DNA of 64,000 nt from Hydrogenovibrio crunogenus. Its GTDB lineage: Bacteria; Pseudomonadota; Gammaproteobacteria; Thiomicrospirales; Thiomicrospiraceae. The stretch is taken from assembly GCF_004786015.1 (NCBI RefSeq), contig NZ_CP032096.1, positions 1,798,001 to 1,862,000 on the forward strand, in the 5' to 3' direction. Position numbers and translations under genes: made by a program. The notes below the pieces were generated by a model. It worked only from the letters and a program-made list of their open reading frames with translations, did no database searches and had not been told where the DNA came from. Shown here in pieces: positions 1-64,000 of this stretch (position 1 is the stretch's first letter; every line of letters begins with the position of its first letter).

Positions 1-825
1 ATCAAGGGAATGGTTATCCAGTCTGGTAATGATGCCAGTGTTGCGCTTGCAGAACATATTGCAGGAAGTGAAGAAGTTTTTGCCGAACTTATGAATAAGT
101 ATGCCGCTTCTTTAGGCATGACCGGCACTCACTATATGAACGCAACAGGTCTACCAAATCCTGATCACTATACAACGGCTCATGATTTATCGATTTTAGC
201 CAGAGCATTAATCACTAAGTTTCCAGAAGAATACAAATGGTATGCGCAAAAGAAATTTACCTTTAACGGCATTACCCAATACAACCGCAATAAATTACTC
301 TGGCAAGACCCTTCCGTTGATGGGTTAAAAACGGGTCATACCGAGTCAGCGGGTTACTGCTTGGTCGCTTCAGCAAAACGTGATGATATGCGTTTAATTT
401 CCGTTGTTTTAGGAACTGACGGTGCCAAAACACGTATTCAGGAAAGCCAAAAACTATTGAACTACGGGTTCCGTTTTTTCGAGACGCATAAACTGTATGA
501 CAATGGACAACGTTTAAATGATGCACGTATTTGGGAAGGTCAAAAAGATTCTGTTGGACTAGGCTTAACGGATGATCTTTATGTCACCATTCCTCGTGGT
601 CAATACAAAAATTTAAAAATTGAGTCATCCATTCAGCCTGAAATCATCGCCCCTGTTGCTGAAGAAAAACCACTCGGTAAGTTGTTTATCACTTTAAACG
701 GCGACACCATTGAAGAAAGACCATTGGTTGCTTTATCGGAAATTGAAGAAGGTTCATTCTTCAAAAAAATCATTGACCAGATAAAGCTCCTTTTTAAAAG
801 CCTCTTTGATCTTATTGGGCTTTAA
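1..825 (+). CDS. dacA: D-alanyl-D-alanine carboxypeptidase (PBP5/6 family), C-terminal part
   Basis: The gene is cut by the left edge; the frame is open from base 1. The visible part holds two of the three active-site motifs of the penicillin-binding DD-carboxypeptidases: SGN (bases 22-30) and KTG (bases 328-336, followed by HTESAGY). The SxxK serine motif lies outside the window. After the catalytic domain comes a beta-rich C-terminal domain, and the protein ends in an amphipathic stretch rich in Lys, Phe and Leu that is typical of the membrane anchor of PBP5/6. The family trims the terminal D-Ala from peptidoglycan stem peptides in the periplasm. The next gene, a D-amino acid aminotransferase, starts 14 bases after the stop, so co-transcription is likely. 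PBP5 and PBP6 types cannot be told apart here. Confidence 0.93.
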   Translation: MKGMVIQSGNDASVALAEHIAGSEEVFAELMNKYAASLGMTGTHYMNATGLPNPDHYTTAHDLSILARALITKFPEEYKWYAQKKFTFNGITQYNRNKLLWQDPSVDGLKTGHTESAGYCLVASAKRDDMRLISVVLGTDGAKTRIQESQKLLNYGFRFFETHKLYDNGQRLNDARIWEGQKDSVGLGLTDDLYVTIPRGQYKNLKIESSIQPEIIAPVAEEKPLGKLFITLNGDTIEERPLVALSEIEEGSFFKKIIDQIKLLFKSLFDLIGL

Positions 826-839
826 TTAAGGAATTTTTC

Positions 840-1715
840 ATGCAAAAAACAGGGCAAATAGCCTATTTAAATGGCGAATTCATTCCCATAGAGAAAGCAC
901 AAATTTCTCCTCAAGATCGGGGGTTTCTATTTGGGGATGGCGTGTATGAAGTGATCCCTGTTTATGGCAAAAAGCTCTTTACGTTTCAAGACCACTTGGA
1001 GCGACTCAAAAACAGCTTAAAGGCCACTTCTATTCTAAATCCTTTAGAGGACGATGCTTGGGAGCGCTTGTTACAAAAATTGGTCGATATGCATCCTTGG
1101 AAAAACCAGTATATTTATTTACAGGTCACACGAGGTGTGCAAATGCAAAGAGACCACTTGCCCGCCGACTGCTTATCGCCAACACTTTATGCTTACACGA
1201 ATGAGCTCAAACCGGTTTCAGAAGCCATTATCAATCAAGGCATAAAGGCAGTTACCCTGGACGATATTCGCTGGCTTCGTTGTGACATTAAAGCCATCAC
1301 CTTATTGCCAAACATCATGATGAAGATGGCAGCTAAAAACCAAGGGGCAGACGATGCCATTCTTATCGACCGGGATGGATTGGTCGCAGAAGGCACTTCC
1401 AACAATGTTTTTATTGTGAAAAACGATGCTTTATTCACCCCTAAAAACGGATCACGTATTCTTCCAGGCATCACGCGCTCTGTCATTCAATCCTTAGCGG
1501 AGCAACATAGTCTTCCCCTTTCGGAAACGGATATAACTTTAAGCGACTTAGAAAATGCAGATGAAATCTGGCTGACCAGCTCAACCAAAGATGCTCTTCC
1601 GGTGACGGAACTGAATGGTCATCTCATCGGTCAGGGTAAACCCGGACCTGTCTGGCAAAAAATTCAGCAGTATTTCGAAGAAACCAAACAACAGTTTATC
1701 CAACAGTTAACTTAA
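840..1715 (+). CDS. dat: D-amino acid (D-alanine) aminotransferase, class IV PLP fold
   Basis: The 291-residue protein belongs to the branched-chain/D-amino acid aminotransferase fold (class IV). The N-terminal signature NGEFIP...ISPQDRGFLFGDGVYEV is clear. The likely PLP-binding lysine is K151 in CDIKAITLLPN, and the conserved glutamate follows in LVAEGTSNNVF (E184). The family interconverts D-alanine plus 2-oxoglutarate with pyruvate plus D-glutamate. The sequence also resembles branched-chain aminotransferases and aminodeoxychorismate lyase. The R-x-x-R-CDIK pattern and the position beside dacA favour Dat. It lies between dacA and ybeD in a tight same-strand run, an arrangement common in gammaproteobacteria. 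The ATG at 840 is preceded by AAGGAATTTTTC, giving a usable ribosome site. Confidence 0.88.
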   Translation: MQKTGQIAYLNGEFIPIEKAQISPQDRGFLFGDGVYEVIPVYGKKLFTFQDHLERLKNSLKATSILNPLEDDAWERLLQKLVDMHPWKNQYIYLQVTRGVQMQRDHLPADCLSPTLYAYTNELKPVSEAIINQGIKAVTLDDIRWLRCDIKAITLLPNIMMKMAAKNQGADDAILIDRDGLVAEGTSNNVFIVKNDALFTPKNGSRILPGITRSVIQSLAEQHSLPLSETDITLSDLENADEIWLTSSTKDALPVTELNGHLIGQGKPGPVWQKIQQYFEETKQQFIQQLT

Positions 1716-1736
1716 TAAACAAACGAGTATCCTTTT

Positions 1737-2021
1737 ATGACTGTCGATTTACATACCCCCGATAAAGAATCGTTAATTGATTTTCCGTGTGATTACAAAC
1801 TGAAAGCCATGGGAAAAAACAGCGGCACACTGGTTGAAACCGTCTATGAAATCACCAAAAAGTATGCTCCAGATGCTTCAAGAGACAATATTTACATCAA
1901 GGACTCAAAAGGTAGACACTTTATTTCAGTCAATATTACCTTTCACGCCACCAGTTTAGAGCAGCTACACAATATCTATGGTGAATTAAAACAACACCCC
2001 GAAGTTCTAATGACATTGTAA
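1737..2021 (+). CDS. ybeD: YbeD/DUF493 family protein
   Basis: This small soluble protein of 94 residues has the DUF493 (UPF0250) pattern: an N-terminal DFPCDYKLKAMG segment, a central helix and a closing repeat region ending HPEVLMTL. The fold is ACT-like, and E. coli YbeD is of similar length. Its biochemical role is not settled. The gene sits between dat and lipB, as it does beside dacA and lipB in E. coli, which supports the name and suggests a link to the lipoate operon. It starts 21 bases after dat and ends 20 bases before lipB. Confidence 0.9.
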   Translation: MTVDLHTPDKESLIDFPCDYKLKAMGKNSGTLVETVYEITKKYAPDASRDNIYIKDSKGRHFISVNITFHATSLEQLHNIYGELKQHPEVLMTL

Positions 2022-2041
2022 ATTGTTACAGCCACGTTGAA

Positions 2042-2671
2042 ATGTCTCTTCAAATCAAATATCTAGGGTTACAGCCTTATGAGTCCATCTGGGAAGCGAT
2101 GCAACGTTTCACAGATGAACGCTCCGACAGCACACCTGATGAACTTTGGGTAGTGGAACATCCCCCGGTTTTTACACAAGGTTTAAATGGTCAAGCCAAA
2201 CACCTTCAAGCCTTTGCGTTGCAACAAAATATTCCCATTATACAAACGGATCGTGGCGGGCAAGTCACCTATCATGGCCCAGGCCAAATCATTATCTATG
2301 CTCTACTCGATTTAAAGCGCGCTCAACTAGGGGTTCGTGATTTAGTGCATCGAATGGAAAACGCCATTATTGAGTTTTTGCGCAGTTTAGGCATTTCAGC
2401 CCAAGCTCGACCAGACGCTCCTGGGGTTTATGTAGAGGGTCAAAAAATCGCCTCTTTAGGACTCAAAATCAGAAAACAAAAAAGCTATCATGGATTGGCG
2501 CTCAATCTTGATATGGATTTAACCCCTTTTAGCTGGATTACACCTTGCGGCTTAGAAGGAATACAAATGACACAGGTCTCCCACTTTATTCAACAACCTG
2601 ATCTACACACTAGCCAAACGGCGCTGGTAAAAGCATTGTGTCATCAATTGCAACCCGAAATCAGTCCTTAA
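2042..2671 (+). CDS. lipB: Lipoyl(octanoyl) transferase
   Basis: LipB moves octanoate from acyl carrier protein to the lipoyl domains of 2-oxoacid dehydrogenases and the glycine cleavage H protein. The 209-residue protein shows the signature RGGQVTYHGPGQ at residues 71-82, the acyl-accepting cysteine C169 in TPCGLEG and the conserved lysine K135 in GQKIASLGLK. Length and motifs match the family. The partner enzyme LipA is the next gene, about 95 bases downstream. The ATG at 2042 has only a weak upstream GTTGAA site, but the protein begins where family members do. Confidence 0.96.
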   Translation: MSLQIKYLGLQPYESIWEAMQRFTDERSDSTPDELWVVEHPPVFTQGLNGQAKHLQAFALQQNIPIIQTDRGGQVTYHGPGQIIIYALLDLKRAQLGVRDLVHRMENAIIEFLRSLGISAQARPDAPGVYVEGQKIASLGLKIRKQKSYHGLALNLDMDLTPFSWITPCGLEGIQMTQVSHFIQQPDLHTSQTALVKALCHQLQPEISP

Positions 2672-2767
2672 TTCAGCTATCTTTTAGCCGTCTGCTATTG
2701 ATGGTTTCTTGAATAAATCCCACTAAGCTCTATAATAACTTCTTTATTTTATTTGGCTTTTCAGTTT

Positions 2768-3781
2768 ATGAGTACTCCCCAATACCAAGAAGTTTCTCTC
2801 GATTCGATTTCCGGACTGCAAAAAAACAGTTTGAAAGCGCGCAATGAATCCATGTCGAAAGGGGAATACAAAACCAAATCGCTGAAAAACCGCCCAGACC
2901 CTACGCAACCTAAGCTGAAGAAACCCAGCTGGATCAAAGCCAAGCTTCCTTCAGCCAAACACATTGGTCGTGTCAAAGAATTGAAACAAGTCTTACGAGA
3001 ACAAGGATTGAACTCGGTCTGCGAAGAAGCTTCCTGCCCAAACCTCGGAGAATGTTTTGGGCATGGCACCGCGACGTTTATGATTATGGGACATATTTGT
3101 ACTCGAAAATGCCCCTTTTGCGATGTGACCCATGGTCGCCCCAACCCTTTAAATCAAGATGAACCTCGACATCTGGCAGAAACCATTCACGCTATGAATT
3201 TAAATTATGTAGTCATTACGTCGGTAGATCGTGATGACCTTCGCGATGGTGGCGCAACGCATTTTAAAAATTGTACACAAGCCATTCGCGACAAAATGCC
3301 TGATATTCAAATTGAAACACTGGTGCCTGATTTCAGAGGTCGACTGACAGTGGCGCTGGATATTCTGGCACAACAAGCGCCCGATGTTCTAAACCATAAT
3401 TTAGAAACGGTGCCTCGTTTATATGAAGAAGCTCGTCCAGGGGCAGATTACCAAGCATCTTTAGACCTGTTAAAACGTTTTAAAAAATTGGTTCCAGAAA
3501 CCAAAACCAAATCCGGTTTAATGGTGGGATTAGGAGAAACCTTCGATGAAATTTTACAAGTCATGCGTGATCTTCGAGCCCATGATGTTGAAATGCTGAC
3601 GGTGGGACAATATTTACAACCTTCCGATTTCCATTTAGCGGTGCAACGATACTGGACTCCAGAAGAATTCAAGCAACTGGAACAAGCAGGCATGGAAATG
3701 GGGTTCACCCATGTTGCATCAGGCCCAATGGTACGTTCTTCATACCATGCCGACTTACAAGCGCAAGGTCAATTTAGTTAA
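2768..3781 (+). CDS. lipA: Lipoyl synthase (radical SAM)
   Basis: LipA inserts two sulfur atoms into the octanoyl group made available by LipB. Both iron-sulfur sites are present. The auxiliary cluster motif [12 protein letters not shown] is a CX4CX5C, and the radical-SAM motif CTRKCPFC is a CX3CX2C. The C-terminal RSSYHAD carries the conserved serine that ligates the auxiliary cluster. The open frame extends up to a TTG at 2753, but the ATG at 2768 is preferred, giving 337 residues. Neither start has a good ribosome site, and a further in-frame ATG lies near 2852. The N-terminal basic extension of about 50 residues before the family core is somewhat longer than in E. coli. Confidence 0.96.
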
Positions 3782-3808
3782 CTCTCTCTTTAAGCAGGAT
3801 TAATCATT

Positions 3809-4684
3809 ATGCAAGACCATATTCAACGCTTCCTTTTTAAAGACCTGAATATTCGAGGACAGCACCTCCAAATTGACCAGGCCTGGCAAAAAATGATTTC
3901 AGAACGTCATTACACGCCTGAACTGACCAAGGTGCTTGGTGAATTGACTGCTATCGCGATTATGTTGGCGAATGGCATGAAACATCTAGGCAAAGTCTCA
4001 ATCCAAGTCCAGGGAAGCGGTCCGGTTAATCTGCTATTAGTAGAGGCGACTCATGATTTGAAGATTCGGGGTGTGGCAAAAACCAACGCCGCATTGACAA
4101 CCCAATCCTCTTTGGATGAGTTGTTGGGGGATGGACAAATCTTGGTGACAATGGAAAACACGCAAACGCAAAGCTTTTTCCAGTCTTATGTGCCGCGCGA
4201 AGAAAACAATATAGCCAAAGCATTTGAAACGTTTTTGAGCCAATCAGACCAACAGCCGTCCAAATTATGGCTCGCTGCCAATGACACAGGCGTGGGTGGC
4301 GTTCTGATTCAAAAAATGCCGACTACAGATGATCATGATGAAGATGGCTGGGAGCGTATCCATTTACTCACGGATACTGTCACCGATGAAGAACTCATTG
4401 AGCTTGAAGCAGAACCGTTACTGCACCGACTCTTTCATGAAGAAGTGATTGAACTTTACACACCAGAGGAAGTGAATTACGACTGTCCGCAGGACAAATC
4501 CAAAGTGGATGATATGATCTTATCTTTAGGCGAAGCTGAAGCACGCAAAATCTTAGAAGAACAAGGGGAAATCGTGATTCACAATGAAATTTGTAATTTT
4601 CATTTACGCTACACTAAAGAAGATATTGATCAACTTTTTAACGAGGCCTCTTCTGAGGCTGACTCCAGCCAGACTTTACAGTAA
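3809..4684 (+). CDS. hslO: Hsp33-family redox chaperone with an incomplete zinc switch
   Basis: Hsp33 is a cytosolic holdase switched on by oxidative unfolding. The 291-residue protein matches the family along its length, from MQDHIQRFLF to the C-terminal switch region. The canonical CxC and CxxC zinc motifs are degraded: the first is NYDCP (Tyr224, Cys226) and the second is HNEICN (Asn259, Cys262). Only one cysteine of each pair remains, so tetrahedral Cys4 zinc binding is not possible from this chain alone. The rest of the linker, ILSLGEAEARKILEEQGEI, is well conserved, so the protein does not look like a pseudogene. A strong hairpin terminator follows 26 bases after the stop. Confidence 0.92.
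   Translation: MQDHIQRFLFKDLNIRGQHLQIDQAWQKMISERHYTPELTKVLGELTAIAIMLANGMKHLGKVSIQVQGSGPVNLLLVEATHDLKIRGVAKTNAALTTQSSLDELLGDGQILVTMENTQTQSFFQSYVPREENNIAKAFETFLSQSDQQPSKLWLAANDTGVGGVLIQKMPTTDDHDEDGWERIHLLTDTVTDEELIELEAEPLLHRLFHEEVIELYTPEEVNYDCPQDKSKVDDMILSLGEAEARKILEEQGEIVIHNEICNFHLRYTKEDIDQLFNEASSEADSSQTLQ
3877..3886. repeat. Iterated palindrome CCAGGCCTGG, copy 1
   Basis: Exact copy inside hslO, read there as codons for Gln-Ala-Trp. Confidence 0.9.
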
Positions 4685-4710
4685 ACAACGCATCAGGTTA
4701 ACTGACACGA

Positions 4711-4735
4711 AAAACCGCCAGGCCTGGCGGTTTTT
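4711..4735. terminator. Bidirectional hairpin terminator between hslO and yaaA
   Basis: A perfect inverted repeat built on the core CCGCCAGGCCTGGCGG (4715-4730) is flanked by A-run and T-run sequence (AAAA before, TTTTT after). It sits between the convergent hslO and yaaA genes and can terminate transcription in both directions. The stem centre is a copy of the iterated palindrome CCAGGCCTGG. Confidence 0.9.
4718..4727. repeat. Iterated palindrome CCAGGCCTGG, copy 2
   Basis: Exact copy forming the centre of the hslO/yaaA terminator stem. Confidence 0.9.
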
Positions 4736-4789
4736 ATTGAGCAGGTTTTTATTAAGCAGGCTCTTGCTGAGCACACCAGTAAATCGAGC

Positions 4790-5566
4790 CTAATCTGTTT
4801 GCTTTCGAGTAAACACCCAGTCTTTCTCGGATGATAAATCTGGCGCAAACTGATAACCATCATAATCAAAATATTTTAAATCCTCGGCTTGCTCAACCTG
4901 ATTGACCGCCGCATAGCGAGCCATGAGTCCACGTGCACGTTTGGCATAAAAACTGATCATCTTATATTGACCGTTTTTCCAATCTTTAAATTGCGGCGTG
5001 ATAATATCGGCATTCAATTGCTTTTTCTTAACGGCTTTAAAATATTCATTGGAAGCTAAATTCACCACAATATGGCAGTTCTGCTCTGCTAATTGTTGAT
5101 TCAACAATTCTGTAATTTGATCATCCCAAAAAGCATACAAATCTTTGCCTTTAGCATTTTGAAACTTCGTCCCCATTTCCAAACGATATGGCAAAATACC
5201 ATCTAGCGGCTTTAACAGCCCATATAAACCAGACAAAATACGTAAATGCGTTTGTAAATAAGTTAACTCCTTAGGGGCTAAAGAACTCGCTTCCAAGCCT
5301 TGGTAAACATCTCCTTTGAACAGCAATGCCGCTTGCTTTGATTGTTTGTCATCAAAAGGATATTGCCATGCTTGAAATCGCTCATAATTTAACTCGGCTA
5401 ACTTGTCACTCAAATGCATTAGTTGTGCAACATCGACTGGTCCAAGCTGTTTAAGTTCATCCATCAACTGCTTGGCTTGTTGCCCAAAGGCCAACGATGT
5501 TTTTTCGATTTGTTCCGGCGCGGGCGTTTCATCGAGTGCCTTAGCGGGAGAAACTAAAAACAACAT
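4790..5566 (-). CDS. yaaA: YaaA family peroxide-stress protein
   Basis: The 258-residue protein begins [12 protein letters not shown] and contains the family blocks [31 protein letters not shown] and a basic patch near [17 protein letters not shown]. These match YaaA (DUF328/UPF0246). In E. coli, YaaA is induced by OxyR and lowers free iron during peroxide stress; DNA binding has been reported for the fold. The gene is convergent with hslO, another oxidative-stress gene, and shares its bidirectional terminator. It is separated from the next minus-strand gene by a hairpin, so it is probably transcribed alone. Confidence 0.94.
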
Positions 5567-5644
5567 ATTCTTTCCTTTATTATCAACACCAGGACCTCAA
5601 AAGCAGTCCTTATTCCATCTGAAAGTATTGTAGCGCCAAAAAAC

Positions 5645-5670
5645 AAAAAGGGAAGCAAGCTTCCCTTTTT
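5645..5670 (-). terminator. Hairpin terminator after the HicA-like gene
   Basis: The stem GGGAAGC/GCTTCCC with a very short loop is extended by A5 and T5 runs on its two sides, so it works on either strand. It lies 21 bases beyond the end of the 5691-5957 gene and upstream of yaaA. Confidence 0.85.
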
Positions 5671-5690
5671 ACAACAGAATCCGCACTTTT

Positions 5691-5957
5691 TTATAAACTG
5701 TCAGGCGTAATGCCCTGAGCCTCTAAGAAGTGGCGTAATTTGGTTACATCTTCCTTACTTGTCAGTTCATGCGCATGGTGCGGCAAACTTAAAATTAACT
5801 CTGCATCGTCTAGAATGATATGGGCTCTATTGGCATTCGAAACATCAATTTTAGCGCCAAAATGCTCTAATGTTGCGGCTAATTTTTTCCAATCAATATT
5901 ACTTGCGATTGGGTGGGAAAACACTTTTTCGATAATAACTTTATGCTTATGACTCAT
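5691..5957 (-). CDS. HicA-like small protein (orphan)
   Basis: This 88-residue protein has the HicA/YcfA-type layout: a helix with IDWKKLAATLEHFGAKI, a beta strand pair ending in LSLPHHAHELTSKEDVTKLRHFLEAQGI, and a conserved PHH segment in place of the usual toxin histidine region. A large group of such proteins in proteobacteria is annotated as HicA family although no partner antitoxin is linked. No HicB-like gene is adjacent here; the neighbours are yaaA and murU. It may therefore be a housekeeping RNA-binding relative and not a toxin. The ATG start is followed by a His/Lys-rich N-terminus. Confidence 0.65.
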   Translation of the reverse strand: MSHKHKVIIEKVFSHPIASNIDWKKLAATLEHFGAKIDVSNANRAHIILDDAELILSLPHHAHELTSKEDVTKLRHFLEAQGITPDSL

Positions 5958-6095
5958 TCATTTTCCTAGCGTACATGTATATTTAACAATTAGGTTTGTT
6001 TTAACTTCAAAGTCGGTTTTTAACCTCCTTCATCTATTAATATACGCTTGCTATGACAAAAGCCAAGTCAAATTTTTCTATCACAACAATTAATT

Positions 6096-7812
<1,717 letters not shown>

Positions 7813-7962
7813 GTTGTTGTCTCAATTCTTCGGTGCCCGTTTGTTTAAACTTATCTCCGCTTCAGAGAAACGGATGTCATATTTTAATGGTTGAAAGGTA
7901 ACTTATCCCAGTTCTTTCAGGTAAAATACCTAAATTATTCATAATTCACGATTTAAAGCTGG

Positions 7963-10338
7963 ATGTCAATTCGCACTCATTCATTTTTGCTACTTTTTTC
8001 TTGTCTCATCTTGTGGGGACCACTGTTTGCGAAGGCGGCGGCCAATGAAACACCTCTCTCGCCACTTGCCACATCTAATCAAACCAAGCCGGAGTGTTTA
8101 CCCAACTGGATTGCGCCCCCTCAACGCATTCCCGACAAAACTTCATTAAGTTCTTCACAATCCGATACCTTACAACAACCGAACGCTCTTACCTACAAGC
8201 TGACCGGAAATGTGGTGCTAAAACAGCCAGGCCTGGTGGTTTTATCCAATCATGTACGCCTAAACCGCCAAACACAAGAGGCGAATATATTCGGCCAAGT
8301 GCAACTTCACCGTAAGGACTTAATTGTCACAGGGCGCACCGCTCATATTGACCAACAAGCCAAAACAGCCCAGATCAAACACACTCAGTTTCAGTTTACC
8401 GCCAACCGCTCGCACGGCACAGCGAAGCAAGTCGACATCAACCAAACAACGCAACTGGCTCAACTGGACGATGCAACGTACACCACCTGCCCGATTGTTG
8501 AATACAGCTGGCAAGCACGTAATGGCAATATCGTCACCGATACCAAGTACGACTGGGAACTCGACTTTGATCGATTGGACATTGATAACAATCGTCGCCG
8601 AATTTACGGTTATAACACCTTTTTGTACTTCCAAACCATTCCGGTATTTTATACACCATACATCGATTTTCCTATGGATGATCGTGCCAGCGGTTTTTTA
8701 TTCCCGACCATTGGAAGTTACCGATCACTCACGCGTGAAACGGCTGAAAATTATGTTGCGATTCCCTATTATTTCAACTTAGCGCCTAACTATGATGACA
8801 CCTTAACTGTGCTCAAAATGCAAGACCGCGGCTGGGTGGTCGAAAATGAATTCCGCTATTTAAAACCCGGCCACAGCGCTGAACTGACCTTAACCGGATT
8901 GAATGACCAAGTCACTCAAAAAGAAGGATTGAGTTATATTGATGCCAGCGGACAACCGGCTTATGGCAAAAAAATTGATCAGCGCTGGCGCGGAAAACTT
9001 ATTGCCAACCAACAATGGGGTTCTGGGCTCTCAAGCAACCTGCTCTGGCATGAAGTGTCGGATAAATACTTTTATACTGATATTCCAGTGGAATCGGCTT
9101 TAGACACAGTGTCTTATACACCGCGTTATGCTAGCCTGAACTATGCCAAAGGTAATTTACAAGCGGGCGTCCAACTGTTGGATTACTTACGCTTGAGAGA
9201 AACGGCGCCTTACAACTATGAAAAACGACCCGAAGTGACGCTAAACTACTATCACCCGTTTCAATCAGGCTTTCTTGAAAACACCAGTGTGAACTTAGCG
9301 GCCGAATCCACCGAATTTCAAATTTCAACCACTGGACACACCAAGCCGGAGGCGCTAAGAACTGTATTAGCACCGTCAGCTCAATACAATCTCCTCAAAC
9401 CCTATGGCAGCTTGAAAGCCGAAATTGTCGCCAATAAAGTTAACTATTTCATGCAAGACAATGGGTTCAACAATACTGGAAGCCCAGAGCATAATATCAA
9501 TGTCCCTCAATACGCCTTAAAAGGCGGGCTTATCTTTGAAAGGGACTTTACGGTGGGCGACACAGCCATGGTTCAAACACTTGAACCGGAGCTGCAATAC
9601 TTGTATGTACCGTATCAAAAGCAATCTCAAATTCCTTTATTCGATACCGTCTATAAAAGTTTGGATTTCAGTAACCTATTCACTTACAATCGCTTTTCAG
9701 GAATGGATCGTATCGGCGATACCAACCAGGTTTCAGCGGCGTTATCCACACGTTTCTTAAAACAAGATGGTCGCCCAATAGCGGAAGCAGGGATTGGGCA
9801 AATCTTTTACTTAGCAGACCGAAAAGTGACCCTCAACGACACACCGACTCAAACAGAACTGGCGCAGAACACAGCCCATATGTCGGATTACTTTGTCAAA
9901 CTTGGCATGACAGTTGGCCCTTTTCAATTTGCCTCGACCAGTCAGTATTCTTATCACAATTATGAACTCACCAACGCCAACAATCGCTTAAAATACGATA
10001 TATCTCCTCGCTTTAAATTTTTAATGACCAATACGATCACCAATAATAACTTACCCGGTGAACAGGAAGACTTGGCGGCGGGACTGAACTGGCAAATCAA
10101 TGATAAATGGGCGCTTGGCAGTTACATCAATTATAACTTTACGCAGGAGCGTAAAACAGAAGTTCAAAATGCGTTACGCTATGACAGCTGTTGCTGGGCT
10201 TCAGAGCTGTCTGTTAAAGAAACACAACTCGATAATGGCCTGTATAATTACAGCATCCAATATTTAATCGAATTTAAAGGACTCAGTTCGGTCGGAACCC
10301 CGTTTAAAAAATATTTAAATAATAAGCTGAATTTTTAA
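7963..10338 (+). CDS. lptD: LPS-assembly outer-membrane protein LptD
   Basis: LptD forms with LptE the outer-membrane translocon that places LPS on the cell surface. The 791-residue protein starts with a signal peptide (hydrophobic residues about 8-20, cleavage near AKAAA). It then has a periplasmic OstA-type beta-jellyroll domain and a long C-terminal barrel rich in alternating aromatic residues. Cysteines are at 45, 176, 743 and 744. This is the N-terminal pair plus C-terminal CC arrangement needed for the inter-domain disulfides that activate E. coli LptD. It is followed by surA, whose product helps fold barrels, about 97 bases later. Confidence 0.96.
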   Translation: MSIRTHSFLLLFSCLILWGPLFAKAAANETPLSPLATSNQTKPECLPNWIAPPQRIPDKTSLSSSQSDTLQQPNALTYKLTGNVVLKQPGLVVLSNHVRLNRQTQEANIFGQVQLHRKDLIVTGRTAHIDQQAKTAQIKHTQFQFTANRSHGTAKQVDINQTTQLAQLDDATYTTCPIVEYSWQARNGNIVTDTKYDWELDFDRLDIDNNRRRIYGYNTFLYFQTIPVFYTPYIDFPMDDRASGFLFPTIGSYRSLTRETAENYVAIPYYFNLAPNYDDTLTVLKMQDRGWVVENEFRYLKPGHSAELTLTGLNDQVTQKEGLSYIDASGQPAYGKKIDQRWRGKLIANQQWGSGLSSNLLWHEVSDKYFYTDIPVESALDTVSYTPRYASLNYAKGNLQAGVQLLDYLRLRETAPYNYEKRPEVTLNYYHPFQSGFLENTSVNLAAESTEFQISTTGHTKPEALRTVLAPSAQYNLLKPYGSLKAEIVANKVNYFMQDNGFNNTGSPEHNINVPQYALKGGLIFERDFTVGDTAMVQTLEPELQYLYVPYQKQSQIPLFDTVYKSLDFSNLFTYNRFSGMDRIGDTNQVSAALSTRFLKQDGRPIAEAGIGQIFYLADRKVTLNDTPTQTELAQNTAHMSDYFVKLGMTVGPFQFASTSQYSYHNYELTNANNRLKYDISPRFKFLMTNTITNNNLPGEQEDLAAGLNWQINDKWALGSYINYNFTQERKTEVQNALRYDSCCWASELSVKETQLDNGLYNYSIQYLIEFKGLSSVGTPFKKYLNNKLNF
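8227..8236. repeat. Iterated palindrome CCAGGCCTGG, copy 3
   Basis: Exact copy inside lptD, read as codons for Pro-Gly-Leu. Confidence 0.9.
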
Positions 10339-10435
10339 TCGATTTTGACAAGCTGTACTGCAAACGTAACAATAGCTTAATGATGTTCTTTGAACACCCT
10401 TAACCATAATAGATCTAGGCAAAAATATTTTATTT

Positions 10436-11791
10436 ATGAAAAAAATGACTCCCACAAATTTGTTTAAACTGATTAGTATTCTTTTTATTCTCACGCCCTT
10501 TTTTGCTTGGTCCGCACCGCAAATGACTTTGATTGACCGAGTCGTTGCCGTCGTCAACGATAATATCATTTTAAAAAGTGAACTGGATGCGGAAGTCAAT
10601 CTGGCCAAACAAGACTTGCAGGCCCGAAACATTCCGGTGACCAACCCTGAAGAACTTGCATCAAAGGTCCTGGACAAGATTATTTTAGAACGTTTACAAC
10701 TGCAAAGAATTAACCAACTGGGAATCAAAATTGCAGATGATGAGCTCTTTGCTCAGATTCAGGACATCGCTAAACAAAACAATCTAACCGTTGCAGAGTT
10801 ACGTGATCGTTTAAACCTGTCTCAAAAGAACGGGTTTGAAAGCTTTCGCGAACGTATTCGCCAACAAATGCTCTTCCAAAAACTGCGCGAAGTCGAAGTC
10901 CTGTCGAAAACACAAGTCACTGAAGATGAAGTCTCAAACTTTATTCAACGACAAGCTTTGGTACAAAGTGATGTGGAGTATCATTTAGGTCATATCATGG
11001 TGAGTTTACCCGAATCAGCCACACCTGCCGAGCGTGATGCGTCTAAACAGAAAGCACAAGACATTTTACAGAAAATCCGTACTGGTGAAGACTTCAGCCA
11101 AATGGCTGTGCGTTATTCAGAAGGAAGTAAAGCCCTACAAGGGGGAGATTTAGGTTGGTTGGGAGTCGATCAAATTCCTACTTTCTTTAATGATGCATTA
11201 AACCAACTGGAAGTCGGTGAAACCAGTGCTGTCATCCGAAGCCCCGTTGGCTTCCATATCATTCAACTACAAGGTAAACGAAACAAAAATAGTCAAATCG
11301 TTAAACAATACCATCTTTATCGGTTTATCCTTTTATCTCAAGATGCCCGCAACAAGCAGCAACCGAGCCCAACATTGGTTAAATTAGCTGACAGTTTGAC
11401 CAGTTTAGAGGCCTTTAAACAACTGAATGAAAAATATTCTGACATCCCTGCTTCGGTAAACGCTAATGGGAACTTAGGTTGGCAAACTGCCAAAGAAATG
11501 CCACCGGAATATTTTCAAGCCATTGAAAGCCTCCAGCCTGGTCACGCAGCCAAGCCTTTTGCAACAGAACAAGGATGGGTAATTCTTTTCTTGGATGGCG
11601 TTCGAGATCAAGACTTGTCTTTAAAAGACAAACGTAAACAAGCGATGCAAACATTACGCATGAAAAAAGCCAATGAATCGTATGAAATTTGGCTACGCCG
11701 ACTAAAAGATGAAGCTTTAATCGATATTCGACTTGAAGATCCTGAAATCATGGAAAAACAACCAAGTCATGAAGAAGCACTCTCTAACTAA
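10436..11791 (+). CDS. surA: Periplasmic chaperone/peptidyl-prolyl isomerase SurA
   Basis: SurA escorts outer-membrane proteins, including LptD, through the periplasm. The 451-residue protein has a signal peptide ending near FAWSA, then the N-terminal chaperone domain starting DRVVAVVNDNIILKSELD. Two parvulin domains follow. The first (about 180-285) is well conserved (HIMVSLP...GGDLGWLG...GFHIIQL). The second (about 295-400) is more diverged (NGNLGWQTAKEMP...GWVILFL). A C-terminal helix closes the chaperone core. The order lptD-surA-pdxA-rsmA is standard. Confidence 0.96.
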   Translation: MKKMTPTNLFKLISILFILTPFFAWSAPQMTLIDRVVAVVNDNIILKSELDAEVNLAKQDLQARNIPVTNPEELASKVLDKIILERLQLQRINQLGIKIADDELFAQIQDIAKQNNLTVAELRDRLNLSQKNGFESFRERIRQQMLFQKLREVEVLSKTQVTEDEVSNFIQRQALVQSDVEYHLGHIMVSLPESATPAERDASKQKAQDILQKIRTGEDFSQMAVRYSEGSKALQGGDLGWLGVDQIPTFFNDALNQLEVGETSAVIRSPVGFHIIQLQGKRNKNSQIVKQYHLYRFILLSQDARNKQQPSPTLVKLADSLTSLEAFKQLNEKYSDIPASVNANGNLGWQTAKEMPPEYFQAIESLQPGHAAKPFATEQGWVILFLDGVRDQDLSLKDKRKQAMQTLRMKKANESYEIWLRRLKDEALIDIRLEDPEIMEKQPSHEEALSN

Positions 11792-11829
11792 GCACGCATC
11801 GTTTAACAACTGAAAACAAGGAACCTTTA

Positions 11830-12816
11830 TTGCTTATGCACCGTCTAGTGATTACCTCGGGAGAACCCGCGGGCATTGGCCCAGAACAGGTCATACAATT
11901 AGCGCAACAGGATTGGGATTACGAGTGGGTTGTCATTGCCAATAAAACTCTGTTAACAGAGCGTGCGGCTCAGATAGGGCTCCCAATCACGCTGATCACT
12001 TTCGATGCTTCTCAGCCACCTTGCGCTAACCGGACAGGTGAACTTAAAGTCATTGAAATACCGCTACATGCTCCGGTTGTAGCAGGTCAGTTAAATGTCA
12101 AAAATGCAGATTATGTTCTAAAGATGCTCCATACCGCTATCGACACCTGTCAAAATCAGACTTTTGATGCCATGGTAACCGGTCCTATTCATAAAGGGAT
12201 CATTAACCAGGCCGGGTTAAAATTTACCGGGCATACCGAACTGTTGGCAGAAGCGACAGGCACAAAGCAAGTCGTCATGATGTTAGCCACACCAGGGTTA
12301 AGAGTCCCGCTCGTTACGACACATTTACCTTTAAAAGAAGTGCCTGATGCCATTACACCTGAATTATTGGAAAGTGTGATTCGAATTTTACACACCAGTT
12401 TGAAACATCAGTTCCAGATAGAGTCTCCCAAGATTTTCATTATGGGACTCAATCCGCATGCAGGAGAAGAGGGTCATTTAGGACGAGAAGAAATTGATAC
12501 GATGAACCCTGTCATAGCATCATTGCAATCTGAAGGCATGGATTTAATCGGCCCTCTTCCAGCCGATACCATTTTCAGCCCAAGCAATTTAAAAGTGGGA
12601 GACGCGTTTCTCGCCATGTATCATGATCAAGGGTTACCTGTTTTAAAATACGTCGGGTTCGGCAATGCCGTCAATATCACGTTAGGGTTACCTTTTATTC
12701 GCACCTCAGTTGATCATGGAACTGCACTGAACTTAGCCGGCACAGGCCAAGCAGACATTAACAGCTTCCGCTATGCAATGGATGTGGCACTGGAAATGAC
12801 AGGCAAGGACACTTAA
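11830..12816 (+). CDS. pdxA: 4-hydroxythreonine-4-phosphate dehydrogenase
   Basis: PdxA oxidises 4-phosphohydroxy-threonine in pyridoxal phosphate synthesis. The 328-residue protein has SGEPAGIGPE at its start. The metal-binding histidines appear in THLPLKEV, GLNPHAGEEGHLG and AMYHDQGLPVLKY, and the C-terminal end has the RTSVDHGTALNLAG substrate loop. Two starts are possible: TTG at 11830 and ATG at 11836. An AAGGAA site ends seven bases before the TTG, which is better spacing than for the ATG, so TTG is used here. rsmA begins five bases after the stop. Confidence 0.95.
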   Translation: MLMHRLVITSGEPAGIGPEQVIQLAQQDWDYEWVVIANKTLLTERAAQIGLPITLITFDASQPPCANRTGELKVIEIPLHAPVVAGQLNVKNADYVLKMLHTAIDTCQNQTFDAMVTGPIHKGIINQAGLKFTGHTELLAEATGTKQVVMMLATPGLRVPLVTTHLPLKEVPDAITPELLESVIRILHTSLKHQFQIESPKIFIMGLNPHAGEEGHLGREEIDTMNPVIASLQSEGMDLIGPLPADTIFSPSNLKVGDAFLAMYHDQGLPVLKYVGFGNAVNITLGLPFIRTSVDHGTALNLAGTGQADINSFRYAMDVALEMTGKDT

Positions 12817-12821
12817 ACCAG

Positions 12822-13622
12822 ATGGCAAAACACCAACACAAAAAACGCTTCGGGCAAAACTTTCTGAATAATGACCGAATCATTCAGCAGATTGTCGCCG
12901 CCATTGCACCCAAGCCAGATCAACACCTCGTTGAAATCGGTCCGGGAGAAGCGGCTCTAACAGGCCCTCTTTTGGACATCGTGAAAAAGCTCGACATCAT
13001 TGAAATCGATAATGACCTGATAGGCCCTCTCACCCAACGTTTCAGTCACAATCCAGCCTTTCATCTTCACCATACTGATGCTTTATTATTTGATTATAGT
13101 CAACTCATAGAGACGGACACAGAAACACCGTCTTTGCGTATTGTCGGGAATCTTCCCTACAATATTTCCAGCCCTTTGTTATTTCATTTATTGGAATACG
13201 CACGCTATATTCAAGACATGCACTTCATGTTGCAAAAAGAGGTTGTAGAACGTATTACAGCCCAGCCAGGTGTAAAAGCGTATGGTCGACTTAGCGTCAT
13301 GATTCAATACACCTGTGAGACCGAATACCTACTGACTGTCGGTCCTGAAAACTTTACGCCCCCACCCAAGGTAGACTCTGCTATCGTCCGTTTACGTCCT
13401 TTTGAAAAAAGACCCTTCCAGGCAATCGACGACAAAGATTTTGCTAAACTGGTCAAGCAAGCTTTTTCACAAAAACGCAAAACTTTACGAAACAACCTGA
13501 AAGGCTTTTTAAATGACGAACAAATTGAGGCGTGTGGATTAGACCCTTCCGTTCGTGCAGAAAAAGTCCCTGTAGAGGCATTTGTTTTACTATCAAATCT
13601 TTATCACAAGGATAAGGCTTAA
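12822..13622 (+). CDS. rsmA: 16S rRNA (adenine1518/1519-N6)-dimethyltransferase
   Basis: RsmA (KsgA) dimethylates two adjacent adenines near the 3' end of 16S rRNA, a late 30S checkpoint. The 266-residue protein carries KKRFGQNFLNN, the SAM site VEIGPGEAALT and the catalytic NLPYNISSPL. The C-terminal helical domain ends with the Q-K-R-K-T-L-R segment seen across the family. The gene directly follows pdxA and precedes apaH. The usual apaG gene between rsmA and apaH is absent. Confidence 0.96.
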   Translation: MAKHQHKKRFGQNFLNNDRIIQQIVAAIAPKPDQHLVEIGPGEAALTGPLLDIVKKLDIIEIDNDLIGPLTQRFSHNPAFHLHHTDALLFDYSQLIETDTETPSLRIVGNLPYNISSPLLFHLLEYARYIQDMHFMLQKEVVERITAQPGVKAYGRLSVMIQYTCETEYLLTVGPENFTPPPKVDSAIVRLRPFEKRPFQAIDDKDFAKLVKQAFSQKRKTLRNNLKGFLNDEQIEACGLDPSVRAEKVPVEAFVLLSNLYHKDKA

Positions 13623-13626
13623 GAGT

Positions 13627-14475
13627 ATGGCTAGCTATGTTATTGGAGATTTACAAGGATGCTATGAGGAACTTCAAGCATTATTAAAACAGCTCCAATA
13701 CAACGAAGAAACCGATTTTTTATGGTTTGCAGGTGACATTGTTAACCGAGGTCCAAATTCTTTAGCCTGTCTAGAGTTTGTCAAACGACTGCAAGAACAA
13801 AATAAAGCGCAAATGGTCTTAGGCAACCATGACTTCCATCTACTCGCAGCTTATTCTGGACTGGAGACATATGTTTCCAAGTCTGACACTCTGGCAGAAA
13901 TTCTCCAAGCACCCCATGCACTGGATTTAATCGATTGGCTTAGACATCAACCTTTGATGCTAAAGCATGATTTTCTTCCCATTGCGATGGTTCATGCTGG
14001 CATTCCGCCGCAATGGACAATTAGCGAAGCGTTAAGCTATGCAAAAGAAGTCGAAACAGTTCTACAATCAGATTCATGGAAAGATGCCATCAAACACCAC
14101 CTGTTTGGCTCAGATGCCAAAACATGGTCAGATACGCTCGATGGCTGGGAACGAATTCGTTATATTGTGAACGCTTTTGCACGCATGCGATATTGTAATG
14201 ACAAAGGGAAATTAGACTTTAAACAAAAAATGTCGCCTAATCCAAATGAACAAACCAAGTATCAACCTTGGTTCAGCCATTCGAACCGTAAAAATAAAGA
14301 TTATGAAATTTTTTTCGGACACTGGTCAACTTTAGGCGCATTAGATGCTTACAATATTCATTCAACCGATACAGGGTGTTTATGGGGCGGAGAATTAACC
14401 GCTTATTGCTTAGAAGACAATACCCGGCACACCCTCAAATGCAAAATGAACTGCAAACCTAAAAAAAGGTCTTAA
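13627..14475 (+). CDS. apaH: Bis(5'-nucleosyl)-tetraphosphatase, symmetrical
   Basis: ApaH splits Ap4A into two ADP. The metallophosphatase motifs are GDLQGCYEEL, GDIVNRGPNS, GNHDFHLL and HAGIPP. The open frame extends back into rsmA, but the ATG at 13627, five bases after the rsmA stop, places the first motif at residues 7-16 as in homologues and gives 282 residues. A weak TAAGAG ribosome site precedes it. The gene lies last in the lptD-to-apaH run, followed after seven bases by a membrane protein gene. Confidence 0.95.
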   Translation: MASYVIGDLQGCYEELQALLKQLQYNEETDFLWFAGDIVNRGPNSLACLEFVKRLQEQNKAQMVLGNHDFHLLAAYSGLETYVSKSDTLAEILQAPHALDLIDWLRHQPLMLKHDFLPIAMVHAGIPPQWTISEALSYAKEVETVLQSDSWKDAIKHHLFGSDAKTWSDTLDGWERIRYIVNAFARMRYCNDKGKLDFKQKMSPNPNEQTKYQPWFSHSNRKNKDYEIFFGHWSTLGALDAYNIHSTDTGCLWGGELTAYCLEDNTRHTLKCKMNCKPKKRS

Positions 14476-14482
14476 TAAGATA

Positions 14483-15082
14483 ATGGCAGAAAACATCAGC
14501 GATCAAAACGAACAACTGCAAGAAGATATTCCACTGAAACCGCAAACGCCAACAGCTGAAGAAATGTTGGAACGACTGCATGCGGTGGATGTGGAAGATT
14601 TTGATTTAGAACAGAGAACCAATGAGCTCAAAGGTAATAATGCCTGGCTGTTTGTCTTAACGATGCCCGCCACGGCTATTTTATTGGTTCTTTTTACTTT
14701 ATTAGGGACCTTTCTGACTGACCATTTTATTATTAGCTTTATCCTCTCGGCTGGCGTTTTATTCGTCATTGGAAAAATGATTGATCAGTATGAACAAAAG
14801 TTCAAATACCAGGCTCGTTTGGATATCATGCAACGAATAAAAGAAACGGAAACGGACGCAGGCCTCATTCCACACTTTCGCGATTTCTTGCCCAAAAAAT
14901 ACCGTCATCTTTGGCAAAGTTTAAAAAAACAGAATTATATCTATATTGATCAATATATTGCAGCACTGACTCTATTGCAGCAAAGACTGGATGATGACAA
15001 GTTTATCCGCGTTTGGCGTTTAAAATATCCTGAAACGGCTCCAGATGAAGAAGAAGAGGATTTAATGGAGGCGCCAAAATAG
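14483..15082 (+). CDS. Uncharacterised membrane protein with two central transmembrane segments
   Basis: I do not recognise this 199-residue protein. It has an acidic, glutamine-rich N-terminus (about 1-50). Two closely spaced hydrophobic segments (about 54-76 and 82-97) suggest a hairpin with both ends in the cytoplasm. A charged helical tail includes KYRHLWQSLKKQNYIYIDQYIAALTLLQQRL, and the C-terminus is very acidic (DEEEEDL). It starts seven bases after apaH and so may be in that operon. It ends 35 bases from the convergent MerR-type gene. Confidence 0.75.
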   Translation: MAENISDQNEQLQEDIPLKPQTPTAEEMLERLHAVDVEDFDLEQRTNELKGNNAWLFVLTMPATAILLVLFTLLGTFLTDHFIISFILSAGVLFVIGKMIDQYEQKFKYQARLDIMQRIKETETDAGLIPHFRDFLPKKYRHLWQSLKKQNYIYIDQYIAALTLLQQRLDDDKFIRVWRLKYPETAPDEEEEDLMEAPK

Positions 15083-15117
15083 TAGAAGTAAACGCCTGAC
15101 CGAGTGTCATAACGAAA

Positions 15118-15507
15118 CTAATACCGCTGGCTGATATAGGTTTGAAATTCTTTCAATTCTGAACGAATCTGACGGAGCGTCTTTAATGCACTTTCTGCTT
15201 CAGAGGTCTCAGCTGCTTCAACCACGCCATCTGCTTTACTCAAGCGCGCTTTGGCTCCTGGGATAGTAAACCCTTGTTCATGCAACAAGGATTTGATTTC
15301 AAAAACCAATTGTACATCACGTTTTTGGTAATAGCGTCTACCACGGCGTTTGTTAGGCTGAAGCTGGGGAAACACCTGCTCCCAATAACGCAACACATGA
15401 GATTTCAATTGGCAAAACTCACTCACTTCGCCGATGGTAAAATATTTTTTATCCGGCAAATCGATTTCTAACTGCTTTTGAGAATCAAAAGATTTAGGCT
15501 GTACCAT
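15118..15507 (-). CDS. MerR-family transcriptional regulator next to ihfA
   Basis: This 129-residue protein has an N-terminal MerR winged helix: [27 protein letters not shown]...[28 protein letters not shown] short helical C-terminus follows, without an obvious metal-binding cysteine cluster, so the inducer is unknown. A MerR gene immediately after ihfA is common in gammaproteobacteria (for example Pseudomonas). The ATG at 15507 overlaps the ihfA stop by 14 bases, indicating translational coupling. A TTG at 15516 is the alternative start. Confidence 0.88.
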
Positions 15508-15787
15508 AGTTATCAATTTGAGCTCGTAGTTTTTGTCCAGGTTTAAATGTTACCACTCTTCGAGCAGAAATGGGAACATCTTCACCTGTTCTAGGATTTC
15601 TTCCTGGGCGCGCACTTTTATCTTTCAGTTCAAAGTTTCCAAAACCGGAAAGCTTAATCTGCTCCCCTTTGACGAGAACTTCAGACATCTCATCATAGAA
15701 CTGTTCCACTAATTCTTTTGATTCGCGTTTATTAAAGCCAAACTTGTCGGATAAAGTTTCTGCAATATCTGCTTTCGTTAATGCCAT
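15494..15787 (-). CDS. ihfA: Integration host factor subunit alpha
   Basis: IHF-alpha pairs with IHF-beta to bind and sharply bend DNA. The 97-residue protein has [20 protein letters not shown] and the beta-arm region [22 protein letters not shown] with the intercalating proline, followed by [16 protein letters not shown]. The frame is open up to 15835, but the ATG at 15787, preceded by AAAGGGCAG, matches family starts. It lies downstream of pheT, as in E. coli. Confidence 0.96.
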
Positions 15788-15859
15788 ATGACTGCCCTTT
15801 TCTATTATTCTTTTTGAATTAAACTTATAAACCAAGTCTTACAAAAAATAACGCGTCCG

Positions 15860-18241
15860 TTAACGTAATTCTGCTTTTACTTGCTCTTTTGCTTTTACGA
15901 TTACTTGTTCGATTAACTGATCGACTTCTTCATCTTGTAAAGTACGATCCTGGTGTTGGATCTTAAGCGTCAACGCAATACTTTTCTGCGTCTCTTCAAT
16001 CCCTTCACCTTGATAGATATCAAAAATTTCAACCGCCTTTAAAATATCGGATTGAACGCTTTCAATCGCATCCAATAATTTTTGTACTGGCAGCGCTTCA
16101 TCCACAACAAATGCTAAATCTCGTTGCACCTCAGGAAATTTAGAAATCGGCTTGGCGGCAGGCACTTTGGTTTCCATGATTGTCGCTAAATCCATTTGGA
16201 ATAAAAAGACTTTTCCTGACACGCCGGTAGATTTAACCAGGCCTGGGTGAAGCTGCCCCATCAAACCAACCGTTTGGCCATTTAAAATTAAGGCCGCAGA
16301 CTGGCCAGGATGGAAAATGGCAAACTCGGCCGGTTCAAAACGCACTTTGTCTTGAACATGACTCATTGCCAACAAGGTTTCCACATCGCCTTTTAAGTCA
16401 TAAAAATCAACCGGACGATTTTCACCAGACCAGTTGGCAGGATTCAAGTCTCCTACTATTGCTCCGCCAATAACGGGAGTTTGTTGTGTTTTATCATGGT
16501 AGCGTGTAAACACCAAGCCTGATTCAAAAATACGAATTCGATTTTGTTGACGTTTCTGATTATAGGAAATCGTTTGTAACAACCCTGGGAACAAAGTGGT
16601 TCTCATGGCTTTCATGTCATCTGAAATCGGGTTCTGCAAACAAAGATACGGAATATCCGGCATCATGTTCTGCTGTAACTTCTCTTCCACAAAAGAGTAG
16701 GTCACAACTTCATGGAAACCTCGATTTACTAACGCTTTGCGAACTAAATATAATTCTTGTTCAGATTCAGGCAAAGTCGGCAAGCGCATTGGCGCCTGCA
16801 CTTCCGTTTCAGGTAAATTGTTATACCCAAATACTCGACCTACTTCCTCAATCAAATCCGCCTCAATTTCCATATCAAAACGATACGACGGTGCGGTTAA
16901 AGCCCAACCCGAAGCGTTTTTTTCCACTTTAAAGTGTAAGCGTTTAAAAATGGCTTCCACATCATTATCTGCAATCTCAACACCTAATAATTTTGCAATG
17001 CGCTCAGGGCGTAATTGAATGGCTTTTGGTTGATGGAGGTTCAAGTCATTGATGGCCGAAACCACATTTGAAACTTGTCCGCCGGCAATTTCAGTAAACA
17101 ATTGCAATGCACGCTCAAGCGCCTTTTCAGGCAAAAAGGCATCCACCCCTCTTTCAAATCGGTGTGACGAATCGGTATGTAGACCATATTGGCGCGCTTT
17201 CCCGATAATACTCAACGGAGCAAAGTGCGCACATTCGAAAAAGAGACGGGTTGTCGTATCTGAAACCGCTGAATGCAATCCGCCCATAATCCCTGCTAAG
17301 GCTACGGGTCCCTTTTCATCGGCAATGACCAATGTATCAGCCTTTAAAGCCAGCTCTTTTTCATCCAGTGTCATCAGTTTTTCGTCTGGATGTGCCATGC
17401 GAACCTGAATAGTGCCTTGAAGCTTGTCAGCATCAAAAGCATGCATCGGCTGCCCTAACTCAAGCATCACATAGTTGGTGATATCTACTGTCAGATTTTT
17501 CGGTGAAATACCTGCTCGTTCAATACGTTGCTTCATCCATAAAGGGGTTTTAGCGGTGGTATCGTAACCTTCTACCAAACATCCTAAATATTTAGGGCAG
17601 CCATGCGCATCAACGACCTCAATGGACTGAGAACAATCGCCTGACTTATCAACCGTTATATTTTCAAAAGGTTGTTTGAATGGCACATTACCAATCGCAG
17701 CGACATCTCTAGCCACGCCCGCAATGCTTAAGCAATCGGCGCGGTTTGGCGTCAAATCCACATCAATCACCTGATCATTTAAATCCAGGTATTCACGTAA
17801 ATCCATTCCAACAGGTGCATCATCCGGTAATACATGCAGACCATCTACGCCATCATCCGGTAACCCAAGTTCACTTGCGCCACACAGCATGCCGTTTGAA
17901 GGCACACCGCGTAACTTGGCTTTCTTAATCTTAAAATCCCCTGGTAAAACAGCACCAACGGTAGCACAACAAGCTTTCATTCCTGCGACAACGTTTTTAG
18001 CTCCGCAGACAATCTGAACAGGCTCATCTGCTCCGATATCGACTTGAGTGACATTCAATTTATCAGCATCGGGATGCTTTTCAACCGAAATAACTTTGGC
18101 CACCACCACATGTGTAAAGGCCGGAGCAACTGGCTCAATCCCATCGACTTCCAAGCCTGCTAAACTTAATTCTTCTGCTAGGGTATTGGTGTCCCATTCA
18201 GGGTTCACCCATTCTCTTAACCAACTTTCACTTACTTTCAT
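15860..18241 (-). CDS. pheT: Phenylalanyl-tRNA synthetase beta subunit
   Basis: PheT forms the alpha2-beta2 enzyme with PheS. The 793-residue protein shows the expected order. An N-terminal EMAP-like tRNA-binding domain ([24 protein letters not shown]) comes first, then the B3/4 editing domain ([18 protein letters not shown]). The B5 domain, the catalytic-like core ([13 protein letters not shown] lies in the B3/4 region) and a C-terminal ferredoxin-fold anticodon-binding domain ([17 protein letters not shown]) follow. It starts 24 bases after the pheS stop, and a copy of CCAGGCCTGG lies in that gap right beside its ribosome site. Confidence 0.97.
16237..16246. repeat. Iterated palindrome CCAGGCCTGG, copy 4
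   Basis: Exact copy inside pheT, read on the minus strand as codons for Pro-Gly-Leu. Confidence 0.9.
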
Positions 18242-18252
18242 ATTTTATCTCG

Positions 18253-18262
18253 CCAGGCCTGG
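18253..18262. repeat. Iterated palindrome CCAGGCCTGG, copy 5
   Basis: Exact copy in the 24-base pheS-pheT gap, overlapping the region where the pheT ribosome site (GGCGAGA) lies on the minus strand. Confidence 0.9.
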
Positions 18263-18265
18263 TAA

Positions 18266-19267
<1,002 letters not shown>

Positions 19268-19385
19268 CTAAAAGACCTTTAAATATTTAAATTGAGGTAT
19301 GTCAGAGGTCGTTATTTACTCTTGAAGGTAAAAACGGTGTCGGCTTATGAGAATCAACCAACCTGCCCTGTATTAATTTATTTTT

Positions 19386-19525
19386 AAAGTCACTTACAGC
19401 AAGTGATTTTAAAAATAAAAAAGGAGCTCTAGAGAGAAACAATCTGCCCAACCCTTGTTTAAAGCGCTTTGATAAAAAGCCAATAAACACCTTTTGAACA
19501 GTTTTGAATCCTTCCAAAGCTCCTT
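19386..19525 (-). promoter_or_regulatory. Candidate pheST leader/attenuator between rplT and pheS
   Basis: On the minus strand, AAGGAGCT (19525-19518) pairs with AGCTCCTT (19428-19421), which runs straight into TTTTT ATTTTT, the form of an intrinsic terminator with a long, internally structured loop. Inside the loop are AAACAA/TTGTTT arms and the palindrome AAAGCGCTTT. A second hairpin, TCACTT/AAGTGA, lies at 19386-19410. The reading frame across the loop from a TTG at 19517 is rich in Phe codons. E. coli controls pheST by attenuation at this same place with the pheM leader peptide. No convincing ATG leader with a ribosome site was found, so this is a candidate only. Confidence 0.4.
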
Positions 19526-19544
19526 AAAATGCTTTAGATAATAT

Positions 19545-19901
19545 CTATGCTAATGCAGCCTTTGCTTTTTCTACAATTGCAGAGAAAGCAGCCGCGTCAT
19601 GAACGGCGATATCAGATAAAACTTTACGATCCACTTCAATCCCAGCTTTGTTCAAACCAGAAATGAAACGGCTATATGTCATACCATTTAGACGTGCTGC
19701 CGCATTGATACGCGCAATCCATAGACGACGGAATTGACGTTTTTTGTTACGACGGTCACGATAAGCATATTGACCAGCTTTGATTACAGCTTGCTTAGCA
19801 ACACGGAAAATCTTTTTACGAGCTCCGTAATACCCTTTTGCTTGCTTTAATACTTTGTTATGTCTTCTGCGCGCAATTACGCCTCTTTTTACTCTTGCCA
19901 T
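19545..19901 (-). CDS. rplT: 50S ribosomal protein L20
   Basis: The 118-residue protein starts [29 protein letters not shown], the hallmark of L20, and has the basic N-terminal extension that threads into 23S rRNA. In E. coli, L20 also represses rpmI-rplT translation by binding the infC-rpmI mRNA. It lies 12 bases after rpmI. Confidence 0.98.
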
Positions 19902-19913
19902 CAGTCAATCTCC

Positions 19914-20111
19914 TTATGCGTATGGAAGCATGCGGCGAACCATTGCCACATCGTTATCATGAATCATGCTTGCAGCACGTAAATGACGCTTACGCTTAGT
20001 TGATTTCTTGGTCAAGATATGACGAAGATGCGATTGCTTACACTTAAAACGGCCTGAACCGGTTTTCTTAAAGCGCTTTTGAGCACTTTTATTTGTTTTC
20101 ATCTTAGGCAT
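19914..20111 (-). CDS. rpmI: 50S ribosomal protein L35
   Basis: This 65-residue basic protein has [21 protein letters not shown] and the C-terminal VRRMLPYA of L35. It is separated from infC by about 220 bases of structured, non-coding sequence and is tightly linked to rplT. Confidence 0.98.
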
Positions 20112-20296
20112 TGCTAAAACTCCATTCCAGATAACCCCAGTTTCCCAAGATCATCATCAGTTTTGACGATGTTTTAAATCAATTCAATTTAAAACGCTTA
20201 ACAATAAACAGCACTGAAGAGCTGCACCGGTAATGACTTTTGCAAGACCACCCCAGTTATTGCTTTTCCCTTTTTACTTGAGGGGCAAGATTCTAA

Positions 20297-20322
20297 AAGG
20301 CTGTTTTTATGTAAACAGCCTT
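20297..20322 (-). terminator. Hairpin in the infC-rpmI gap
   Basis: AAGGCTGTTT pairs with AAACAGCCTT around a short loop, with a TTTT tract beyond on the minus strand. It lies just after the infC stop, so it may end or reduce read-through into rpmI-rplT. The remainder of the gap has GGGG/CCCC-containing arms that could belong to an L20 autoregulatory fold; that part is inference. Confidence 0.55.
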
Positions 20323-20331
20323 CATTGAAAT

Positions 20332-20886
20332 TTATTGCTTTTTGATTGGCGCAACCATCATTTGAAGTTGTCGCCCTTCCATCTTCGGCATTTGCTCAAC
20401 AGTCGCAACATCCTGAATGTCATCACGTACACGCTCTAACATTTTCATCCCCAGTTCTTTATGCGTGATCTCACGCCCTCTGAACCAGATTGTGACCTTA
20501 ACGCGATCGCCATTGTCCAAGAATTTCATTAGGTTACGCATCTTAACATCGTAATCCCCTTGTTCCGTTCCTGGACGGAATTTAACTTCTTTGACCTGAA
20601 CCTGCTTTTGCTTTTTCTTCGCTTCATGTTTCTTTTTTTGTTGCTGGTAAACATATTTACCATAATCCATAATGCGACAAACAGGTGGGCTAGACTTTGC
20701 CGAAATTTCAACTAGATCCAACTCGGCTTCTTTCGCGACGTCTAAGGCCTCTTCAATTGAAACAACCCCTCTTTGCTCTCCATCCGCATCAATTAAGCGA
20801 ACTTCTTTAGCAGAAATATTTCCGTTGATATTATCCTTAGGTGCTTCTGGTTGTTGCGGTCTTCCACGACCTCTTCTAACTGCGAT
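20332..20886 (-). CDS. infC: Translation initiation factor IF-3, starting at an ATC codon
   Basis: IF-3 keeps ribosomal subunits apart and checks the start codon. The frame from the first ATG-like codon (20721) would give only about 129 residues and lose most of the N-terminal domain. Read upstream, the same frame continues without a stop through [15 protein letters not shown], which matches the IF-3 N-terminus, to an ATC at 20886-20884. AGGAG lies eight bases before this ATC. The product is 184 residues, close to the 180 of E. coli. E. coli infC starts at ATT, and IF-3 represses its own non-ATG start, so autoregulation is expected. The C-terminal domain has [14 protein letters not shown] and [10 protein letters not shown]. 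Confidence 0.92.
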
Positions 20887-20912
20887 AGCTTTATCTCCTG
20901 ATTAATAAAAAA

Positions 20913-22841
20913 CTATGATTCAACGATACGACCCAAGTGAGAAACGTCTTCAGACAGATGATCAATCAATTCTTCAAATGAGAAGCTGCCTAAGTTTTCA
21001 CCCCCACGGGCACGTACATTCACGGTACCATTTTCCATTTCTTGGTCACCGACCACTAAAATGTATGGCACACGCTGTAAAGTATGTTCGCGAATTTTAA
21101 ACCCAACCTTCTCATTTCTCAAGTCCGATTCGGCTCTAAACCCATGTTTTTTCAATTTTTTAGCGAAATCGGCTACATATTCATTATGCACATCCGCAAT
21201 TGATGCAATAACAAGTTGAGTAGGCGCTAACCAAGTTGGGAACTTTCCTTCATAATGCTCAACCAAAATACCTACAAATCGCTCAAGTGATCCTAAGATC
21301 GCACGGTGAATCATCACCGGATGATGCTTTTCATTGTCAGCCCCAATATAAACCGCGTTCAAACGCTCTTCCTGTGTCATCGAGAAGTCTAATTGAATCG
21401 TTCCACACTGCCAAACGCGCCCAATACAGTCTTTTAATTGAAATTCGATCTTAGGGCCATAAAAAGCCCCTTCCCCTGGCTGTAATGCGTAGTCTAATTT
21501 GGCATCTTTCAAGGTTTGTTCAAGCGCTTCTTCCGCCAAATCCCAAACATCATCTTCACCCACACGCTGCTCAGGACGAGTTGAGAATTTCACTTGAATA
21601 TCATCAAACCCAAAGTCGGCATAAGTGTTAAAGACCAAGTCAATACACGCCTGAACTTCTTCTTTAATTTGCTCAGGGGTACAGAAAATATGCGCATCAT
21701 CCTGAGTAAAGGAACGCACACGCATTAACCCGTGCAACGTTCCAGATGGCTCGTTTCGATGCACCAAACCGAACTCCGCTAAACGGATCGGAAGATCACG
21801 GTAACTGCTTAAATTATGGTTATACACTTGAATGTGACCAGGGCAGTTCATTGGCTTAACGGCATAATCACGATTTTCCGTTTCAGTCGTAAACATGTTA
21901 TCTTTGAACTTATCCCAATGGCCGGACTTTTCCCATAAGGTACGATCCATAATCAATGGCGTACGAACTTCTTGGTAATCATTTTCAACCAACTGCTGAC
22001 GCATATAGTTTTCAACCACGCGATAAAGCGTCGACCCTTTAGGGTGCCAAAAAGCCATTCCGGGTGCCAACTCATCCACATGGAATAAGTCCAGCAACTT
22101 ACCTAACTTACGATGGTCACGCTTTTCAGCTTCTTCCATCATATGCAGGTAATCTTTTAATTCTTGTTTGTCAGCAAACGCCACACCATAGATACGTTGC
22201 AGCATTTTATTATCTGAATTGCCGCGCCAATACGCACCGGCCACATGTGTCAATTTAAAGGCTTTAATAAAACCCATATTCGGGACGTGCGGCCCACGAC
22301 ACATATCAATGTACTCTTGATGATGATACAAACCAAACTCGGTTTCGTCTGGCATGTCTTCAATTAACTCAATCTTATAGTCTTCCTGACGCTCTTTAAA
22401 AATGGCTAACGCTTCTGCACGCGGTGTCATTTTTTTAATGACTTCATATTTTGTTTTGGCCAGCTCTTTCATACGCTTTTCGATTTGCTTTAAATCTTCC
22501 GGCGTAATCTTTTCTTCCATGTCGATATCGTAGTAAAAGCCATTTTCGACCACTGGCCCAATCGCCATCTTAGCATTCGGATAAAGCTGCTTAAGCGCAT
22601 GCCCTAGTAAATGAGCACAAGAGTGACGCATGATGTGCAAGCCATCTTCATCCTTCAGTGTAATCAACTTAAGCTCTGCATCATCTGTAATTAAATCACC
22701 AGCATCTTTTAATTGGCCATTCACACGACCAGCGATCGTTGCTTTGGCCAATCCTGCTCCGATATCCGAAGCAACTTGCATGACAGTAACGGCATCTTCA
22801 AACGCTCTTTTCGAGCCATCCGGCAAGGTAATGATAGGCAT
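20913..22841 (-). CDS. thrS: Threonyl-tRNA synthetase
   Basis: The 642-residue protein has an N-terminal TGS domain ([14 protein letters not shown]). The SAD editing domain has [17 protein letters not shown] and the class II core has [11 protein letters not shown], whose cysteine is a zinc ligand. Motif 3 is near [23 protein letters not shown], and the anticodon-binding domain is at the end. It is the first gene of the thrS-infC-rpmI-rplT-pheST-ihfA set. A 240-base leader with an extended -10 promoter lies upstream; E. coli ThrRS represses its own mRNA in such a leader. Confidence 0.98.
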
Positions 22842-22973
22842 ATGATTTAACTACTCTTTATATCTTTAAAAATTTTTAAACAAAACTTACAGAATTTTCA
22901 GAATCCTGGGTTCTCTCAATGACTGGCAGCCTTTCGTCAGACCAAGCAATCAACTTTTTTCACGAAGCAAAAA

Positions 22974-23004
22974 ATTATAGCATAACAGCCCAATAATAAT
23001 TGAA
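22974..23004 (-). promoter_or_regulatory. Candidate thrS promoter
   Basis: On the minus strand TGCTATAAT (22982-22974) is an extended -10 element. A weak -35-like TTCAAT lies about 19 bases upstream. The thrS start is about 133 bases downstream, leaving a long leader. Confidence 0.55.
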
Positions 23005-23084
23005 TTTTATTAGCCTATTTAAGCGGTAACATCAGACTTACAGCCTACAGGTTTACCCTATTTTTCAACAGGTTATTAGAAAGA

Positions 23085-23756
23085 TTACGGATTGACCGTC
23101 GTTAGACCGGCTGCGTGCCATGCTTGCATGCCGCCTCGATACCAATAAATCTTATGCGCAGGATATCCCATGCTTACCAACGCTTTGATATTGGTTGGTG
23201 ACTGTCCGCACCAGGGACCATTACAAAACATTACCAGCGTTTTGGCATGCGAAAAGTCCCAAATAGTATCGACAACCGATGCCCCAAACCGAAGGGTTAA
23301 AATTCCCTCCACTTCAAGCGGTTCGAAACTGGAGGATTGTGGAAACAATTTTGTCCAGGGAATATTGACAGCACTTGGAATGGTTCCCTTAGAGACCCAA
23401 TCCGGTGTTCTAGAATCAATGATTAAAATAGAATCATCCCCTGCGGCTTTTCGTTTCAGAAAATCCAGCATTTCCAACTCACCAATTGTCTTTACCCCTG
23501 GCAACAAGTTCATAGGCTGTAAACAAAAAGGAGGGCAAGCACGTGAGGTTAAAGCAAAATCTTCATCAATACGATTCTGTTGATCTTGATTTCGCTTAAT
23601 TATGACTGTTTGACCATTATGCTTAACTTTAACTTCCGCAAGCTTTTCGGTAATTTTAACTTCGGGTTCTTGCGCTACTCCTACTTGAGCTTGCAAGGTA
23701 AAGAAAATGATCGAGCTTAAAACAAGTGCTTTATTCAACATCGCAACCGCCTTCAC
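23085..23756 (-). CDS. Exported rhodanese-domain protein
   Basis: This 223-residue protein has a signal peptide (hydrophobic about 9-25, cleavage near VGVAQ) and a rhodanese domain over about residues 85-220. The active-site loop is VMFCNGPWCGQS, with the sulfur-carrying cysteine expected at the first Cys, and the closing block is IYWYRGGMQAWHAAGL. The loop is longer and has a second cysteine compared with the usual CxxGxR-type loop, so the sulfur acceptor is uncertain. A further pair of cysteines (CPPFCLQP) lies between the signal peptide and the domain and may form a disulfide. The neighbours give no pathway clue. Confidence 0.82.
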   Translation of the reverse strand: MKAVAMLNKALVLSSIIFFTLQAQVGVAQEPEVKITEKLAEVKVKHNGQTVIIKRNQDQQNRIDEDFALTSRACPPFCLQPMNLLPGVKTIGELEMLDFLKRKAAGDDSILIIDSRTPDWVSKGTIPSAVNIPWTKLFPQSSSFEPLEVEGILTLRFGASVVDTIWDFSHAKTLVMFCNGPWCGQSPTNIKALVSMGYPAHKIYWYRGGMQAWHAAGLTTVNP

Positions 23757-23878
23757 GCTTTAAAGCGTTCATTCAAAAAAAACTAACTCATTGATTAAAA
23801 AGAACTATCAATTCCATTTCAGAATATCAAAGTTCTAAAATCCTGTCAAAGTAACGAAGTTAACTACCTCACGACAAA

Positions 23879-24757
23879 CTAAAACAAGCCTGTTTGAGTG
23901 GCCGCTTCGAAAGCATCCTCAATCATGATTTTAAAATCAGCCTCTGACAAATCAATCCTTTTCAAAACCGCTAAAGAGCGCTCTCCCAAAACACCTGCTT
24001 CTGAAGCCACCAAACCATTGGAAAGACCCAAACAAAAAGCGCCAGCTTCCGATAACAACGTTAAATAGGCATTTTTTTGAAATGCTCTTTCTATGCGTTC
24101 AGGTGAATTGTGACCCAACACCCCCATGACGATCGATTGTGGTAATTCCCAGTTTTGAATGATTCTCGCCCCAACACTGGAGTGAGACACACCAAAAACA
24201 CTTCTTTCGGCTGAAACTAAGTGCGTTGCTCGACCTAAAGAGGCTTTTGCAACTTCGTTTATGCCGTCTTTTGAATAAGTCGCTAAAATATAAACACCGA
24301 TATCATGTAGCAGCCCCATTAAAAAAGCTTCATATTCACTGACTTTAAAATAAGGTGCTAAAGACTGTGCAATAAAAGCAGAAACCATCGAATGTTTCAA
24401 AAAGTCCGCTTCATTCAACGGCACTTTGTTTTGACACATGTCCAAGAAACTCAATGCCACAATCATAATACGAACGTCTTTCACACCCAGCAGATAAACC
24501 GCTTTGGCAACGTCGGTTACTCTTTTTCCTGATGGGGCATATTTTGCACTATTGGCAGTTTTAATGACTCCTGCCATCATTCTAGGATCAGATCTTAATA
24601 AATCAGCCACTTCATCCACATGCGTGCCGGCAGGCTGATCGACTAATCGGTCAAATTCTGTCAACATTTTAGAAAAACTGGGCAATCGTTTGACTTCTGC
24701 CAGGGCATCTATCACTTCGGCACTGGTCACTTTATACTTTGATACTTGTTGTTTCAT
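23879..24757 (-). CDS. HDOD-domain protein, copy 2
   Basis: The HDOD domain covers most of the 292 residues: LPSFSKMLTEFDRLV, LRSDPRMMAGVIKTANSAKY, LGVKDVRIMIVAL and LMGLLHDIGVYILATY, with the HD pair in the last block. HDOD proteins are non-catalytic relatives of HD-GYP and are linked to signalling in motility, competence and stress. No other domain is attached. It starts two bases after the stop of a closely related gene and is clearly its tandem paralogue. Confidence 0.87.
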   Translation of the reverse strand: MKQQVSKYKVTSAEVIDALAEVKRLPSFSKMLTEFDRLVDQPAGTHVDEVADLLRSDPRMMAGVIKTANSAKYAPSGKRVTDVAKAVYLLGVKDVRIMIVALSFLDMCQNKVPLNEADFLKHSMVSAFIAQSLAPYFKVSEYEAFLMGLLHDIGVYILATYSKDGINEVAKASLGRATHLVSAERSVFGVSHSSVGARIIQNWELPQSIVMGVLGHNSPERIERAFQKNAYLTLLSEAGAFCLGLSNGLVASEAGVLGERSLAVLKRIDLSEADFKIMIEDAFEAATQTGLF

Positions 24758-24759
24758 GT

Positions 24760-25644
24760 TTAAATTAAACTCGATTCTTTTGCCAATTCTGTCGCATTCA
24801 GCACCAAGTCATTATAGTGCCCAAGCGTTAATCCAAAATATTCTAATCCATTCAATAAGGTATCGGCCGGGACTTCCCCTTTATGCGTCACAACACCATT
24901 GGTTAACCCACCAAAAAAGGCGCCTTGTTCCGCCAAATACGTTAAATAAGCGTAATTCTGAAACTCTTCCGGTGCCGAATGCGGCGCATGATGCATGGCA
25001 ACCCCCATCACTATTTCTTTCGGGAAACGCCATTGCTGTAATAACCGCCCGCCTAAAACGGCATGATTGGTCCCAAAAACAGACTGTTCTGTTTGCACAA
25101 AAAAAGCTGCGTCGCCGGCAGAGTCTAGCATCACCTGCTTGTATTTGTCTCGACTCTCTATGGCCAATAAATATGCGCCCAAATCATGCATCAAACCACA
25201 TAAAAACGCTTCTCCTTGGTCAAAGTGAACCGCTTTTGCCAGAGCTTGTGCAATAAAGGCAGACAGCATGGCATGACGCATAAATTCCTTTTCACTAAAA
25301 GGCGGCTTGGTTTTAACCGTCGACTGGTAATTAATGGCATGCGCCATCATCCGAACATCTTGTGTACCAAGACGCTGAACCGCTTCTTCAATATTGGTAA
25401 TATTATAACCGGGGGAATAACGTGCTGAATTGACGGCACCGATAATACCGGCTGTTAAACGCGGATCCTGAGCCACTAAAGCGGCAACTTCATCCAAATG
25501 AACGTCCTTATCCGAAGAAAGCATCTGCTCTAATTTCATCAAGGCATTAGGAAAGCGAGGTAAGTCATCCAATACTTTTAATCTTTCTAAAATAACCCGA
25601 CTGACATTGGGTTTGACCTGTTTTTTTTCTTGAACTGCTGACAC
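24760..25644 (-). CDS. HDOD-domain protein, copy 1
   Basis: This 294-residue protein aligns with its downstream neighbour throughout: LPRFPNALMKLEQML, VAQDPRLTAGIIGAVNSARY, LGTQDVRMMAHAI and LCGLMHDLGAYLLAIESRDKYKQ. The pair probably arose by tandem duplication and is co-transcribed. No effector domain is visible. The ATG start is preceded by GGAATTTGATGGCGTGTCAGC on the minus strand, a weak ribosome site. Confidence 0.87.
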   Translation of the reverse strand: MSAVQEKKQVKPNVSRVILERLKVLDDLPRFPNALMKLEQMLSSDKDVHLDEVAALVAQDPRLTAGIIGAVNSARYSPGYNITNIEEAVQRLGTQDVRMMAHAINYQSTVKTKPPFSEKEFMRHAMLSAFIAQALAKAVHFDQGEAFLCGLMHDLGAYLLAIESRDKYKQVMLDSAGDAAFFVQTEQSVFGTNHAVLGGRLLQQWRFPKEIVMGVAMHHAPHSAPEEFQNYAYLTYLAEQGAFFGGLTNGVVTHKGEVPADTLLNGLEYFGLTLGHYNDLVLNATELAKESSLI

Positions 25645-25864
25645 GCCATCAAATTCCTTTCAATTGACCAGAACAGAATAAAATCTTCTTTTTAAGGGTT
25701 ACCGCCACAAAGCATCTTTTTACAAATACTATTTAAAGACTCATAACGCTTGACGCAAGCTCAGCAACCCAAAAGAATATACCTTTTTCAAAAACAATGA
25801 GCAACTCCCTATCCACGTAAAACAGCTTTAACCGTAGCTTGAAGTAACTTGCGAACAGAAAGGA

Positions 25865-25888
25865 AAAATAACCAGGCCTGGTTATTTT
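25865..25888. terminator. Perfect hairpin with T-run at a position with no upstream gene
   Basis: A 24-base perfect palindrome centred on CCAGGCCTGG with AAAATAA/TTATTTT arms. It looks like a bidirectional terminator, yet both flanking genes point away from it. Confidence 0.6.
25872..25881. repeat. Iterated palindrome CCAGGCCTGG, copy 6
   Basis: Exact copy forming the centre of the orphan hairpin. Confidence 0.9.
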
Positions 25889-26003
25889 GTTAAAGAACAC
25901 CTATAAAGGTCTTCGGAATCACGATTACATTAAGCTGTTTTGTCTCCAAGCTGGCTTTACAACAGACACACTCATTAACCTGTTTTTCACGATAAAATTC
26001 AGC

Positions 26004-26069
26004 TATAATTAACCGCCTATTTTTTTGGCAAGCCATTTTTATTCACGCCATTAATCATGTGAATGGCTT
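26004..26069 (+). promoter_or_regulatory. Promoter -10 and leader inverted repeat for the pcm-like gene
   Basis: A consensus TATAAT lies at 26004-26009, without a good -35. Downstream, AAGCCATT (26030-26037) pairs with AATGGCTT (26062-26069) and an inner TTCAC/GTGAA pair lies within, so the transcript would carry a stem-loop before the ATG at 26134. The ribosome site is AAAAGGAACG. Confidence 0.5.
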
Positions 26070-26133
26070 AATGAAAAGCCGATCTATAAAGAGACATTGG
26101 CCAATAAAATAAGAACATAAAAGGAACGAAACA

Positions 26134-26781
26134 ATGAACTATGAACAAGCACGCTTTAACATGGTAGAACAACAAATACGCCCTTGGGACGTATTAGACC
26201 CTAAAGTACTCGACTTGTTCATGTCGACTCCTCGTCATGACTTTGTGGCCGAATCTCAGCAAGCACTTGCTTATAGCGACATTGAATTACCCATTGGCGA
26301 AGGACAAACCATGCTTCCACCTAGGGTTGAGGCACGCATTTTGCAGGCTTTGGACACCGCAGAAAATGAAAGCGTATTGGAAGTCGGAACCGGCTCGGGT
26401 TACACCACCGCCCTATTAGCCAAAAGTGCTAAAGAAGTTACGACGGTTGAAATCTTCCCCTCTTTACAAGAAACGGCTAAAGCGCGTTTAAAAGACTTTG
26501 ACAACATCCAGTTTGAACAAGGCGATGCGGCTCAAAACTGGGACGATGGCAAACATTACGATGTGATTTTCCTAACAGGGGCCGTTGCCAGTCTGCCAGA
26601 AGCCTACAAACAAAAGTTAAATTTAGGCGGGCGTTTGGCACTTACAGTAGGACAAGATCACGTCATGACCACTCAAATTGTCACTCGAGTCAGTGACACG
26701 GAATGGGAAACCGAAACATTGTTTGAAACCGTGTTACCCTTTTTGATTCATGCCGAAGCCAAAGACACCTTTACGCTTTAG
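26134..26781 (+). CDS. Protein-L-isoaspartate O-methyltransferase family protein
   Basis: This 215-residue class I SAM methyltransferase has the Pcm-type N-terminus (MVEQQIRPWDVLDPKVLDLF, PRHDFVAE), the family block IGEGQTMLPPRVEARILQAL and the SAM motif VLEVGTGSGYTTALLA, then VTTVEI. It belongs to the Pcm family that repairs isoaspartyl residues. This subgroup is often found near tolC-like or rhodanese genes and may have another substrate, so no symbol is given. It is monocistronic, with its own promoter. The region after its stop begins the repeat arrays. Confidence 0.85.
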   Translation: MNYEQARFNMVEQQIRPWDVLDPKVLDLFMSTPRHDFVAESQQALAYSDIELPIGEGQTMLPPRVEARILQALDTAENESVLEVGTGSGYTTALLAKSAKEVTTVEIFPSLQETAKARLKDFDNIQFEQGDAAQNWDDGKHYDVIFLTGAVASLPEAYKQKLNLGGRLALTVGQDHVMTTQIVTRVSDTEWETETLFETVLPFLIHAEAKDTFTL

Positions 26782-26837
26782 ATCGCGCATAGTAGCGATT
26801 TAATCTGCCCCCTAATAACGTCATACCAACCCCTCTC

Positions 26838-27116
26838 GTCATGCCGGACTTACCTCGGCATCTCTAACCCACAGTAATTGTCATTGTCATGCCGGACTTG
26901 ATCCGGCATCTCTAACCGACTATGCACACCTTAAAAGATTCCGGCCTGCGCCGGAATGACGTGTGGAGACCAGAATGACAAGGGGGCCGGAATGACGTGC
27001 AATGGGCGGGAATGACGTAGGCGCCGGTGACGTACCCCCTGTCATGCCGGACTTGATCCGACATCTCAAGCCAGCTTGCACAGCCAGAACGAGATTCCGG
27101 CATTCGCCGGAATGAC
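26838..27116. repeat. REP-like palindromic repeat array A
   Basis: Two palindrome types alternate. Type 1 runs GTCATGCCGGA...TCCGGCATCT (26838-26863, 26886-26911, 27041-27066). Type 2 runs ATTCCGGC...GCCGGAATGAC (26938-26960, 27094-27116). Type 1 then type 2, about 26 bases apart, forms a composite unit of about 75-80 bases whose ends are themselves inverted. Short remnants (GGCGGGAATGACGTAG) fill the spaces. The 373 bases between the pcm-like gene and the toxin gene hold nothing else. Confidence 0.9.
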
Positions 27117-27154
27117 GTATGTAGGCCGGAATGCCCTTCGTTATTTGTAATTGC

Positions 27155-27439
27155 TTAAGATTTTAAATCTCTATAAAAGTTCTCGTGGCTTCCAAGTGCT
27201 AATAACTCAAGAATTAACCGATCTTCCTCAAAGCTATAACCTAAAAGAGATTCCTGATTTGCCATCTTAAATTTATAAACCCTTAAATAAATCAAATCAC
27301 CCTTCTTTTGCTCACCAAGATTTGGGTTGTTCAATAATTTTTGAACAGCTTTATCCAAATCATCTTTCTGATTTTTATGTAGCTTTTTAACCTTTTTTTT
27401 AAAACCCGAGGACTGATATACTTCCTTAACCAAACTCAT
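27155..27439 (-). CDS. RelE/ParE-superfamily toxin
   Basis: The 94-residue protein from the ATG at 27439 is small and basic: SSGFKKKVKKLHKNQKDDLDKAV, then LGEQKKGDLIYLRVYKFKMANQESLLGYSF and a closing LILELLALGSHENFYRDLK. This is the layout of a RelE/ParE-fold toxin. The frame is open up to 27502, but ATG 27439 overlaps the antitoxin stop by 14 bases, the usual coupled arrangement. Whether it cuts mRNA or acts on gyrase cannot be told. Confidence 0.82.
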   Translation of the reverse strand: MSLVKEVYQSSGFKKKVKKLHKNQKDDLDKAVQKLLNNPNLGEQKKGDLIYLRVYKFKMANQESLLGYSFEEDRLILELLALGSHENFYRDLKS

Positions 27440-27647
27440 AAGGTTCAAGCTTCCCTGCTTCTTTTTCTGCTTTGGAAATAAGCGCTTGCCGAACAAACTC
27501 ATAGGAAAGCTCGGGGTTATCTTCCATCATTTCACCAATTTTCGCCCAATGCTCAATTTGCTTTGGTACTGAACGATTAAATGCTTTTGCCATAATGCCA
27601 GCCTTCTCAACCAAATCCTCATCAATTCTTATACTTGCTGTTGCCAT
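27426..27647 (-). CDS. ParD-like antitoxin
   Basis: The 73-residue protein starts MATASIRIDEDLVEKAGIMAKAFNRSVPKQIEHWAKIGEMMEDNPEL. This is a ribbon-helix-helix antitoxin of the ParD-like type (the PF11903 group by memory). GGAGG lies six bases before the ATG at 27647. It is the first gene of the pair and probably represses its own promoter. Confidence 0.83.
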   Translation of the reverse strand: MATASIRIDEDLVEKAGIMAKAFNRSVPKQIEHWAKIGEMMEDNPELSYEFVRQALISKAEKEAGKLEPYEFG

Positions 27648-27674
27648 ATCAAACCTCCGTAGCAATTTTATTCA

Positions 27675-27703
27675 ATTGTAGCAACTTACTACAGTATATT
27701 CAA
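27675..27703 (-). promoter_or_regulatory. Toxin-antitoxin promoter
   Basis: On the minus strand TTGAAT (27703-27698) and TACAAT (27680-27675) are separated by 17 bases, an almost consensus sigma-70 pair. TTGCTAC occurs twice across and after the -10, a possible antitoxin operator. Confidence 0.65.
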
Positions 27704-27750
27704 TCAACTTCTATACAACGCGTATGACTCGAATGTTGATGCCATATGAG

Positions 27751-27964
27751 ATTCCGGCCTGCGCCGGAATGACGTGCAATGGGCGGGAATGACGTAGACG
27801 CCAGTGACGTGCACCCATGTCATGCCGGACTTGATCCGGCATCTCTAACCGACTATGCACACCATAAGAGATTCCGGCATGCGCCGGAATGACGTGCAAT
27901 GGGCGGGAATGACGTAGGCGCCGGTGACGTACACCCATGTCATGCCGGGCTTGATCCGGCATCT
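27751..27964. repeat. REP-like palindromic repeat array B
   Basis: Type 2 palindromes lie at 27751-27773 and 27871-27893, type 1 at 27819-27844 and 27939-27964. The unit of type 2, spacer with GGCGGGAATGACGTAG, then type 1 is repeated almost perfectly with a period of 120 bases. It lies between the toxin-antitoxin promoter and the GIY-YIG gene. An apparent reading frame here is only repeat sequence. Confidence 0.9.
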
Positions 27965-28005
27965 CTATCTTCAACAACAACTTTATGCTGAACTTATGTC
28001 TGTAA

Positions 28006-28296
28006 CTAAATAATGTCATTCCATAAATCTTGCCAATTTGAATTGATTCCAGAAATCAAATCATCCTTCCATTCTCTACGCCAGTTTTTTAATTGCTTCT
28101 CTCGTGCGATAGCACTTACCATTTCTTGATGAATTTCAAAATAAACCAATTTATCAACGTTATACTTCTTAGTAAAACCTTCAATTAAATGATTTTTATG
28201 TTGGTAAACTCGTTGGGACAAATTCGAAGTGACGCCAACATATAAAACCTTATTTGATTGGTTTGTCAAAATATAAACAGCGGGCTGCTTCATCAA
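28006..28296 (-). CDS. GIY-YIG domain protein flanked by REP-like arrays
   Basis: The 96-residue protein is a stand-alone GIY-YIG domain: VYILTNQSNKVLYVGVTSNLSQRVYQHK supplies the two GIY/YIG strands and the catalytic arginine, LVYFEIHQEMVSAIAREKQLK includes the conserved glutamate, and NWRREWKDDLI closes the fold. Such UPF0213-type nucleases are widespread and their substrate is unknown. It is bracketed on both sides by arrays of the same palindromic repeats. Two ATGs start the frame (MM). Confidence 0.88.
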   Translation of the reverse strand: MMKQPAVYILTNQSNKVLYVGVTSNLSQRVYQHKNHLIEGFTKKYNVDKLVYFEIHQEMVSAIAREKQLKNWRREWKDDLISGINSNWQDLWNDII

Positions 28297-28331
28297 AAAA
28301 CCTCGCTAATCAAGCTTTTAAATTATAAAAG

Positions 28332-28600
28332 ATTCCGGCTTTCGCCGGAATGACGTGTAGAGATAGGAATGACGAATAGAAGCATAAGTGACGTATGTAC
28401 ATTAGAATAATAACCCCGTCATGCCCGACTTGATCCGGCATCTCTAACCGACTATGCACACCTTAAGAGATTCCGGCCTGCACCGGAATGACGTGTGGAG
28501 ACCAGAATGACCAGGGGCCGGAATGACATGTGGGAACAGGAATGGCATGCGTGAACGAGAATAACAAAATCCACGTCATGCCGGACTAGATCCCGCATCT
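28332..28600. repeat. REP-like palindromic repeat array C
   Basis: Type 2 palindromes lie at 28332-28354 and 28470-28492, type 1 at 28418-28443 and 28575-28600, the last one decayed. Together with arrays A and B this makes seven type 1 and six type 2 copies within 1.8 kb. The 331 bases between the GIY-YIG gene and ligE hold nothing else. Confidence 0.9.
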
Positions 28601-28627
28601 TTAACCAGCGTAAAACATTCGAGCTCA

Positions 28628-29488
28628 TCACAACTCCTGATCTAAGCGGACTCGCATAAAAACAGGAAAGCGTGGTTTTCCAGACCCCGTCAAACCATAG
28701 TACTTAAACGTAATCCATTGTCCGATTTTAGGAGGGTGCTTTCTTCCCTGCAAACTTAAACCAGAGCCAATCGACAATCGCATCTTGCCCTGCCAATCAC
28801 ACCGTAAAGCACCAACCAACCCGGTAATTTTACCTTTTCCCGGTTTATACCCCACCACCAGACATTCATCATCTTCATAAGCCTTCATTTTCAAAGCTTG
28901 ATCACTTCGCCCGGTTTCATACAATTGATTCGGCGCTCGCAACACCAGCCCTTCCGCCCCCATGGCAGTCAGCCGCTCAAATTCCGCTTTTAAATGTGCC
29001 TCACTTTTAATGCGTGTTTGCGGAATAATCTGCACATGCAACAACGGATGCTTTGCCAAATACGCTTTCAACACCGTCAAACGCTCCACTAAGCCGCCCG
29101 GTTGGTTTGGCACCTCAAAAATTTGATACGAAACAGCATGCCACCTATCATCCGGTTGTTGTTGCCGAACAATCGACACCACATTTTCAAAATCCTGTCG
29201 TTGGGTCCAAAGCTCACCATCCAATTCAAAGGGCGGCAAACCGGCTAAAAACCAATCCGGTGCATGAATTTTGTGACCGCCTCTTGAAATCAATACCTTA
29301 CCATTCCAGTTTGCGCGAACACCATCCAGTTTTTCACTCATCCACCAACCGATCACCGCTTGGTTTTCCTGATACGTTTCCAACAACAGCATTTTCGGCT
29401 TTTCTGCACCCGCCGATGTGGCAATGAAATTCAAGCCTACAAACGCAAAAAGGAGGCAAAGCCCCCTTTTACAATGACAAATTCGCAT
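28628..29488 (-). CDS. ligE: Secreted ATP-dependent DNA ligase, LigE type
   Basis: The 286-residue protein is a minimal ATP-dependent ligase. The nucleotidylated lysine motif is SEKLDGVRAN (K53), followed by FELDGELW, EGLVLR and LKMKAYEDDECLVVGY, then an OB domain ending GQWITFKYYGLTGSGKPRFP. It begins with a signal peptide (hydrophobic about 10-23, cleavage near TSAGA). LigE enzymes are periplasmic and are associated with natural competence in bacteria such as Neisseria and Haemophilus. Here it is five bases downstream of comEA. A terminator-like hairpin overlaps its signal-peptide codons (29447-29470). Confidence 0.9.
   Translation of the reverse strand: MRICHCKRGLCLLFAFVGLNFIATSAGAEKPKMLLLETYQENQAVIGWWMSEKLDGVRANWNGKVLISRGGHKIHAPDWFLAGLPPFELDGELWTQRQDFENVVSIVRQQQPDDRWHAVSYQIFEVPNQPGGLVERLTVLKAYLAKHPLLHVQIIPQTRIKSEAHLKAEFERLTAMGAEGLVLRAPNQLYETGRSDQALKMKAYEDDECLVVGYKPGKGKITGLVGALRCDWQGKMRLSIGSGLSLQGRKHPPKIGQWITFKYYGLTGSGKPRFPVFMRVRLDQEL
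29447..29470 (-). terminator. Terminator-like hairpin inside the start of ligE
   Basis: On the minus strand AAAAGGGGGC pairs with GCCTCCTTTT (one G-U pair) around a three-base loop and continues into TTTTT. It lies 24 bases after the comEA stop but within codons about 7-14 of ligE, so it could end most comEA transcripts and limit ligE expression. Confidence 0.65.
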
Positions 29489-29493
29489 ATGGA

Positions 29494-29757
29494 TTATTTT
29501 GGATCAGACAACAAAATGTCTTTTTTATTCTTGGCAATCGTCTTAGTGCCAATGCCTTTTACCTGGCCTAATGACTCAACCGTTTTAAAATCACCATGCG
29601 CTTTACGGTACGTCACAATGGCTTCCGCTTTCACTTGACCGACACCACTCAGTGAAGCCGCCATTTCTTCAGCTGACGCGTTATTCACATTCACCGGCGC
29701 CGCCAACACACTGACCGACAAAAACAAACCAAACATAAGTGCAACTAACTTAATCAT
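29494..29757 (-). CDS. comEA: ComEA-type periplasmic DNA-binding protein
   Basis: The 87-residue protein has a signal peptide (hydrophobic about 4-19, cleavage near VLA) and a tandem helix-hairpin-helix ComEA domain: VNVNNASAEEM, LSGVGQVKAEAIVTYRKAHGDF and LGQVKGIGTKTIAKNKKDI. ComEA binds incoming double-stranded DNA and ratchets it into the periplasm during transformation. In many gammaproteobacteria this short form is the functional competence protein. Co-location with ligE strengthens that reading. A 220-base non-coding leader precedes it. Confidence 0.9.
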   Translation of the reverse strand: MIKLVALMFGLFLSVSVLAAPVNVNNASAEEMAASLSGVGQVKAEAIVTYRKAHGDFKTVESLGQVKGIGTKTIAKNKKDILLSDPK

Positions 29758-29935
29758 GAAAGTATCCTTTTCTAATATTTTAAATGTAGTGTTTTCGCTA
29801 TCGTCTTAATCAAGACACGGTTTAAGAACACTCAAAATAAGTATTTTTTCTTAAACACAGAAAACGATACTACTACAAACATTCGGAAAAAGAAAATAAT
29901 TTCAATCTGTTAGCTAAAACCGACACGCTTGAAAC

Positions 29936-29963
29936 AAAAAAGGAGGCATTGGCCTCCTTTTCA
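29936..29963 (-). terminator. Terminator after wzz
   Basis: GGAGGC pairs with GCCTCC around ATTG, with A and T runs on the outer sides; on the minus strand it ends in TTTTTTG. It lies 18 bases after the stop of the chain-length gene and ends that transcript. Confidence 0.88.
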
Positions 29964-29980
29964 CTTTCCGACCCTTTAGA

Positions 29981-31072
29981 CTAACTGGCCGCTAACGTCG
30001 CTTGTCTGTTTTTGATGGCACGACGAATGAATGCAATAAACACACCCAACATCAACCCCAGCACACCGGAAACGGCTAGAATTAACGCTTTTTTAGGTTT
30101 GACTTTTTCACCTAGGCTAGGAGACTGATCAACCTTAACGACTTTAAATAAATTCTCATTAATATCAACCGAGTTCAATAGTCTATAACGTTCTTCTAGC
30201 TTTCTTAACTGCTCAGTAAAAGCGTCATCAGACTTCCTTGCTTCTAAGGCAGTTTTCTCAGCTTCTAATACGTGATAGCCTAAATAATATAATGGTAGAC
30301 CTTGATTATTAACGCCTTGAATATTCACTGCTGGGCCAGCCTTAAGAGGGTCTTTGATATTTAGTTTTCTTGCTATATTAATTGATTCTGTTAAACGTAC
30401 AATTTTATCTTCTCGTTTTTTTTGCGCCGTTTGTTTTGTAATGCGCATTTCATTTAAAAGCTGTTCCATTAAAAATTGTTTTTGAGCAATGACATCCGCT
30501 TTTATCTGCTTACGCGTTTCAGTGCTAACTTTCTGAAGATATTCTTTTAAAAACTTTCTTACATCGCTTTCATCAGGAAGACTCATTGTAATTTCAAGAA
30601 AACCACTATTTTTCCTAGGAGAATTAATTTTCACATTCTCTACAAAATCCGAAAACGCATCATTTAATGTTTTGTCAAGCTGCTCTTTTTCTTGATTTTT
30701 ATCATTCGGTTCGTAAAGTTTTATTAAATTTTGTTTTCTAAAAAACGTCAACAAAGACGTTCGTGATAGTAAATTTTCTTTGTAAGCTTCAAATATAGCT
30801 TTTTCAGAATAAGCACTCCCTACTCCAAAAGAAGCATGCAAACGGTTTATTTCTTGGATATCAGAAACCTCAGGTGGTAATAAATAGGCTTCAGATTTAT
30901 AAACCGGTGTCACCGAAAAAGCATAAATGGCGCCTAAAGCGATCACAATCAAAAAAAACAAGAACACCGTCAATTTCTCTTCAACCAAACCATTCCAAAG
31001 CTCAAATAAATCAATTTCATCCTCCATCGAAGCCTTTTCTTCAAAATGCGGGCGTACTGGCTGTTTTTCCAT
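29981..31072 (-). CDS. wzz: Wzz/PCP-type polysaccharide chain-length determinant
   Basis: The 363-residue protein has the PCP layout: an N-terminal transmembrane segment (about 33-52), a large periplasmic domain with a coiled coil (about 180-300) and a C-terminal transmembrane segment (about 328-352) preceded by a proline-containing PSLGEKVKPKKALI stretch. There is no attached tyrosine kinase domain, so it fits O-antigen Wzz more than capsule Wzc. It would set the length of the polymer made by the cluster that starts 3 kb away. Another start, at the ATG of MEDEIDLFELW, is possible. Confidence 0.88.
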   Translation of the reverse strand: MEKQPVRPHFEEKASMEDEIDLFELWNGLVEEKLTVFLFFLIVIALGAIYAFSVTPVYKSEAYLLPPEVSDIQEINRLHASFGVGSAYSEKAIFEAYKENLLSRTSLLTFFRKQNLIKLYEPNDKNQEKEQLDKTLNDAFSDFVENVKINSPRKNSGFLEITMSLPDESDVRKFLKEYLQKVSTETRKQIKADVIAQKQFLMEQLLNEMRITKQTAQKKREDKIVRLTESINIARKLNIKDPLKAGPAVNIQGVNNQGLPLYYLGYHVLEAEKTALEARKSDDAFTEQLRKLEERYRLLNSVDINENLFKVVKVDQSPSLGEKVKPKKALILAVSGVLGLMLGVFIAFIRRAIKNRQATLAAS

Positions 31073-31141
31073 AAATCTTAAACTCTTTTATTTATCAAAA
31101 TTACGAATCATTGTTCTAATCAAAAGTATACCGAAAAACGG

Positions 31142-31151
31142 CCAGGCCTGG
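31142..31151. repeat. Iterated palindrome CCAGGCCTGG, copy 7
   Basis: Exact copy in the 192-base gap between wzz and the next gene. The flanking bases are only partly complementary, so no strong hairpin is formed. Confidence 0.9.
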
Positions 31152-31264
31152 GTATTTTTACGACGGTCATTCAAAGAAAAAACTCGTTCAACGGGCGCAA
31201 AACTTATTAACGCCTTCCCAAAAAATCAGCCAAACCCGTTTAACCCTTTAAAAACAGGCTACCT

Positions 31265-32014
31265 TTAATGATCTAAAGACTTTCGTTGCTTAAAGGTTTT
31301 CATAAAAATCACATTAGAAGCGTCAGCGGGTGAACCTGCTTCAGGCACAGGTATGTCATTCAAGGTATTTGAAATGCCTTCCGAAAACGGCTCTGAAAAT
31401 TGTCGCGCCCAATAATCGATAAAATCCAAATCGGGAATGACCTTTTTGTGACGTTTAGGCTGGTCGCTGATTTTGATGCGTTTAGGCAAGGTGTTCAAGT
31501 GCAATTGCAGACCGGCTAAATCCGTCTTTATCAAGCTGCCAGCTTCTCTGTATTCCTGACTGAGCCATTGCTCGGCATCCGCCACATGACCATTCACACT
31601 CATGTCCGTGTTCCGCACCCACTCAAAGCCTTCCAAACGTTGATCGAGTTGTTCCAGCTGGGCTAAAAATGCCATTTTATCGAACCGTCTTTTGGGATCT
31701 GTGGCCAGCAGGTGCTCCACCCCTTCAGCTAGCGACTGAATAAAGTGCACTTCAAAGTCCGCCTTATCCGCCGAAAAGACCGGGATAAAAACCGTCATGC
31801 GTGTATTCGCTTCCACCGCAATCACACAATGCCCTCTGTCACCACTTCCAAAATATTTTCCAAGCTCATAATACTGACACTGCCAGCACATACGCTCATC
31901 ACCCGAAGTCAACGACCTGCGCCCCACTTGACTAGCATTGAAACTGGGATAGCGCTCAATGTCATTTCCAAACCACTTACAAAAGGCATTGGAACCGGAA
32001 AAAAGAATTTTCAT
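31265..32014 (-). CDS. Uncharacterised protein with a CxxC motif
   Basis: This 249-residue protein is not confidently recognised. The N-terminal part has MCWQCQYYELGKYFGSGDRGHCVIAVEANTRMTVFIPVF, that is, a CxxC and a third Cys. The middle part is helical and acidic, and a block near DMSVNGHVADAEQWLSQEY is followed by LAGLQLHLNTLPKRI. The order of blocks resembles small proteins of the DUF6933 kind, but this is from memory and weak. The C-terminal 60 residues are charged and perhaps disordered. It stands alone between wzz and the hip pair. ATG 32014 is chosen over TTG 32023. Confidence 0.65.
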   Translation of the reverse strand: MKILFSGSNAFCKWFGNDIERYPSFNASQVGRRSLTSGDERMCWQCQYYELGKYFGSGDRGHCVIAVEANTRMTVFIPVFSADKADFEVHFIQSLAEGVEHLLATDPKRRFDKMAFLAQLEQLDQRLEGFEWVRNTDMSVNGHVADAEQWLSQEYREAGSLIKTDLAGLQLHLNTLPKRIKISDQPKRHKKVIPDLDFIDYWARQFSEPFSEGISNTLNDIPVPEAGSPADASNVIFMKTFKQRKSLDH

Positions 32015-32156
32015 ATCAATCAAATCAAACCTTGTTTAACAAACCTTTTCAAATCATACTTTATCCGGTTAAGCGTCATAATGAACTGTCCAAACATCTA
32101 ACATCCACACTTTTCGGACTAACTTGCTAACTTTTTCATCGTTGTTGATGACAGAA

Positions 32157-32218
32157 ATGAGAAAAAACTTGCACATTTAAAGCTATTTACATTAAAATAT
32201 GTGCAATAAACTTCTCAT
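32157..32218 (+). promoter_or_regulatory. Two-part inverted repeat operator and promoter of hipA-hipB
   Basis: TTGCACAT (32169-32176) and ATGTGCAA (32199-32206) form perfect 8-base arms. Outside them, ATGAGAA (32157-32163) and TTCTCAT (32212-32218) form a second pair on the same centre. A TTGCAC -35 and a TAAAAT -10 with about 18 bases between them lie across the arms. This fits an operator for the HipB-like protein, with repression by promoter occlusion. Confidence 0.75.
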
Positions 32219-32232
32219 AACTGACAATCGCC

Positions 32233-33546
32233 ATGACAACACTGACACTACAAACTTATCTTGACGATGCCTGGCAGGATGCTGCGCAACTGTATATTCA
32301 TGCTACTGAAAAAAAAGTGGTTTTACAATATGCGCAAGATTATGCTTTGTCGCATCTATTCCATACACTTGAAGCCGCCTGCAGCATCAATTTACCGGTT
32401 GAGCCCGTTTTAAATTACGAAGCAAAAGGCTGGTTTAGCTTTATTGAAGACATTCTGCCTTCTGGTGCCAGTCGGCGCTATTGGGTTGAACGGCTGGATA
32501 TCAGCCGACTGTCACAATGGGAACAAGACATTGAACTTTTGCAAAAAGCCGTCATCGCGCCGGTTGGAAATCTACGCATCAAAGAAGCCTTACCACTCCG
32601 CTATCAAGATTCGCTGGAAACCTTGACCTTTGCACAAAACGATGTGGTTGAAAGACAAGTAGATTTCTTAGAGTATGCTCAAGAAATGGGCGCACTGAGT
32701 GGCGGAGCCACCGGTGCAGGTGGAGAAGCACCCAAATTACTCGTTCGACTCAATACAAACAATCGAGTCTGGATTGACACTTTTCAAGATAATCCAAACA
32801 ACCTTGATCGGCACTATCTGGTCAAATTTCCAAGAGGAACCATGTCCGAACGAGATTGCCACATTCTACGCGCTGAGTATGTTTTTTTACAAGAACTCAA
32901 CCAGCTCGGCCAAAACACCATTGATGCAAAACACACCTTCTTAATAGAAGGAGAACGCTTTCCATCGCTCTGGTTGCCTCGTTTTGATGTTGGATACAAC
33001 GCCAATCGAGTAACACATTACGGACTCGAATCACTCTATTCCATCCTGAACAAGTCCGGCGGAAACCTCAATCACTTTGAGGTTTTGAAAACCGTTCATG
33101 AAACATTAAAGGGGTTGCCGGGCTATGATGCACAAGCGTTTGCAGAAGAATGGCTTAAAAGGGATTTACTGAATGTCATCTTTGGCAACTCAGACAATCA
33201 TGGACGCAACACGGCGTTTATCAAAAAAAATGGTCAAATTATGCTCTCCCCCATTTTTGATTTAGCCCCGATGAAAGTCGACCTTGAAGGCATTGTCAGA
33301 ACGATCAAATGGGGGAGACCTTTTGAAGCAGGCGGTGAATTTGATTGGCATGGCATCGTCCACCAATTAAACGAATCTGTTTACGACCCCCAAGCCATTT
33401 GGCTGAGCTTAAAGGAGACCGCTACGACACTTATCGGCCTGAAAGAACGACTTCTAAAGGCCGGCCTTTCTAAAGAATTTATCCACATTCCTGCCTTGGG
33501 AATGAACAGCATCGAAACAAGGTTAAAACACTGGAAGCTGCTATGA
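32233..33546 (+). CDS. hipA: HipA-family serine/threonine kinase toxin
   Basis: The 437-residue protein has the HipA features: a glycine-rich loop GGATGAGGEAPKLLVRL (about 156-172), the LVKFPRG lysine block, the catalytic NSDNHGRNTAFI (about 319-330) and the metal site SPIFDLAP. HipA kinases phosphorylate a tRNA synthetase (GltX in E. coli) and cause growth arrest. Unlike E. coli, where hipB comes first, the toxin gene precedes the antitoxin gene, with an ATGA overlap. The pair is on the plus strand between minus-strand genes, suggesting insertion beside the O-antigen region. Confidence 0.92.
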   Translation: MTTLTLQTYLDDAWQDAAQLYIHATEKKVVLQYAQDYALSHLFHTLEAACSINLPVEPVLNYEAKGWFSFIEDILPSGASRRYWVERLDISRLSQWEQDIELLQKAVIAPVGNLRIKEALPLRYQDSLETLTFAQNDVVERQVDFLEYAQEMGALSGGATGAGGEAPKLLVRLNTNNRVWIDTFQDNPNNLDRHYLVKFPRGTMSERDCHILRAEYVFLQELNQLGQNTIDAKHTFLIEGERFPSLWLPRFDVGYNANRVTHYGLESLYSILNKSGGNLNHFEVLKTVHETLKGLPGYDAQAFAEEWLKRDLLNVIFGNSDNHGRNTAFIKKNGQIMLSPIFDLAPMKVDLEGIVRTIKWGRPFEAGGEFDWHGIVHQLNESVYDPQAIWLSLKETATTLIGLKERLLKAGLSKEFIHIPALGMNSIETRLKHWKLL

Positions 33547-33854
33547 ACAAACAACCGCTTTCACCAGAAGAAAAAGACCAACTGCTACTCGATGGTATAC
33601 ATGCCGTACTCATAGGTCAACAAACCGAAGGTGAATTACTCCGACAATTGCGTAAAAACCTGTTAGGACTCACCCAGCAAGACTATGCCGAGCTGGTCGG
33701 CATCAGCCGAAGAACCCTATCGGATATTGAAAACGGCAAGACACAGGCTTCCAGCACCACCTTAAACCAAATCTTCAAACCCTTAGGCCTCAAGTTCGGG
33801 CTCGTGCCCAGAAGCCCAAACCTAATCGCCAAACTACTCAACAAAACGCCATAA
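33543..33854 (+). CDS. hipB: HipB-like helix-turn-helix antitoxin
   Basis: The 103-residue protein has a XRE/Cro-type helix-turn-helix at about 41-95: LRKNLLGLTQQDYAELVGISRRTLSDIENGKTQASSTTLNQIFKPLGLKFGLV. The N-terminal 35 residues are charged. It overlaps hipA by four bases and probably both neutralises the kinase and binds the inverted repeat upstream of hipA. Confidence 0.9.
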   Translation: MNKQPLSPEEKDQLLLDGIHAVLIGQQTEGELLRQLRKNLLGLTQQDYAELVGISRRTLSDIENGKTQASSTTLNQIFKPLGLKFGLVPRSPNLIAKLLNKTP

Positions 33855-33998
33855 TTCGCACCGTCATTACAAAGCCAATTGTGTCATGAATGACTGGGTC
33901 ATTACACAACCTCTGAGACGGCCTGCTTTAATTCCCTTAATGGAGACATATCATGATCAAATTTTTTGACCACAGATTTAGAGCAATTACCCAATAGA

Positions 33999-35915
33999 TT
34001 AGTTCGCGCGAATGCTGACGATATTATTATTGGCTTTTGGGTTGTTTAAGTAATCAACTATCCCCGAAGTATGATCAAAACCATCAACAATGCGGGTGAG
34101 TTGCTCTATCACTGAATCATACGCATACTGTGTTAAGCTTTGTTCTAGTTGAATATATTCCTGCATTAAATCCGCGTACGCCATAAAGTCTTCATGCGCT
34201 TTCATAATTCTTGGGTGGTCCGTCCCATCCACATTATGACCAATCAAAAGCTCTTCATAAAGTTTTTCACCCGGGCGCAAGCCAGTGTACTGAATTTCAA
34301 TATCACCATTACCCGCTTCGTCCAACACATCCAGGCCTGACAGCTTAATCACTTTATGCGCTAAATCCGCAATTTTAACCGGCTCCCCCATATCCAACAC
34401 AAAGACATCACCCCCTGCTCCCATCGAACCCGCCTGAATCACTAAGGAAGCGGCTTCTGGAATGGTCATAAAATAGCGGGTGATCTCTTTATGAGTCACT
34501 GTTACTGGCCCGCCATCGGCAATTTGTTGTCTAAACAATGGAATCACAGAGCCGGATGACCCGAGCACATTCCCAAAACGCACCATCACAAACCGGGTGT
34601 TAGGATATTCCACCTGCAGCGCTTGCAATGCCATTTCTGCCAAGCGTTTACTGGCTCCCATCACATTGGTAGGGCGAACGGCCTTATCCGTTGAAATCAA
34701 CACAAAATTTTGTACGCCACATTCCGCCGCCACCTTGGCGGCAATATGCGTTCCAAACGCATTGTTAACAATGCCTTCCTGAATATTATGTTCCACAATC
34801 GGCACATGTTTATAAGCCGCCGCATGATAGATGGTGTTGACGCCATAACACTCTATAACACGCTGTAACTTCGCTTCATCCAACACACTGCCCAAAATGC
34901 CAATCAATTGGGTCTTTTGCAGTTCTTTTGACTGCTTTAATTCTTGTTCAATGTGATACAGGGCAAATTCGCTCATTTCATAAAGCACTAACGTTTTCGG
35001 GCGTTGTCGCAACACTTTACGGCACAATTCTGACCCAATAGATCCCCCCGCGCCGGTAATCATCACTGTCTGCTGTGAAATACACCGAGACAACAATTCC
35101 GGCTGGGGGGGAACGGGATCGCGCCCCAACAAATCTTCAATTGCCACTTCCCGAATATCGGAAAAAGAGACCTTCCCCGCGACAATTTCATCCATCGCCG
35201 GCAGCGTGGACACTTTCACAGGATAAGGCTCTAACCACTCCAAAATAGCCTTACGACGCGACGCACGTAAAGACGGAATCGCCAAAAACACTTCCGACAC
35301 ATCATAATCATTAATCAAACGCTGCAAATCCGCACGGCTATAAACTTTAACCGAGCCTATAACGTGTTTTTTTAGCGCCTTATCATCATCAATAAAGCCC
35401 ACGACCTTTAAACCAGGAATGCGCACAATCGCATTTAACAACTGCTGCCCAGACGACCCTGCACCAAAAATCACCACGCGCTTGCGACCAAACGCACCTT
35501 TTATACCCTGGGTTAACAGCCAGCGCATACTCATGCGCGTCACCGCAATAAACAACAAGGCCAACAACCAGCTAATTACAATCGACGAACGCGGATACTT
35601 AAGATCCAACATAAAGATCGCCGCCGCCCAAACGGCAAACACCACAGTCACCGCAACAAATACCGTCACCGCAAACCGCGAGCCGATATAACGAATCACC
35701 GCACGATACAAACCTTGATTAATAAAAACGGGAATCGCCAGAACAGGCAATAAGAAAATAGCAGGATAATAAGCGATAACTGGAAAAACGGTATCGCCAA
35801 AACGCAGCCAGATCGCCAACACCGAGACAAACAAAAGCCCCACAACATCCAACGATACGGATATTACGCGCTTTGACCAACGTGGCAACTCAACTAATTG
35901 ACGAACTATTTTCAT
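33999..35915 (-). CDS. Membrane-bound UDP-GlcNAc 4,6-dehydratase (WbpM/PglF/CapD family)
   Basis: The 638-residue protein has four N-terminal transmembrane segments within the first 120 residues, a nucleotide-binding domain (VVIFGAGSSGQQLLNAI, about 145) and an SDR catalytic domain (VMITGAGGSIGSELCRKVL, about 283). The active-site stretch is STDKAVRPTNVMGASKR, where Met replaces the usual SDR Tyr, as in WbpM and PglF. The family converts UDP-GlcNAc to the 4-keto-6-deoxy sugar, the first step to bacillosamine or QuiNAc-type sugars. It is the last gene of the long minus-strand cluster. The next three upstream genes give the rest of the pathway. Confidence 0.9.
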   Translation of the reverse strand: MKIVRQLVELPRWSKRVISVSLDVVGLLFVSVLAIWLRFGDTVFPVIAYYPAIFLLPVLAIPVFINQGLYRAVIRYIGSRFAVTVFVAVTVVFAVWAAAIFMLDLKYPRSSIVISWLLALLFIAVTRMSMRWLLTQGIKGAFGRKRVVIFGAGSSGQQLLNAIVRIPGLKVVGFIDDDKALKKHVIGSVKVYSRADLQRLINDYDVSEVFLAIPSLRASRRKAILEWLEPYPVKVSTLPAMDEIVAGKVSFSDIREVAIEDLLGRDPVPPQPELLSRCISQQTVMITGAGGSIGSELCRKVLRQRPKTLVLYEMSEFALYHIEQELKQSKELQKTQLIGILGSVLDEAKLQRVIECYGVNTIYHAAAYKHVPIVEHNIQEGIVNNAFGTHIAAKVAAECGVQNFVLISTDKAVRPTNVMGASKRLAEMALQALQVEYPNTRFVMVRFGNVLGSSGSVIPLFRQQIADGGPVTVTHKEITRYFMTIPEAASLVIQAGSMGAGGDVFVLDMGEPVKIADLAHKVIKLSGLDVLDEAGNGDIEIQYTGLRPGEKLYEELLIGHNVDGTDHPRIMKAHEDFMAYADLMQEYIQLEQSLTQYAYDSVIEQLTRIVDGFDHTSGIVDYLNNPKANNNIVSIRAN

Positions 35916-36011
35916 AAAAATACTTGTGGGTTAATTTTGTTTTCTAAATTGTAGCACTAGACTAGGTTGGGAGATACGCTTGAGCGTCGATCTCACGCAT
36001 CATAAAAGTAA

Positions 36012-36605
36012 TTAGCGGCTTACTATTTTTTTTATAGTAAGAAAAATAATTCTGATATCCAAACCGAGTGACTGATTATCAACATACTCTAGATAATACT
36101 TTTGTTTAATCGGCAAAATCTCATCAATATATGCTTGGCGAGCATCTTCGTATCCTGCCAAAATATCATTCTCATCAACCATTTCTATTGAAGCTAAATC
36201 CGTAATTCCAGGCCGAACAGACAAAATCTTATTACGAACATCAACAGGGTACTCTTCAATAAACTCTTGAACTTCTGGACGTGGGCCTACTAGTGACATC
36301 TTTCCAATTAAAACATCGAGTAACTGAGGCAACTCATCAATTTTATATTTTCTTAAAAAATAGCCGGATTTAGTTATGCGACTATCTGAACCTACAGTTA
36401 GGCGACCTGCCGACTCTGTATCAACACGCATTGTTCTAAACTTATGAATGCGAAAAGATTTTCCATCCAATCCGGCCCTAACTTGTCTAAAAAAAACGGG
36501 GCCTTTAGAGTCCAATTTAATCAAAATCGCAATAATTAAAAAAATTGGAAATAAAAACAATAAACCCAGTAAAGATGCAAAAAAATCAAACAATCGTTTT
36601 ATCAC
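36012..36605 (-). CDS. Initiating undecaprenyl-phosphate sugar phosphotransferase (PglC type)
   Basis: This 197-residue monotopic phosphoglycosyl transferase has one N-terminal re-entrant hydrophobic segment (about 8-32), then [25 protein letters not shown] and the catalytic Asp-Glu in [24 protein letters not shown]. The short length is that of PglC and not of the WbaP/WcaJ forms with extra membrane helices. Beside a bacillosamine-type pathway it probably moves that sugar phosphate to undecaprenyl phosphate and starts the O-unit. Confidence 0.9.
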
Positions 36606-37747
36606 AGCAACGCCTCACGCAACGCAGAAATAACACGATCCTGTTGTTCATCAGACATTGCGGTATAAAGCGGAATACTGAGCATAGCTTGGTAAGCTTT
36701 ATCAGACTGAGGGAACATCTCAGCAGTCAGGTTATAACGATCACGCCAATACGGGTGGCGATGCAATGGAACATAATGCACACTGGTGCCGATTTTTCTA
36801 TCCGCTAAGAACTGAATGAGTTCATCACGACCCATTGGTGCATTTTCTTTCAATCGCAACACATACAAGTGCCACGAATGAATATCACCTTCAGGTGCCT
36901 TTGCTGGCAATATCAATGGCAAATCAGTTAATGCATCAAAGTAGCGTTTAGCCAAATATTGTCTACGTTTCAAAAATTTAGGTAAACGTTTTAATTGATG
37001 AATCCCCATAGCTGAAGCAATATCAGTCAAATTGTACTTAAATCCAGGTGCAACGACTTCATAATACCAAGCAGGCTTTTCAGAACGGAAACGATCAAAT
37101 GCATCACGATTAATACCATGTAACCGCATTACTCGCATCCTGTCAGCAAGTAGTTGAGACTTTGTGACAATCATTCCGCCTTCACCCGTAGTCATCGTCT
37201 TATTAGCGTAAAAACTGAACACTGTCACATCAGAGCGCAAAGAACCAATCAACTTTTCCTTATAAGTTGTAGGCAAAGCATGAGCAGCATCCTCAACAAT
37301 TTTCAAACCAAACTCATCGGCAATATCAAAAATCGTATCCATATCACAACTCAAGCCAGCATAATGCACCGGCATAATAGCTTTAGTCTTAGGCGTTATC
37401 ACTTTACGAATTGCTTCTGGATCGATATTCATCGTAACAGGATCAATATCAACCAGCTTAACATCCGCCCCTAAATATCGAACCACTTCGGCGGTCGCAG
37501 TAAAAGTATGGGTTGTGGTTATCACCTCATCACCTTCACCAATACCAATCGCTTCCAATGCCAAATGCAAACCCGCTGTAGCTGAGTTAACTGCAATCGT
37601 TTGCACACCGTCGCCAATATACTCAGAAAAAGATGTTTCAAACTGTTTAGTTTTAGGGCCAGTTGTGACCCATCCCGAACGAAGAGCCTCTGCTACTTCT
37701 TCAATTTCCTCTTCACCCAATTCAGGCAAAGCAAAGGGAATAAACAT
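36602..37747 (-). CDS. DegT/DnrJ/EryC1/StrS aminotransferase (PglE type)
   Basis: This PLP enzyme of 381 residues has the PLP lysine in [16 protein letters not shown] and the DxxH/Q block [13 protein letters not shown]. Between a UDP-GlcNAc 4,6-dehydratase and a GNAT acetyltransferase it most likely aminates the C4 keto group to give the 4-amino sugar. The frame is open to a GTG at 37756, but the ATG at 37747 has GAGGTG six bases upstream. It overlaps the sugar transferase gene by four bases. Confidence 0.88.
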
Positions 37748-37761
37748 TACACACACCTCAA

Positions 37762-38337
37762 CTAAACAATACCAGACAGCTCCATGTAAAACTGCCCAGA
37801 AATATAATTTTTAATAGAAAAACCATGCCTTAAATAAAAGTTAATCGCTTTAATATTTGAAACTTTTACATAAAGCCCCAAATCCTGCCCTGCGGACTCT
37901 GAGATTAACGCAGATATCACGCGCGATCCTACGCCTTTAGTATTATCATCAGAAACAATCGATAATATTAAAAATTCAGCCTCATCGATTGACTTGGACG
38001 ACGTTAATAGGCTCTTAAACTTCAACAAAAAAGATTGCAAAGCTTGACGGATATTAAGCAAGGACTCTTTAATGATTAAAAGCTTAAAATCTTTTTTAAA
38101 TTCACGAATAAGATCAGCCAAATTCTTACCCGCTAAAACAAAACCATCTATCTCCCCATCCAAATTACGATCAACAACTAATGTGCAACCTCTATGCAAA
38201 AAATAACTGTAGTAAACAGATAAAAATGACTTCGAAAAGTACTTTGTAAGGTGACCATCTGGATAGTTTTTTTTATGTAACTCTGAAATGCGTAGAACAT
38301 CATCAGTACTGATAACCCTAGTTATTTTTTCAATCAT
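37762..38337 (-). CDS. GNAT-family N-acetyltransferase
   Basis: The 191-residue protein has the GNAT pattern: a [24 protein letters not shown] block (acetyl-CoA loop [12 protein letters not shown]) and the C-terminal [18 protein letters not shown]. The central region is helical and less typical. By context it would acetylate the 4-amino group made by the neighbouring aminotransferase, giving a di-N-acetylbacillosamine-type sugar. Campylobacter uses a hexapeptide enzyme for that step and Neisseria a related fold, so the use of a GNAT here is a difference. It overlaps the previous gene by eight bases. Confidence 0.75.
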
Positions 38338-39457
38338 CTAAACACCATTCATTGAGAGCACTAATCACCTTTTCGCAATCATTAATAGGCATCACAGGAC
38401 TAATCGGCAAACTCAACACTTGATTGTGAATCGCTTCAGTTATCGGGTAGCTTTGGTTTGACCAGGCCTGGTAGGCTTTTTGGTGGTGTGGTGCAATGGG
38501 GTAGTGGATTAGGGTTTGGATGCCCTGCTCGGTTAAATAGGTTTGCAGTTTTTCGCGCTCGGTGGTGCGGATGACGAAAAGGTGCCAAACATGGCTTGCG
38601 CAATGTTTAATGTTTAATTTTGAATCTTGAATGGGTAAAGCGATTGATGGGTTATTTATTCCCTCACAATACATCGCCGCGATTTGTTGGCGACGTTTTG
38701 TTTCTTGGTCTAGGTGTTTTAGTTTGACGCGAAGCAACGCGGCTTGCATTTCGTCTAGGCGGCTGTTGACGCCTAGATAGAGGTTTTCGTATTTTTTGTG
38801 GCTGCCATAATTGCCAAGTGCGCGGATGGTTTGCGCTAATGCGTCATCGTTGGTTGTGACGGCTCCGGCATCGCCGAGTGCGCCAAGGTTTTTGCCGGGG
38901 TAAAAACTAAAGCCTGACGCATCGCCCCAGTTGCCGGCTTTTTTGCCGTCAATTTGTGCGCCATGGGCTTGGGCGGAATCTTCTAATACCAATAGGTTGT
39001 GTTTTTTGGCCATCGCCATGATTTCGGGCATGGGTGCAAGCTGGCCGTAGAGATGCACCGCTAAAATCGCTTTGGTATTGGCCGTAATGGCTTGTTCAAT
39101 TAAGCCTGGCGCTAGGTTGTAGGTATGCTCATCAGGTTCGACTAAAATCGGTTTTAGGCGGTTTTCTGTAATGGCGAGAATACTGGCAATATAAGTATTG
39201 GCGGGGACAATGACCTCATCGCCCTCTTTCAGTCTGCCGAGTTCTTTCCACGCACGTAGCACAAGAATTAAGGCATCCAGTCCATTAGCTACGCCAATGC
39301 AGTGTTTAGTTCCGCAATAGTCTGCAAACTCATGTTCAAAGGCTTTAACATGTGTCCCTTGAACATACCAACCAGAATCGATAACTTGAGTCGCCGCTTC
39401 GATTAATTCGTTTCTATATTGGGCGTTAATGCCTTTTAAATCTAAAAATGGGATCAT
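38330..39457 (-). CDS. fdtB: dTDP-3-keto-6-deoxyhexose aminotransferase (FdtB type)
   Basis: This 375-residue DegT-family enzyme has the PLP lysine in [16 protein letters not shown] and the block [23 protein letters not shown]. It lies in the order rmlB-rmlA-fdtA-fdtC-fdtB, which makes dTDP-3-acetamido-3,6-dideoxy-D-galactose (Fuc3NAc). FdtB adds the amino group at C3. It overlaps the acetyltransferase gene by four bases. A copy of CCAGGCCTGG encodes Gln-Ala-Trp near its C-terminus. Confidence 0.85.
38462..38471. repeat. Iterated palindrome CCAGGCCTGG, copy 8
   Basis: Exact copy inside fdtB, read on the minus strand as Gln-Ala-Trp. Confidence 0.9.
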
Positions 39458-40032
39458 CTTTTTTCTTGCTCTATTTTTTGTATTGTATCTTGTTCGTGTT
39501 TATATTGAGCACCACAATTTTCACACATATAATTTTTTAGTTTAATACCACATTCACAGACATAGCCGTGTTGTTTGGCAGGGTTACCATAAACCAAGGA
39601 ATTAGCAGAGACATCTTTGGTGACCACGGCTCCTGCGCCAATCATGGCGTATTGCCCAATTGTAATGCCACCGATAATGGTAGCGTTTGCGCCAATGGAA
39701 GCATGGTGTTCAACCGTGGTTTGCAGAAAATCTGTCGGGCGTTGTTTGGAGCGCGGGGTGAAGTCATTGGTAAAGGTGACATTCGGGCCGACAAACACAT
39801 TATCACCAATGCGTAAACCATCCCAAACTTGCACTCCGGATTTGATGGTGACGTTATCACCCAACACCACATCGTTTTCAATCAAAGTTAAGGCGTTGAT
39901 ATTACAGTTCTGGCCGATTTTTGCGCCTTTTAGCACCACGCTAAATTGCCAAATGGTGGTGCCGTCACCAATTTGGTCGGTTTGGACATCGGCTAACGGA
40001 TGGATTTTAAATTTAGGTTGGCTTGACGACAT
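39454..40032 (-). CDS. fdtC: Hexapeptide-repeat acetyltransferase (FdtC type) with a zinc-ribbon-like tail
   Basis: The 192-residue protein is a left-handed beta-helix acyltransferase. Its hexapeptide repeats run from about 20 to 155, including [22 protein letters not shown] and [29 protein letters not shown]. By position it acetylates the 3-amino group of dTDP-Fuc3N. The C-terminal tail carries [18 protein letters not shown], a CxC...CxxC set that could hold zinc. Many homologues end soon after the helix, while others have such tails. It overlaps fdtA by 20 bases. Confidence 0.83.
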
Positions 40033-40417
40033 TTAAGAACTCTTGGTAGTCACGGATATAGTCATTTTCATCATAATACTGATTGGCTAGTACCATCAGC
40101 ACACAGTCTGGCGAAAAATCGTGCATTTCTCGCCAAGTAAGATCTTCGATGATTAAGCCAGTTGTTGAGCTGTCGAGGGTAATTTCCTCACGCTGTTTGC
40201 CATTATCTAAAACAAAACGACAAGAACCCGTCACACAGACAGCAAGTTGCTTTAGGTTTTTATGAGCGTGGAAGCCACGTGATACACCTTGTTTGGTAGC
40301 AAAGATGTAATAAACACGCTTGATTTCAAATGGCACGCTTTTGTTGGCTTCAAGTGCCACCAGTGAACCACGGTCATCACCAAGTGGTTTAAAGTTTACA
40401 GTTTTGATTAAACTCAT
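40013..40417 (-). CDS. fdtA: dTDP-4-oxohexose 3,4-ketoisomerase (FdtA)
   Basis: This 134-residue cupin of the FdtA/QdtA/WxcM group has [51 protein letters not shown] and [19 protein letters not shown]. The histidines of RGFHAHK are the active-site pair. It turns the RmlB product into the 3-keto sugar. FdtA (galacto) and QdtA (gluco) isomerases are hard to tell apart by eye, so Qui3NAc is a possible alternative product. Confidence 0.88.
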
Positions 40418-41286
40418 AACTTATGCTCCAACAAATCGGCTAAATATTGCCCATAGCTGTTTTTTGATAAAGCTTTCGCCGTTTGCATAACTTGTTCGTT
40501 GCTTAGCCAGCCATTACGCCAGGCTATTTCTTCTAGGCAGGCGATTTTGTAGCCTTGGCGTTTTTCGATGGTTTCGACAAACATGGCGGCTTCTAATAGA
40601 CTTTCGTGGGTGCCGGTGTCTAACCAAGCAAAACCACGTCCGAGTTGTTCAACGTGCAAATCACCTCGTTCCATGTACATTTGGTTGATGGTGGTGATTT
40701 CGAGTTCACCACGATTGCTGGGTTTGACTTGTTTGGCGATTTCTACTACATCATTGTCGTAGAAGTATAAGCCGGTGACCGCAAAGTTGGATTTGGGTTT
40801 GGCTGGTTTTTCTTCTAGGCTAATGGCTTTTTGGTTTTGGTCGAATTCTACCACACCAAAGCGTTCCGGATCTTTAACTTGGTATCCAAATACGGTTGCA
40901 CCACCAGGCCTGGTGGCTGCGCGTTTTAGGATTGGTGAAAAGCCTTGCCCCCAAAAGATATTGTCGCCTAAGGCTAAACACACGCTGTCGCTGCCTATAA
41001 ACTCTTCGCCGATAATAAACGCTTGGGCAAGTCCGTCTGGGCTGGGTTGTTCGGCGTAGGTTAGGTTTACTCCAAAGTCTTTACCGTCGCCCAGCATACG
41101 GATAAACCCGGCTTGATCTTCGGGCGTGGTGATAATCAGAATGTCTTGGATACCTGCCAGCATCAATACCGATAGCGGGTAATAAATCATCGGTTTGTCG
41201 TAAACGGGTAATAGCTGTTTTGATACACCGCGCGTAATCGGGTAAAGCCTTGTACCGGAGCCGCCTGCTAAGATAATGCCTTTCAT
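40414..41286 (-). CDS. rmlA: Glucose-1-phosphate thymidylyltransferase
   Basis: RmlA (RfbA) makes dTDP-glucose. The 290-residue protein has [48 protein letters not shown] and [21 protein letters not shown], standard for the family. It overlaps both rmlB and fdtA by four bases, so translation is coupled. It holds a 16-base extended palindrome around copy 9 of CCAGGCCTGG. Confidence 0.96.
40904..40913. repeat. Iterated palindrome CCAGGCCTGG, copy 9
   Basis: Exact copy inside rmlA, extended to CCACCAGGCCTGGTGG; read on the minus strand as Arg-Pro-Gly, a third reading frame for the motif. Confidence 0.9.
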
Positions 41287-42476
41287 TGTTTACTTCCTAA
41301 TCTTTCTCTTTGGTAACTGCCGTCTTGCACGTGTTGGCACCAGGCCTGGTTGTCGAGATACCATTGTACGGTTTTGCGTATACCCGACTCAAAGGTTTCT
41401 TGTGGTGTCCAGCCGAGTTCGCGTTGGATTTTGCTGGCGTCGATGGCGTAACGCATGTCGTGGCCTGGGCGGTCGGCGACGTATTTAATCAATGCCACAT
41501 AGCTACCCGCATTACCGGGCTGACACGAGTAGCTGTCGATATTGGGGTTATTTTCACTGGGATAGAATTCTTCTAACACCGCACAAATGGTTTTGACCAC
41601 TTCGATGTTTTGTTTTTCGTTATGGCCGCCGATGTTGTAGGTTTCACCTATTTTGCCCTTGGTTGCGACGAGCACTAAAGCGCGGGCGTGGTCTTCAATA
41701 TATAGCCAGTCTCGGATTTGGTTGCCTTTGCCATACACGGGGAGCGGTTTGCCTTCTAGTGCGTTAAGGATTACTAATGGAATGAGTTTTTCTGGGAAGT
41801 GATATGGGCCGTAGTTGTTTGAGCAATTGGTAACTAACGTTGGTAATCCGTAGGTTCTTTGCCAGGCTCGCACCAGATGGTCTGAACTCGCTTTTGATGC
41901 GCTATAGGGGGAACTTGGGGCGTAGGCGGTGGTTTCGGTGAAGAGAGGAAGCATAAGCTTGTCATTCTGAACCGCAGGTGAAGAATCTAGGTCGTGCGCT
42001 GAAGATCCTTCGCTTTGCTCAGGATGACTACTTAATACTTCATCCGGGTGTGGCAAATCACCATAAACTTCGTCAGTCGAAATATGGTGAAAGCGGAAAT
42101 TGGCTTTTTTATCGCCTTCAAGCCCTGACCAATAAGCTCTTGCTTGTTCGAGCAAGATATAGGTACCAACGATATTGGTTTGAATAAATTCACCAGGGCC
42201 GTCTATAGACCGATCAACGTGAGATTCCGCAGCCAAATGCATCACGATATCGGGCTGGTGTTGGTTAAACATGCGCTTGAGTTCAACCGCATCACAAATA
42301 TCGACCTGCTCAAAGACATAGCGTTCGCTGTTTTCGACAGATTTTAGCGATTCCAAATTACCGGCATAAGTGAGCTTATCAACATTCACCACCGAATAGT
42401 CTGTGTCGTTAATAATATGGCGAACTACTGCGCTACCAATAAAACCGGCACCACCGGTAACTAAAATACAAAACAT
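41283..42476 (-). CDS. rmlB: dTDP-glucose 4,6-dehydratase with an in-frame repeat insertion
   Basis: RmlB makes dTDP-4-keto-6-deoxyglucose. The 397-residue protein has the NAD loop [30 protein letters not shown], the catalytic [12 protein letters not shown] and [15 protein letters not shown]. It is about 36 residues longer than E. coli RfbB. The extra segment lies between PHPDEV and [10 protein letters not shown], reads [19 protein letters not shown] and following, and is encoded by a palindromic repeat (41961-42028). The frame and all catalytic residues are kept. A copy of CCAGGCCTGG lies near its 3' end. Confidence 0.94.
41340..41349. repeat. Iterated palindrome CCAGGCCTGG, copy 10
   Basis: Exact copy inside rmlB, read on the minus strand as Gln-Ala-Trp; only 427 bases from copy 9. 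Confidence 0.9.
41961..42028. repeat. Palindromic repeat inserted in rmlB
   Basis: The ends are inverted, GTCATTCTGA and TCAGGATGAC (one mismatch), with GAAGAATCT and AGATCCTTCGC inside. This is the look of a dispersed palindromic element. It adds about 25-28 codons in frame to rmlB. Confidence 0.8.
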
Positions 42477-42485
42477 AAAAACAGA

Positions 42486-43262
42486 TTACCTTTTTAAAAT
42501 ACTTAGCATGTGATCATAAAAGAAATGCAGTATCACTGAAAACAGCCAAATATGCGGCGAAACGAGTGAATAGTTTTTAGACAAGATTTTTGCTTTATCG
42601 TGAAAAATTTGACGCCTCGGACGCGACTTCATTGTATTTAACGCATGGGAACGGTAAAAAAACAAAGGCTCCTTTATCGCACTAAACTCGGTTTCAGCCG
42701 CTGCACGTATAACAAAATCCCAATCTTCTTCTTTTAACCTTTCATCAAAACCATTTAATTTATCAAACAATTTTCGAGAAAACATGATTGAGCCAGCAGG
42801 AACATGCTGGCGAACAAAAATCTTGTTCAAGACATTCCCCACCATCAGTTTTTTTGGAAATACGCGTAACTCACGCCCACTTTCAGAATCAAACTCGACC
42901 GCTTGTGTATAGCAAAATTCTGAAGTATCTAAAGTGGACAGACAAGCAACCTGCTTTTCAATTTTATTACTATCCCAATAATCATCTGAAGCCAAAACAG
43001 CAATGTACTCACCTGATGAAAACTCTTGAATTGCCCGATTTAACGTTTTACAAACGCCTTGATTTTCCTGAACAATAAATTTAAAACCATATTGATTAGC
43101 TAAGGCTTCAATAAGCTTTGGACTACCATCTTTAGAACCATCATCTATAACAATCAGTTCAATGTTTTTATATGACTGATTTAAAACACTTAAAATTGCT
43201 TTTTCAACATAATCCTCATGGTTATAACAAGGCATTACAACACTAACTTTTGGATTTGGCAT
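42486..43262 (-). CDS. Family 2 glycosyltransferase
   Basis: The 258-residue protein has a GT-A fold: VSVVMPCYNHEDYVEKAILSVLNQSYKNIELIVIDDGSKDGS and the metal-binding region VLASDDYWDSNKIEKQ. FDERLKEEDWDFVIRA is the likely acceptor/base segment. A short hydrophobic region is near the end. It adds one sugar to the O-unit; donor and linkage cannot be read. Two ATGs are possible, 43280 and 43262; GAGGG lies upstream of the latter. It overlaps the GT4 gene. Confidence 0.87.
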   Translation of the reverse strand: MPNPKVSVVMPCYNHEDYVEKAILSVLNQSYKNIELIVIDDGSKDGSPKLIEALANQYGFKFIVQENQGVCKTLNRAIQEFSSGEYIAVLASDDYWDSNKIEKQVACLSTLDTSEFCYTQAVEFDSESGRELRVFPKKLMVGNVLNKIFVRQHVPAGSIMFSRKLFDKLNGFDERLKEEDWDFVIRAAAETEFSAIKEPLFFYRSHALNTMKSRPRRQIFHDKAKILSKNYSLVSPHIWLFSVILHFFYDHMLSILKR

Positions 43263-44397
43263 CGGCAAAAAAACCCTCATAAAACTTTAATAAAACCTTT
43301 TCTTCTGAAGCCCAACTGTAATTAGCCAAAGCCGCCTCTCTACCAGCACGAGCATAACGCGAAGACAAATCAACATTTTCACAAATATCTCTAATAGCAA
43401 CCGCTATTTCCTTTACTGAAAGCGGATCAACCAACTTACCGCAACCAGCTTCGTTAACGATGGACTCCCAAAGTGGGAAGTTTGAAGCAACAACAGGCAA
43501 ACCCGCTGCCATATATTCAAAAAGTTTTATAGGCAACGCTTCAAACTGATTTGGACTGGGATGCAAAGTAACCATTCCGACATTAGAATCAGCTAAAGCT
43601 TGGCACACGCCTTCTCTGTCCACCATACCACGGTAATCTAACTGCGCCCATGCCGCATGGGCTCTAACATAATTTTCAGTTTCTTGGGCATCAAACACAC
43701 CGCACAAAATCAGCTTATAGTCTGCACCCAATACAACTAAGGCGTCCAACAACTCTTTAATGCCACGTTCGAAGTTAATAGAGCCAATATAACAAATTAC
43801 TTTGCTCGACTTTTTTTCGAATGGGATACCAATAAATTCGTCAAGAATGGGGTAGTTTTTCACACAAACCGTATTAGGGTTAAGTTTTTTAAATCGTTCT
43901 TCAATAAGTGGAGTTGCCGCTACAACACCACTGATTCTTTTCACAACAAAGTTTTCTAGCATTTCTGTGAAAAAAGAAAAAGGTTTTCGGATAAAAAGAG
44001 GAATCCAAGTTTTAAACAACAACTGACGAGGAAAATCTTCATGCGAGTCCCATACAACAACCCAACCTCTTTTCGAAAGCATATAAGCTAAAAACAAATT
44101 TTCAGGGTCATGAAAATGTGCCACCATAACAGAATTAGCACTCTGAACATTCGAATGTTTATTTGCAAAATCTAAAATAGATCGATAGTTTTGGACAACG
44201 CGCACAAGCCGGTTTCCTGGAGCCACACCGATATCAACAATTCGCGAATTATCGTCTGCATTAAAAACAGAACCCAAACCATCACTAACAACCAAAGAAC
44301 ACTCATACTGCTTGCTTAATGATTTAAACTCTTTTAAATAAACACGAACATCATGTCGTTTGTGAACAGTGGTGATATGGAAAATATTGTTATACAT
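43243..44397 (-). CDS. Family 4 glycosyltransferase
   Basis: This 384-residue GT-B enzyme has an N-terminal domain with FHDPENLFLAYMLSKRGWVVVWDSHEDFPRQ. The C-terminal nucleotide-binding domain has GSINFERGIKELLDAL, ADSNVGMVTLHPSPNQFEALPIKLFEYMAAGLPVVASNFPLW and the E-x7-E type motif within it. It would add another sugar to the lipid-linked O-unit. Donor specificity is not visible. It overlaps wzy by eight bases. Confidence 0.88.
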   Translation of the reverse strand: MYNNIFHITTVHKRHDVRVYLKEFKSLSKQYECSLVVSDGLGSVFNADDNSRIVDIGVAPGNRLVRVVQNYRSILDFANKHSNVQSANSVMVAHFHDPENLFLAYMLSKRGWVVVWDSHEDFPRQLLFKTWIPLFIRKPFSFFTEMLENFVVKRISGVVAATPLIEERFKKLNPNTVCVKNYPILDEFIGIPFEKKSSKVICYIGSINFERGIKELLDALVVLGADYKLILCGVFDAQETENYVRAHAAWAQLDYRGMVDREGVCQALADSNVGMVTLHPSPNQFEALPIKLFEYMAAGLPVVASNFPLWESIVNEAGCGKLVDPLSVKEIAVAIRDICENVDLSSRYARAGREAALANYSWASEEKVLLKFYEGFFADAKSKS

Positions 44398-45730
44398 AAC
44401 GCCTAAACTTTGTATAAAAAATCAAATACATTAAACCACCTGACAATAAAGCAATGGACAATCCAAGACTATAAACAGCCGAAATAGAGTAAAGTATTAA
44501 AACTGGTAAAAACACATCCTTGTTTTGATTAAAAAACTTATCATCCACCCTATTGAAAACCCCCCAAAAAACAAACAATGTAATAAACACCCCTAAAATA
44601 CCGAAATTAACATATGCATCCGAAATAATATCCGTGTTTGCCACCACTCCATCAGCCCAATAATAAGCTCCAATAGCAGAATAAACATCTACAGGTTCAG
44701 CACTAAATATAGAACCGATTTTTGATGATCCTCCATAAAAGAAACCATGAATATTAACATATTCATAATTCCTTGAAAAAATACCAGCTGTAACAAAATA
44801 CAACCTATCGTATATTGCCACTACGTAAGGTAAAAAATCATCTTTAACCGTGTGAATTAGAATTGAAATCATTAATAAAAAATAAAAGCAAATAGTAAAG
44901 AACAAATACTCTAATTTAATTTTTGACAAAAACTTATACTTGACATACACAAAGAAAACAAACGTTAAAGCAATAACAAATAGAGAAAATTTGTGCGCAC
45001 CCAATAAATAATCAAAGATAAAGATAATTGCAAACATAAAAAAATAAAAAAACGATTTAAAGTAAAATGCTAAAAGAACAAATGCAAAACCAGACCCAAA
45101 CTTCATAAATAAATATAAATATTTATCAAACCCTATAATTAATTCTTTCGAAAGCGCTCTTTGATCATAAACTTCGTCAAAACTTGCAAAACTTAGATTT
45201 GAAAAATTTTTAAACAAAAAATAAAAAAACAATATCAAACCCAAAAGACCAATAAGTCTTAAAACTCCTACATTCACCTTCGCCTGTTTACTTATATCTT
45301 GTTTTTTAGAAAATTTAACCTCCCTCCTTCCAAAAAAGGAGAACAATAGAAGAAGAAAAACATAGAAAAAATAAAAATAATACTTTGACACATCACCGGT
45401 ATATGAATATATAACAATTGCAGGAAGCACCCCAAAAAAAACTATTGCCGACATTAACATTGAATAAATGCTGTTTATTTTTTTTAAGAACGTGTAAAGG
45501 ATTAATAAACCAAATATAACTGATGAAAATAGAGAAAACCAACTAAATTCAAAATCAAACCAGCCACCTAGATATAAAGAAAAACCACTTGTCTTAATAA
45601 ATATATAATTAACATTAAGAAGAACCATATAAATAAATGACATAACTAAGTATTTAACTGGTACCATTGAATTGATAGTAGTTTTTTTCAAGCTTTTAAA
45701 ACCTTTTTTCTTTAGCTCTATTTTAATCAT
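44390..45730 (-). CDS. wzy: O-antigen polymerase (Wzy-like)
   Basis: This very hydrophobic 446-residue protein has about a dozen membrane segments and two larger loops, one near LIHTVKDDFLPYVVAIYDRLYF and one near SRNYEYVNIHGFFYGGSSKIGSIF. It is markedly AT-rich and rich in Phe, Leu, Ile and Lys, as is usual for Wzy proteins. These diverge strongly and are identified mostly by topology and context. It lies between a glycosyltransferase gene and the Wzx-like gene. Its start is uncertain because several Met residues occur within the first 35 residues. Confidence 0.75.
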   Translation of the reverse strand: MIKIELKKKGFKSLKKTTINSMVPVKYLVMSFIYMVLLNVNYIFIKTSGFSLYLGGWFDFEFSWFSLFSSVIFGLLILYTFLKKINSIYSMLMSAIVFFGVLPAIVIYSYTGDVSKYYFYFFYVFLLLLFSFFGRREVKFSKKQDISKQAKVNVGVLRLIGLLGLILFFYFLFKNFSNLSFASFDEVYDQRALSKELIIGFDKYLYLFMKFGSGFAFVLLAFYFKSFFYFFMFAIIFIFDYLLGAHKFSLFVIALTFVFFVYVKYKFLSKIKLEYLFFTICFYFLLMISILIHTVKDDFLPYVVAIYDRLYFVTAGIFSRNYEYVNIHGFFYGGSSKIGSIFSAEPVDVYSAIGAYYWADGVVANTDIISDAYVNFGILGVFITLFVFWGVFNRVDDKFFNQNKDVFLPVLILYSISAVYSLGLSIALLSGGLMYLIFYTKFRRYV

Positions 45731-45868
45731 AGATTCAACTCATAAGTGCAACATCTAACGCAATTAAAAACTTATTACCTATGCCCCCACTTTTAGTCGC
45801 ACTCTAATTTACAATTTTCCGACAGAGGGTATAATAAAAGCAATTACATCTAGTCACATATAAAACTA

Positions 45869-47134
45869 CTAAATCTTAGTTTCTATTCCATAACTTAGCT
45901 TATGCGATAAATATAAATCCCATAAATACGTTAATAAATAGCTAAATGATATTAAGATCAAAACTTCTTTAACATCTTTGCCTGTAAAAAAAGACAGAAT
46001 AATTCCAAAAAATAAAAATAATTGAATTATTAGATACTTAGATTGCTGTTCTGCAATTAAAAACATCACGCTTAATGGCCTTGATATAAACTGTATAAAA
46101 AACATTGGAGCTAAAATCTGTGCATATTCTCCTGCAACTCGCCATTCTACACCAAATATAATAGCGAATAGTTCTGGAGCTATAAAAATAAATATTACAA
46201 AAGGAACCACAGAAATAATGAAAAGTTTTTTTAGTGTGCTTTTGTACTCAGTGACACATTCACCTCTTGCGGCATAAGCCTGGCTTGCTTGCTGTCTAAA
46301 TACATCACCAATTGCTCCACCAATAATTGTCATTGGCGCACCAATTACTCTTTGTACCAATAAATAAAAGCCTGCGACGGTTGCTGAAAATAATATATTA
46401 AACAAAATACTCGGTAGCTGGTGAGACGTGGCGTTCATTGTGTGTGCAACAAGTAAAAATTTGGGGAAGTTTACATATCTTCTTGCCAAGACAATTTGTT
46501 TTAATTTATGTGGCTTATGTACCTTACGCGTATTTCTAATAAACTTACTTGCCATATATAACGTGGCTATGATTTGACCAACGACATGTCCTAAAATCAA
46601 ACCTAGTGCAGAAAGTTTAGTCAGAGTACCGAACCCTACTTGTCCTGTGACCATCGCTGTGCTTTGTATCACCCGACTATTTGCCATGTTTCTATATTCT
46701 TTTTCACGGTTGAACCAATAGTATAGTGACTGGTATATTCCCATTAAAAATATACTCATCGGTATCCAATAAAGCCAATTGGCCAGACTAGGGTTCTCTA
46801 AGAGATTAATTATCTGGAGCTCAAATATCCAAATAAAAAAAAATGTTAAAACACTGACAGCTGTAGCTATCAACCACGACAAGATAACAATCTGATAGGC
46901 ATCGGACTTTCTTTTCGGCAAAACTATTGCTAATTCATATCGGGCCGTCGCCAAAACAGCCAATATTGATACGATTGCAAAATAAAATGCAAACAATCCA
47001 AAGTCTTCAGGTGTAAAAATTCTGGTTAAAATTGGGGCTGCTGCGATAGGCAATGCCTGTGCAATAGTTGTGCCGGTCATTAAGGTCAACACATTACGGC
47101 TAAATTCAGATTTAGGCTTGAGACGTTTGATCAT
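45869..47134 (-). CDS. wzx: O-antigen flippase (Wzx-like, polysaccharide export)
   Basis: This 421-residue multi-pass membrane protein begins FSRNVLTLMTGTTIAQALPIAAAPILTRIFTPEDFGLFA, the start typical of MOP-superfamily polysaccharide flippases. Many hydrophobic segments follow, and the motif region ISFSYLLTYLWDLYLSHKL closes it. It moves the undecaprenyl-linked O-unit across the inner membrane. The ATG at 47134 overlaps the upstream gene stop as ATGA; a longer frame to 47182 is unlikely. Confidence 0.86.
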   Translation of the reverse strand: MIKRLKPKSEFSRNVLTLMTGTTIAQALPIAAAPILTRIFTPEDFGLFAFYFAIVSILAVLATARYELAIVLPKRKSDAYQIVILSWLIATAVSVLTFFFIWIFELQIINLLENPSLANWLYWIPMSIFLMGIYQSLYYWFNREKEYRNMANSRVIQSTAMVTGQVGFGTLTKLSALGLILGHVVGQIIATLYMASKFIRNTRKVHKPHKLKQIVLARRYVNFPKFLLVAHTMNATSHQLPSILFNILFSATVAGFYLLVQRVIGAPMTIIGGAIGDVFRQQASQAYAARGECVTEYKSTLKKLFIISVVPFVIFIFIAPELFAIIFGVEWRVAGEYAQILAPMFFIQFISRPLSVMFLIAEQQSKYLIIQLFLFFGIILSFFTGKDVKEVLILISFSYLLTYLWDLYLSHKLSYGIETKI

Positions 47135-48309
47135 TTCACCAGACCTGATACTTTTTTGGCGAGCTGTCTTGCGGTTGTCCATTTTCCGCCGATTACGCTA
47201 ATTAGATTTTGGTTGTGTTCAATAGCGTATTCACGAGTGGCTTTGTTTGGGTTGTCAGTGCTTTTAACCAATGGGCGTAGGCCTGCAAAGCTTTGGACGA
47301 TGTTTTGTTTGCTGATCGGCACTCTGAAATAGTAATTATAGGCGTTGATTAGATAGTCTATTTCTTGTTCGCTGGGTTTTATGTCGTCGCTTAGGGTTTG
47401 GCGTATTTCTGTTGTACCGATTAGTCTTCTTCCCTGATAAGGTAAAACGAAGAATATACGGTGCTCGTTGGGGATTTCAAGAAGGTAGCCTAGTTGATTG
47501 CCTTTTGGATATCCCTTGTTGCCTTCGCTCGGGATGACTGTGTCTTCAATAAGTATGTGGCTGCCGCGTACTGGATCTAGGTTGTATGCAGGTTTTATGT
47601 TGCTTTGTTTTAATAATTGTTCTGCCCAGGGGCCAGCGATATTGATTATTTTATCGTAGGTTTGCATTTTGCCGTTGGCAAGGGTTAGGTTGCCTTGTGG
47701 GTCGATTTGAGTGACTTCAGTGTGTTCTTTTAATGCTAACCTGCTGGTGCTTGCCACGTCGCTTTGCTCCTCACAATGACATGAGCTTTTTTTGGCTTGG
47801 TCAAGTGCCCAAAGGCCAAGTTGGTAGTCGTCCATTTGGCCATCGTAATAGGAAAAGCCCTTAATCAAGCCTTCGGTTTTAAATTCTGGGCAAGCCTGCT
47901 GCATTTGTTGTTTGGTGAGGCTTTGGTGGTTGCCGATGTTTTGTTTACCGGCTAGGGTGTCGTATAACCATAAGCCGACTTTGTACATCCAAGCGGGTCG
48001 GCGGCTGGTTTTGTAAATTGGGATGAAGAGTTTTAATGGTTGCGCGAGGTGTGGCGCTTGCTTTATCCACCATTGGCGTTCTTTAAGAGCTTCCTTGACT
48101 AAACGAAATTCATAGTTTTCTAAATAGCGAAGTCCACCGTGCAGTAATTTTGAGGAAGCCGATGAGGTTTGTTTCATGACCTCATCTTTTTCAAATAACG
48201 TAACACTATGACCTTGCTTGAGTAATTCCCAAGCTGTCATAATGCCGTTAATTCCGCCTCCAACAATAGCGATATTGAGTTTTACAGTTTGCTTTACGTT
48301 ATTAGTCAC
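47131..48309 (-). CDS. GlpD-like FAD-dependent oxidoreductase with two in-frame repeat insertions
   Basis: This protein of about 392 residues has an N-terminal FAD site NIAIVGGGINGIMTAWELLKQGHSVTLFEKD and the glycerol-3-phosphate dehydrogenase block SSASSKLLHGGLRYLENYEF. Later it has NIAGPWAEQLL and FAGLRPLVKS. The C-terminal domain of full GlpD is missing. Two segments are repeat-derived: SSCHCEEQSDVASTS (about 178-192) and DTVIPSEGNKGYPKGN. The role in an O-antigen cluster is unclear; it may oxidise a glycerol- or sugar-linked substrate. Start uncertain: GTG 48309 follows GGAAAG; TTG 48336 is the alternative. Confidence 0.78.
   Translation of the reverse strand: MTNNVKQTVKLNIAIVGGGINGIMTAWELLKQGHSVTLFEKDEVMKQTSSASSKLLHGGLRYLENYEFRLVKEALKERQWWIKQAPHLAQPLKLFIPIYKTSRRPAWMYKVGLWLYDTLAGKQNIGNHQSLTKQQMQQACPEFKTEGLIKGFSYYDGQMDDYQLGLWALDQAKKSSCHCEEQSDVASTSRLALKEHTEVTQIDPQGNLTLANGKMQTYDKIINIAGPWAEQLLKQSNIKPAYNLDPVRGSHILIEDTVIPSEGNKGYPKGNQLGYLLEIPNEHRIFFVLPYQGRRLIGTTEIRQTLSDDIKPSEQEIDYLINAYNYYFRVPISKQNIVQSFAGLRPLVKSTDNPNKATREYAIEHNQNLISVIGGKWTTARQLAKKVSGLVK
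47504..47540. repeat. Repeat fragment inserted in the glpD-like gene (second site)
   Basis: On the minus strand GTCATCCCGAGCGAAGGCAA reads in frame as VIPSEGN. This sequence and peptide are typical of dispersed palindromic repeats in proteobacteria and lengthen a loop between RGSHILIED and LGYLLEIPNE. Confidence 0.6.
47744..47781. repeat. Repeat fragment inserted in the glpD-like gene (first site)
   Basis: On the minus strand GTCATTGTGAGGAGCAAAGC followed by GACGTGGCAAGC encodes CHCEEQSDVA, a well-known repeat-derived peptide. It is in frame and lies between two predicted structural elements. Confidence 0.7.
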
Positions 48310-48416
48310 ATGCTTTCCAATATTCTTCCAAGTCAATGCAAAATGCTCGAGAACTCTCTATTTATCCGCAACTTCGCCAACTTAACGGTTGTGTGCAACG
48401 AGTTTTTTATTTGAAA

Positions 48417-50366
48417 CTACCTTTTAAAAATCTGATTTTCGAAAAACCATGCAATTAATTCTGATCCATACACAGAAAAATGATCATCATCCGCATATAA
48501 AAACTGCCCGTTTTTATTGGAATAACAATTTTTATCATCACAAAGCACATCAATTGGATCAAGAATGCTTAATTTAGAAAAATTTAAATGTGTAGCATAA
48601 CTTCGGTAAATCGACATTCTTTGTAAATAAAGCTTCTTATCCATAAAGCTCCGATTACGACTGATCTCAAAAAAATCATAGGGTCTTGGAATTACCTCTT
48701 TAGGCAAAAAATCTAGCTCTGGGTTTTCTAACATATAGAAAACTTCGTTTATGTGCGAGATATTTTCTAATTGCATAAGAGTTTTGTTAAAGCCGTCAAA
48801 ATAGGTTTTATAAGTATGCTTGTCGTCTTTTACGATACTTAAACTTTTCTTCACTGTTTCAGGTGTAAACACACCATCTACTTCTCCATTAATATAGACA
48901 GGGCCTCTGGTTGCCACAATCACTTTTTCAATTTTTTGATCTTTTTCTAAGATTGTGGAAATTTGTTCGATTTTTATTTCGCAAGACTCTACTTCTTTGG
49001 GATTTCGACCCCATTTAAAACCTTGAAGGGTCGGACAGCTTGAGTTTGCTAATAACAATGTGCCATACCCATGATCATGAGCTACTTTTGCGATACCTGG
49101 GAATAGAACATGCGCATGTGAGTCGCCGATTATTGCGACCAACTTATTTTTTTCAATCTCGGATGAACGGCAGTAATTAAAGATTTGAGCACTTCCTAGT
49201 GCACGATTCGAATAATTAACGCAGTCATCATCTTTTGCTGTTGTTCTTTTGAATTGTTCATTCGCATCTACAAAACTTTGTACACCAGCCCTCTCGGGGA
49301 TTCCTTTTTTGTGCTGAACATAAAACCCCATTAAACCGACAATGATAAGCCCGAGAATTAAATAAGGCACCGATTGTTTTTTATAGCGAAGCCGTTCAAT
49401 ATATTTATAAGTAAGATATGACAATAGCAGCGCAACTAAAATTGCGACAAACAACACCAAGTTCTCTGGTTGTCGGCCAAGATAAATATACAAAAAAGAG
49501 ATCAACACCCAATGCCAGAGATAAAGCGGATAACTTATCAACCCCAGTTTAACCAAACCAAAGTAATATGGTAAACGTGCATTAGCAACGATAATCAAGC
49601 TCGCTCCCAATACTGGCAAAATAGCCCAATATCCTGGATAAGCCATATTGCTATTTATAAACATAGCAGAAAAGGCAATAACTAACGCCCCACCTATCAA
49701 CAATAGCTTATTGCTATTAACTTTTTTATTTAATAACGCTACAGCCAGGAGAGAGCCTGCCGCTAACTGCCAAAAACGGGTTAAGGTGTGGTAATAAGTT
49801 TCTTGTGTGTATCCTGAAGAAAAATATAGATTAGCGACTAATGAAGATATAAAAATAAATGCCAGTAAAAAAAACGGATGCTTATTAAACTTTAAAAAAA
49901 GCAAAACAATTAATGGCCATAATAAATAATATTGCTCTTCAACACTCAGTGTCCATAGGTGTAGCAACGGTTTGTAGTGACTCTCTACATCAAAATAGCC
50001 AACTTCATTTATAAGCTCAAAATTGAGTACAAAAATCACGCTCTTGGCAACATGATTACCTAGCTGTTCATACTCTTCAGGGAACAGAACCAACCAACCA
50101 AGGGATAAAACAAATAACAAAACCGTAATCAGCGCTGGAAATAAGCGACGGATACGTCTTGCATAAAAATCTCTTAATGAAAACTCATTTCTTTGAATTG
50201 AAAGCATCATAATCGAGGTAATCAAATACCCCGAAATAACAAAAAAAACATCAACACCAATAAACCCGCCGGGTAACAGGTTTGGAAAAGCATGATAGAT
50301 AACTACCAATAAAACCGCTAAACCTCTCAGTGCATCAATGTCTTCTCTATATTTAACGTGTTGCAT
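48417..50366 (-). CDS. OafA-type acyltransferase 3 with SGNH domain
   Basis: The 649-residue protein has the acyltransferase 3 start YREDIDALRGLAVLLVVIYHAFPNLLPGGFIGVDVFFVISGYL and ten or so membrane segments to about residue 355. A periplasmic SGNH domain follows, with the GDSH block IIGDSHAHVLFPGIAKVA and the C-terminal DDDHFSVYGS catalytic Asp-x-x-His. These enzymes O-acetylate surface sugars, including O-antigen. ATG 50366 is preferred over TTG 50381. Confidence 0.9.
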   Translation of the reverse strand: MQHVKYREDIDALRGLAVLLVVIYHAFPNLLPGGFIGVDVFFVISGYLITSIMMLSIQRNEFSLRDFYARRIRRLFPALITVLLFVLSLGWLVLFPEEYEQLGNHVAKSVIFVLNFELINEVGYFDVESHYKPLLHLWTLSVEEQYYLLWPLIVLLFLKFNKHPFFLLAFIFISSLVANLYFSSGYTQETYYHTLTRFWQLAAGSLLAVALLNKKVNSNKLLLIGGALVIAFSAMFINSNMAYPGYWAILPVLGASLIIVANARLPYYFGLVKLGLISYPLYLWHWVLISFLYIYLGRQPENLVLFVAILVALLLSYLTYKYIERLRYKKQSVPYLILGLIIVGLMGFYVQHKKGIPERAGVQSFVDANEQFKRTTAKDDDCVNYSNRALGSAQIFNYCRSSEIEKNKLVAIIGDSHAHVLFPGIAKVAHDHGYGTLLLANSSCPTLQGFKWGRNPKEVESCEIKIEQISTILEKDQKIEKVIVATRGPVYINGEVDGVFTPETVKKSLSIVKDDKHTYKTYFDGFNKTLMQLENISHINEVFYMLENPELDFLPKEVIPRPYDFFEISRNRSFMDKKLYLQRMSIYRSYATHLNFSKLSILDPIDVLCDDKNCYSNKNGQFLYADDDHFSVYGSELIAWFFENQIFKR

Positions 50367-50418
50367 TAACTCTATATCCAAAAAATAGAGTTGTTTTTAA
50401 GAAAATAAACAACTTTTT

Positions 50419-51516
50419 TCATTCAAAGAATTCTTTAATCGCTGTTACCACTCGATTTAACTCTTGCTCATTCAAATGTTCACCTATAGGTAAACTAAGA
50501 AGCTTAATATCTGAGCTGTTTGCAAACATGTTTTCATTAGCCTGTTTTGTATGATTATAAGCTTTTAGCTTGGGCAATGAAATCGGGTAATGTATACCGG
50601 TTTGAATTCCTTTTTCTGTAAGAAATGCTTTAAGTTCATCACGCTTTGCAGTGCGGATGACAAACAGGTGATAAACCTGTCTTGCCCAATTTTGTCTAAC
50701 AGGTAAAGTGATTTGCTGGATGTCTTTTAAATTCGCAAGATAGTAATCCGCTACGGCGATGCGCTTTTCTGTCCATGCCGGTAAATGTTTTAGCTTAACC
50801 GATAGAATGGCGGCTTGCAGTCCGTCTAAGCGAGAGTTGCGCCCTTCGAATTCGTGATCGTATTTGGCGATTCGTCCGTGGTTGGCAATCATGCGGCATT
50901 TTTTGGCAAGTTCAGGATTGTTGGTGGTAATCGCTCCACCGTCGCCATAGGCACCCAGGTTTTTGCCCGGATAGAAACTGAAGGTAGCGATGTCGCCAAT
51001 GGAGCCTACTTTTTTGCCTTTATATTCGGCACCGTGCGATTGGGCGCAGTCTTCAATAATGCATAAGCCGTGTTGGTCGGCTAGAGTTTGTAGCGCGTCC
51101 ATATCGCACGGGTGGCCGTATAGGTGAACCGCGATAATCGCTTTGGTTTTAGGTGTAATGCGTTTTTTCGCATCTTCAATCGAGATGACGTAAGATTGTG
51201 GATCACAATCGGCAAACACGACTCTATGCCCTTGTCGGGTTGCGGCTTCGGAGCTGGCTATAAACGAGTTGGCAGGCACGATAATTTCTGAGCCTTGTGG
51301 TAGGTTTAGGGCTTCTATGGCAATTTCTATCGCATCGGTGCCGTTCGCGACACCGATGCAATGCTCGACGTTACAATAATCGGCAAACTCTTGTTCAAAC
51401 TTGCTGACGTACTCTCCACCTATAAAAGCCGATTTTGCGATGACATCGTGAATTGCCGTATCTATGTCTTGTTGGATGGTTTGGTATTGCGCCGCTAAAT
51501 CTAAAAACTTAACCAT
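50419..51516 (-). CDS. UDP-2-acetamido-3-oxo-glucuronate aminotransferase (WbpE/WlbC type)
   Basis: This 365-residue DegT-family enzyme has the PLP lysine in [18 protein letters not shown] and [23 protein letters not shown]. Together with the two following genes (in transcription order, a WlbA-like dehydrogenase and a WlbB-like acetyltransferase come first) it matches the route to UDP-GlcNAc3NAcA. It overlaps the acetyltransferase gene by eight bases. The later epimerase (WbpI) is not in the cluster, so the gluco form is more likely than ManNAc3NAcA. Confidence 0.86.
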
Positions 51517-51988
51517 TTGATTCTAAATCCTTTATTTTTCTGGCCGGATTTCCGGCATAGATACCTGACTGGGTTATATTTTTGGTGACCACAGCACCGG
51601 CTCCTATAACAACATGATCGCAAATCTCGACCGGTAGAATGGTGGCGTTGCTGCCAATGGATACATGGTTGCCAATTTTGGTGTTTTTCCAAAGCGTGGT
51701 GTCGCCACGAGCCGGGCCGCCTTTTGCGAAGAGGTCATTTATAAACATCACGCCGTGCCCAATAAAGCAGTCATCACCAATGCTGACCAATTCGCAAATA
51801 AATGCGTGCGACTGCACGCGTGTGCGCTGGCCAATTTTGACGTCTTTTTGAATTTCAACAAACGGGCCGATAAAGGTTTTATCACCGATTTCGCAGCCGT
51901 AAAGGTTAACAGGCTGTACGACTGTGACGTTTTCTCCAAAAACCACGTCATCACGGATCGAAACGCTTTTTAGATTAGGCTGGTTCAT
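51509..51988 (-). CDS. UDP-3-amino-GlcNAcA N-acetyltransferase (WbpD/WlbB type)
   Basis: This 159-residue hexapeptide acyltransferase has repeats from about 10 to 150 with [31 protein letters not shown] and [34 protein letters not shown], and the active-site His region near [10 protein letters not shown]. It would acetylate the 3-amino group of the sugar made by the aminotransferase. It overlaps both neighbours (14 and 8 bases), so the three genes are translationally coupled. Confidence 0.87.
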
Positions 51989-53045
51989 TTTTTTGACCTA
52001 AGCGACAATGTTTCGGCTTAAAACGTAAAAAGACTTCTTTTTTGGTTTCGATGGATTCGTAAATAGCATTGATCAGTTCAAGACTCTTTCTACCTTGCAA
52101 TCCGTCAACTAAGTGTTTTTTGTTGTTTAGAATGGAATCTACAACATGGTCATAGTAAGCTTGATGCCCAAAACCGTACACATTTGGCGGGTTGACAGAA
52201 TATTTTTCCATCACATCCGCATCACCTTCTTGCTCTTCAGCAAAGTTCCAAACTTTCATTTGATTGACTGCAAAGCCACCAATTTCAACTGTTCCTGACT
52301 CACCTAAAACTGATAAAGAGCCTTCTAAGTCTTTAGGTCGTACCGCAGTGGTTGCTTCTATAATGCCTAATGCACCATTTTTAAAACGCAGATTTACGAT
52401 TGCCGTATCCTCGGCTTCAATATTAGCAAGCGCTGTTGTGCTCATTGCTTGTACGCTTTCCACTTCACCCATCATCCATTCAAGAAGGTCAACGTGATGA
52501 CTGGCCTGATTTGTTAATACGCCACCATCTAGCGCCCAAGTTCCACGCCACGAGTCTTGATCGTAATAGGCTTGTGGGCGACACCAACGAACGCGCACAG
52601 TACCTAACACTAATTTACCAAAGCGCCCTGCTTCTAAGGCTTCTCTTGTCTTCACTACTGGCACATTAAAGCGGTTTTGTTTAACCACGAATAACTTAAC
52701 GCCAGCTTCGTCACAGGCTTTAATCATGGCATCGGCATCATCAAGCGTCAGAGCCATAGGCTTTTCAACTACGATATGTTTTTTATATTTTGCCACCTCA
52801 ATAACATGCCCTGCATGGTAGCCACTTTCGGTTAAGACTGAGACAACATCCATATCAATTTTTTCAAGCATTTCATTCATATCAGTAAAGTATGGCACGC
52901 CAAACTGTTCACCAATTTTTTTGGCTTTTTCTTCTACAATATCGCAAACAGCAACTAGCTGGGCGTTATCAATTTGGTTATTACCTAATAGTTCAGAGTG
53001 ACGTTTTGCGATACGCCCACAACCTAACAATGCGAATTTCAACAT
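51975..53045 (-). CDS. UDP-GlcNAcA 3-dehydrogenase (WlbA/WbpB type), Gfo/Idh/MocA family
   Basis: The 356-residue protein has an N-terminal NAD-binding domain (FALLGCGRIAKRHSELL), the family motif VVEKPMALT and a C-terminal domain with RGTWALDGGVLTNQASHHVDLLEWMMGEVESV. It oxidises C3 of UDP-GlcNAcA. Its substrate would need a UDP-GlcNAc 6-dehydrogenase; the only nucleotide-sugar 6-dehydrogenase here, upstream, looks like Ugd. The gene starts 21 bases after that gene. Confidence 0.87.
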   Translation of the reverse strand: MLKFALLGCGRIAKRHSELLGNNQIDNAQLVAVCDIVEEKAKKIGEQFGVPYFTDMNEMLEKIDMDVVSVLTESGYHAGHVIEVAKYKKHIVVEKPMALTLDDADAMIKACDEAGVKLFVVKQNRFNVPVVKTREALEAGRFGKLVLGTVRVRWCRPQAYYDQDSWRGTWALDGGVLTNQASHHVDLLEWMMGEVESVQAMSTTALANIEAEDTAIVNLRFKNGALGIIEATTAVRPKDLEGSLSVLGESGTVEIGGFAVNQMKVWNFAEEQEGDADVMEKYSVNPPNVYGFGHQAYYDHVVDSILNNKKHLVDGLQGRKSLELINAIYESIETKKEVFLRFKPKHCRLGQKNEPA

Positions 53046-53066
53046 AAATATTTCCTTTAATTAAAC

Positions 53067-54299
53067 TTAATCTTTACCAAATAAGTCACGGGTATAGACT
53101 TTATCTTGCACGTCTTGTATTTCTTCAACGAGTCGGTTAGCAATGATAACGTCAGACATTTTTTTGAACTCATCTAGGTCGGTGATGACTTTTGAGTGGA
53201 AGAAGTCGGTTTGGCCTTGTTCGCTGAGCACCGGTTCGTAGATCACGACTTCAATGCCTTTGGCTTTAATGCGTTTCATTACGCCTTGGATGGCGCTGGC
53301 TCGGAAGTTGTCAGAGCCTTGCTTCATTATGAGGCGGTATATTCCAACTTTGCCTGTTGATATTTCACCCTCTCCCCAGCCCTCTCCCTGAGGGAGAGGG
53401 GGATTTGATATGCGTTTAATGATTTGGTCGGCGATGAAGTCTTTTCTTGTGGTGTTGGAGTCGACGATGGCTTTGATTAGGTTTTGGGGGACGTCGTTGT
53501 AGTTGGCGAGCAGTTGTTTGGTGTCTTTGGGTAAACAGTAACCGCCATAGCCGAAGCTTGGGTTGTTGTAATGGTCGCCAATACGTGGATCTAATCCAAC
53601 GCCTTGGATGACTTGTTTGCTGCTTAGGCCGTGGGTTTCACAATAGGTGTCGAGTTCGTTAAAGTATGCAACACGTAGCGCAAGATAGGTATTGGAGAAC
53701 AGCTTAATCGCTTCGGCTTCCGTGGCGTCGGTGAAAAGTACTGGAATCTCGTCTTTTGGCTTTTCGGCCCCTTCGATCAGTAAGTTGGCAAAGGTTTGGG
53801 CGCGTTCTGATTGTTCCCCTATCACAACCCGCGATGGGTGAAGGTTATCCCACAGGGCTTTGCCTTCACGCAGGAATTCTGGGGAGAAGATGATGTTATC
53901 GGTATTAAACTTGGCTTTTACTGAGGCGGTATAACCCACCGGAACCGTTGATTTAATGATCATGGTCGCATTCGGATTGATCGCCAATACATCTTTAATC
54001 ACGGCTTCAACGGATTGAGTGTTGAAGGTATTGGTTTGTGTATCGTAATCCGTTGGTGTAGCGATGACGACAAACTCGGCGTCTTTGTAGGCTTGGATTG
54101 GATCAAGCGTGGCCGTTAGATTAAGCGGTTTATTCGCTAAGAAGTCTTCGATTTCAACATCCACAATCGGAGATTGCTTGTTGTTTATCAGATCTACTTT
54201 TTCTTTAATGATATCCACTGCCACGACTTCGTGGTGCTGGGCTAATAATACGGCTAATGACAAACCAACATAACCGGTTCCGGCAACAGCAACTTTCAT
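53067..54299 (-). CDS. ugd: UDP-glucose 6-dehydrogenase-like protein with repeat insertion
   Basis: The 410-residue protein matches short-form Ugd: NAD loop [40 protein letters not shown], the catalytic Cys in [15 protein letters not shown] and [18 protein letters not shown]. coli Ugd has 388 residues. The extra piece includes [14 protein letters not shown], encoded by a CCCTCTCC...GGGAGAGGG palindrome (53368-53402), just before VGIYRL. By homology it makes UDP-glucuronate; in context it might act on UDP-GlcNAc. Confidence 0.87.
53368..53402. repeat. Palindromic repeat inserted in the ugd-like gene
   Basis: CCCTCTCCC and GGGAGAGGG arms with CCTCTCCCTGAGGGAGAGG at the core. The minus strand reads [11 protein letters not shown] in frame, a peptide characteristic of this kind of dispersed repeat. 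Confidence 0.8.
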
Positions 54300-54317
54300 A
54301 CTTTATCTCTTTTCATA

Positions 54318-56270
54318 TTATTCGACAGTCACCGATTTTGCTAAGTTGCGAGGCTGGTCGACATCCGTGCCCTTAATCAACGCAACGTGATAACTCAATA
54401 ACTGCAAGGGAACATTAAAGGTAATCGGCGCTGTAATACGACCCACATTTGAAGTCGCCTTAACGACTTGAAAGCCTTCTTCTGACCCCACGCAGGACAT
54501 TTCATCTTCGAATACAATCATCTGGCCACCGCGTGCTTTCACTTCTTGTAAATTGGATTTCAATTTTTCCAACAAATCATCATGAGGCGCGATAGCAATC
54601 ACGGGAATATTTTCATCAATCAACGCCAAAGGCCCATGCTTTAATTCTCCCGCCGGGTAGGCTTCCGCATGAATATAACTGATTTCTTTGAGTTTTAACG
54701 CGCCTTCAAGCGCGATAGGAAACATGGTGCCGCGCCCTAAAAATAAAGCACTTGTTTTATCAGCAAACCCTTGTGCGATTTGCTTAATGCTGTCTTCATG
54801 CGTCAACGCTTTTTGCAGCAGGCCTGGGAGTTTTTGCAACCCATGTACAATTTTACGCTCTTGCGTTTCAGACATTAAATTTAACGTTTTTCCAACGGCG
54901 GTCACCAATAACGATAAAGCCACCAACTGAGTGGTAAAGGCTTTGGTAGACGCCACCCCAATTTCAGGACCGGCATGCGTTAAAAACGTTAAATCAGACT
55001 CTCTGGTCAAACTGGACTCAGGTACGTTGCAGATTGAGAGGGTTGGGATGTTTAGGCCTGTTTTATGGATTGGAGATCCCCGGGTCAAGCCCGAGGATGA
55101 CGGTGTTTGATCATAGCTCGAGGATGACGACGTTTGAACATGACTTGAGGGTGTTTTGGCTTTTAATTGCTTAATCTGTTGCAATGCCGCTAGCGTATCG
55201 GCTGTTTCGCCCGATTGACTAATGGTCACAAATAGAGTGTTATTTAACACAACTGGGTTTCGATAACGATACTCACTGGCCACTTCCACCTGACAAGGCA
55301 AGCCGATAATGTCTTCAAACCAATACTTAGCCACCATCCCAGCATGATAACTGGTTCCACAAGCGATAATCTGCACTTGTTGAATCGATTCGAAAAGCGC
55401 TTCCGCCTCATGACCAAAGGCGGACACCAGAACATGATCTTGTGTAATGCGCCCTTCCAGCGTATCAGTCACCGCTTGCGGCTGTTCAAAAATTTCTTTA
55501 TGCATATAATGGCGATGCTCACCCAGCTCAATCGAATGCATACTGAGCGAAGACTGTTTCACTTCACGCGCGACCTTCTGGCCTTGCGCATTGTAAATTT
55601 CAACACTGCCACGCTTGATTTCGGCGACATCACCTTCTTCTAAAAAAATAAAGTTTTGTGTGACTGGCAACAACGCCGAGACATCGGAAGCAATAAAATG
55701 CTCTCCAATCCCCACACCAATCACCAAAGGGCTGCCTTTTCGAGCCGCAATCAACGTATCCGGTTCATGCACGGAGACCACGCCGATGGCATACGCGCCT
55801 TCAAAATGCACAATGGCTTTTTGAACCGCTTCCAAAAGGGTTTCTGAGGTTTGTTGTTGCCTGTGAATACAGTGTGCCACCACTTCAGTGTCGGTTTCAG
55901 ACGTAAATCGGTAGCCTTTTTCCAGCTGAAGCTGCTTTAGCGCTTGGTAGTTTTCAATAATGCCATTATGCACCACCGCCACTTCATTATTACAAATGTG
56001 CGGGTGGGCATTATTCTCGGCAGGAATGCCATGTGTGGCCCAACGCGTATGTGCGATACCGACCTGCCCAGAAATAGGCGATTCATCGAGCTGTATTTTT
56101 TGCTCTAAGCTTTTAATCTTCCCCAACGCTCTGACACGTTGAATGGTTTGATTGGAATCTAAAACCGCAATGCCGGAGGAATCATACCCTCGGTATTCCA
56201 GCCTTTTTAAACCTTCCAACAAAATTGGAACCAAATTTCTTTCAGCAATGCCGCCGACAATTCCGCACAT
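54318..56270 (-). CDS. glmS: Glutamine-fructose-6-phosphate aminotransferase with repeat insertion
   Basis: GlmS makes glucosamine-6-phosphate, the source of UDP-GlcNAc. The 650-residue protein has the N-terminal Cys2 glutaminase (MCGIVGGIAERN) and two SIS domains (GTSYHAGMVAKYW, SQSGETADTLAAL, LGRGTMFPIALEGALKLKEISYIHAEAYPAGELKHGP), and ends NLAKSVTVE. It is about 41 residues longer than the E. coli enzyme. The excess, TPSSHVQTSSSSSYDQTP to KTGLN, lies between the TADTLAAL helix and the SICNVP strand and is repeat-coded. It is the first gene of the cluster and would feed all three amino-sugar routes. Confidence 0.95.
   Translation of the reverse strand: MCGIVGGIAERNLVPILLEGLKRLEYRGYDSSGIAVLDSNQTIQRVRALGKIKSLEQKIQLDESPISGQVGIAHTRWATHGIPAENNAHPHICNNEVAVVHNGIIENYQALKQLQLEKGYRFTSETDTEVVAHCIHRQQQTSETLLEAVQKAIVHFEGAYAIGVVSVHEPDTLIAARKGSPLVIGVGIGEHFIASDVSALLPVTQNFIFLEEGDVAEIKRGSVEIYNAQGQKVAREVKQSSLSMHSIELGEHRHYMHKEIFEQPQAVTDTLEGRITQDHVLVSAFGHEAEALFESIQQVQIIACGTSYHAGMVAKYWFEDIIGLPCQVEVASEYRYRNPVVLNNTLFVTISQSGETADTLAALQQIKQLKAKTPSSHVQTSSSSSYDQTPSSSGLTRGSPIHKTGLNIPTLSICNVPESSLTRESDLTFLTHAGPEIGVASTKAFTTQLVALSLLVTAVGKTLNLMSETQERKIVHGLQKLPGLLQKALTHEDSIKQIAQGFADKTSALFLGRGTMFPIALEGALKLKEISYIHAEAYPAGELKHGPLALIDENIPVIAIAPHDDLLEKLKSNLQEVKARGGQMIVFEDEMSCVGSEEGFQVVKATSNVGRITAPITFNVPLQLLSYHVALIKGTDVDQPRNLAKSVTVE
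54818..54827. repeat. Near-copy of the iterated palindrome in glmS
   Basis: GCAGGCCTGG, one base off CCAGGCCTGG. A second near-copy, CCAGGCCTGA, lies in the dehydratase gene at 34331-34340. Confidence 0.6.
55074..55152. repeat. Palindromic repeat cluster inserted in glmS
   Basis: AGATCCCCGGGTCAAGCC...GAGGATGAC (55074-55101) is a well-formed dispersed repeat. Two decayed partial copies follow (TCGAGGATGAC near 55118-55128 and a piece near 55137-55150). Together they encode a Ser/Thr-rich segment in frame. Confidence 0.75.
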
Positions 56271-56503
56271 TTATGAATTCTTTCCTATCATCATTTACAA
56301 TTTACATTTCTAAAGACATTAGGCAATTCTACTTTATTTCCATGCAAATTTACAGGCTTTAAAACACTAAGGGATAAGTGATTTTGCTCAAAACAAAAGA
56401 GGCTTAATAAGCTTAAAAATTTTTATGGTTTAAAATTAATTAGTTACCTTAATTATGAAGGATTTATGACACCATAAACCAATTTCAAAAATAAGGAAAA
56501 AAA

Positions 56504-57379
56504 TTACTTTATCTCCAAAACCCTTTGATACACCGCTTTTTTCTTTAAGCCTAAATGCGCGGCCACAATCTCAGAAATCTGCTTGACAGGTAACGCCTGC
56601 TGAAGCAGCAATTGAATCAATTGATCGGCATCGGTTATGGCGTTTGGTTCCGCCGCTTCGGCGCCTTTTAAAATGAACACAAACTCGCCTCGGACTTTAT
56701 CTGCATTCGTTTCAAAGAAACGTAACGCCTCTTCAACGGTTCCGGAAAAGAATAACTCAAACTGTTTGGTGAGTTCTTTCGCGACCACTATCTCCCGATC
56801 ATTACCAAAAGCGGCTACAAAAGTCGCTAAACTTTCCAGCAATCGATGGGGCGATTCATAAAACACCATGGTGCGCGATTCCTGCGTCAAACCTTCCAAC
56901 ACATGCAATCGTTTTTGTTTTTTCGCGGGTAAAAAGCCTTCAAAACTGAAACGATCCGTTGGCAAGCCGGCGGCACTTAACGCGGCAATCATGGCCGACG
57001 GCCCAGGGATTGGTTCAACCTGAATATGTTCTTGCCGTAATAAATTGACTAAATGATACCCCGGATCACTGATTAACGGTGTGCCGGCATCCGAAATCAG
57101 CGCACCTTGTTCACCGGCGTTTAATAACGCCAATAACTCATTTCGTCTTTCTAATTCATTATGCTCATGCAGACTGATTAATTTTTTATTCAAACCGTAA
57201 TGCTGCAACAATTTTTTAGAATGCCGCGTGTCTTCTGCGGCGACCCAATCAACACTTTCTAACACCTCAAGTGCCCTTAAGGTAATGTCTTTCAGATTTC
57301 CAATCGGGGTGGCGACAATAAAAAGCTTGCCCTGATCAGTGTTAATGGATGTATATTCACTTTTATCTTGGTATGACAT
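56504..57379 (-). CDS. rsmI: 16S rRNA (cytidine1402-2'-O)-methyltransferase
   Basis: RsmI methylates the ribose of C1402 in 16S rRNA. The 291-residue protein has LFIVATPIGNLKDITLRALEVL, AAEDTRHSKKLLQHYG, ALISDAGTPLISDPGYHLV, PGPSAMIAALSAAGLPTDRFSFEGFLP and YESPHRL, all standard. It is divergent from lpoA, with the same gene pairing as in E. coli (yraL-yraM). About 115 bases separate the two starts. Confidence 0.97.
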   Translation of the reverse strand: MSYQDKSEYTSINTDQGKLFIVATPIGNLKDITLRALEVLESVDWVAAEDTRHSKKLLQHYGLNKKLISLHEHNELERRNELLALLNAGEQGALISDAGTPLISDPGYHLVNLLRQEHIQVEPIPGPSAMIAALSAAGLPTDRFSFEGFLPAKKQKRLHVLEGLTQESRTMVFYESPHRLLESLATFVAAFGNDREIVVAKELTKQFELFFSGTVEEALRFFETNADKVRGEFVFILKGAEAAEPNAITDADQLIQLLLQQALPVKQISEIVAAHLGLKKKAVYQRVLEIK

Positions 57380-57393
57380 GCGGTACTCTTAGT

Positions 57394-57420
57394 TGAGACC
57401 TTTGCACGAGTGAGGTCTCA
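57394..57420. repeat. Inverted repeat between rsmI and lpoA
   Basis: TGAGACCT (57394-57401) and AGGTCTCA (57413-57420) are perfect arms, with CAC/GTG inside. GAGACCTTTGCACGA resembles terminal repeats of some IS5-type elements. It could be an operator, a hairpin or a miniature remnant. Confidence 0.4.
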
Positions 57421-57493
57421 GTTATAAATTCGATTCCAAACGTATTAACCGTTATAATTGTCAACACGATTCATTCAGGTCATTTTATTTGAA

Positions 57494-59104
57494 ATGTTTA
57501 AACAAATTGCATTAATTTTAGCCTTCTTTGCCGCTGCTTTGTTAGCCGGGTGCAGTACCACCCCAAAGCAATCAGACCGCTTAAAAGAAATCCAGCGCGG
57601 TTTTTTAGACGCACTGCCAAAAATGCCAAACCAATTGGATTATTTAGAAAACGCCATCCAAGAGGCTAAAAGCGACCAGGCCTGGGCAGAATACATTCAA
57701 TTAAGCCGAGAACTTTGGACAGAGGTGGATGATGCAAATCAGTTGGCTATTGAGTTTCAAGTCTGGTCAACGTTCAAAAACTTACCACAACCAACCCTGC
57801 AAAAACTTCAAACCTCTTCTGAGGGCAATGCCGATTTACAGAACTGGCTTCGTTTGGTCGAAGCAACCCAACAAAAACCCATTTTACAAAAACAAGCCTT
57901 ACGCGACTTACGGGAATTTTACCCAACAGCCTTATACTCTGAACATTTACTGCCTGAACTGCAAAACAAACTGAATCATCCCGCCACCGTCAAAAACATT
58001 GCAGTCTTACTGCCGTTCAGTGGCGAATATGCCAACATCAGTTTGCAAATTCGAAATGGTCTGTTGAAAAATCACTTCACCAACCAAACCAACCTCAAGA
58101 TTCGCTTTTATGACAGCAGCGACCTGACCGAACTCAAACAAACTTACTTAACCGCGATTCATCAAGGTGCCGAATGGGTCATTGGCCCTCTGCGTAAAGA
58201 AGCGATTGAAACCTTAGCCGAGTTAAAACCAGAAAACTTGCTGGCGTTGAATCAAATCAACGACCCGAATATTAAACAATTCAATTTTAAATCGGACTCT
58301 GAAGCGACTCAAATCACGCATAAACTGCAATATCACGACTTTAAACGGCTGGGCATTTTAACCAGCACCGCCTCGTCCGATACCAATTTGGCACAACATA
58401 TTCTGTATAACTGGATTCAAACGGAAGGCAACCATGCCGTGTTAAAAACCTACCCGACTCAGCGACCGAATTTACGCGCCGCATTAGGCAGTGTTATTAA
58501 TGAACCCGAAAGTGAAGCGCGTAAAAACAACCTGAGATGGCTCTTTAAAGAACAAATCCATTTCACACCGCGTCTTCGACAGGACTTGGATGCCATTTTG
58601 CTGATCGGCAGCACGGAACGTTTGGCGGTGTTTAAACCTCAGTTCAAGTTTTTTGATTTGAATTTGCCGACGTATGGCTCTTCCAAGCTAACGCCGGCGC
58701 AATTACAGCAAACACCACCCAATAAAGATTTAAGCCATCTTATTTTTCCGACCATGACGGCGGCGCTGACAAAAACGCCATTAAAAACCCCATTTGAAGC
58801 CTTTGGCTGGGACAGCTTAACACTGGTACTGAATCAGCAAAATCTCGCACCGGGACTTTGCCTTAACAAAGGCATGACAGGCAAACTTTCAATGCAGGAT
58901 AATCTAATCGACCATACCTTTACCTGGGCACAATATGACCGTTATGGGTACATTACTGAAGCGCCGCCTTATGTACCGCCAAAACCGATTGAAGAAGAAC
59001 AAGAGCCTGTTGAGCCTATCGAGCCAGTTATACCGATCAAACTTTTTGACCTGACGCAAACGGACACGAATACGAAAAATGCTTCTGAGGACATCACGGA
59101 ATAA
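57494..59104 (+). CDS. lpoA: Outer-membrane lipoprotein LpoA, activator of PBP1A
   Basis: From the ATG at 57494 the 536-residue protein has a lipoprotein signal, [20 protein letters not shown], with the lipid-modified Cys in LAGC. A helical TPR-like domain (about 20-170) follows. Then comes a periplasmic-binding-protein-like domain starting [24 protein letters not shown] and including [18 protein letters not shown] and [14 protein letters not shown]. The acidic proline-rich C-terminus (about 490-536) is extra. The gene order rsmI/lpoA-yraN matches E. coli. LpoA helps PBP1A make peptidoglycan. The ribosome site is poor (CAGGT too far). Confidence 0.92.
57676..57685. repeat. Iterated palindrome CCAGGCCTGG, copy 11
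   Basis: Exact copy inside lpoA, read as Gln-Ala-Trp. Confidence 0.9.
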
Positions 59105-59106
59105 CA

Positions 59107-59469
59107 ATGGGCTGGTTCAGTCAACAGATGGGCCAACAAAAAGAACACCAAGCGGAGGTCTGGTTAAAGACGCAAGCCATCCATATTATTGCACAAAACT
59201 TTCGCTGCAAAGGCGGCGAAATCGATTTAATCGGCTTGGATGCCAACCGCACGTTGATCTTTTTTGAAGTCAAATACCGTCAAAACAGTGCCTACGGAAC
59301 GGCCTCGGAATTTGTCACCCCACAAAAACAACAACGCTTAATTCAGTGCGCCCAAACCTATTTGCAGAAACACCCGGATTACCAAGCGTACAACATGCGA
59401 TTTGATGTGCTCTGTTTTGAAAACAGTCAACCTCAACCGGAGTGGCTGCAAGATGCCTTTTGGAGTTAA
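59107..59469 (+). CDS. yraN: YraN/UPF0102 family protein
   Basis: The 120-residue protein has the family pattern: [51 protein letters not shown], where E, D and ExK resemble a restriction-endonuclease-like active site, then [25 protein letters not shown]. The biochemical role is unknown. It begins two bases after the lpoA stop. Confidence 0.93.
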
Positions 59470-59487
59470 ACAAGCGATTGACGTAGT

Positions 59488-60183
59488 TTATTTTTCCACC
59501 ACAATCCGAACAAAGCGCCCGTCTCGCTGTGGTGTTTTCTCAATCAACTTAAATCCGCCCAACGTCAACATAAACACTATGTCGTCAGGGTGATAACGGT
59601 TATGTTCCTGAAAATGTTCAAACGCATCTTCCAAGTCTGCAACAGTGGTTTGGTCTCCCCACACCAGAGTGTCGGTATAACGTTGATTCAGATAACTTTC
59701 CAATGGCTGTCGAACCACGTCAATCACACACAATCGACCGCCAGGTTTTAACCACTCATACGCCGCTTTAAACATTTTAATTGGCTGAATGAGTTCGTGC
59801 ACCACCATATTGGCCATGACCATGCTTAAACTGCCCGCTGCAATCTCCGCTTGAGGCTGATTCAAATCATCCACCAAAAGTGTTGCATTGTTAGGTAACT
59901 CAAGCGGAGTTTCGAGCATGTAAGGTGCGGCCTCAATACCGTAAATTTTTGACTCCGGATAACGTTCTGCGCAGTCTTTCACAAACTGCCCGATTCCGGC
60001 TCCCATATCCAGCACCCCGTCTTTCGGCTGATGGTTCAGCGCCATCATATCATCCCAAAACCGCCAAAAGGCCTCATCATGTCGTCGGTCGTAACTATTG
60101 GTAATCATCTGACGCGCATGAGCACCATCGCCACCATGGTGTTTCAAAATCTGTTGTTGTGTTTGTTCTAACGTTTTTGTCAT
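59488..60183 (-). CDS. Class I SAM-dependent methyltransferase
   Basis: This 231-residue methyltransferase has the SAM loop GVLDMGAGIGQFVKD, YGIEAAPYMLE, VDDLNQPQAEIAAGSLSMVMANMVVHEL and WLKPGGRLCVIDVV. The substrate is not evident; the HEL block and the small-molecule type fold give no specific family. ATG 60183 follows AGGA with eight bases between; TTG 60189 is less likely. It is convergent with yraN. Confidence 0.82.
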   Translation of the reverse strand: MTKTLEQTQQQILKHHGGDGAHARQMITNSYDRRHDEAFWRFWDDMMALNHQPKDGVLDMGAGIGQFVKDCAERYPESKIYGIEAAPYMLETPLELPNNATLLVDDLNQPQAEIAAGSLSMVMANMVVHELIQPIKMFKAAYEWLKPGGRLCVIDVVRQPLESYLNQRYTDTLVWGDQTTVADLEDAFEHFQEHNRYHPDDIVFMLTLGGFKLIEKTPQRDGRFVRIVVEK

Positions 60184-60217
60184 TTTCAATTTCCTACAAG
60201 GTGCCAGTAGATCAAGA

Positions 60218-63200
60218 TCAATTCAACTCAATCCATTCGTCTAAATAACTGAAATAAAGTACTCTCTTTTGAGGTCGATTCTCTATCGCCCCCAACAGCT
60301 GACCATATCGTTCAAGTTGCGGCGTGTAAACGTCTATTTGAGACTGTAAAAACGCTTTTTTATCCTGTTCGGGCTTGTCCAAATCAAACACACTGGTTTT
60401 ATAGTCAATAATCCAGCGCGTATTGTGCTCGTCCACGAATGTGCGATCAATAATATGATTGGACTGTCCGGTTTCTTCTTTGGCGCTCAAAGGTAATTCA
60501 ACAGCCGACTCGGCATGCTCTCGTGATAACGCCCAACGAACTTTGGGATTGTGTAGCGCATGGCTTAAAGACACCATGACGCGTTCCAATGCGGTCTTCA
60601 GTAACTCACGATTCAAGCCCATCTGCATCAACCCATAACGATACCGTTCTCGTTGTGATTCAAGCACGGTGGCATCCCAGCTTGAAAGATCCTGCTGCGC
60701 CCACTGTTCAAACACAGCATGCACAAAATTACCAACCGTTTTCGCCAAAACCCCACCGTGCAAAGAAGAAAGCGGCGTTGCAGACGGGGCCGTGACATCA
60801 ACCTCAAGCGATTCATCCGTGCCTTCATCCTCCACAACACCCATTCGAGCGGCTTTAACCAATTCGGATTCCTCTCTTTGCGTTTGCCAAAAGCCCTGTC
60901 TTTCCAGTGGCAGACGGCTGACTTTCGGTAACAATACCTGAGTATTCTCTTCCACGTCTTTGAATTGATACCCCATCAAACGTTCTTCAAAAGCCGAAGC
61001 CTCTAACGACCACAAACATTCCAACAAGCTTTTCTTCTTAGGCATCAACGCCGCGTCGCCATTAAAGGATTTTTCAGAAACCGCCACACTGCCGAACAAG
61101 TGCAGCTGCTGTTTGGCACGCGTGCAGGCCACATACAGCAAACGCGATAGCTCATAGCTTTGTTTGATTTCTTCATACCGCTTAATGACATTCGCCAGGC
61201 CTGGCTGTTTTTGCGCCGCTTTGCCCTTTTGCTCAAACGGTGCAATCACCAAATACGATTGTTCATGCTGTCCTTTGAAAGACAACCAAGACAACAATTG
61301 TTTTTCATCGGAACGAGGCGGACGTCCCAATCCCGGTAAAATCACGGTATCAAACTCCAACCCTTTCGACTTATGCATCGTCATCAGCTCGATTTTCTGG
61401 CTGGCTTCCGAGGCATCGGGCAAGGCATAGAGTGTCTCCAATGTATCCGACAATCCTTTCGCGGTTAACGCCGAGACATCCTGTTGCGCTTCCAAGCTAC
61501 CGAGCATCATCCAAAAGGCATCCACATTCTGCAAGGCCACTGCCGACTCAACCGTTTGTGGCCCGTCCAGCGCCAACCAAGTCTCATGCACCAGCACTTC
61601 CAAGGCGTAAGATCCTATTGCATTCAGCGCTTTTTCAAGCACAGGCAAACTCCGCCCCAATTGTTGACGCCCAGCCTCGGATACCTGTTGCCATCCGAGG
61701 TGGGTTTTATCCTGCAAGGTTTCCCAGACCGGCGTCTGAAAATAGTCGTCATTCTCACCCAATAAACGGTATAAATCCGTTAACGATAACCCAACGAGCG
61801 GTGAACGTAATAACGCGATCCACGCAGGTCGATCACCTAAATGCAACAATGATCGGGTCAAGGCTTCACAATCCTGAATTTCCTGCCGATCCTTCAGGCC
61901 TTCCAGCTCAACCGCACGAAAAGCGATGCCCGCTTGTTTCAGCTGAGTCGCCACGCCCATTAAGTGCGAACGGCTTCGACCCAATACTCCAATTGCGGCA
62001 TCCGCTTTCAAGGTCGATAACCGTTCTTGAATCAACGTTAAAATATCAGCTGCCTCGTCCCACGCCGACTGTTGCAAAGCCCAATGAGTATACACCGCAG
62101 GTGAATCTTCTTCAGAAAATGCCACCGCAGGGGCGTAGCTTACCGCGCCTTGTTCAATCAAACTCTTTTTAGGAAACACCTTAGCAAAGGTTTGATTCAC
62201 CCAGTCGACTACGCCTTTTGAAGAACGAAAGTTCACTTCCAGACTCAAAGGGGTTAAAGGCACGTCCCCCAACCGTCCTTTCCAAGCTTGCAAAAAGTTA
62301 CCCACTTCCGCTTCCCGGAAACGGTAAATGGACTGCATCGGGTCGCCGACAATAAACAAACTGTGCGCATCGTCCAATGACCAACCCGCCACGATTTTTT
62401 TCACTAAATCGTATTGCGCGACACTGGTGTCTTGAAATTCATCAATTAAGAGATGCTTTAAGGTGTAGTCCAACTGTTGGGCCAAATCAGTCGGTTCCAG
62501 CTCATTCCCCAACGCTTGGGAAGCGGCTTGCGCGACCTCAATAAAATCGGTCTCGCCTTCTGTTTGAAAACACAGTTTCAAATGCGCAACGGTGCGGCGT
62601 AACAGTTGAATCAAATGTCGAAGGTTTTGCCATTGCTCATCCGTGTAATGACCTTCCGGCAGTTGGCTTAATAACACCAGTGCTTCCGCATAGTGTCCTC
62701 GGATATCCGCCACATTCAGTTCCGCCAATAACGCTAAAAAAGCGTCTTTTTGTTCTTTGTTTTCCCCTTTACCGGCTGGAAACCCTTTCTTGACCGTGAC
62801 CGTTTTTAAAAATTTTCCTTGAGTCGAAAGAATCCAGTCCCCCAGCGTTTTCCAGGCCGCTAAACCGGATTCCTTCGTTAAAGGGTCATCCACCAACGGT
62901 TTCAGTTGAGGCTGGTCATTTTGCATGGCAAATGCGGCAAATTCCGCTATCTGTTGCAACAAAGACATCACCGGATAAAGCGTGTCAATGGCTTGTGTTT
63001 TTTCCTGCGAGACCAACAAAGCCAAAGCCTTTTCCAACTCAGCGCGTTCTTGTGCCTCTGCATCCTGGCCATACGACAATAGCGCGCCCATCCATTGATC
63101 ACGTTTTTTCAGCATCGTCACCAATAGATTTTCGGCACTGCGATAATTACCATTGACCAATCGCAATAAACTGGCAGACGCTTCCGTCGTATCACCATCT

Positions 63201-63766
63201 TTTAACGCCAAACGCACCGCTTTCAGATACAAGGCGTCATTCATACTCGCGACTTGAGGCTGTGCACCTAAGCGCGACAGTAAAGGCATCTGCTGAACCA
63301 GATACCCATTCATGGAATCAATGGTTCGAATCCGTAACCGATTTGGGTTGTCCAATAATTGCCATTGACGTTGTTGGTTATTCTGTAAAGCGGCTTGCGC
63401 TAAGTGCCAGGTGTTTTGATCATAAATCGATGCGGATTCATCCAGCGTGGTCAACCCGAAGTGCAACGCTTCCAAAATACGTTCTCGCATTTCCGCCGCG
63501 GCTTTTTTGGTAAAGGTCATCGCCACCACTTGCTCCGGCGTTTCCACTTGAGACAATAACGCCAAAAAACGTTGCGTCAAAAGCGCGGTTTTACCCGACC
63601 CGGCCGGGGCTTGAACAATATAGGAATGTTCTGGATGAATCGCTTGAAAACGGGCTTTGCCATCCGGCAACGCCTCATCCAAAATCAAGTTTTTTAACGG
63701 GTTAATCGCTTCAATTTGAGAATACTTCACAGCATCAGGCGTTCCAAAATCCAAATTTAAATTCAT
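60218..63766 (-). CDS. addA: AddA/RecB-like helicase-nuclease
   Basis: This 1182-residue UvrD-superfamily helicase has a Walker A YIVQAPAGSGKTALLTQRFLALL (about 49-71), motif Ia VVAMTFTKKAAAEMRERILEAL, motif II LLIDEFQDTSVAQYDLV, motif III FIVGDPMQSIYRFREAEV, motif V MTMHKSKGLEFDTVILPG and motif VI RLLYVACTRAKQQL. A PD-(D/E)XK nuclease domain at the C-terminus has the IIDYKTS core (about 1130). Together with the next gene it forms an AddAB-like unit for resecting double-strand breaks; RecBCD-type beta is the alternative name. It overlaps the upstream gene by four bases. Confidence 0.88.
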   Translation of the reverse strand: MNLNLDFGTPDAVKYSQIEAINPLKNLILDEALPDGKARFQAIHPEHSYIVQAPAGSGKTALLTQRFLALLSQVETPEQVVAMTFTKKAAAEMRERILEALHFGLTTLDESASIYDQNTWHLAQAALQNNQQRQWQLLDNPNRLRIRTIDSMNGYLVQQMPLLSRLGAQPQVASMNDALYLKAVRLALKDGDTTEASASLLRLVNGNYRSAENLLVTMLKKRDQWMGALLSYGQDAEAQERAELEKALALLVSQEKTQAIDTLYPVMSLLQQIAEFAAFAMQNDQPQLKPLVDDPLTKESGLAAWKTLGDWILSTQGKFLKTVTVKKGFPAGKGENKEQKDAFLALLAELNVADIRGHYAEALVLLSQLPEGHYTDEQWQNLRHLIQLLRRTVAHLKLCFQTEGETDFIEVAQAASQALGNELEPTDLAQQLDYTLKHLLIDEFQDTSVAQYDLVKKIVAGWSLDDAHSLFIVGDPMQSIYRFREAEVGNFLQAWKGRLGDVPLTPLSLEVNFRSSKGVVDWVNQTFAKVFPKKSLIEQGAVSYAPAVAFSEEDSPAVYTHWALQQSAWDEAADILTLIQERLSTLKADAAIGVLGRSRSHLMGVATQLKQAGIAFRAVELEGLKDRQEIQDCEALTRSLLHLGDRPAWIALLRSPLVGLSLTDLYRLLGENDDYFQTPVWETLQDKTHLGWQQVSEAGRQQLGRSLPVLEKALNAIGSYALEVLVHETWLALDGPQTVESAVALQNVDAFWMMLGSLEAQQDVSALTAKGLSDTLETLYALPDASEASQKIELMTMHKSKGLEFDTVILPGLGRPPRSDEKQLLSWLSFKGQHEQSYLVIAPFEQKGKAAQKQPGLANVIKRYEEIKQSYELSRLLYVACTRAKQQLHLFGSVAVSEKSFNGDAALMPKKKSLLECLWSLEASAFEERLMGYQFKDVEENTQVLLPKVSRLPLERQGFWQTQREESELVKAARMGVVEDEGTDESLEVDVTAPSATPLSSLHGGVLAKTVGNFVHAVFEQWAQQDLSSWDATVLESQRERYRYGLMQMGLNRELLKTALERVMVSLSHALHNPKVRWALSREHAESAVELPLSAKEETGQSNHIIDRTFVDEHNTRWIIDYKTSVFDLDKPEQDKKAFLQSQIDVYTPQLERYGQLLGAIENRPQKRVLYFSYLDEWIELN
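61195..61204. repeat. Iterated palindrome CCAGGCCTGG, copy 12
   Basis: Exact copy inside addA, read on the minus strand as Pro-Gly-Leu. Confidence 0.9.
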
Positions 63767-63999
63767 TCTACCGACTCCTCATCCGCCAAACCTTGCTCGC
63801 CCATCTGAGCCATCACTTCCGGTAATCGCAAGGCCAATAAACTGGCGGCATAATTTAAATCGGTTTCTTTTCGAAACGTCATTTCAGCCTGTCCCTGCTG
63901 AATCTGGGTAGCCAGTTCGGAAACCTCATCACGCAGCGCCTGCAAAAAATCCGACCAGCTCATTCCTTCAAAATCACCCCCTTCTTTCGCGGCCAGTTT
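63763..63999 (-). CDS. addB: AddB-like nuclease, C-terminal end (partial)
   Basis: The frame is open to the right edge of the window. About 78 residues are visible, including AKEGGDFEGMSWSDFLQALRDEVSELATQIQQGQAEMTF and the DLNYAASLLALRLPEV helix. This is the tail layout of the PD-(D/E)XK AddB partner, supported mainly by its place upstream of addA with an ATGA overlap. The nuclease core is outside the window. An internal Met at 63963 is not the start. Confidence 0.72.
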   Translation of the reverse strand, partial: KLAAKEGGDFEGMSWSDFLQALRDEVSELATQIQQGQAEMTFRKETDLNYAASLLALRLPEVMAQMGEQGLADEESVE

Positions 64000-64000
64000 G

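Follow-up and report, generated by a model that had tools for sequence, protein, structure and literature searches.

Sequence evidence for a comEA-ligE gene pair and a palindromic motif as a candidate DNA-uptake system in Hydrogenovibrio crunogenus

The window, which is the whole stretch of 64,000 nucleotides of H. crunogenus DNA analysed here, carries two neighbouring genes on the minus strand (Table 1). The comEA gene is located upstream of ligE, and the gap between them has 5 bp (29489-29493). ComEA obtains 87 bits with the TIGR00426 profile (cut-off 53.1) and 67.9 bits with HHH_3. Its N-terminus presents a hydrophobic leader with its end at VLA/AP. Likewise, LigE starts with a basic and then hydrophobic leader, with its end at SAGA/EK. 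Both leaders were called by eye, without a signal-peptide predictor.

LigE obtains 353 bits with the NCBIfam equivalog NF006592 (cut-off 200). It consists of the adenylation and OB domains, with no extra domain, and conserves the KxDG active site. This site reads KLDGVR, and its lysine (K53) is invariant across 20 homologues. The closest PDB relatives are 8u6x, 4d05, and 6gdr (E 2e-61 to 1e-51). We take these three to be Lig E structures, partly on the basis of paper titles. The profile and domain matches identify the ligE product as a Lig E-type ligase, with ATP-dependent nick sealing as its predicted activity. The first-pass annotation had claimed a signal peptide and a HhH domain for ComEA. 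For the ligase, it claimed a signal peptide, the KLDGVR site, and a minimal LigE-like length, and it placed the genes five bases apart. These descriptions agree with our results. By sequence, both proteins are ordinary members of their families, and only the tight comEA-ligE pairing is notable in this family.

Other elements are located near the pair. A cluster of REP-like repeats (CGTCATTCCGGC...GCCGGAATGACG) occupies window 26900-28620, just downstream of ligE, and contains a small ORF with a GIY-YIG domain (28006-28296). Overlapping genes for a ParD-like antitoxin and a ParE-like toxin are present at window 27155-27665 on the minus strand.

Table 1. Genes of the pair and exact copies of the palindrome, in window coordinates.
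Feature	Position	Strand	Remarks
comEA	29494..29757	-	Predicted secreted helix-hairpin-helix DNA receptor, 87 aa; TIGR00426, HHH_3
ligE	28628..29488	-	Predicted secreted minimal ATP-dependent DNA ligase, 286 aa; NF006592, DNA_ligase_OB_2, DNA_ligase_A_M, PDB relatives
CCAGGCCTGG	3877..3886	.	In gene; kept at orthologous place in G002 and G005
CCAGGCCTGG	4718..4727	.	Between convergent genes; A/T tracts on both sides, terminator form
CCAGGCCTGG	8227..8236	.	Kept at orthologous place in G002
CCAGGCCTGG	16237..16246	.	In gene; G002 orthologue differs by point changes, no gap
CCAGGCCTGG	18253..18262	.	At gene end; one base different in G002 orthologue
CCAGGCCTGG	25872..25881	.	Intergenic
CCAGGCCTGG	31142..31151	.	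Intergenic
CCAGGCCTGG	38462..38471	.	In gene
CCAGGCCTGG	40904..40913	.	In gene
CCAGGCCTGG	41340..41349	.	In gene
CCAGGCCTGG	57676..57685	.	In gene
CCAGGCCTGG	61195..61204	.	In gene; one-sided T tract

The window contains the palindrome CCAGGCCTGG in 12 exact copies. Allowing one mismatch raises the count to 16, against a mean of 1.0 in shuffled sequences. The genome of H. crunogenus (one contig of 2,453,259 bp) has 367 copies where about 2 are expected, and the reversed control word has 0. Copy counts refer to whole genomes. The placement statistics come from sampled stretches, 385 kb of the H. crunogenus genome, which contain 57 copies (0.3 expected). Elsewhere in the class, across 21 other families, the word reaches at most 35 copies, with 10 copies of the control in that case. 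The first-pass annotation had mentioned an over-represented palindrome, without its letters, and proposed a preferred DNA motif. Our results back this proposal far more strongly than that annotation could have known.

The words inside the 10-mer behave differently from the 10-mer itself. Outside it, AGGCCT is at expectation (61 vs 65 expected overall), CCAGG has no enrichment, and GGCC is depleted. It means that the whole CCAGGCCTGG unit is what is enriched. We considered whether the 10-mer represents two abutting CCWGG sites of the Dcm/EcoRII type, and we rejected this idea because CCAGG itself is not enriched.

These counts also bear on a comparison with HIP1 of cyanobacteria. The palindrome could have arisen as a by-product of methylation together with mismatch repair, or it could be a target kept for a DNA methyltransferase. 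Both are GC-rich palindromes, highly iterated, with hundreds of copies and species- or lineage-specific replacements (PMC4390886), and H. crunogenus has two C5-methyltransferases. However, the methyltransferase-driven HIP model requires a cognate enzyme (PMC4390886), and a search for C5-methyltransferases gave no match in 21 of the 32 palindrome-rich genomes. We found no general methyltransferase link. The T-tract flank and an asymmetric dialect, described below, also differ from HIP1. We rejected the methylation explanation because C5-methyltransferases are absent from most motif-rich genomes and the inner sequence is not enriched, and we give it little chance of being correct.

The position of the copies is mixed, with 29 of the 57 sites in coding DNA. 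The coding fractions are approximate, since genes were called by a simple ORF rule. The flanks differ between both classes. A T tract on both sides is present in 17% of coding sites vs 82% of non-coding sites. On the other hand, 66% of coding sites have at least four T in five positions on one side, compared with 8% of random coding positions (binomial P about 1e-14). Between convergent genes we find 17 of the 27 counted intergenic sites, in spaces that represent 16% of intergenic DNA. One of these sites folds as a stem-loop of -18.7 kcal/mol, and double-flanked sites between convergent genes can fold as bidirectional terminators.

The non-coding half, the convergent spaces, and the fold are what we would expect if the palindrome were merely a standard bidirectional intrinsic terminator at gene ends (A tract, stem, GGCC loop, stem, T tract). 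The coding half, with its mostly one-sided T tract, is not. Moreover, in G023, 96% of the sites are in coding DNA and have no T tract. The asymmetric dialect of G004 and H. marinus would need two inverted copies to form a stem, and most of its copies are single. The terminator as sole explanation is very unlikely, and we rejected it because of the sites that lie in genes and have their T tract on one side.

We compared the window with the orthologous region of G002. Some sites are kept, and others differ by point changes within coding sequence that otherwise aligns, without insertion. The alignment indicates that sites arise in place by point change and not by insertion. An inserted mobile repeat was rejected, because orthologous in-gene sites align gap-free. 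The one-off variants of CCAGGCCTGG are over-represented chiefly at its outer base pairs.

Two islands are motif-free. The first is a polysaccharide-type gene cluster (window 42486-54299) that is not aligned to G002. The second, about C1:415-429 kb (L134, C1:412001-430000), contains transposase-like ORFs and the two C5-methyltransferases. Together they have 0 sites vs 3.9 expected, a weakly significant difference (P about 0.02). The lack of sites as a depletion of foreign DNA is suggestive only.

The motif changes across the family. In sampled stretches, the CCAGGCCTGG dialect is also present in Hydrogenovibrio G002 and Thiomicrorhabdus G034, and G023 shows [GC]CAGGCCTG[GC]. G032 has ACCGGCCGGT, with 1025 copies genome-wide and at most 15 in any other genome of the family. 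The asymmetric CCCARCCTGGYAGATTTT dialect occurs in one Hydrogenovibrio clade. G004 has it as CCCAGCCTGGYAGATTTT, and H. marinus (G011) and G001 have it as CCCAACCTGGYAGATTTT. Its 14-base pattern has 296-352 copies in these three genomes and 0-1 elsewhere. With its T tract it is a word of 17-18 bp. Some of its sites form inverted pairs 21-32 bp apart. The palindromic and asymmetric motifs have in common GCCTGG and then a T tract. More than 200 copies of CAGGCCTG are present in 32 of the 63 family genomes, and about 36 of 63 carry a motif when other dialects are included. Of the motif-free genomes we sampled two, G062 and G063, and neither presents a comparable word. The Thiomicrorhabdus genome G019 (L092-L101) presents only long gene repeats, and long internally repeated sequence dominates its word spectrum.

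In the LigE tree, which is a single-gene tree, the asymmetric dialect forms one 100/100 clade inside the palindrome-bearing Hydrogenovibrio. This suggests one change of specificity. The dialects are consistent with phylogeny as far as this LigE tree represents it.

As a third explanation, the motif could be bound by a protein that organises or segregates the chromosome or acts in recombination (a site of the Noc, SlmA, KOPS, or Chi type). The high number of copies and their even spread round the chromosome speak for it. Nevertheless, the sampled stretches show no regional exclusion, and the motif is lost or replaced among close relatives. The asymmetric dialect is in mixed orientation, and for this reason we rejected a polar replication motif such as Chi or KOPS. 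The copies are also several-fold more numerous than known sites of the SlmA or Noc kind. Both the terminator-only and the chromosome-organisation models fail on the sites within genes, on the one-sided T tracts, and on the change of dialects, and we regard the latter model as very unlikely.

The comEA gene adjoins ligE in most sampled genomes of Hydrogenovibrio and Thiomicrorhabdus. Sequence comparison equates genus g3 with Thiomicrorhabdus, and g6 is probably Thiomicrospira, by inference. G026 and the T. chilensis record L151 have identical comEA sequences, and named Thiomicrorhabdus records carry the pair too. In G005 and G006, comEA is ~1 kb from ligE. In g6 and in G014, no comEA was seen up to 1.5 kb from ligE. 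In Thiomicrorhabdus sp. zzn3, two genes of the PilT/PilU family are located ~5 kb from the pair (L163:14311-16633), and four further records have PilT/PilU-type tblastn matches of the same kind.

The ligE gene is not always preserved. It is broken in G001 and G007 and interrupted in G011, three Hydrogenovibrio that retain comEA and a motif. The damage is a frameshift or a split of ~1.2 kb (L020, L021, L011, L031). In three motif-rich g6 genomes (G016, G023, and G033), ligE was not found. The motif has a high copy number in all six. So, LigE is an optional partner that is not needed for keeping the motif, and we rejected a dependence of the motif on LigE. Nothing in evidence ties LigE to the motif mechanistically. 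The first-pass annotation had described a two-gene competence unit. The adjacency is kept in Hydrogenovibrio and Thiomicrorhabdus, and this part stands. The unit as such calls for caution, since ligE is broken or was not found in several motif-rich relatives.

These losses also leave room for a LigE unrelated to uptake, which acts on extracellular biofilm DNA and whose comEA neighbourhood is inherited without functional meaning. In Neisseria gonorrhoeae, deletion of ligE has an effect on biofilm formation, and whether LigE takes part in transformation is not yet settled (PMC10799422). The adjacency maintained across Hydrogenovibrio and Thiomicrorhabdus species argues against it. We consider this explanation rather doubtful, while giving it real weight. 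Previous work on Neisseria already proposed that LigE seals nicks in incoming DNA (PMC10799422). The place of LigE beside comEA fits such nick sealing in incoming periplasmic DNA.

The first-pass annotation suggested looking for the type IV pilus, comEC, and dprA genes. All are present in the genome of H. crunogenus, in addition to PilT. The comEC gene is an intact ORF of 842 aa. The pilus is of the MSHA type, with an MshL secretin and a minor-pilin cluster. Pilin genes are located at C1:527-533 kb. Besides the pilus, the genome has a system for type II secretion and a Tad-like locus. Thus, comEA, comEC, dprA, PilT, and a type IV pilus co-occur with the motif in one genome. The minor-pilin cluster includes a pilin-like protein of 458 aa with Gly/Asp-rich repeats in its C-terminal half (L127:5277-6653, about C1:529277-530653). 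As a candidate for the receptor locus, this cluster was rejected: it is also present in the motif-free G062, so it does not discriminate. ComP_DUS gave no match above the cut-off in the 63 family genomes, and the search for a GspH/FimT receptor gave no homologue.

We propose that comEA-ligE is a conserved gene pair for DNA uptake in natural transformation and that H. crunogenus has CCAGGCCTGG, flanked by a T tract on one side, as its uptake sequence. We put the probability of this reading at roughly three in four. It builds on what we observed, namely the genes and, for the motif, how often it occurs, where it lies, what flanks it, which dialects it has, and how its sites turn over. From these we infer a competent cell, an enhancement of uptake by the motif, the working of the receptor, and the role of LigE. 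A retractile type IV pilus would pull double-stranded DNA across the outer membrane. A surface receptor, probably a pilin, would bind CCAGGCCTGG with its one-sided T tract and would thereby favour DNA from its own kind. ComEA would hold the incoming DNA in the periplasm, where LigE, as an optional accessory, could seal nicks. ComEC would move one strand inward, and DprA would pass it to recombination. Over evolutionary time, recombination of the preferred fragments would enrich the motif, and changes in the receptor would yield new dialects.

Some results count against this uptake reading. These are the lack of a ComP_DUS or GspH/FimT match, the sites of G023 without a T tract and almost all in genes, the broken or not found ligE of several motif-rich genomes, and the weak significance of the motif-free islands. 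The density of sites, 0.15-0.5 per kb, also counts against it, since USS and DUS are cited at roughly one per kb (PMC1626085).

To our knowledge, only Pasteurellaceae and Neisseriaceae have established uptake sequences. Whether these evolve by receptor bias or by selection for recognising the own kind is still argued. A paper of 2020 describes uptake sequences in the two families (PMC7811141). As in the USS of Pasteurellaceae, the motif has an exact short core in at least hundreds of copies, an AT-rich tract on the 3' side of this core, sites that are not insertions, and subclade dialects (PMC1626085). Unlike the USS, its core is unrelated in sequence, palindromic in most species, of lower density, and from another family. 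As in the DUS of Neisseriaceae, dialects track phylogeny with a shared inner core, and there are in-gene sites and inverted pairs at terminators (PMC3630211). In contrast, the DUS is non-palindromic and has no T tract, and ComP_DUS has no match here. In both comparisons our side consists of sequence data.

For no member of the family did we find published data on uptake or transformation. Among the open-access papers covered, none mentions 'uptake sequence' alongside Thiomicrospira or Hydrogenovibrio. The search covered open-access literature, so the novelty is provisional. For the 10-mer, no paper on bacterial DNA uptake was among the matches listed.

We think it likely that Hydrogenovibrio, Thiomicrorhabdus, and g6, which are free-living chemolithoautotrophs, constitute a third clade with uptake sequences. 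The palindrome of most species would have been remodelled to an asymmetric core with a T tract in the H. marinus lineage, which implies a receptor unrelated to ComP. If true, this clade, in which dialects are palindromic or asymmetric and close relatives have gained or lost the motif, would be an independent replicate of uptake-sequence evolution. It would also offer a comparative route to the receptor. Likewise, these vent bacteria would be predicted to be naturally transformable, with the preferred donor DNA already named.
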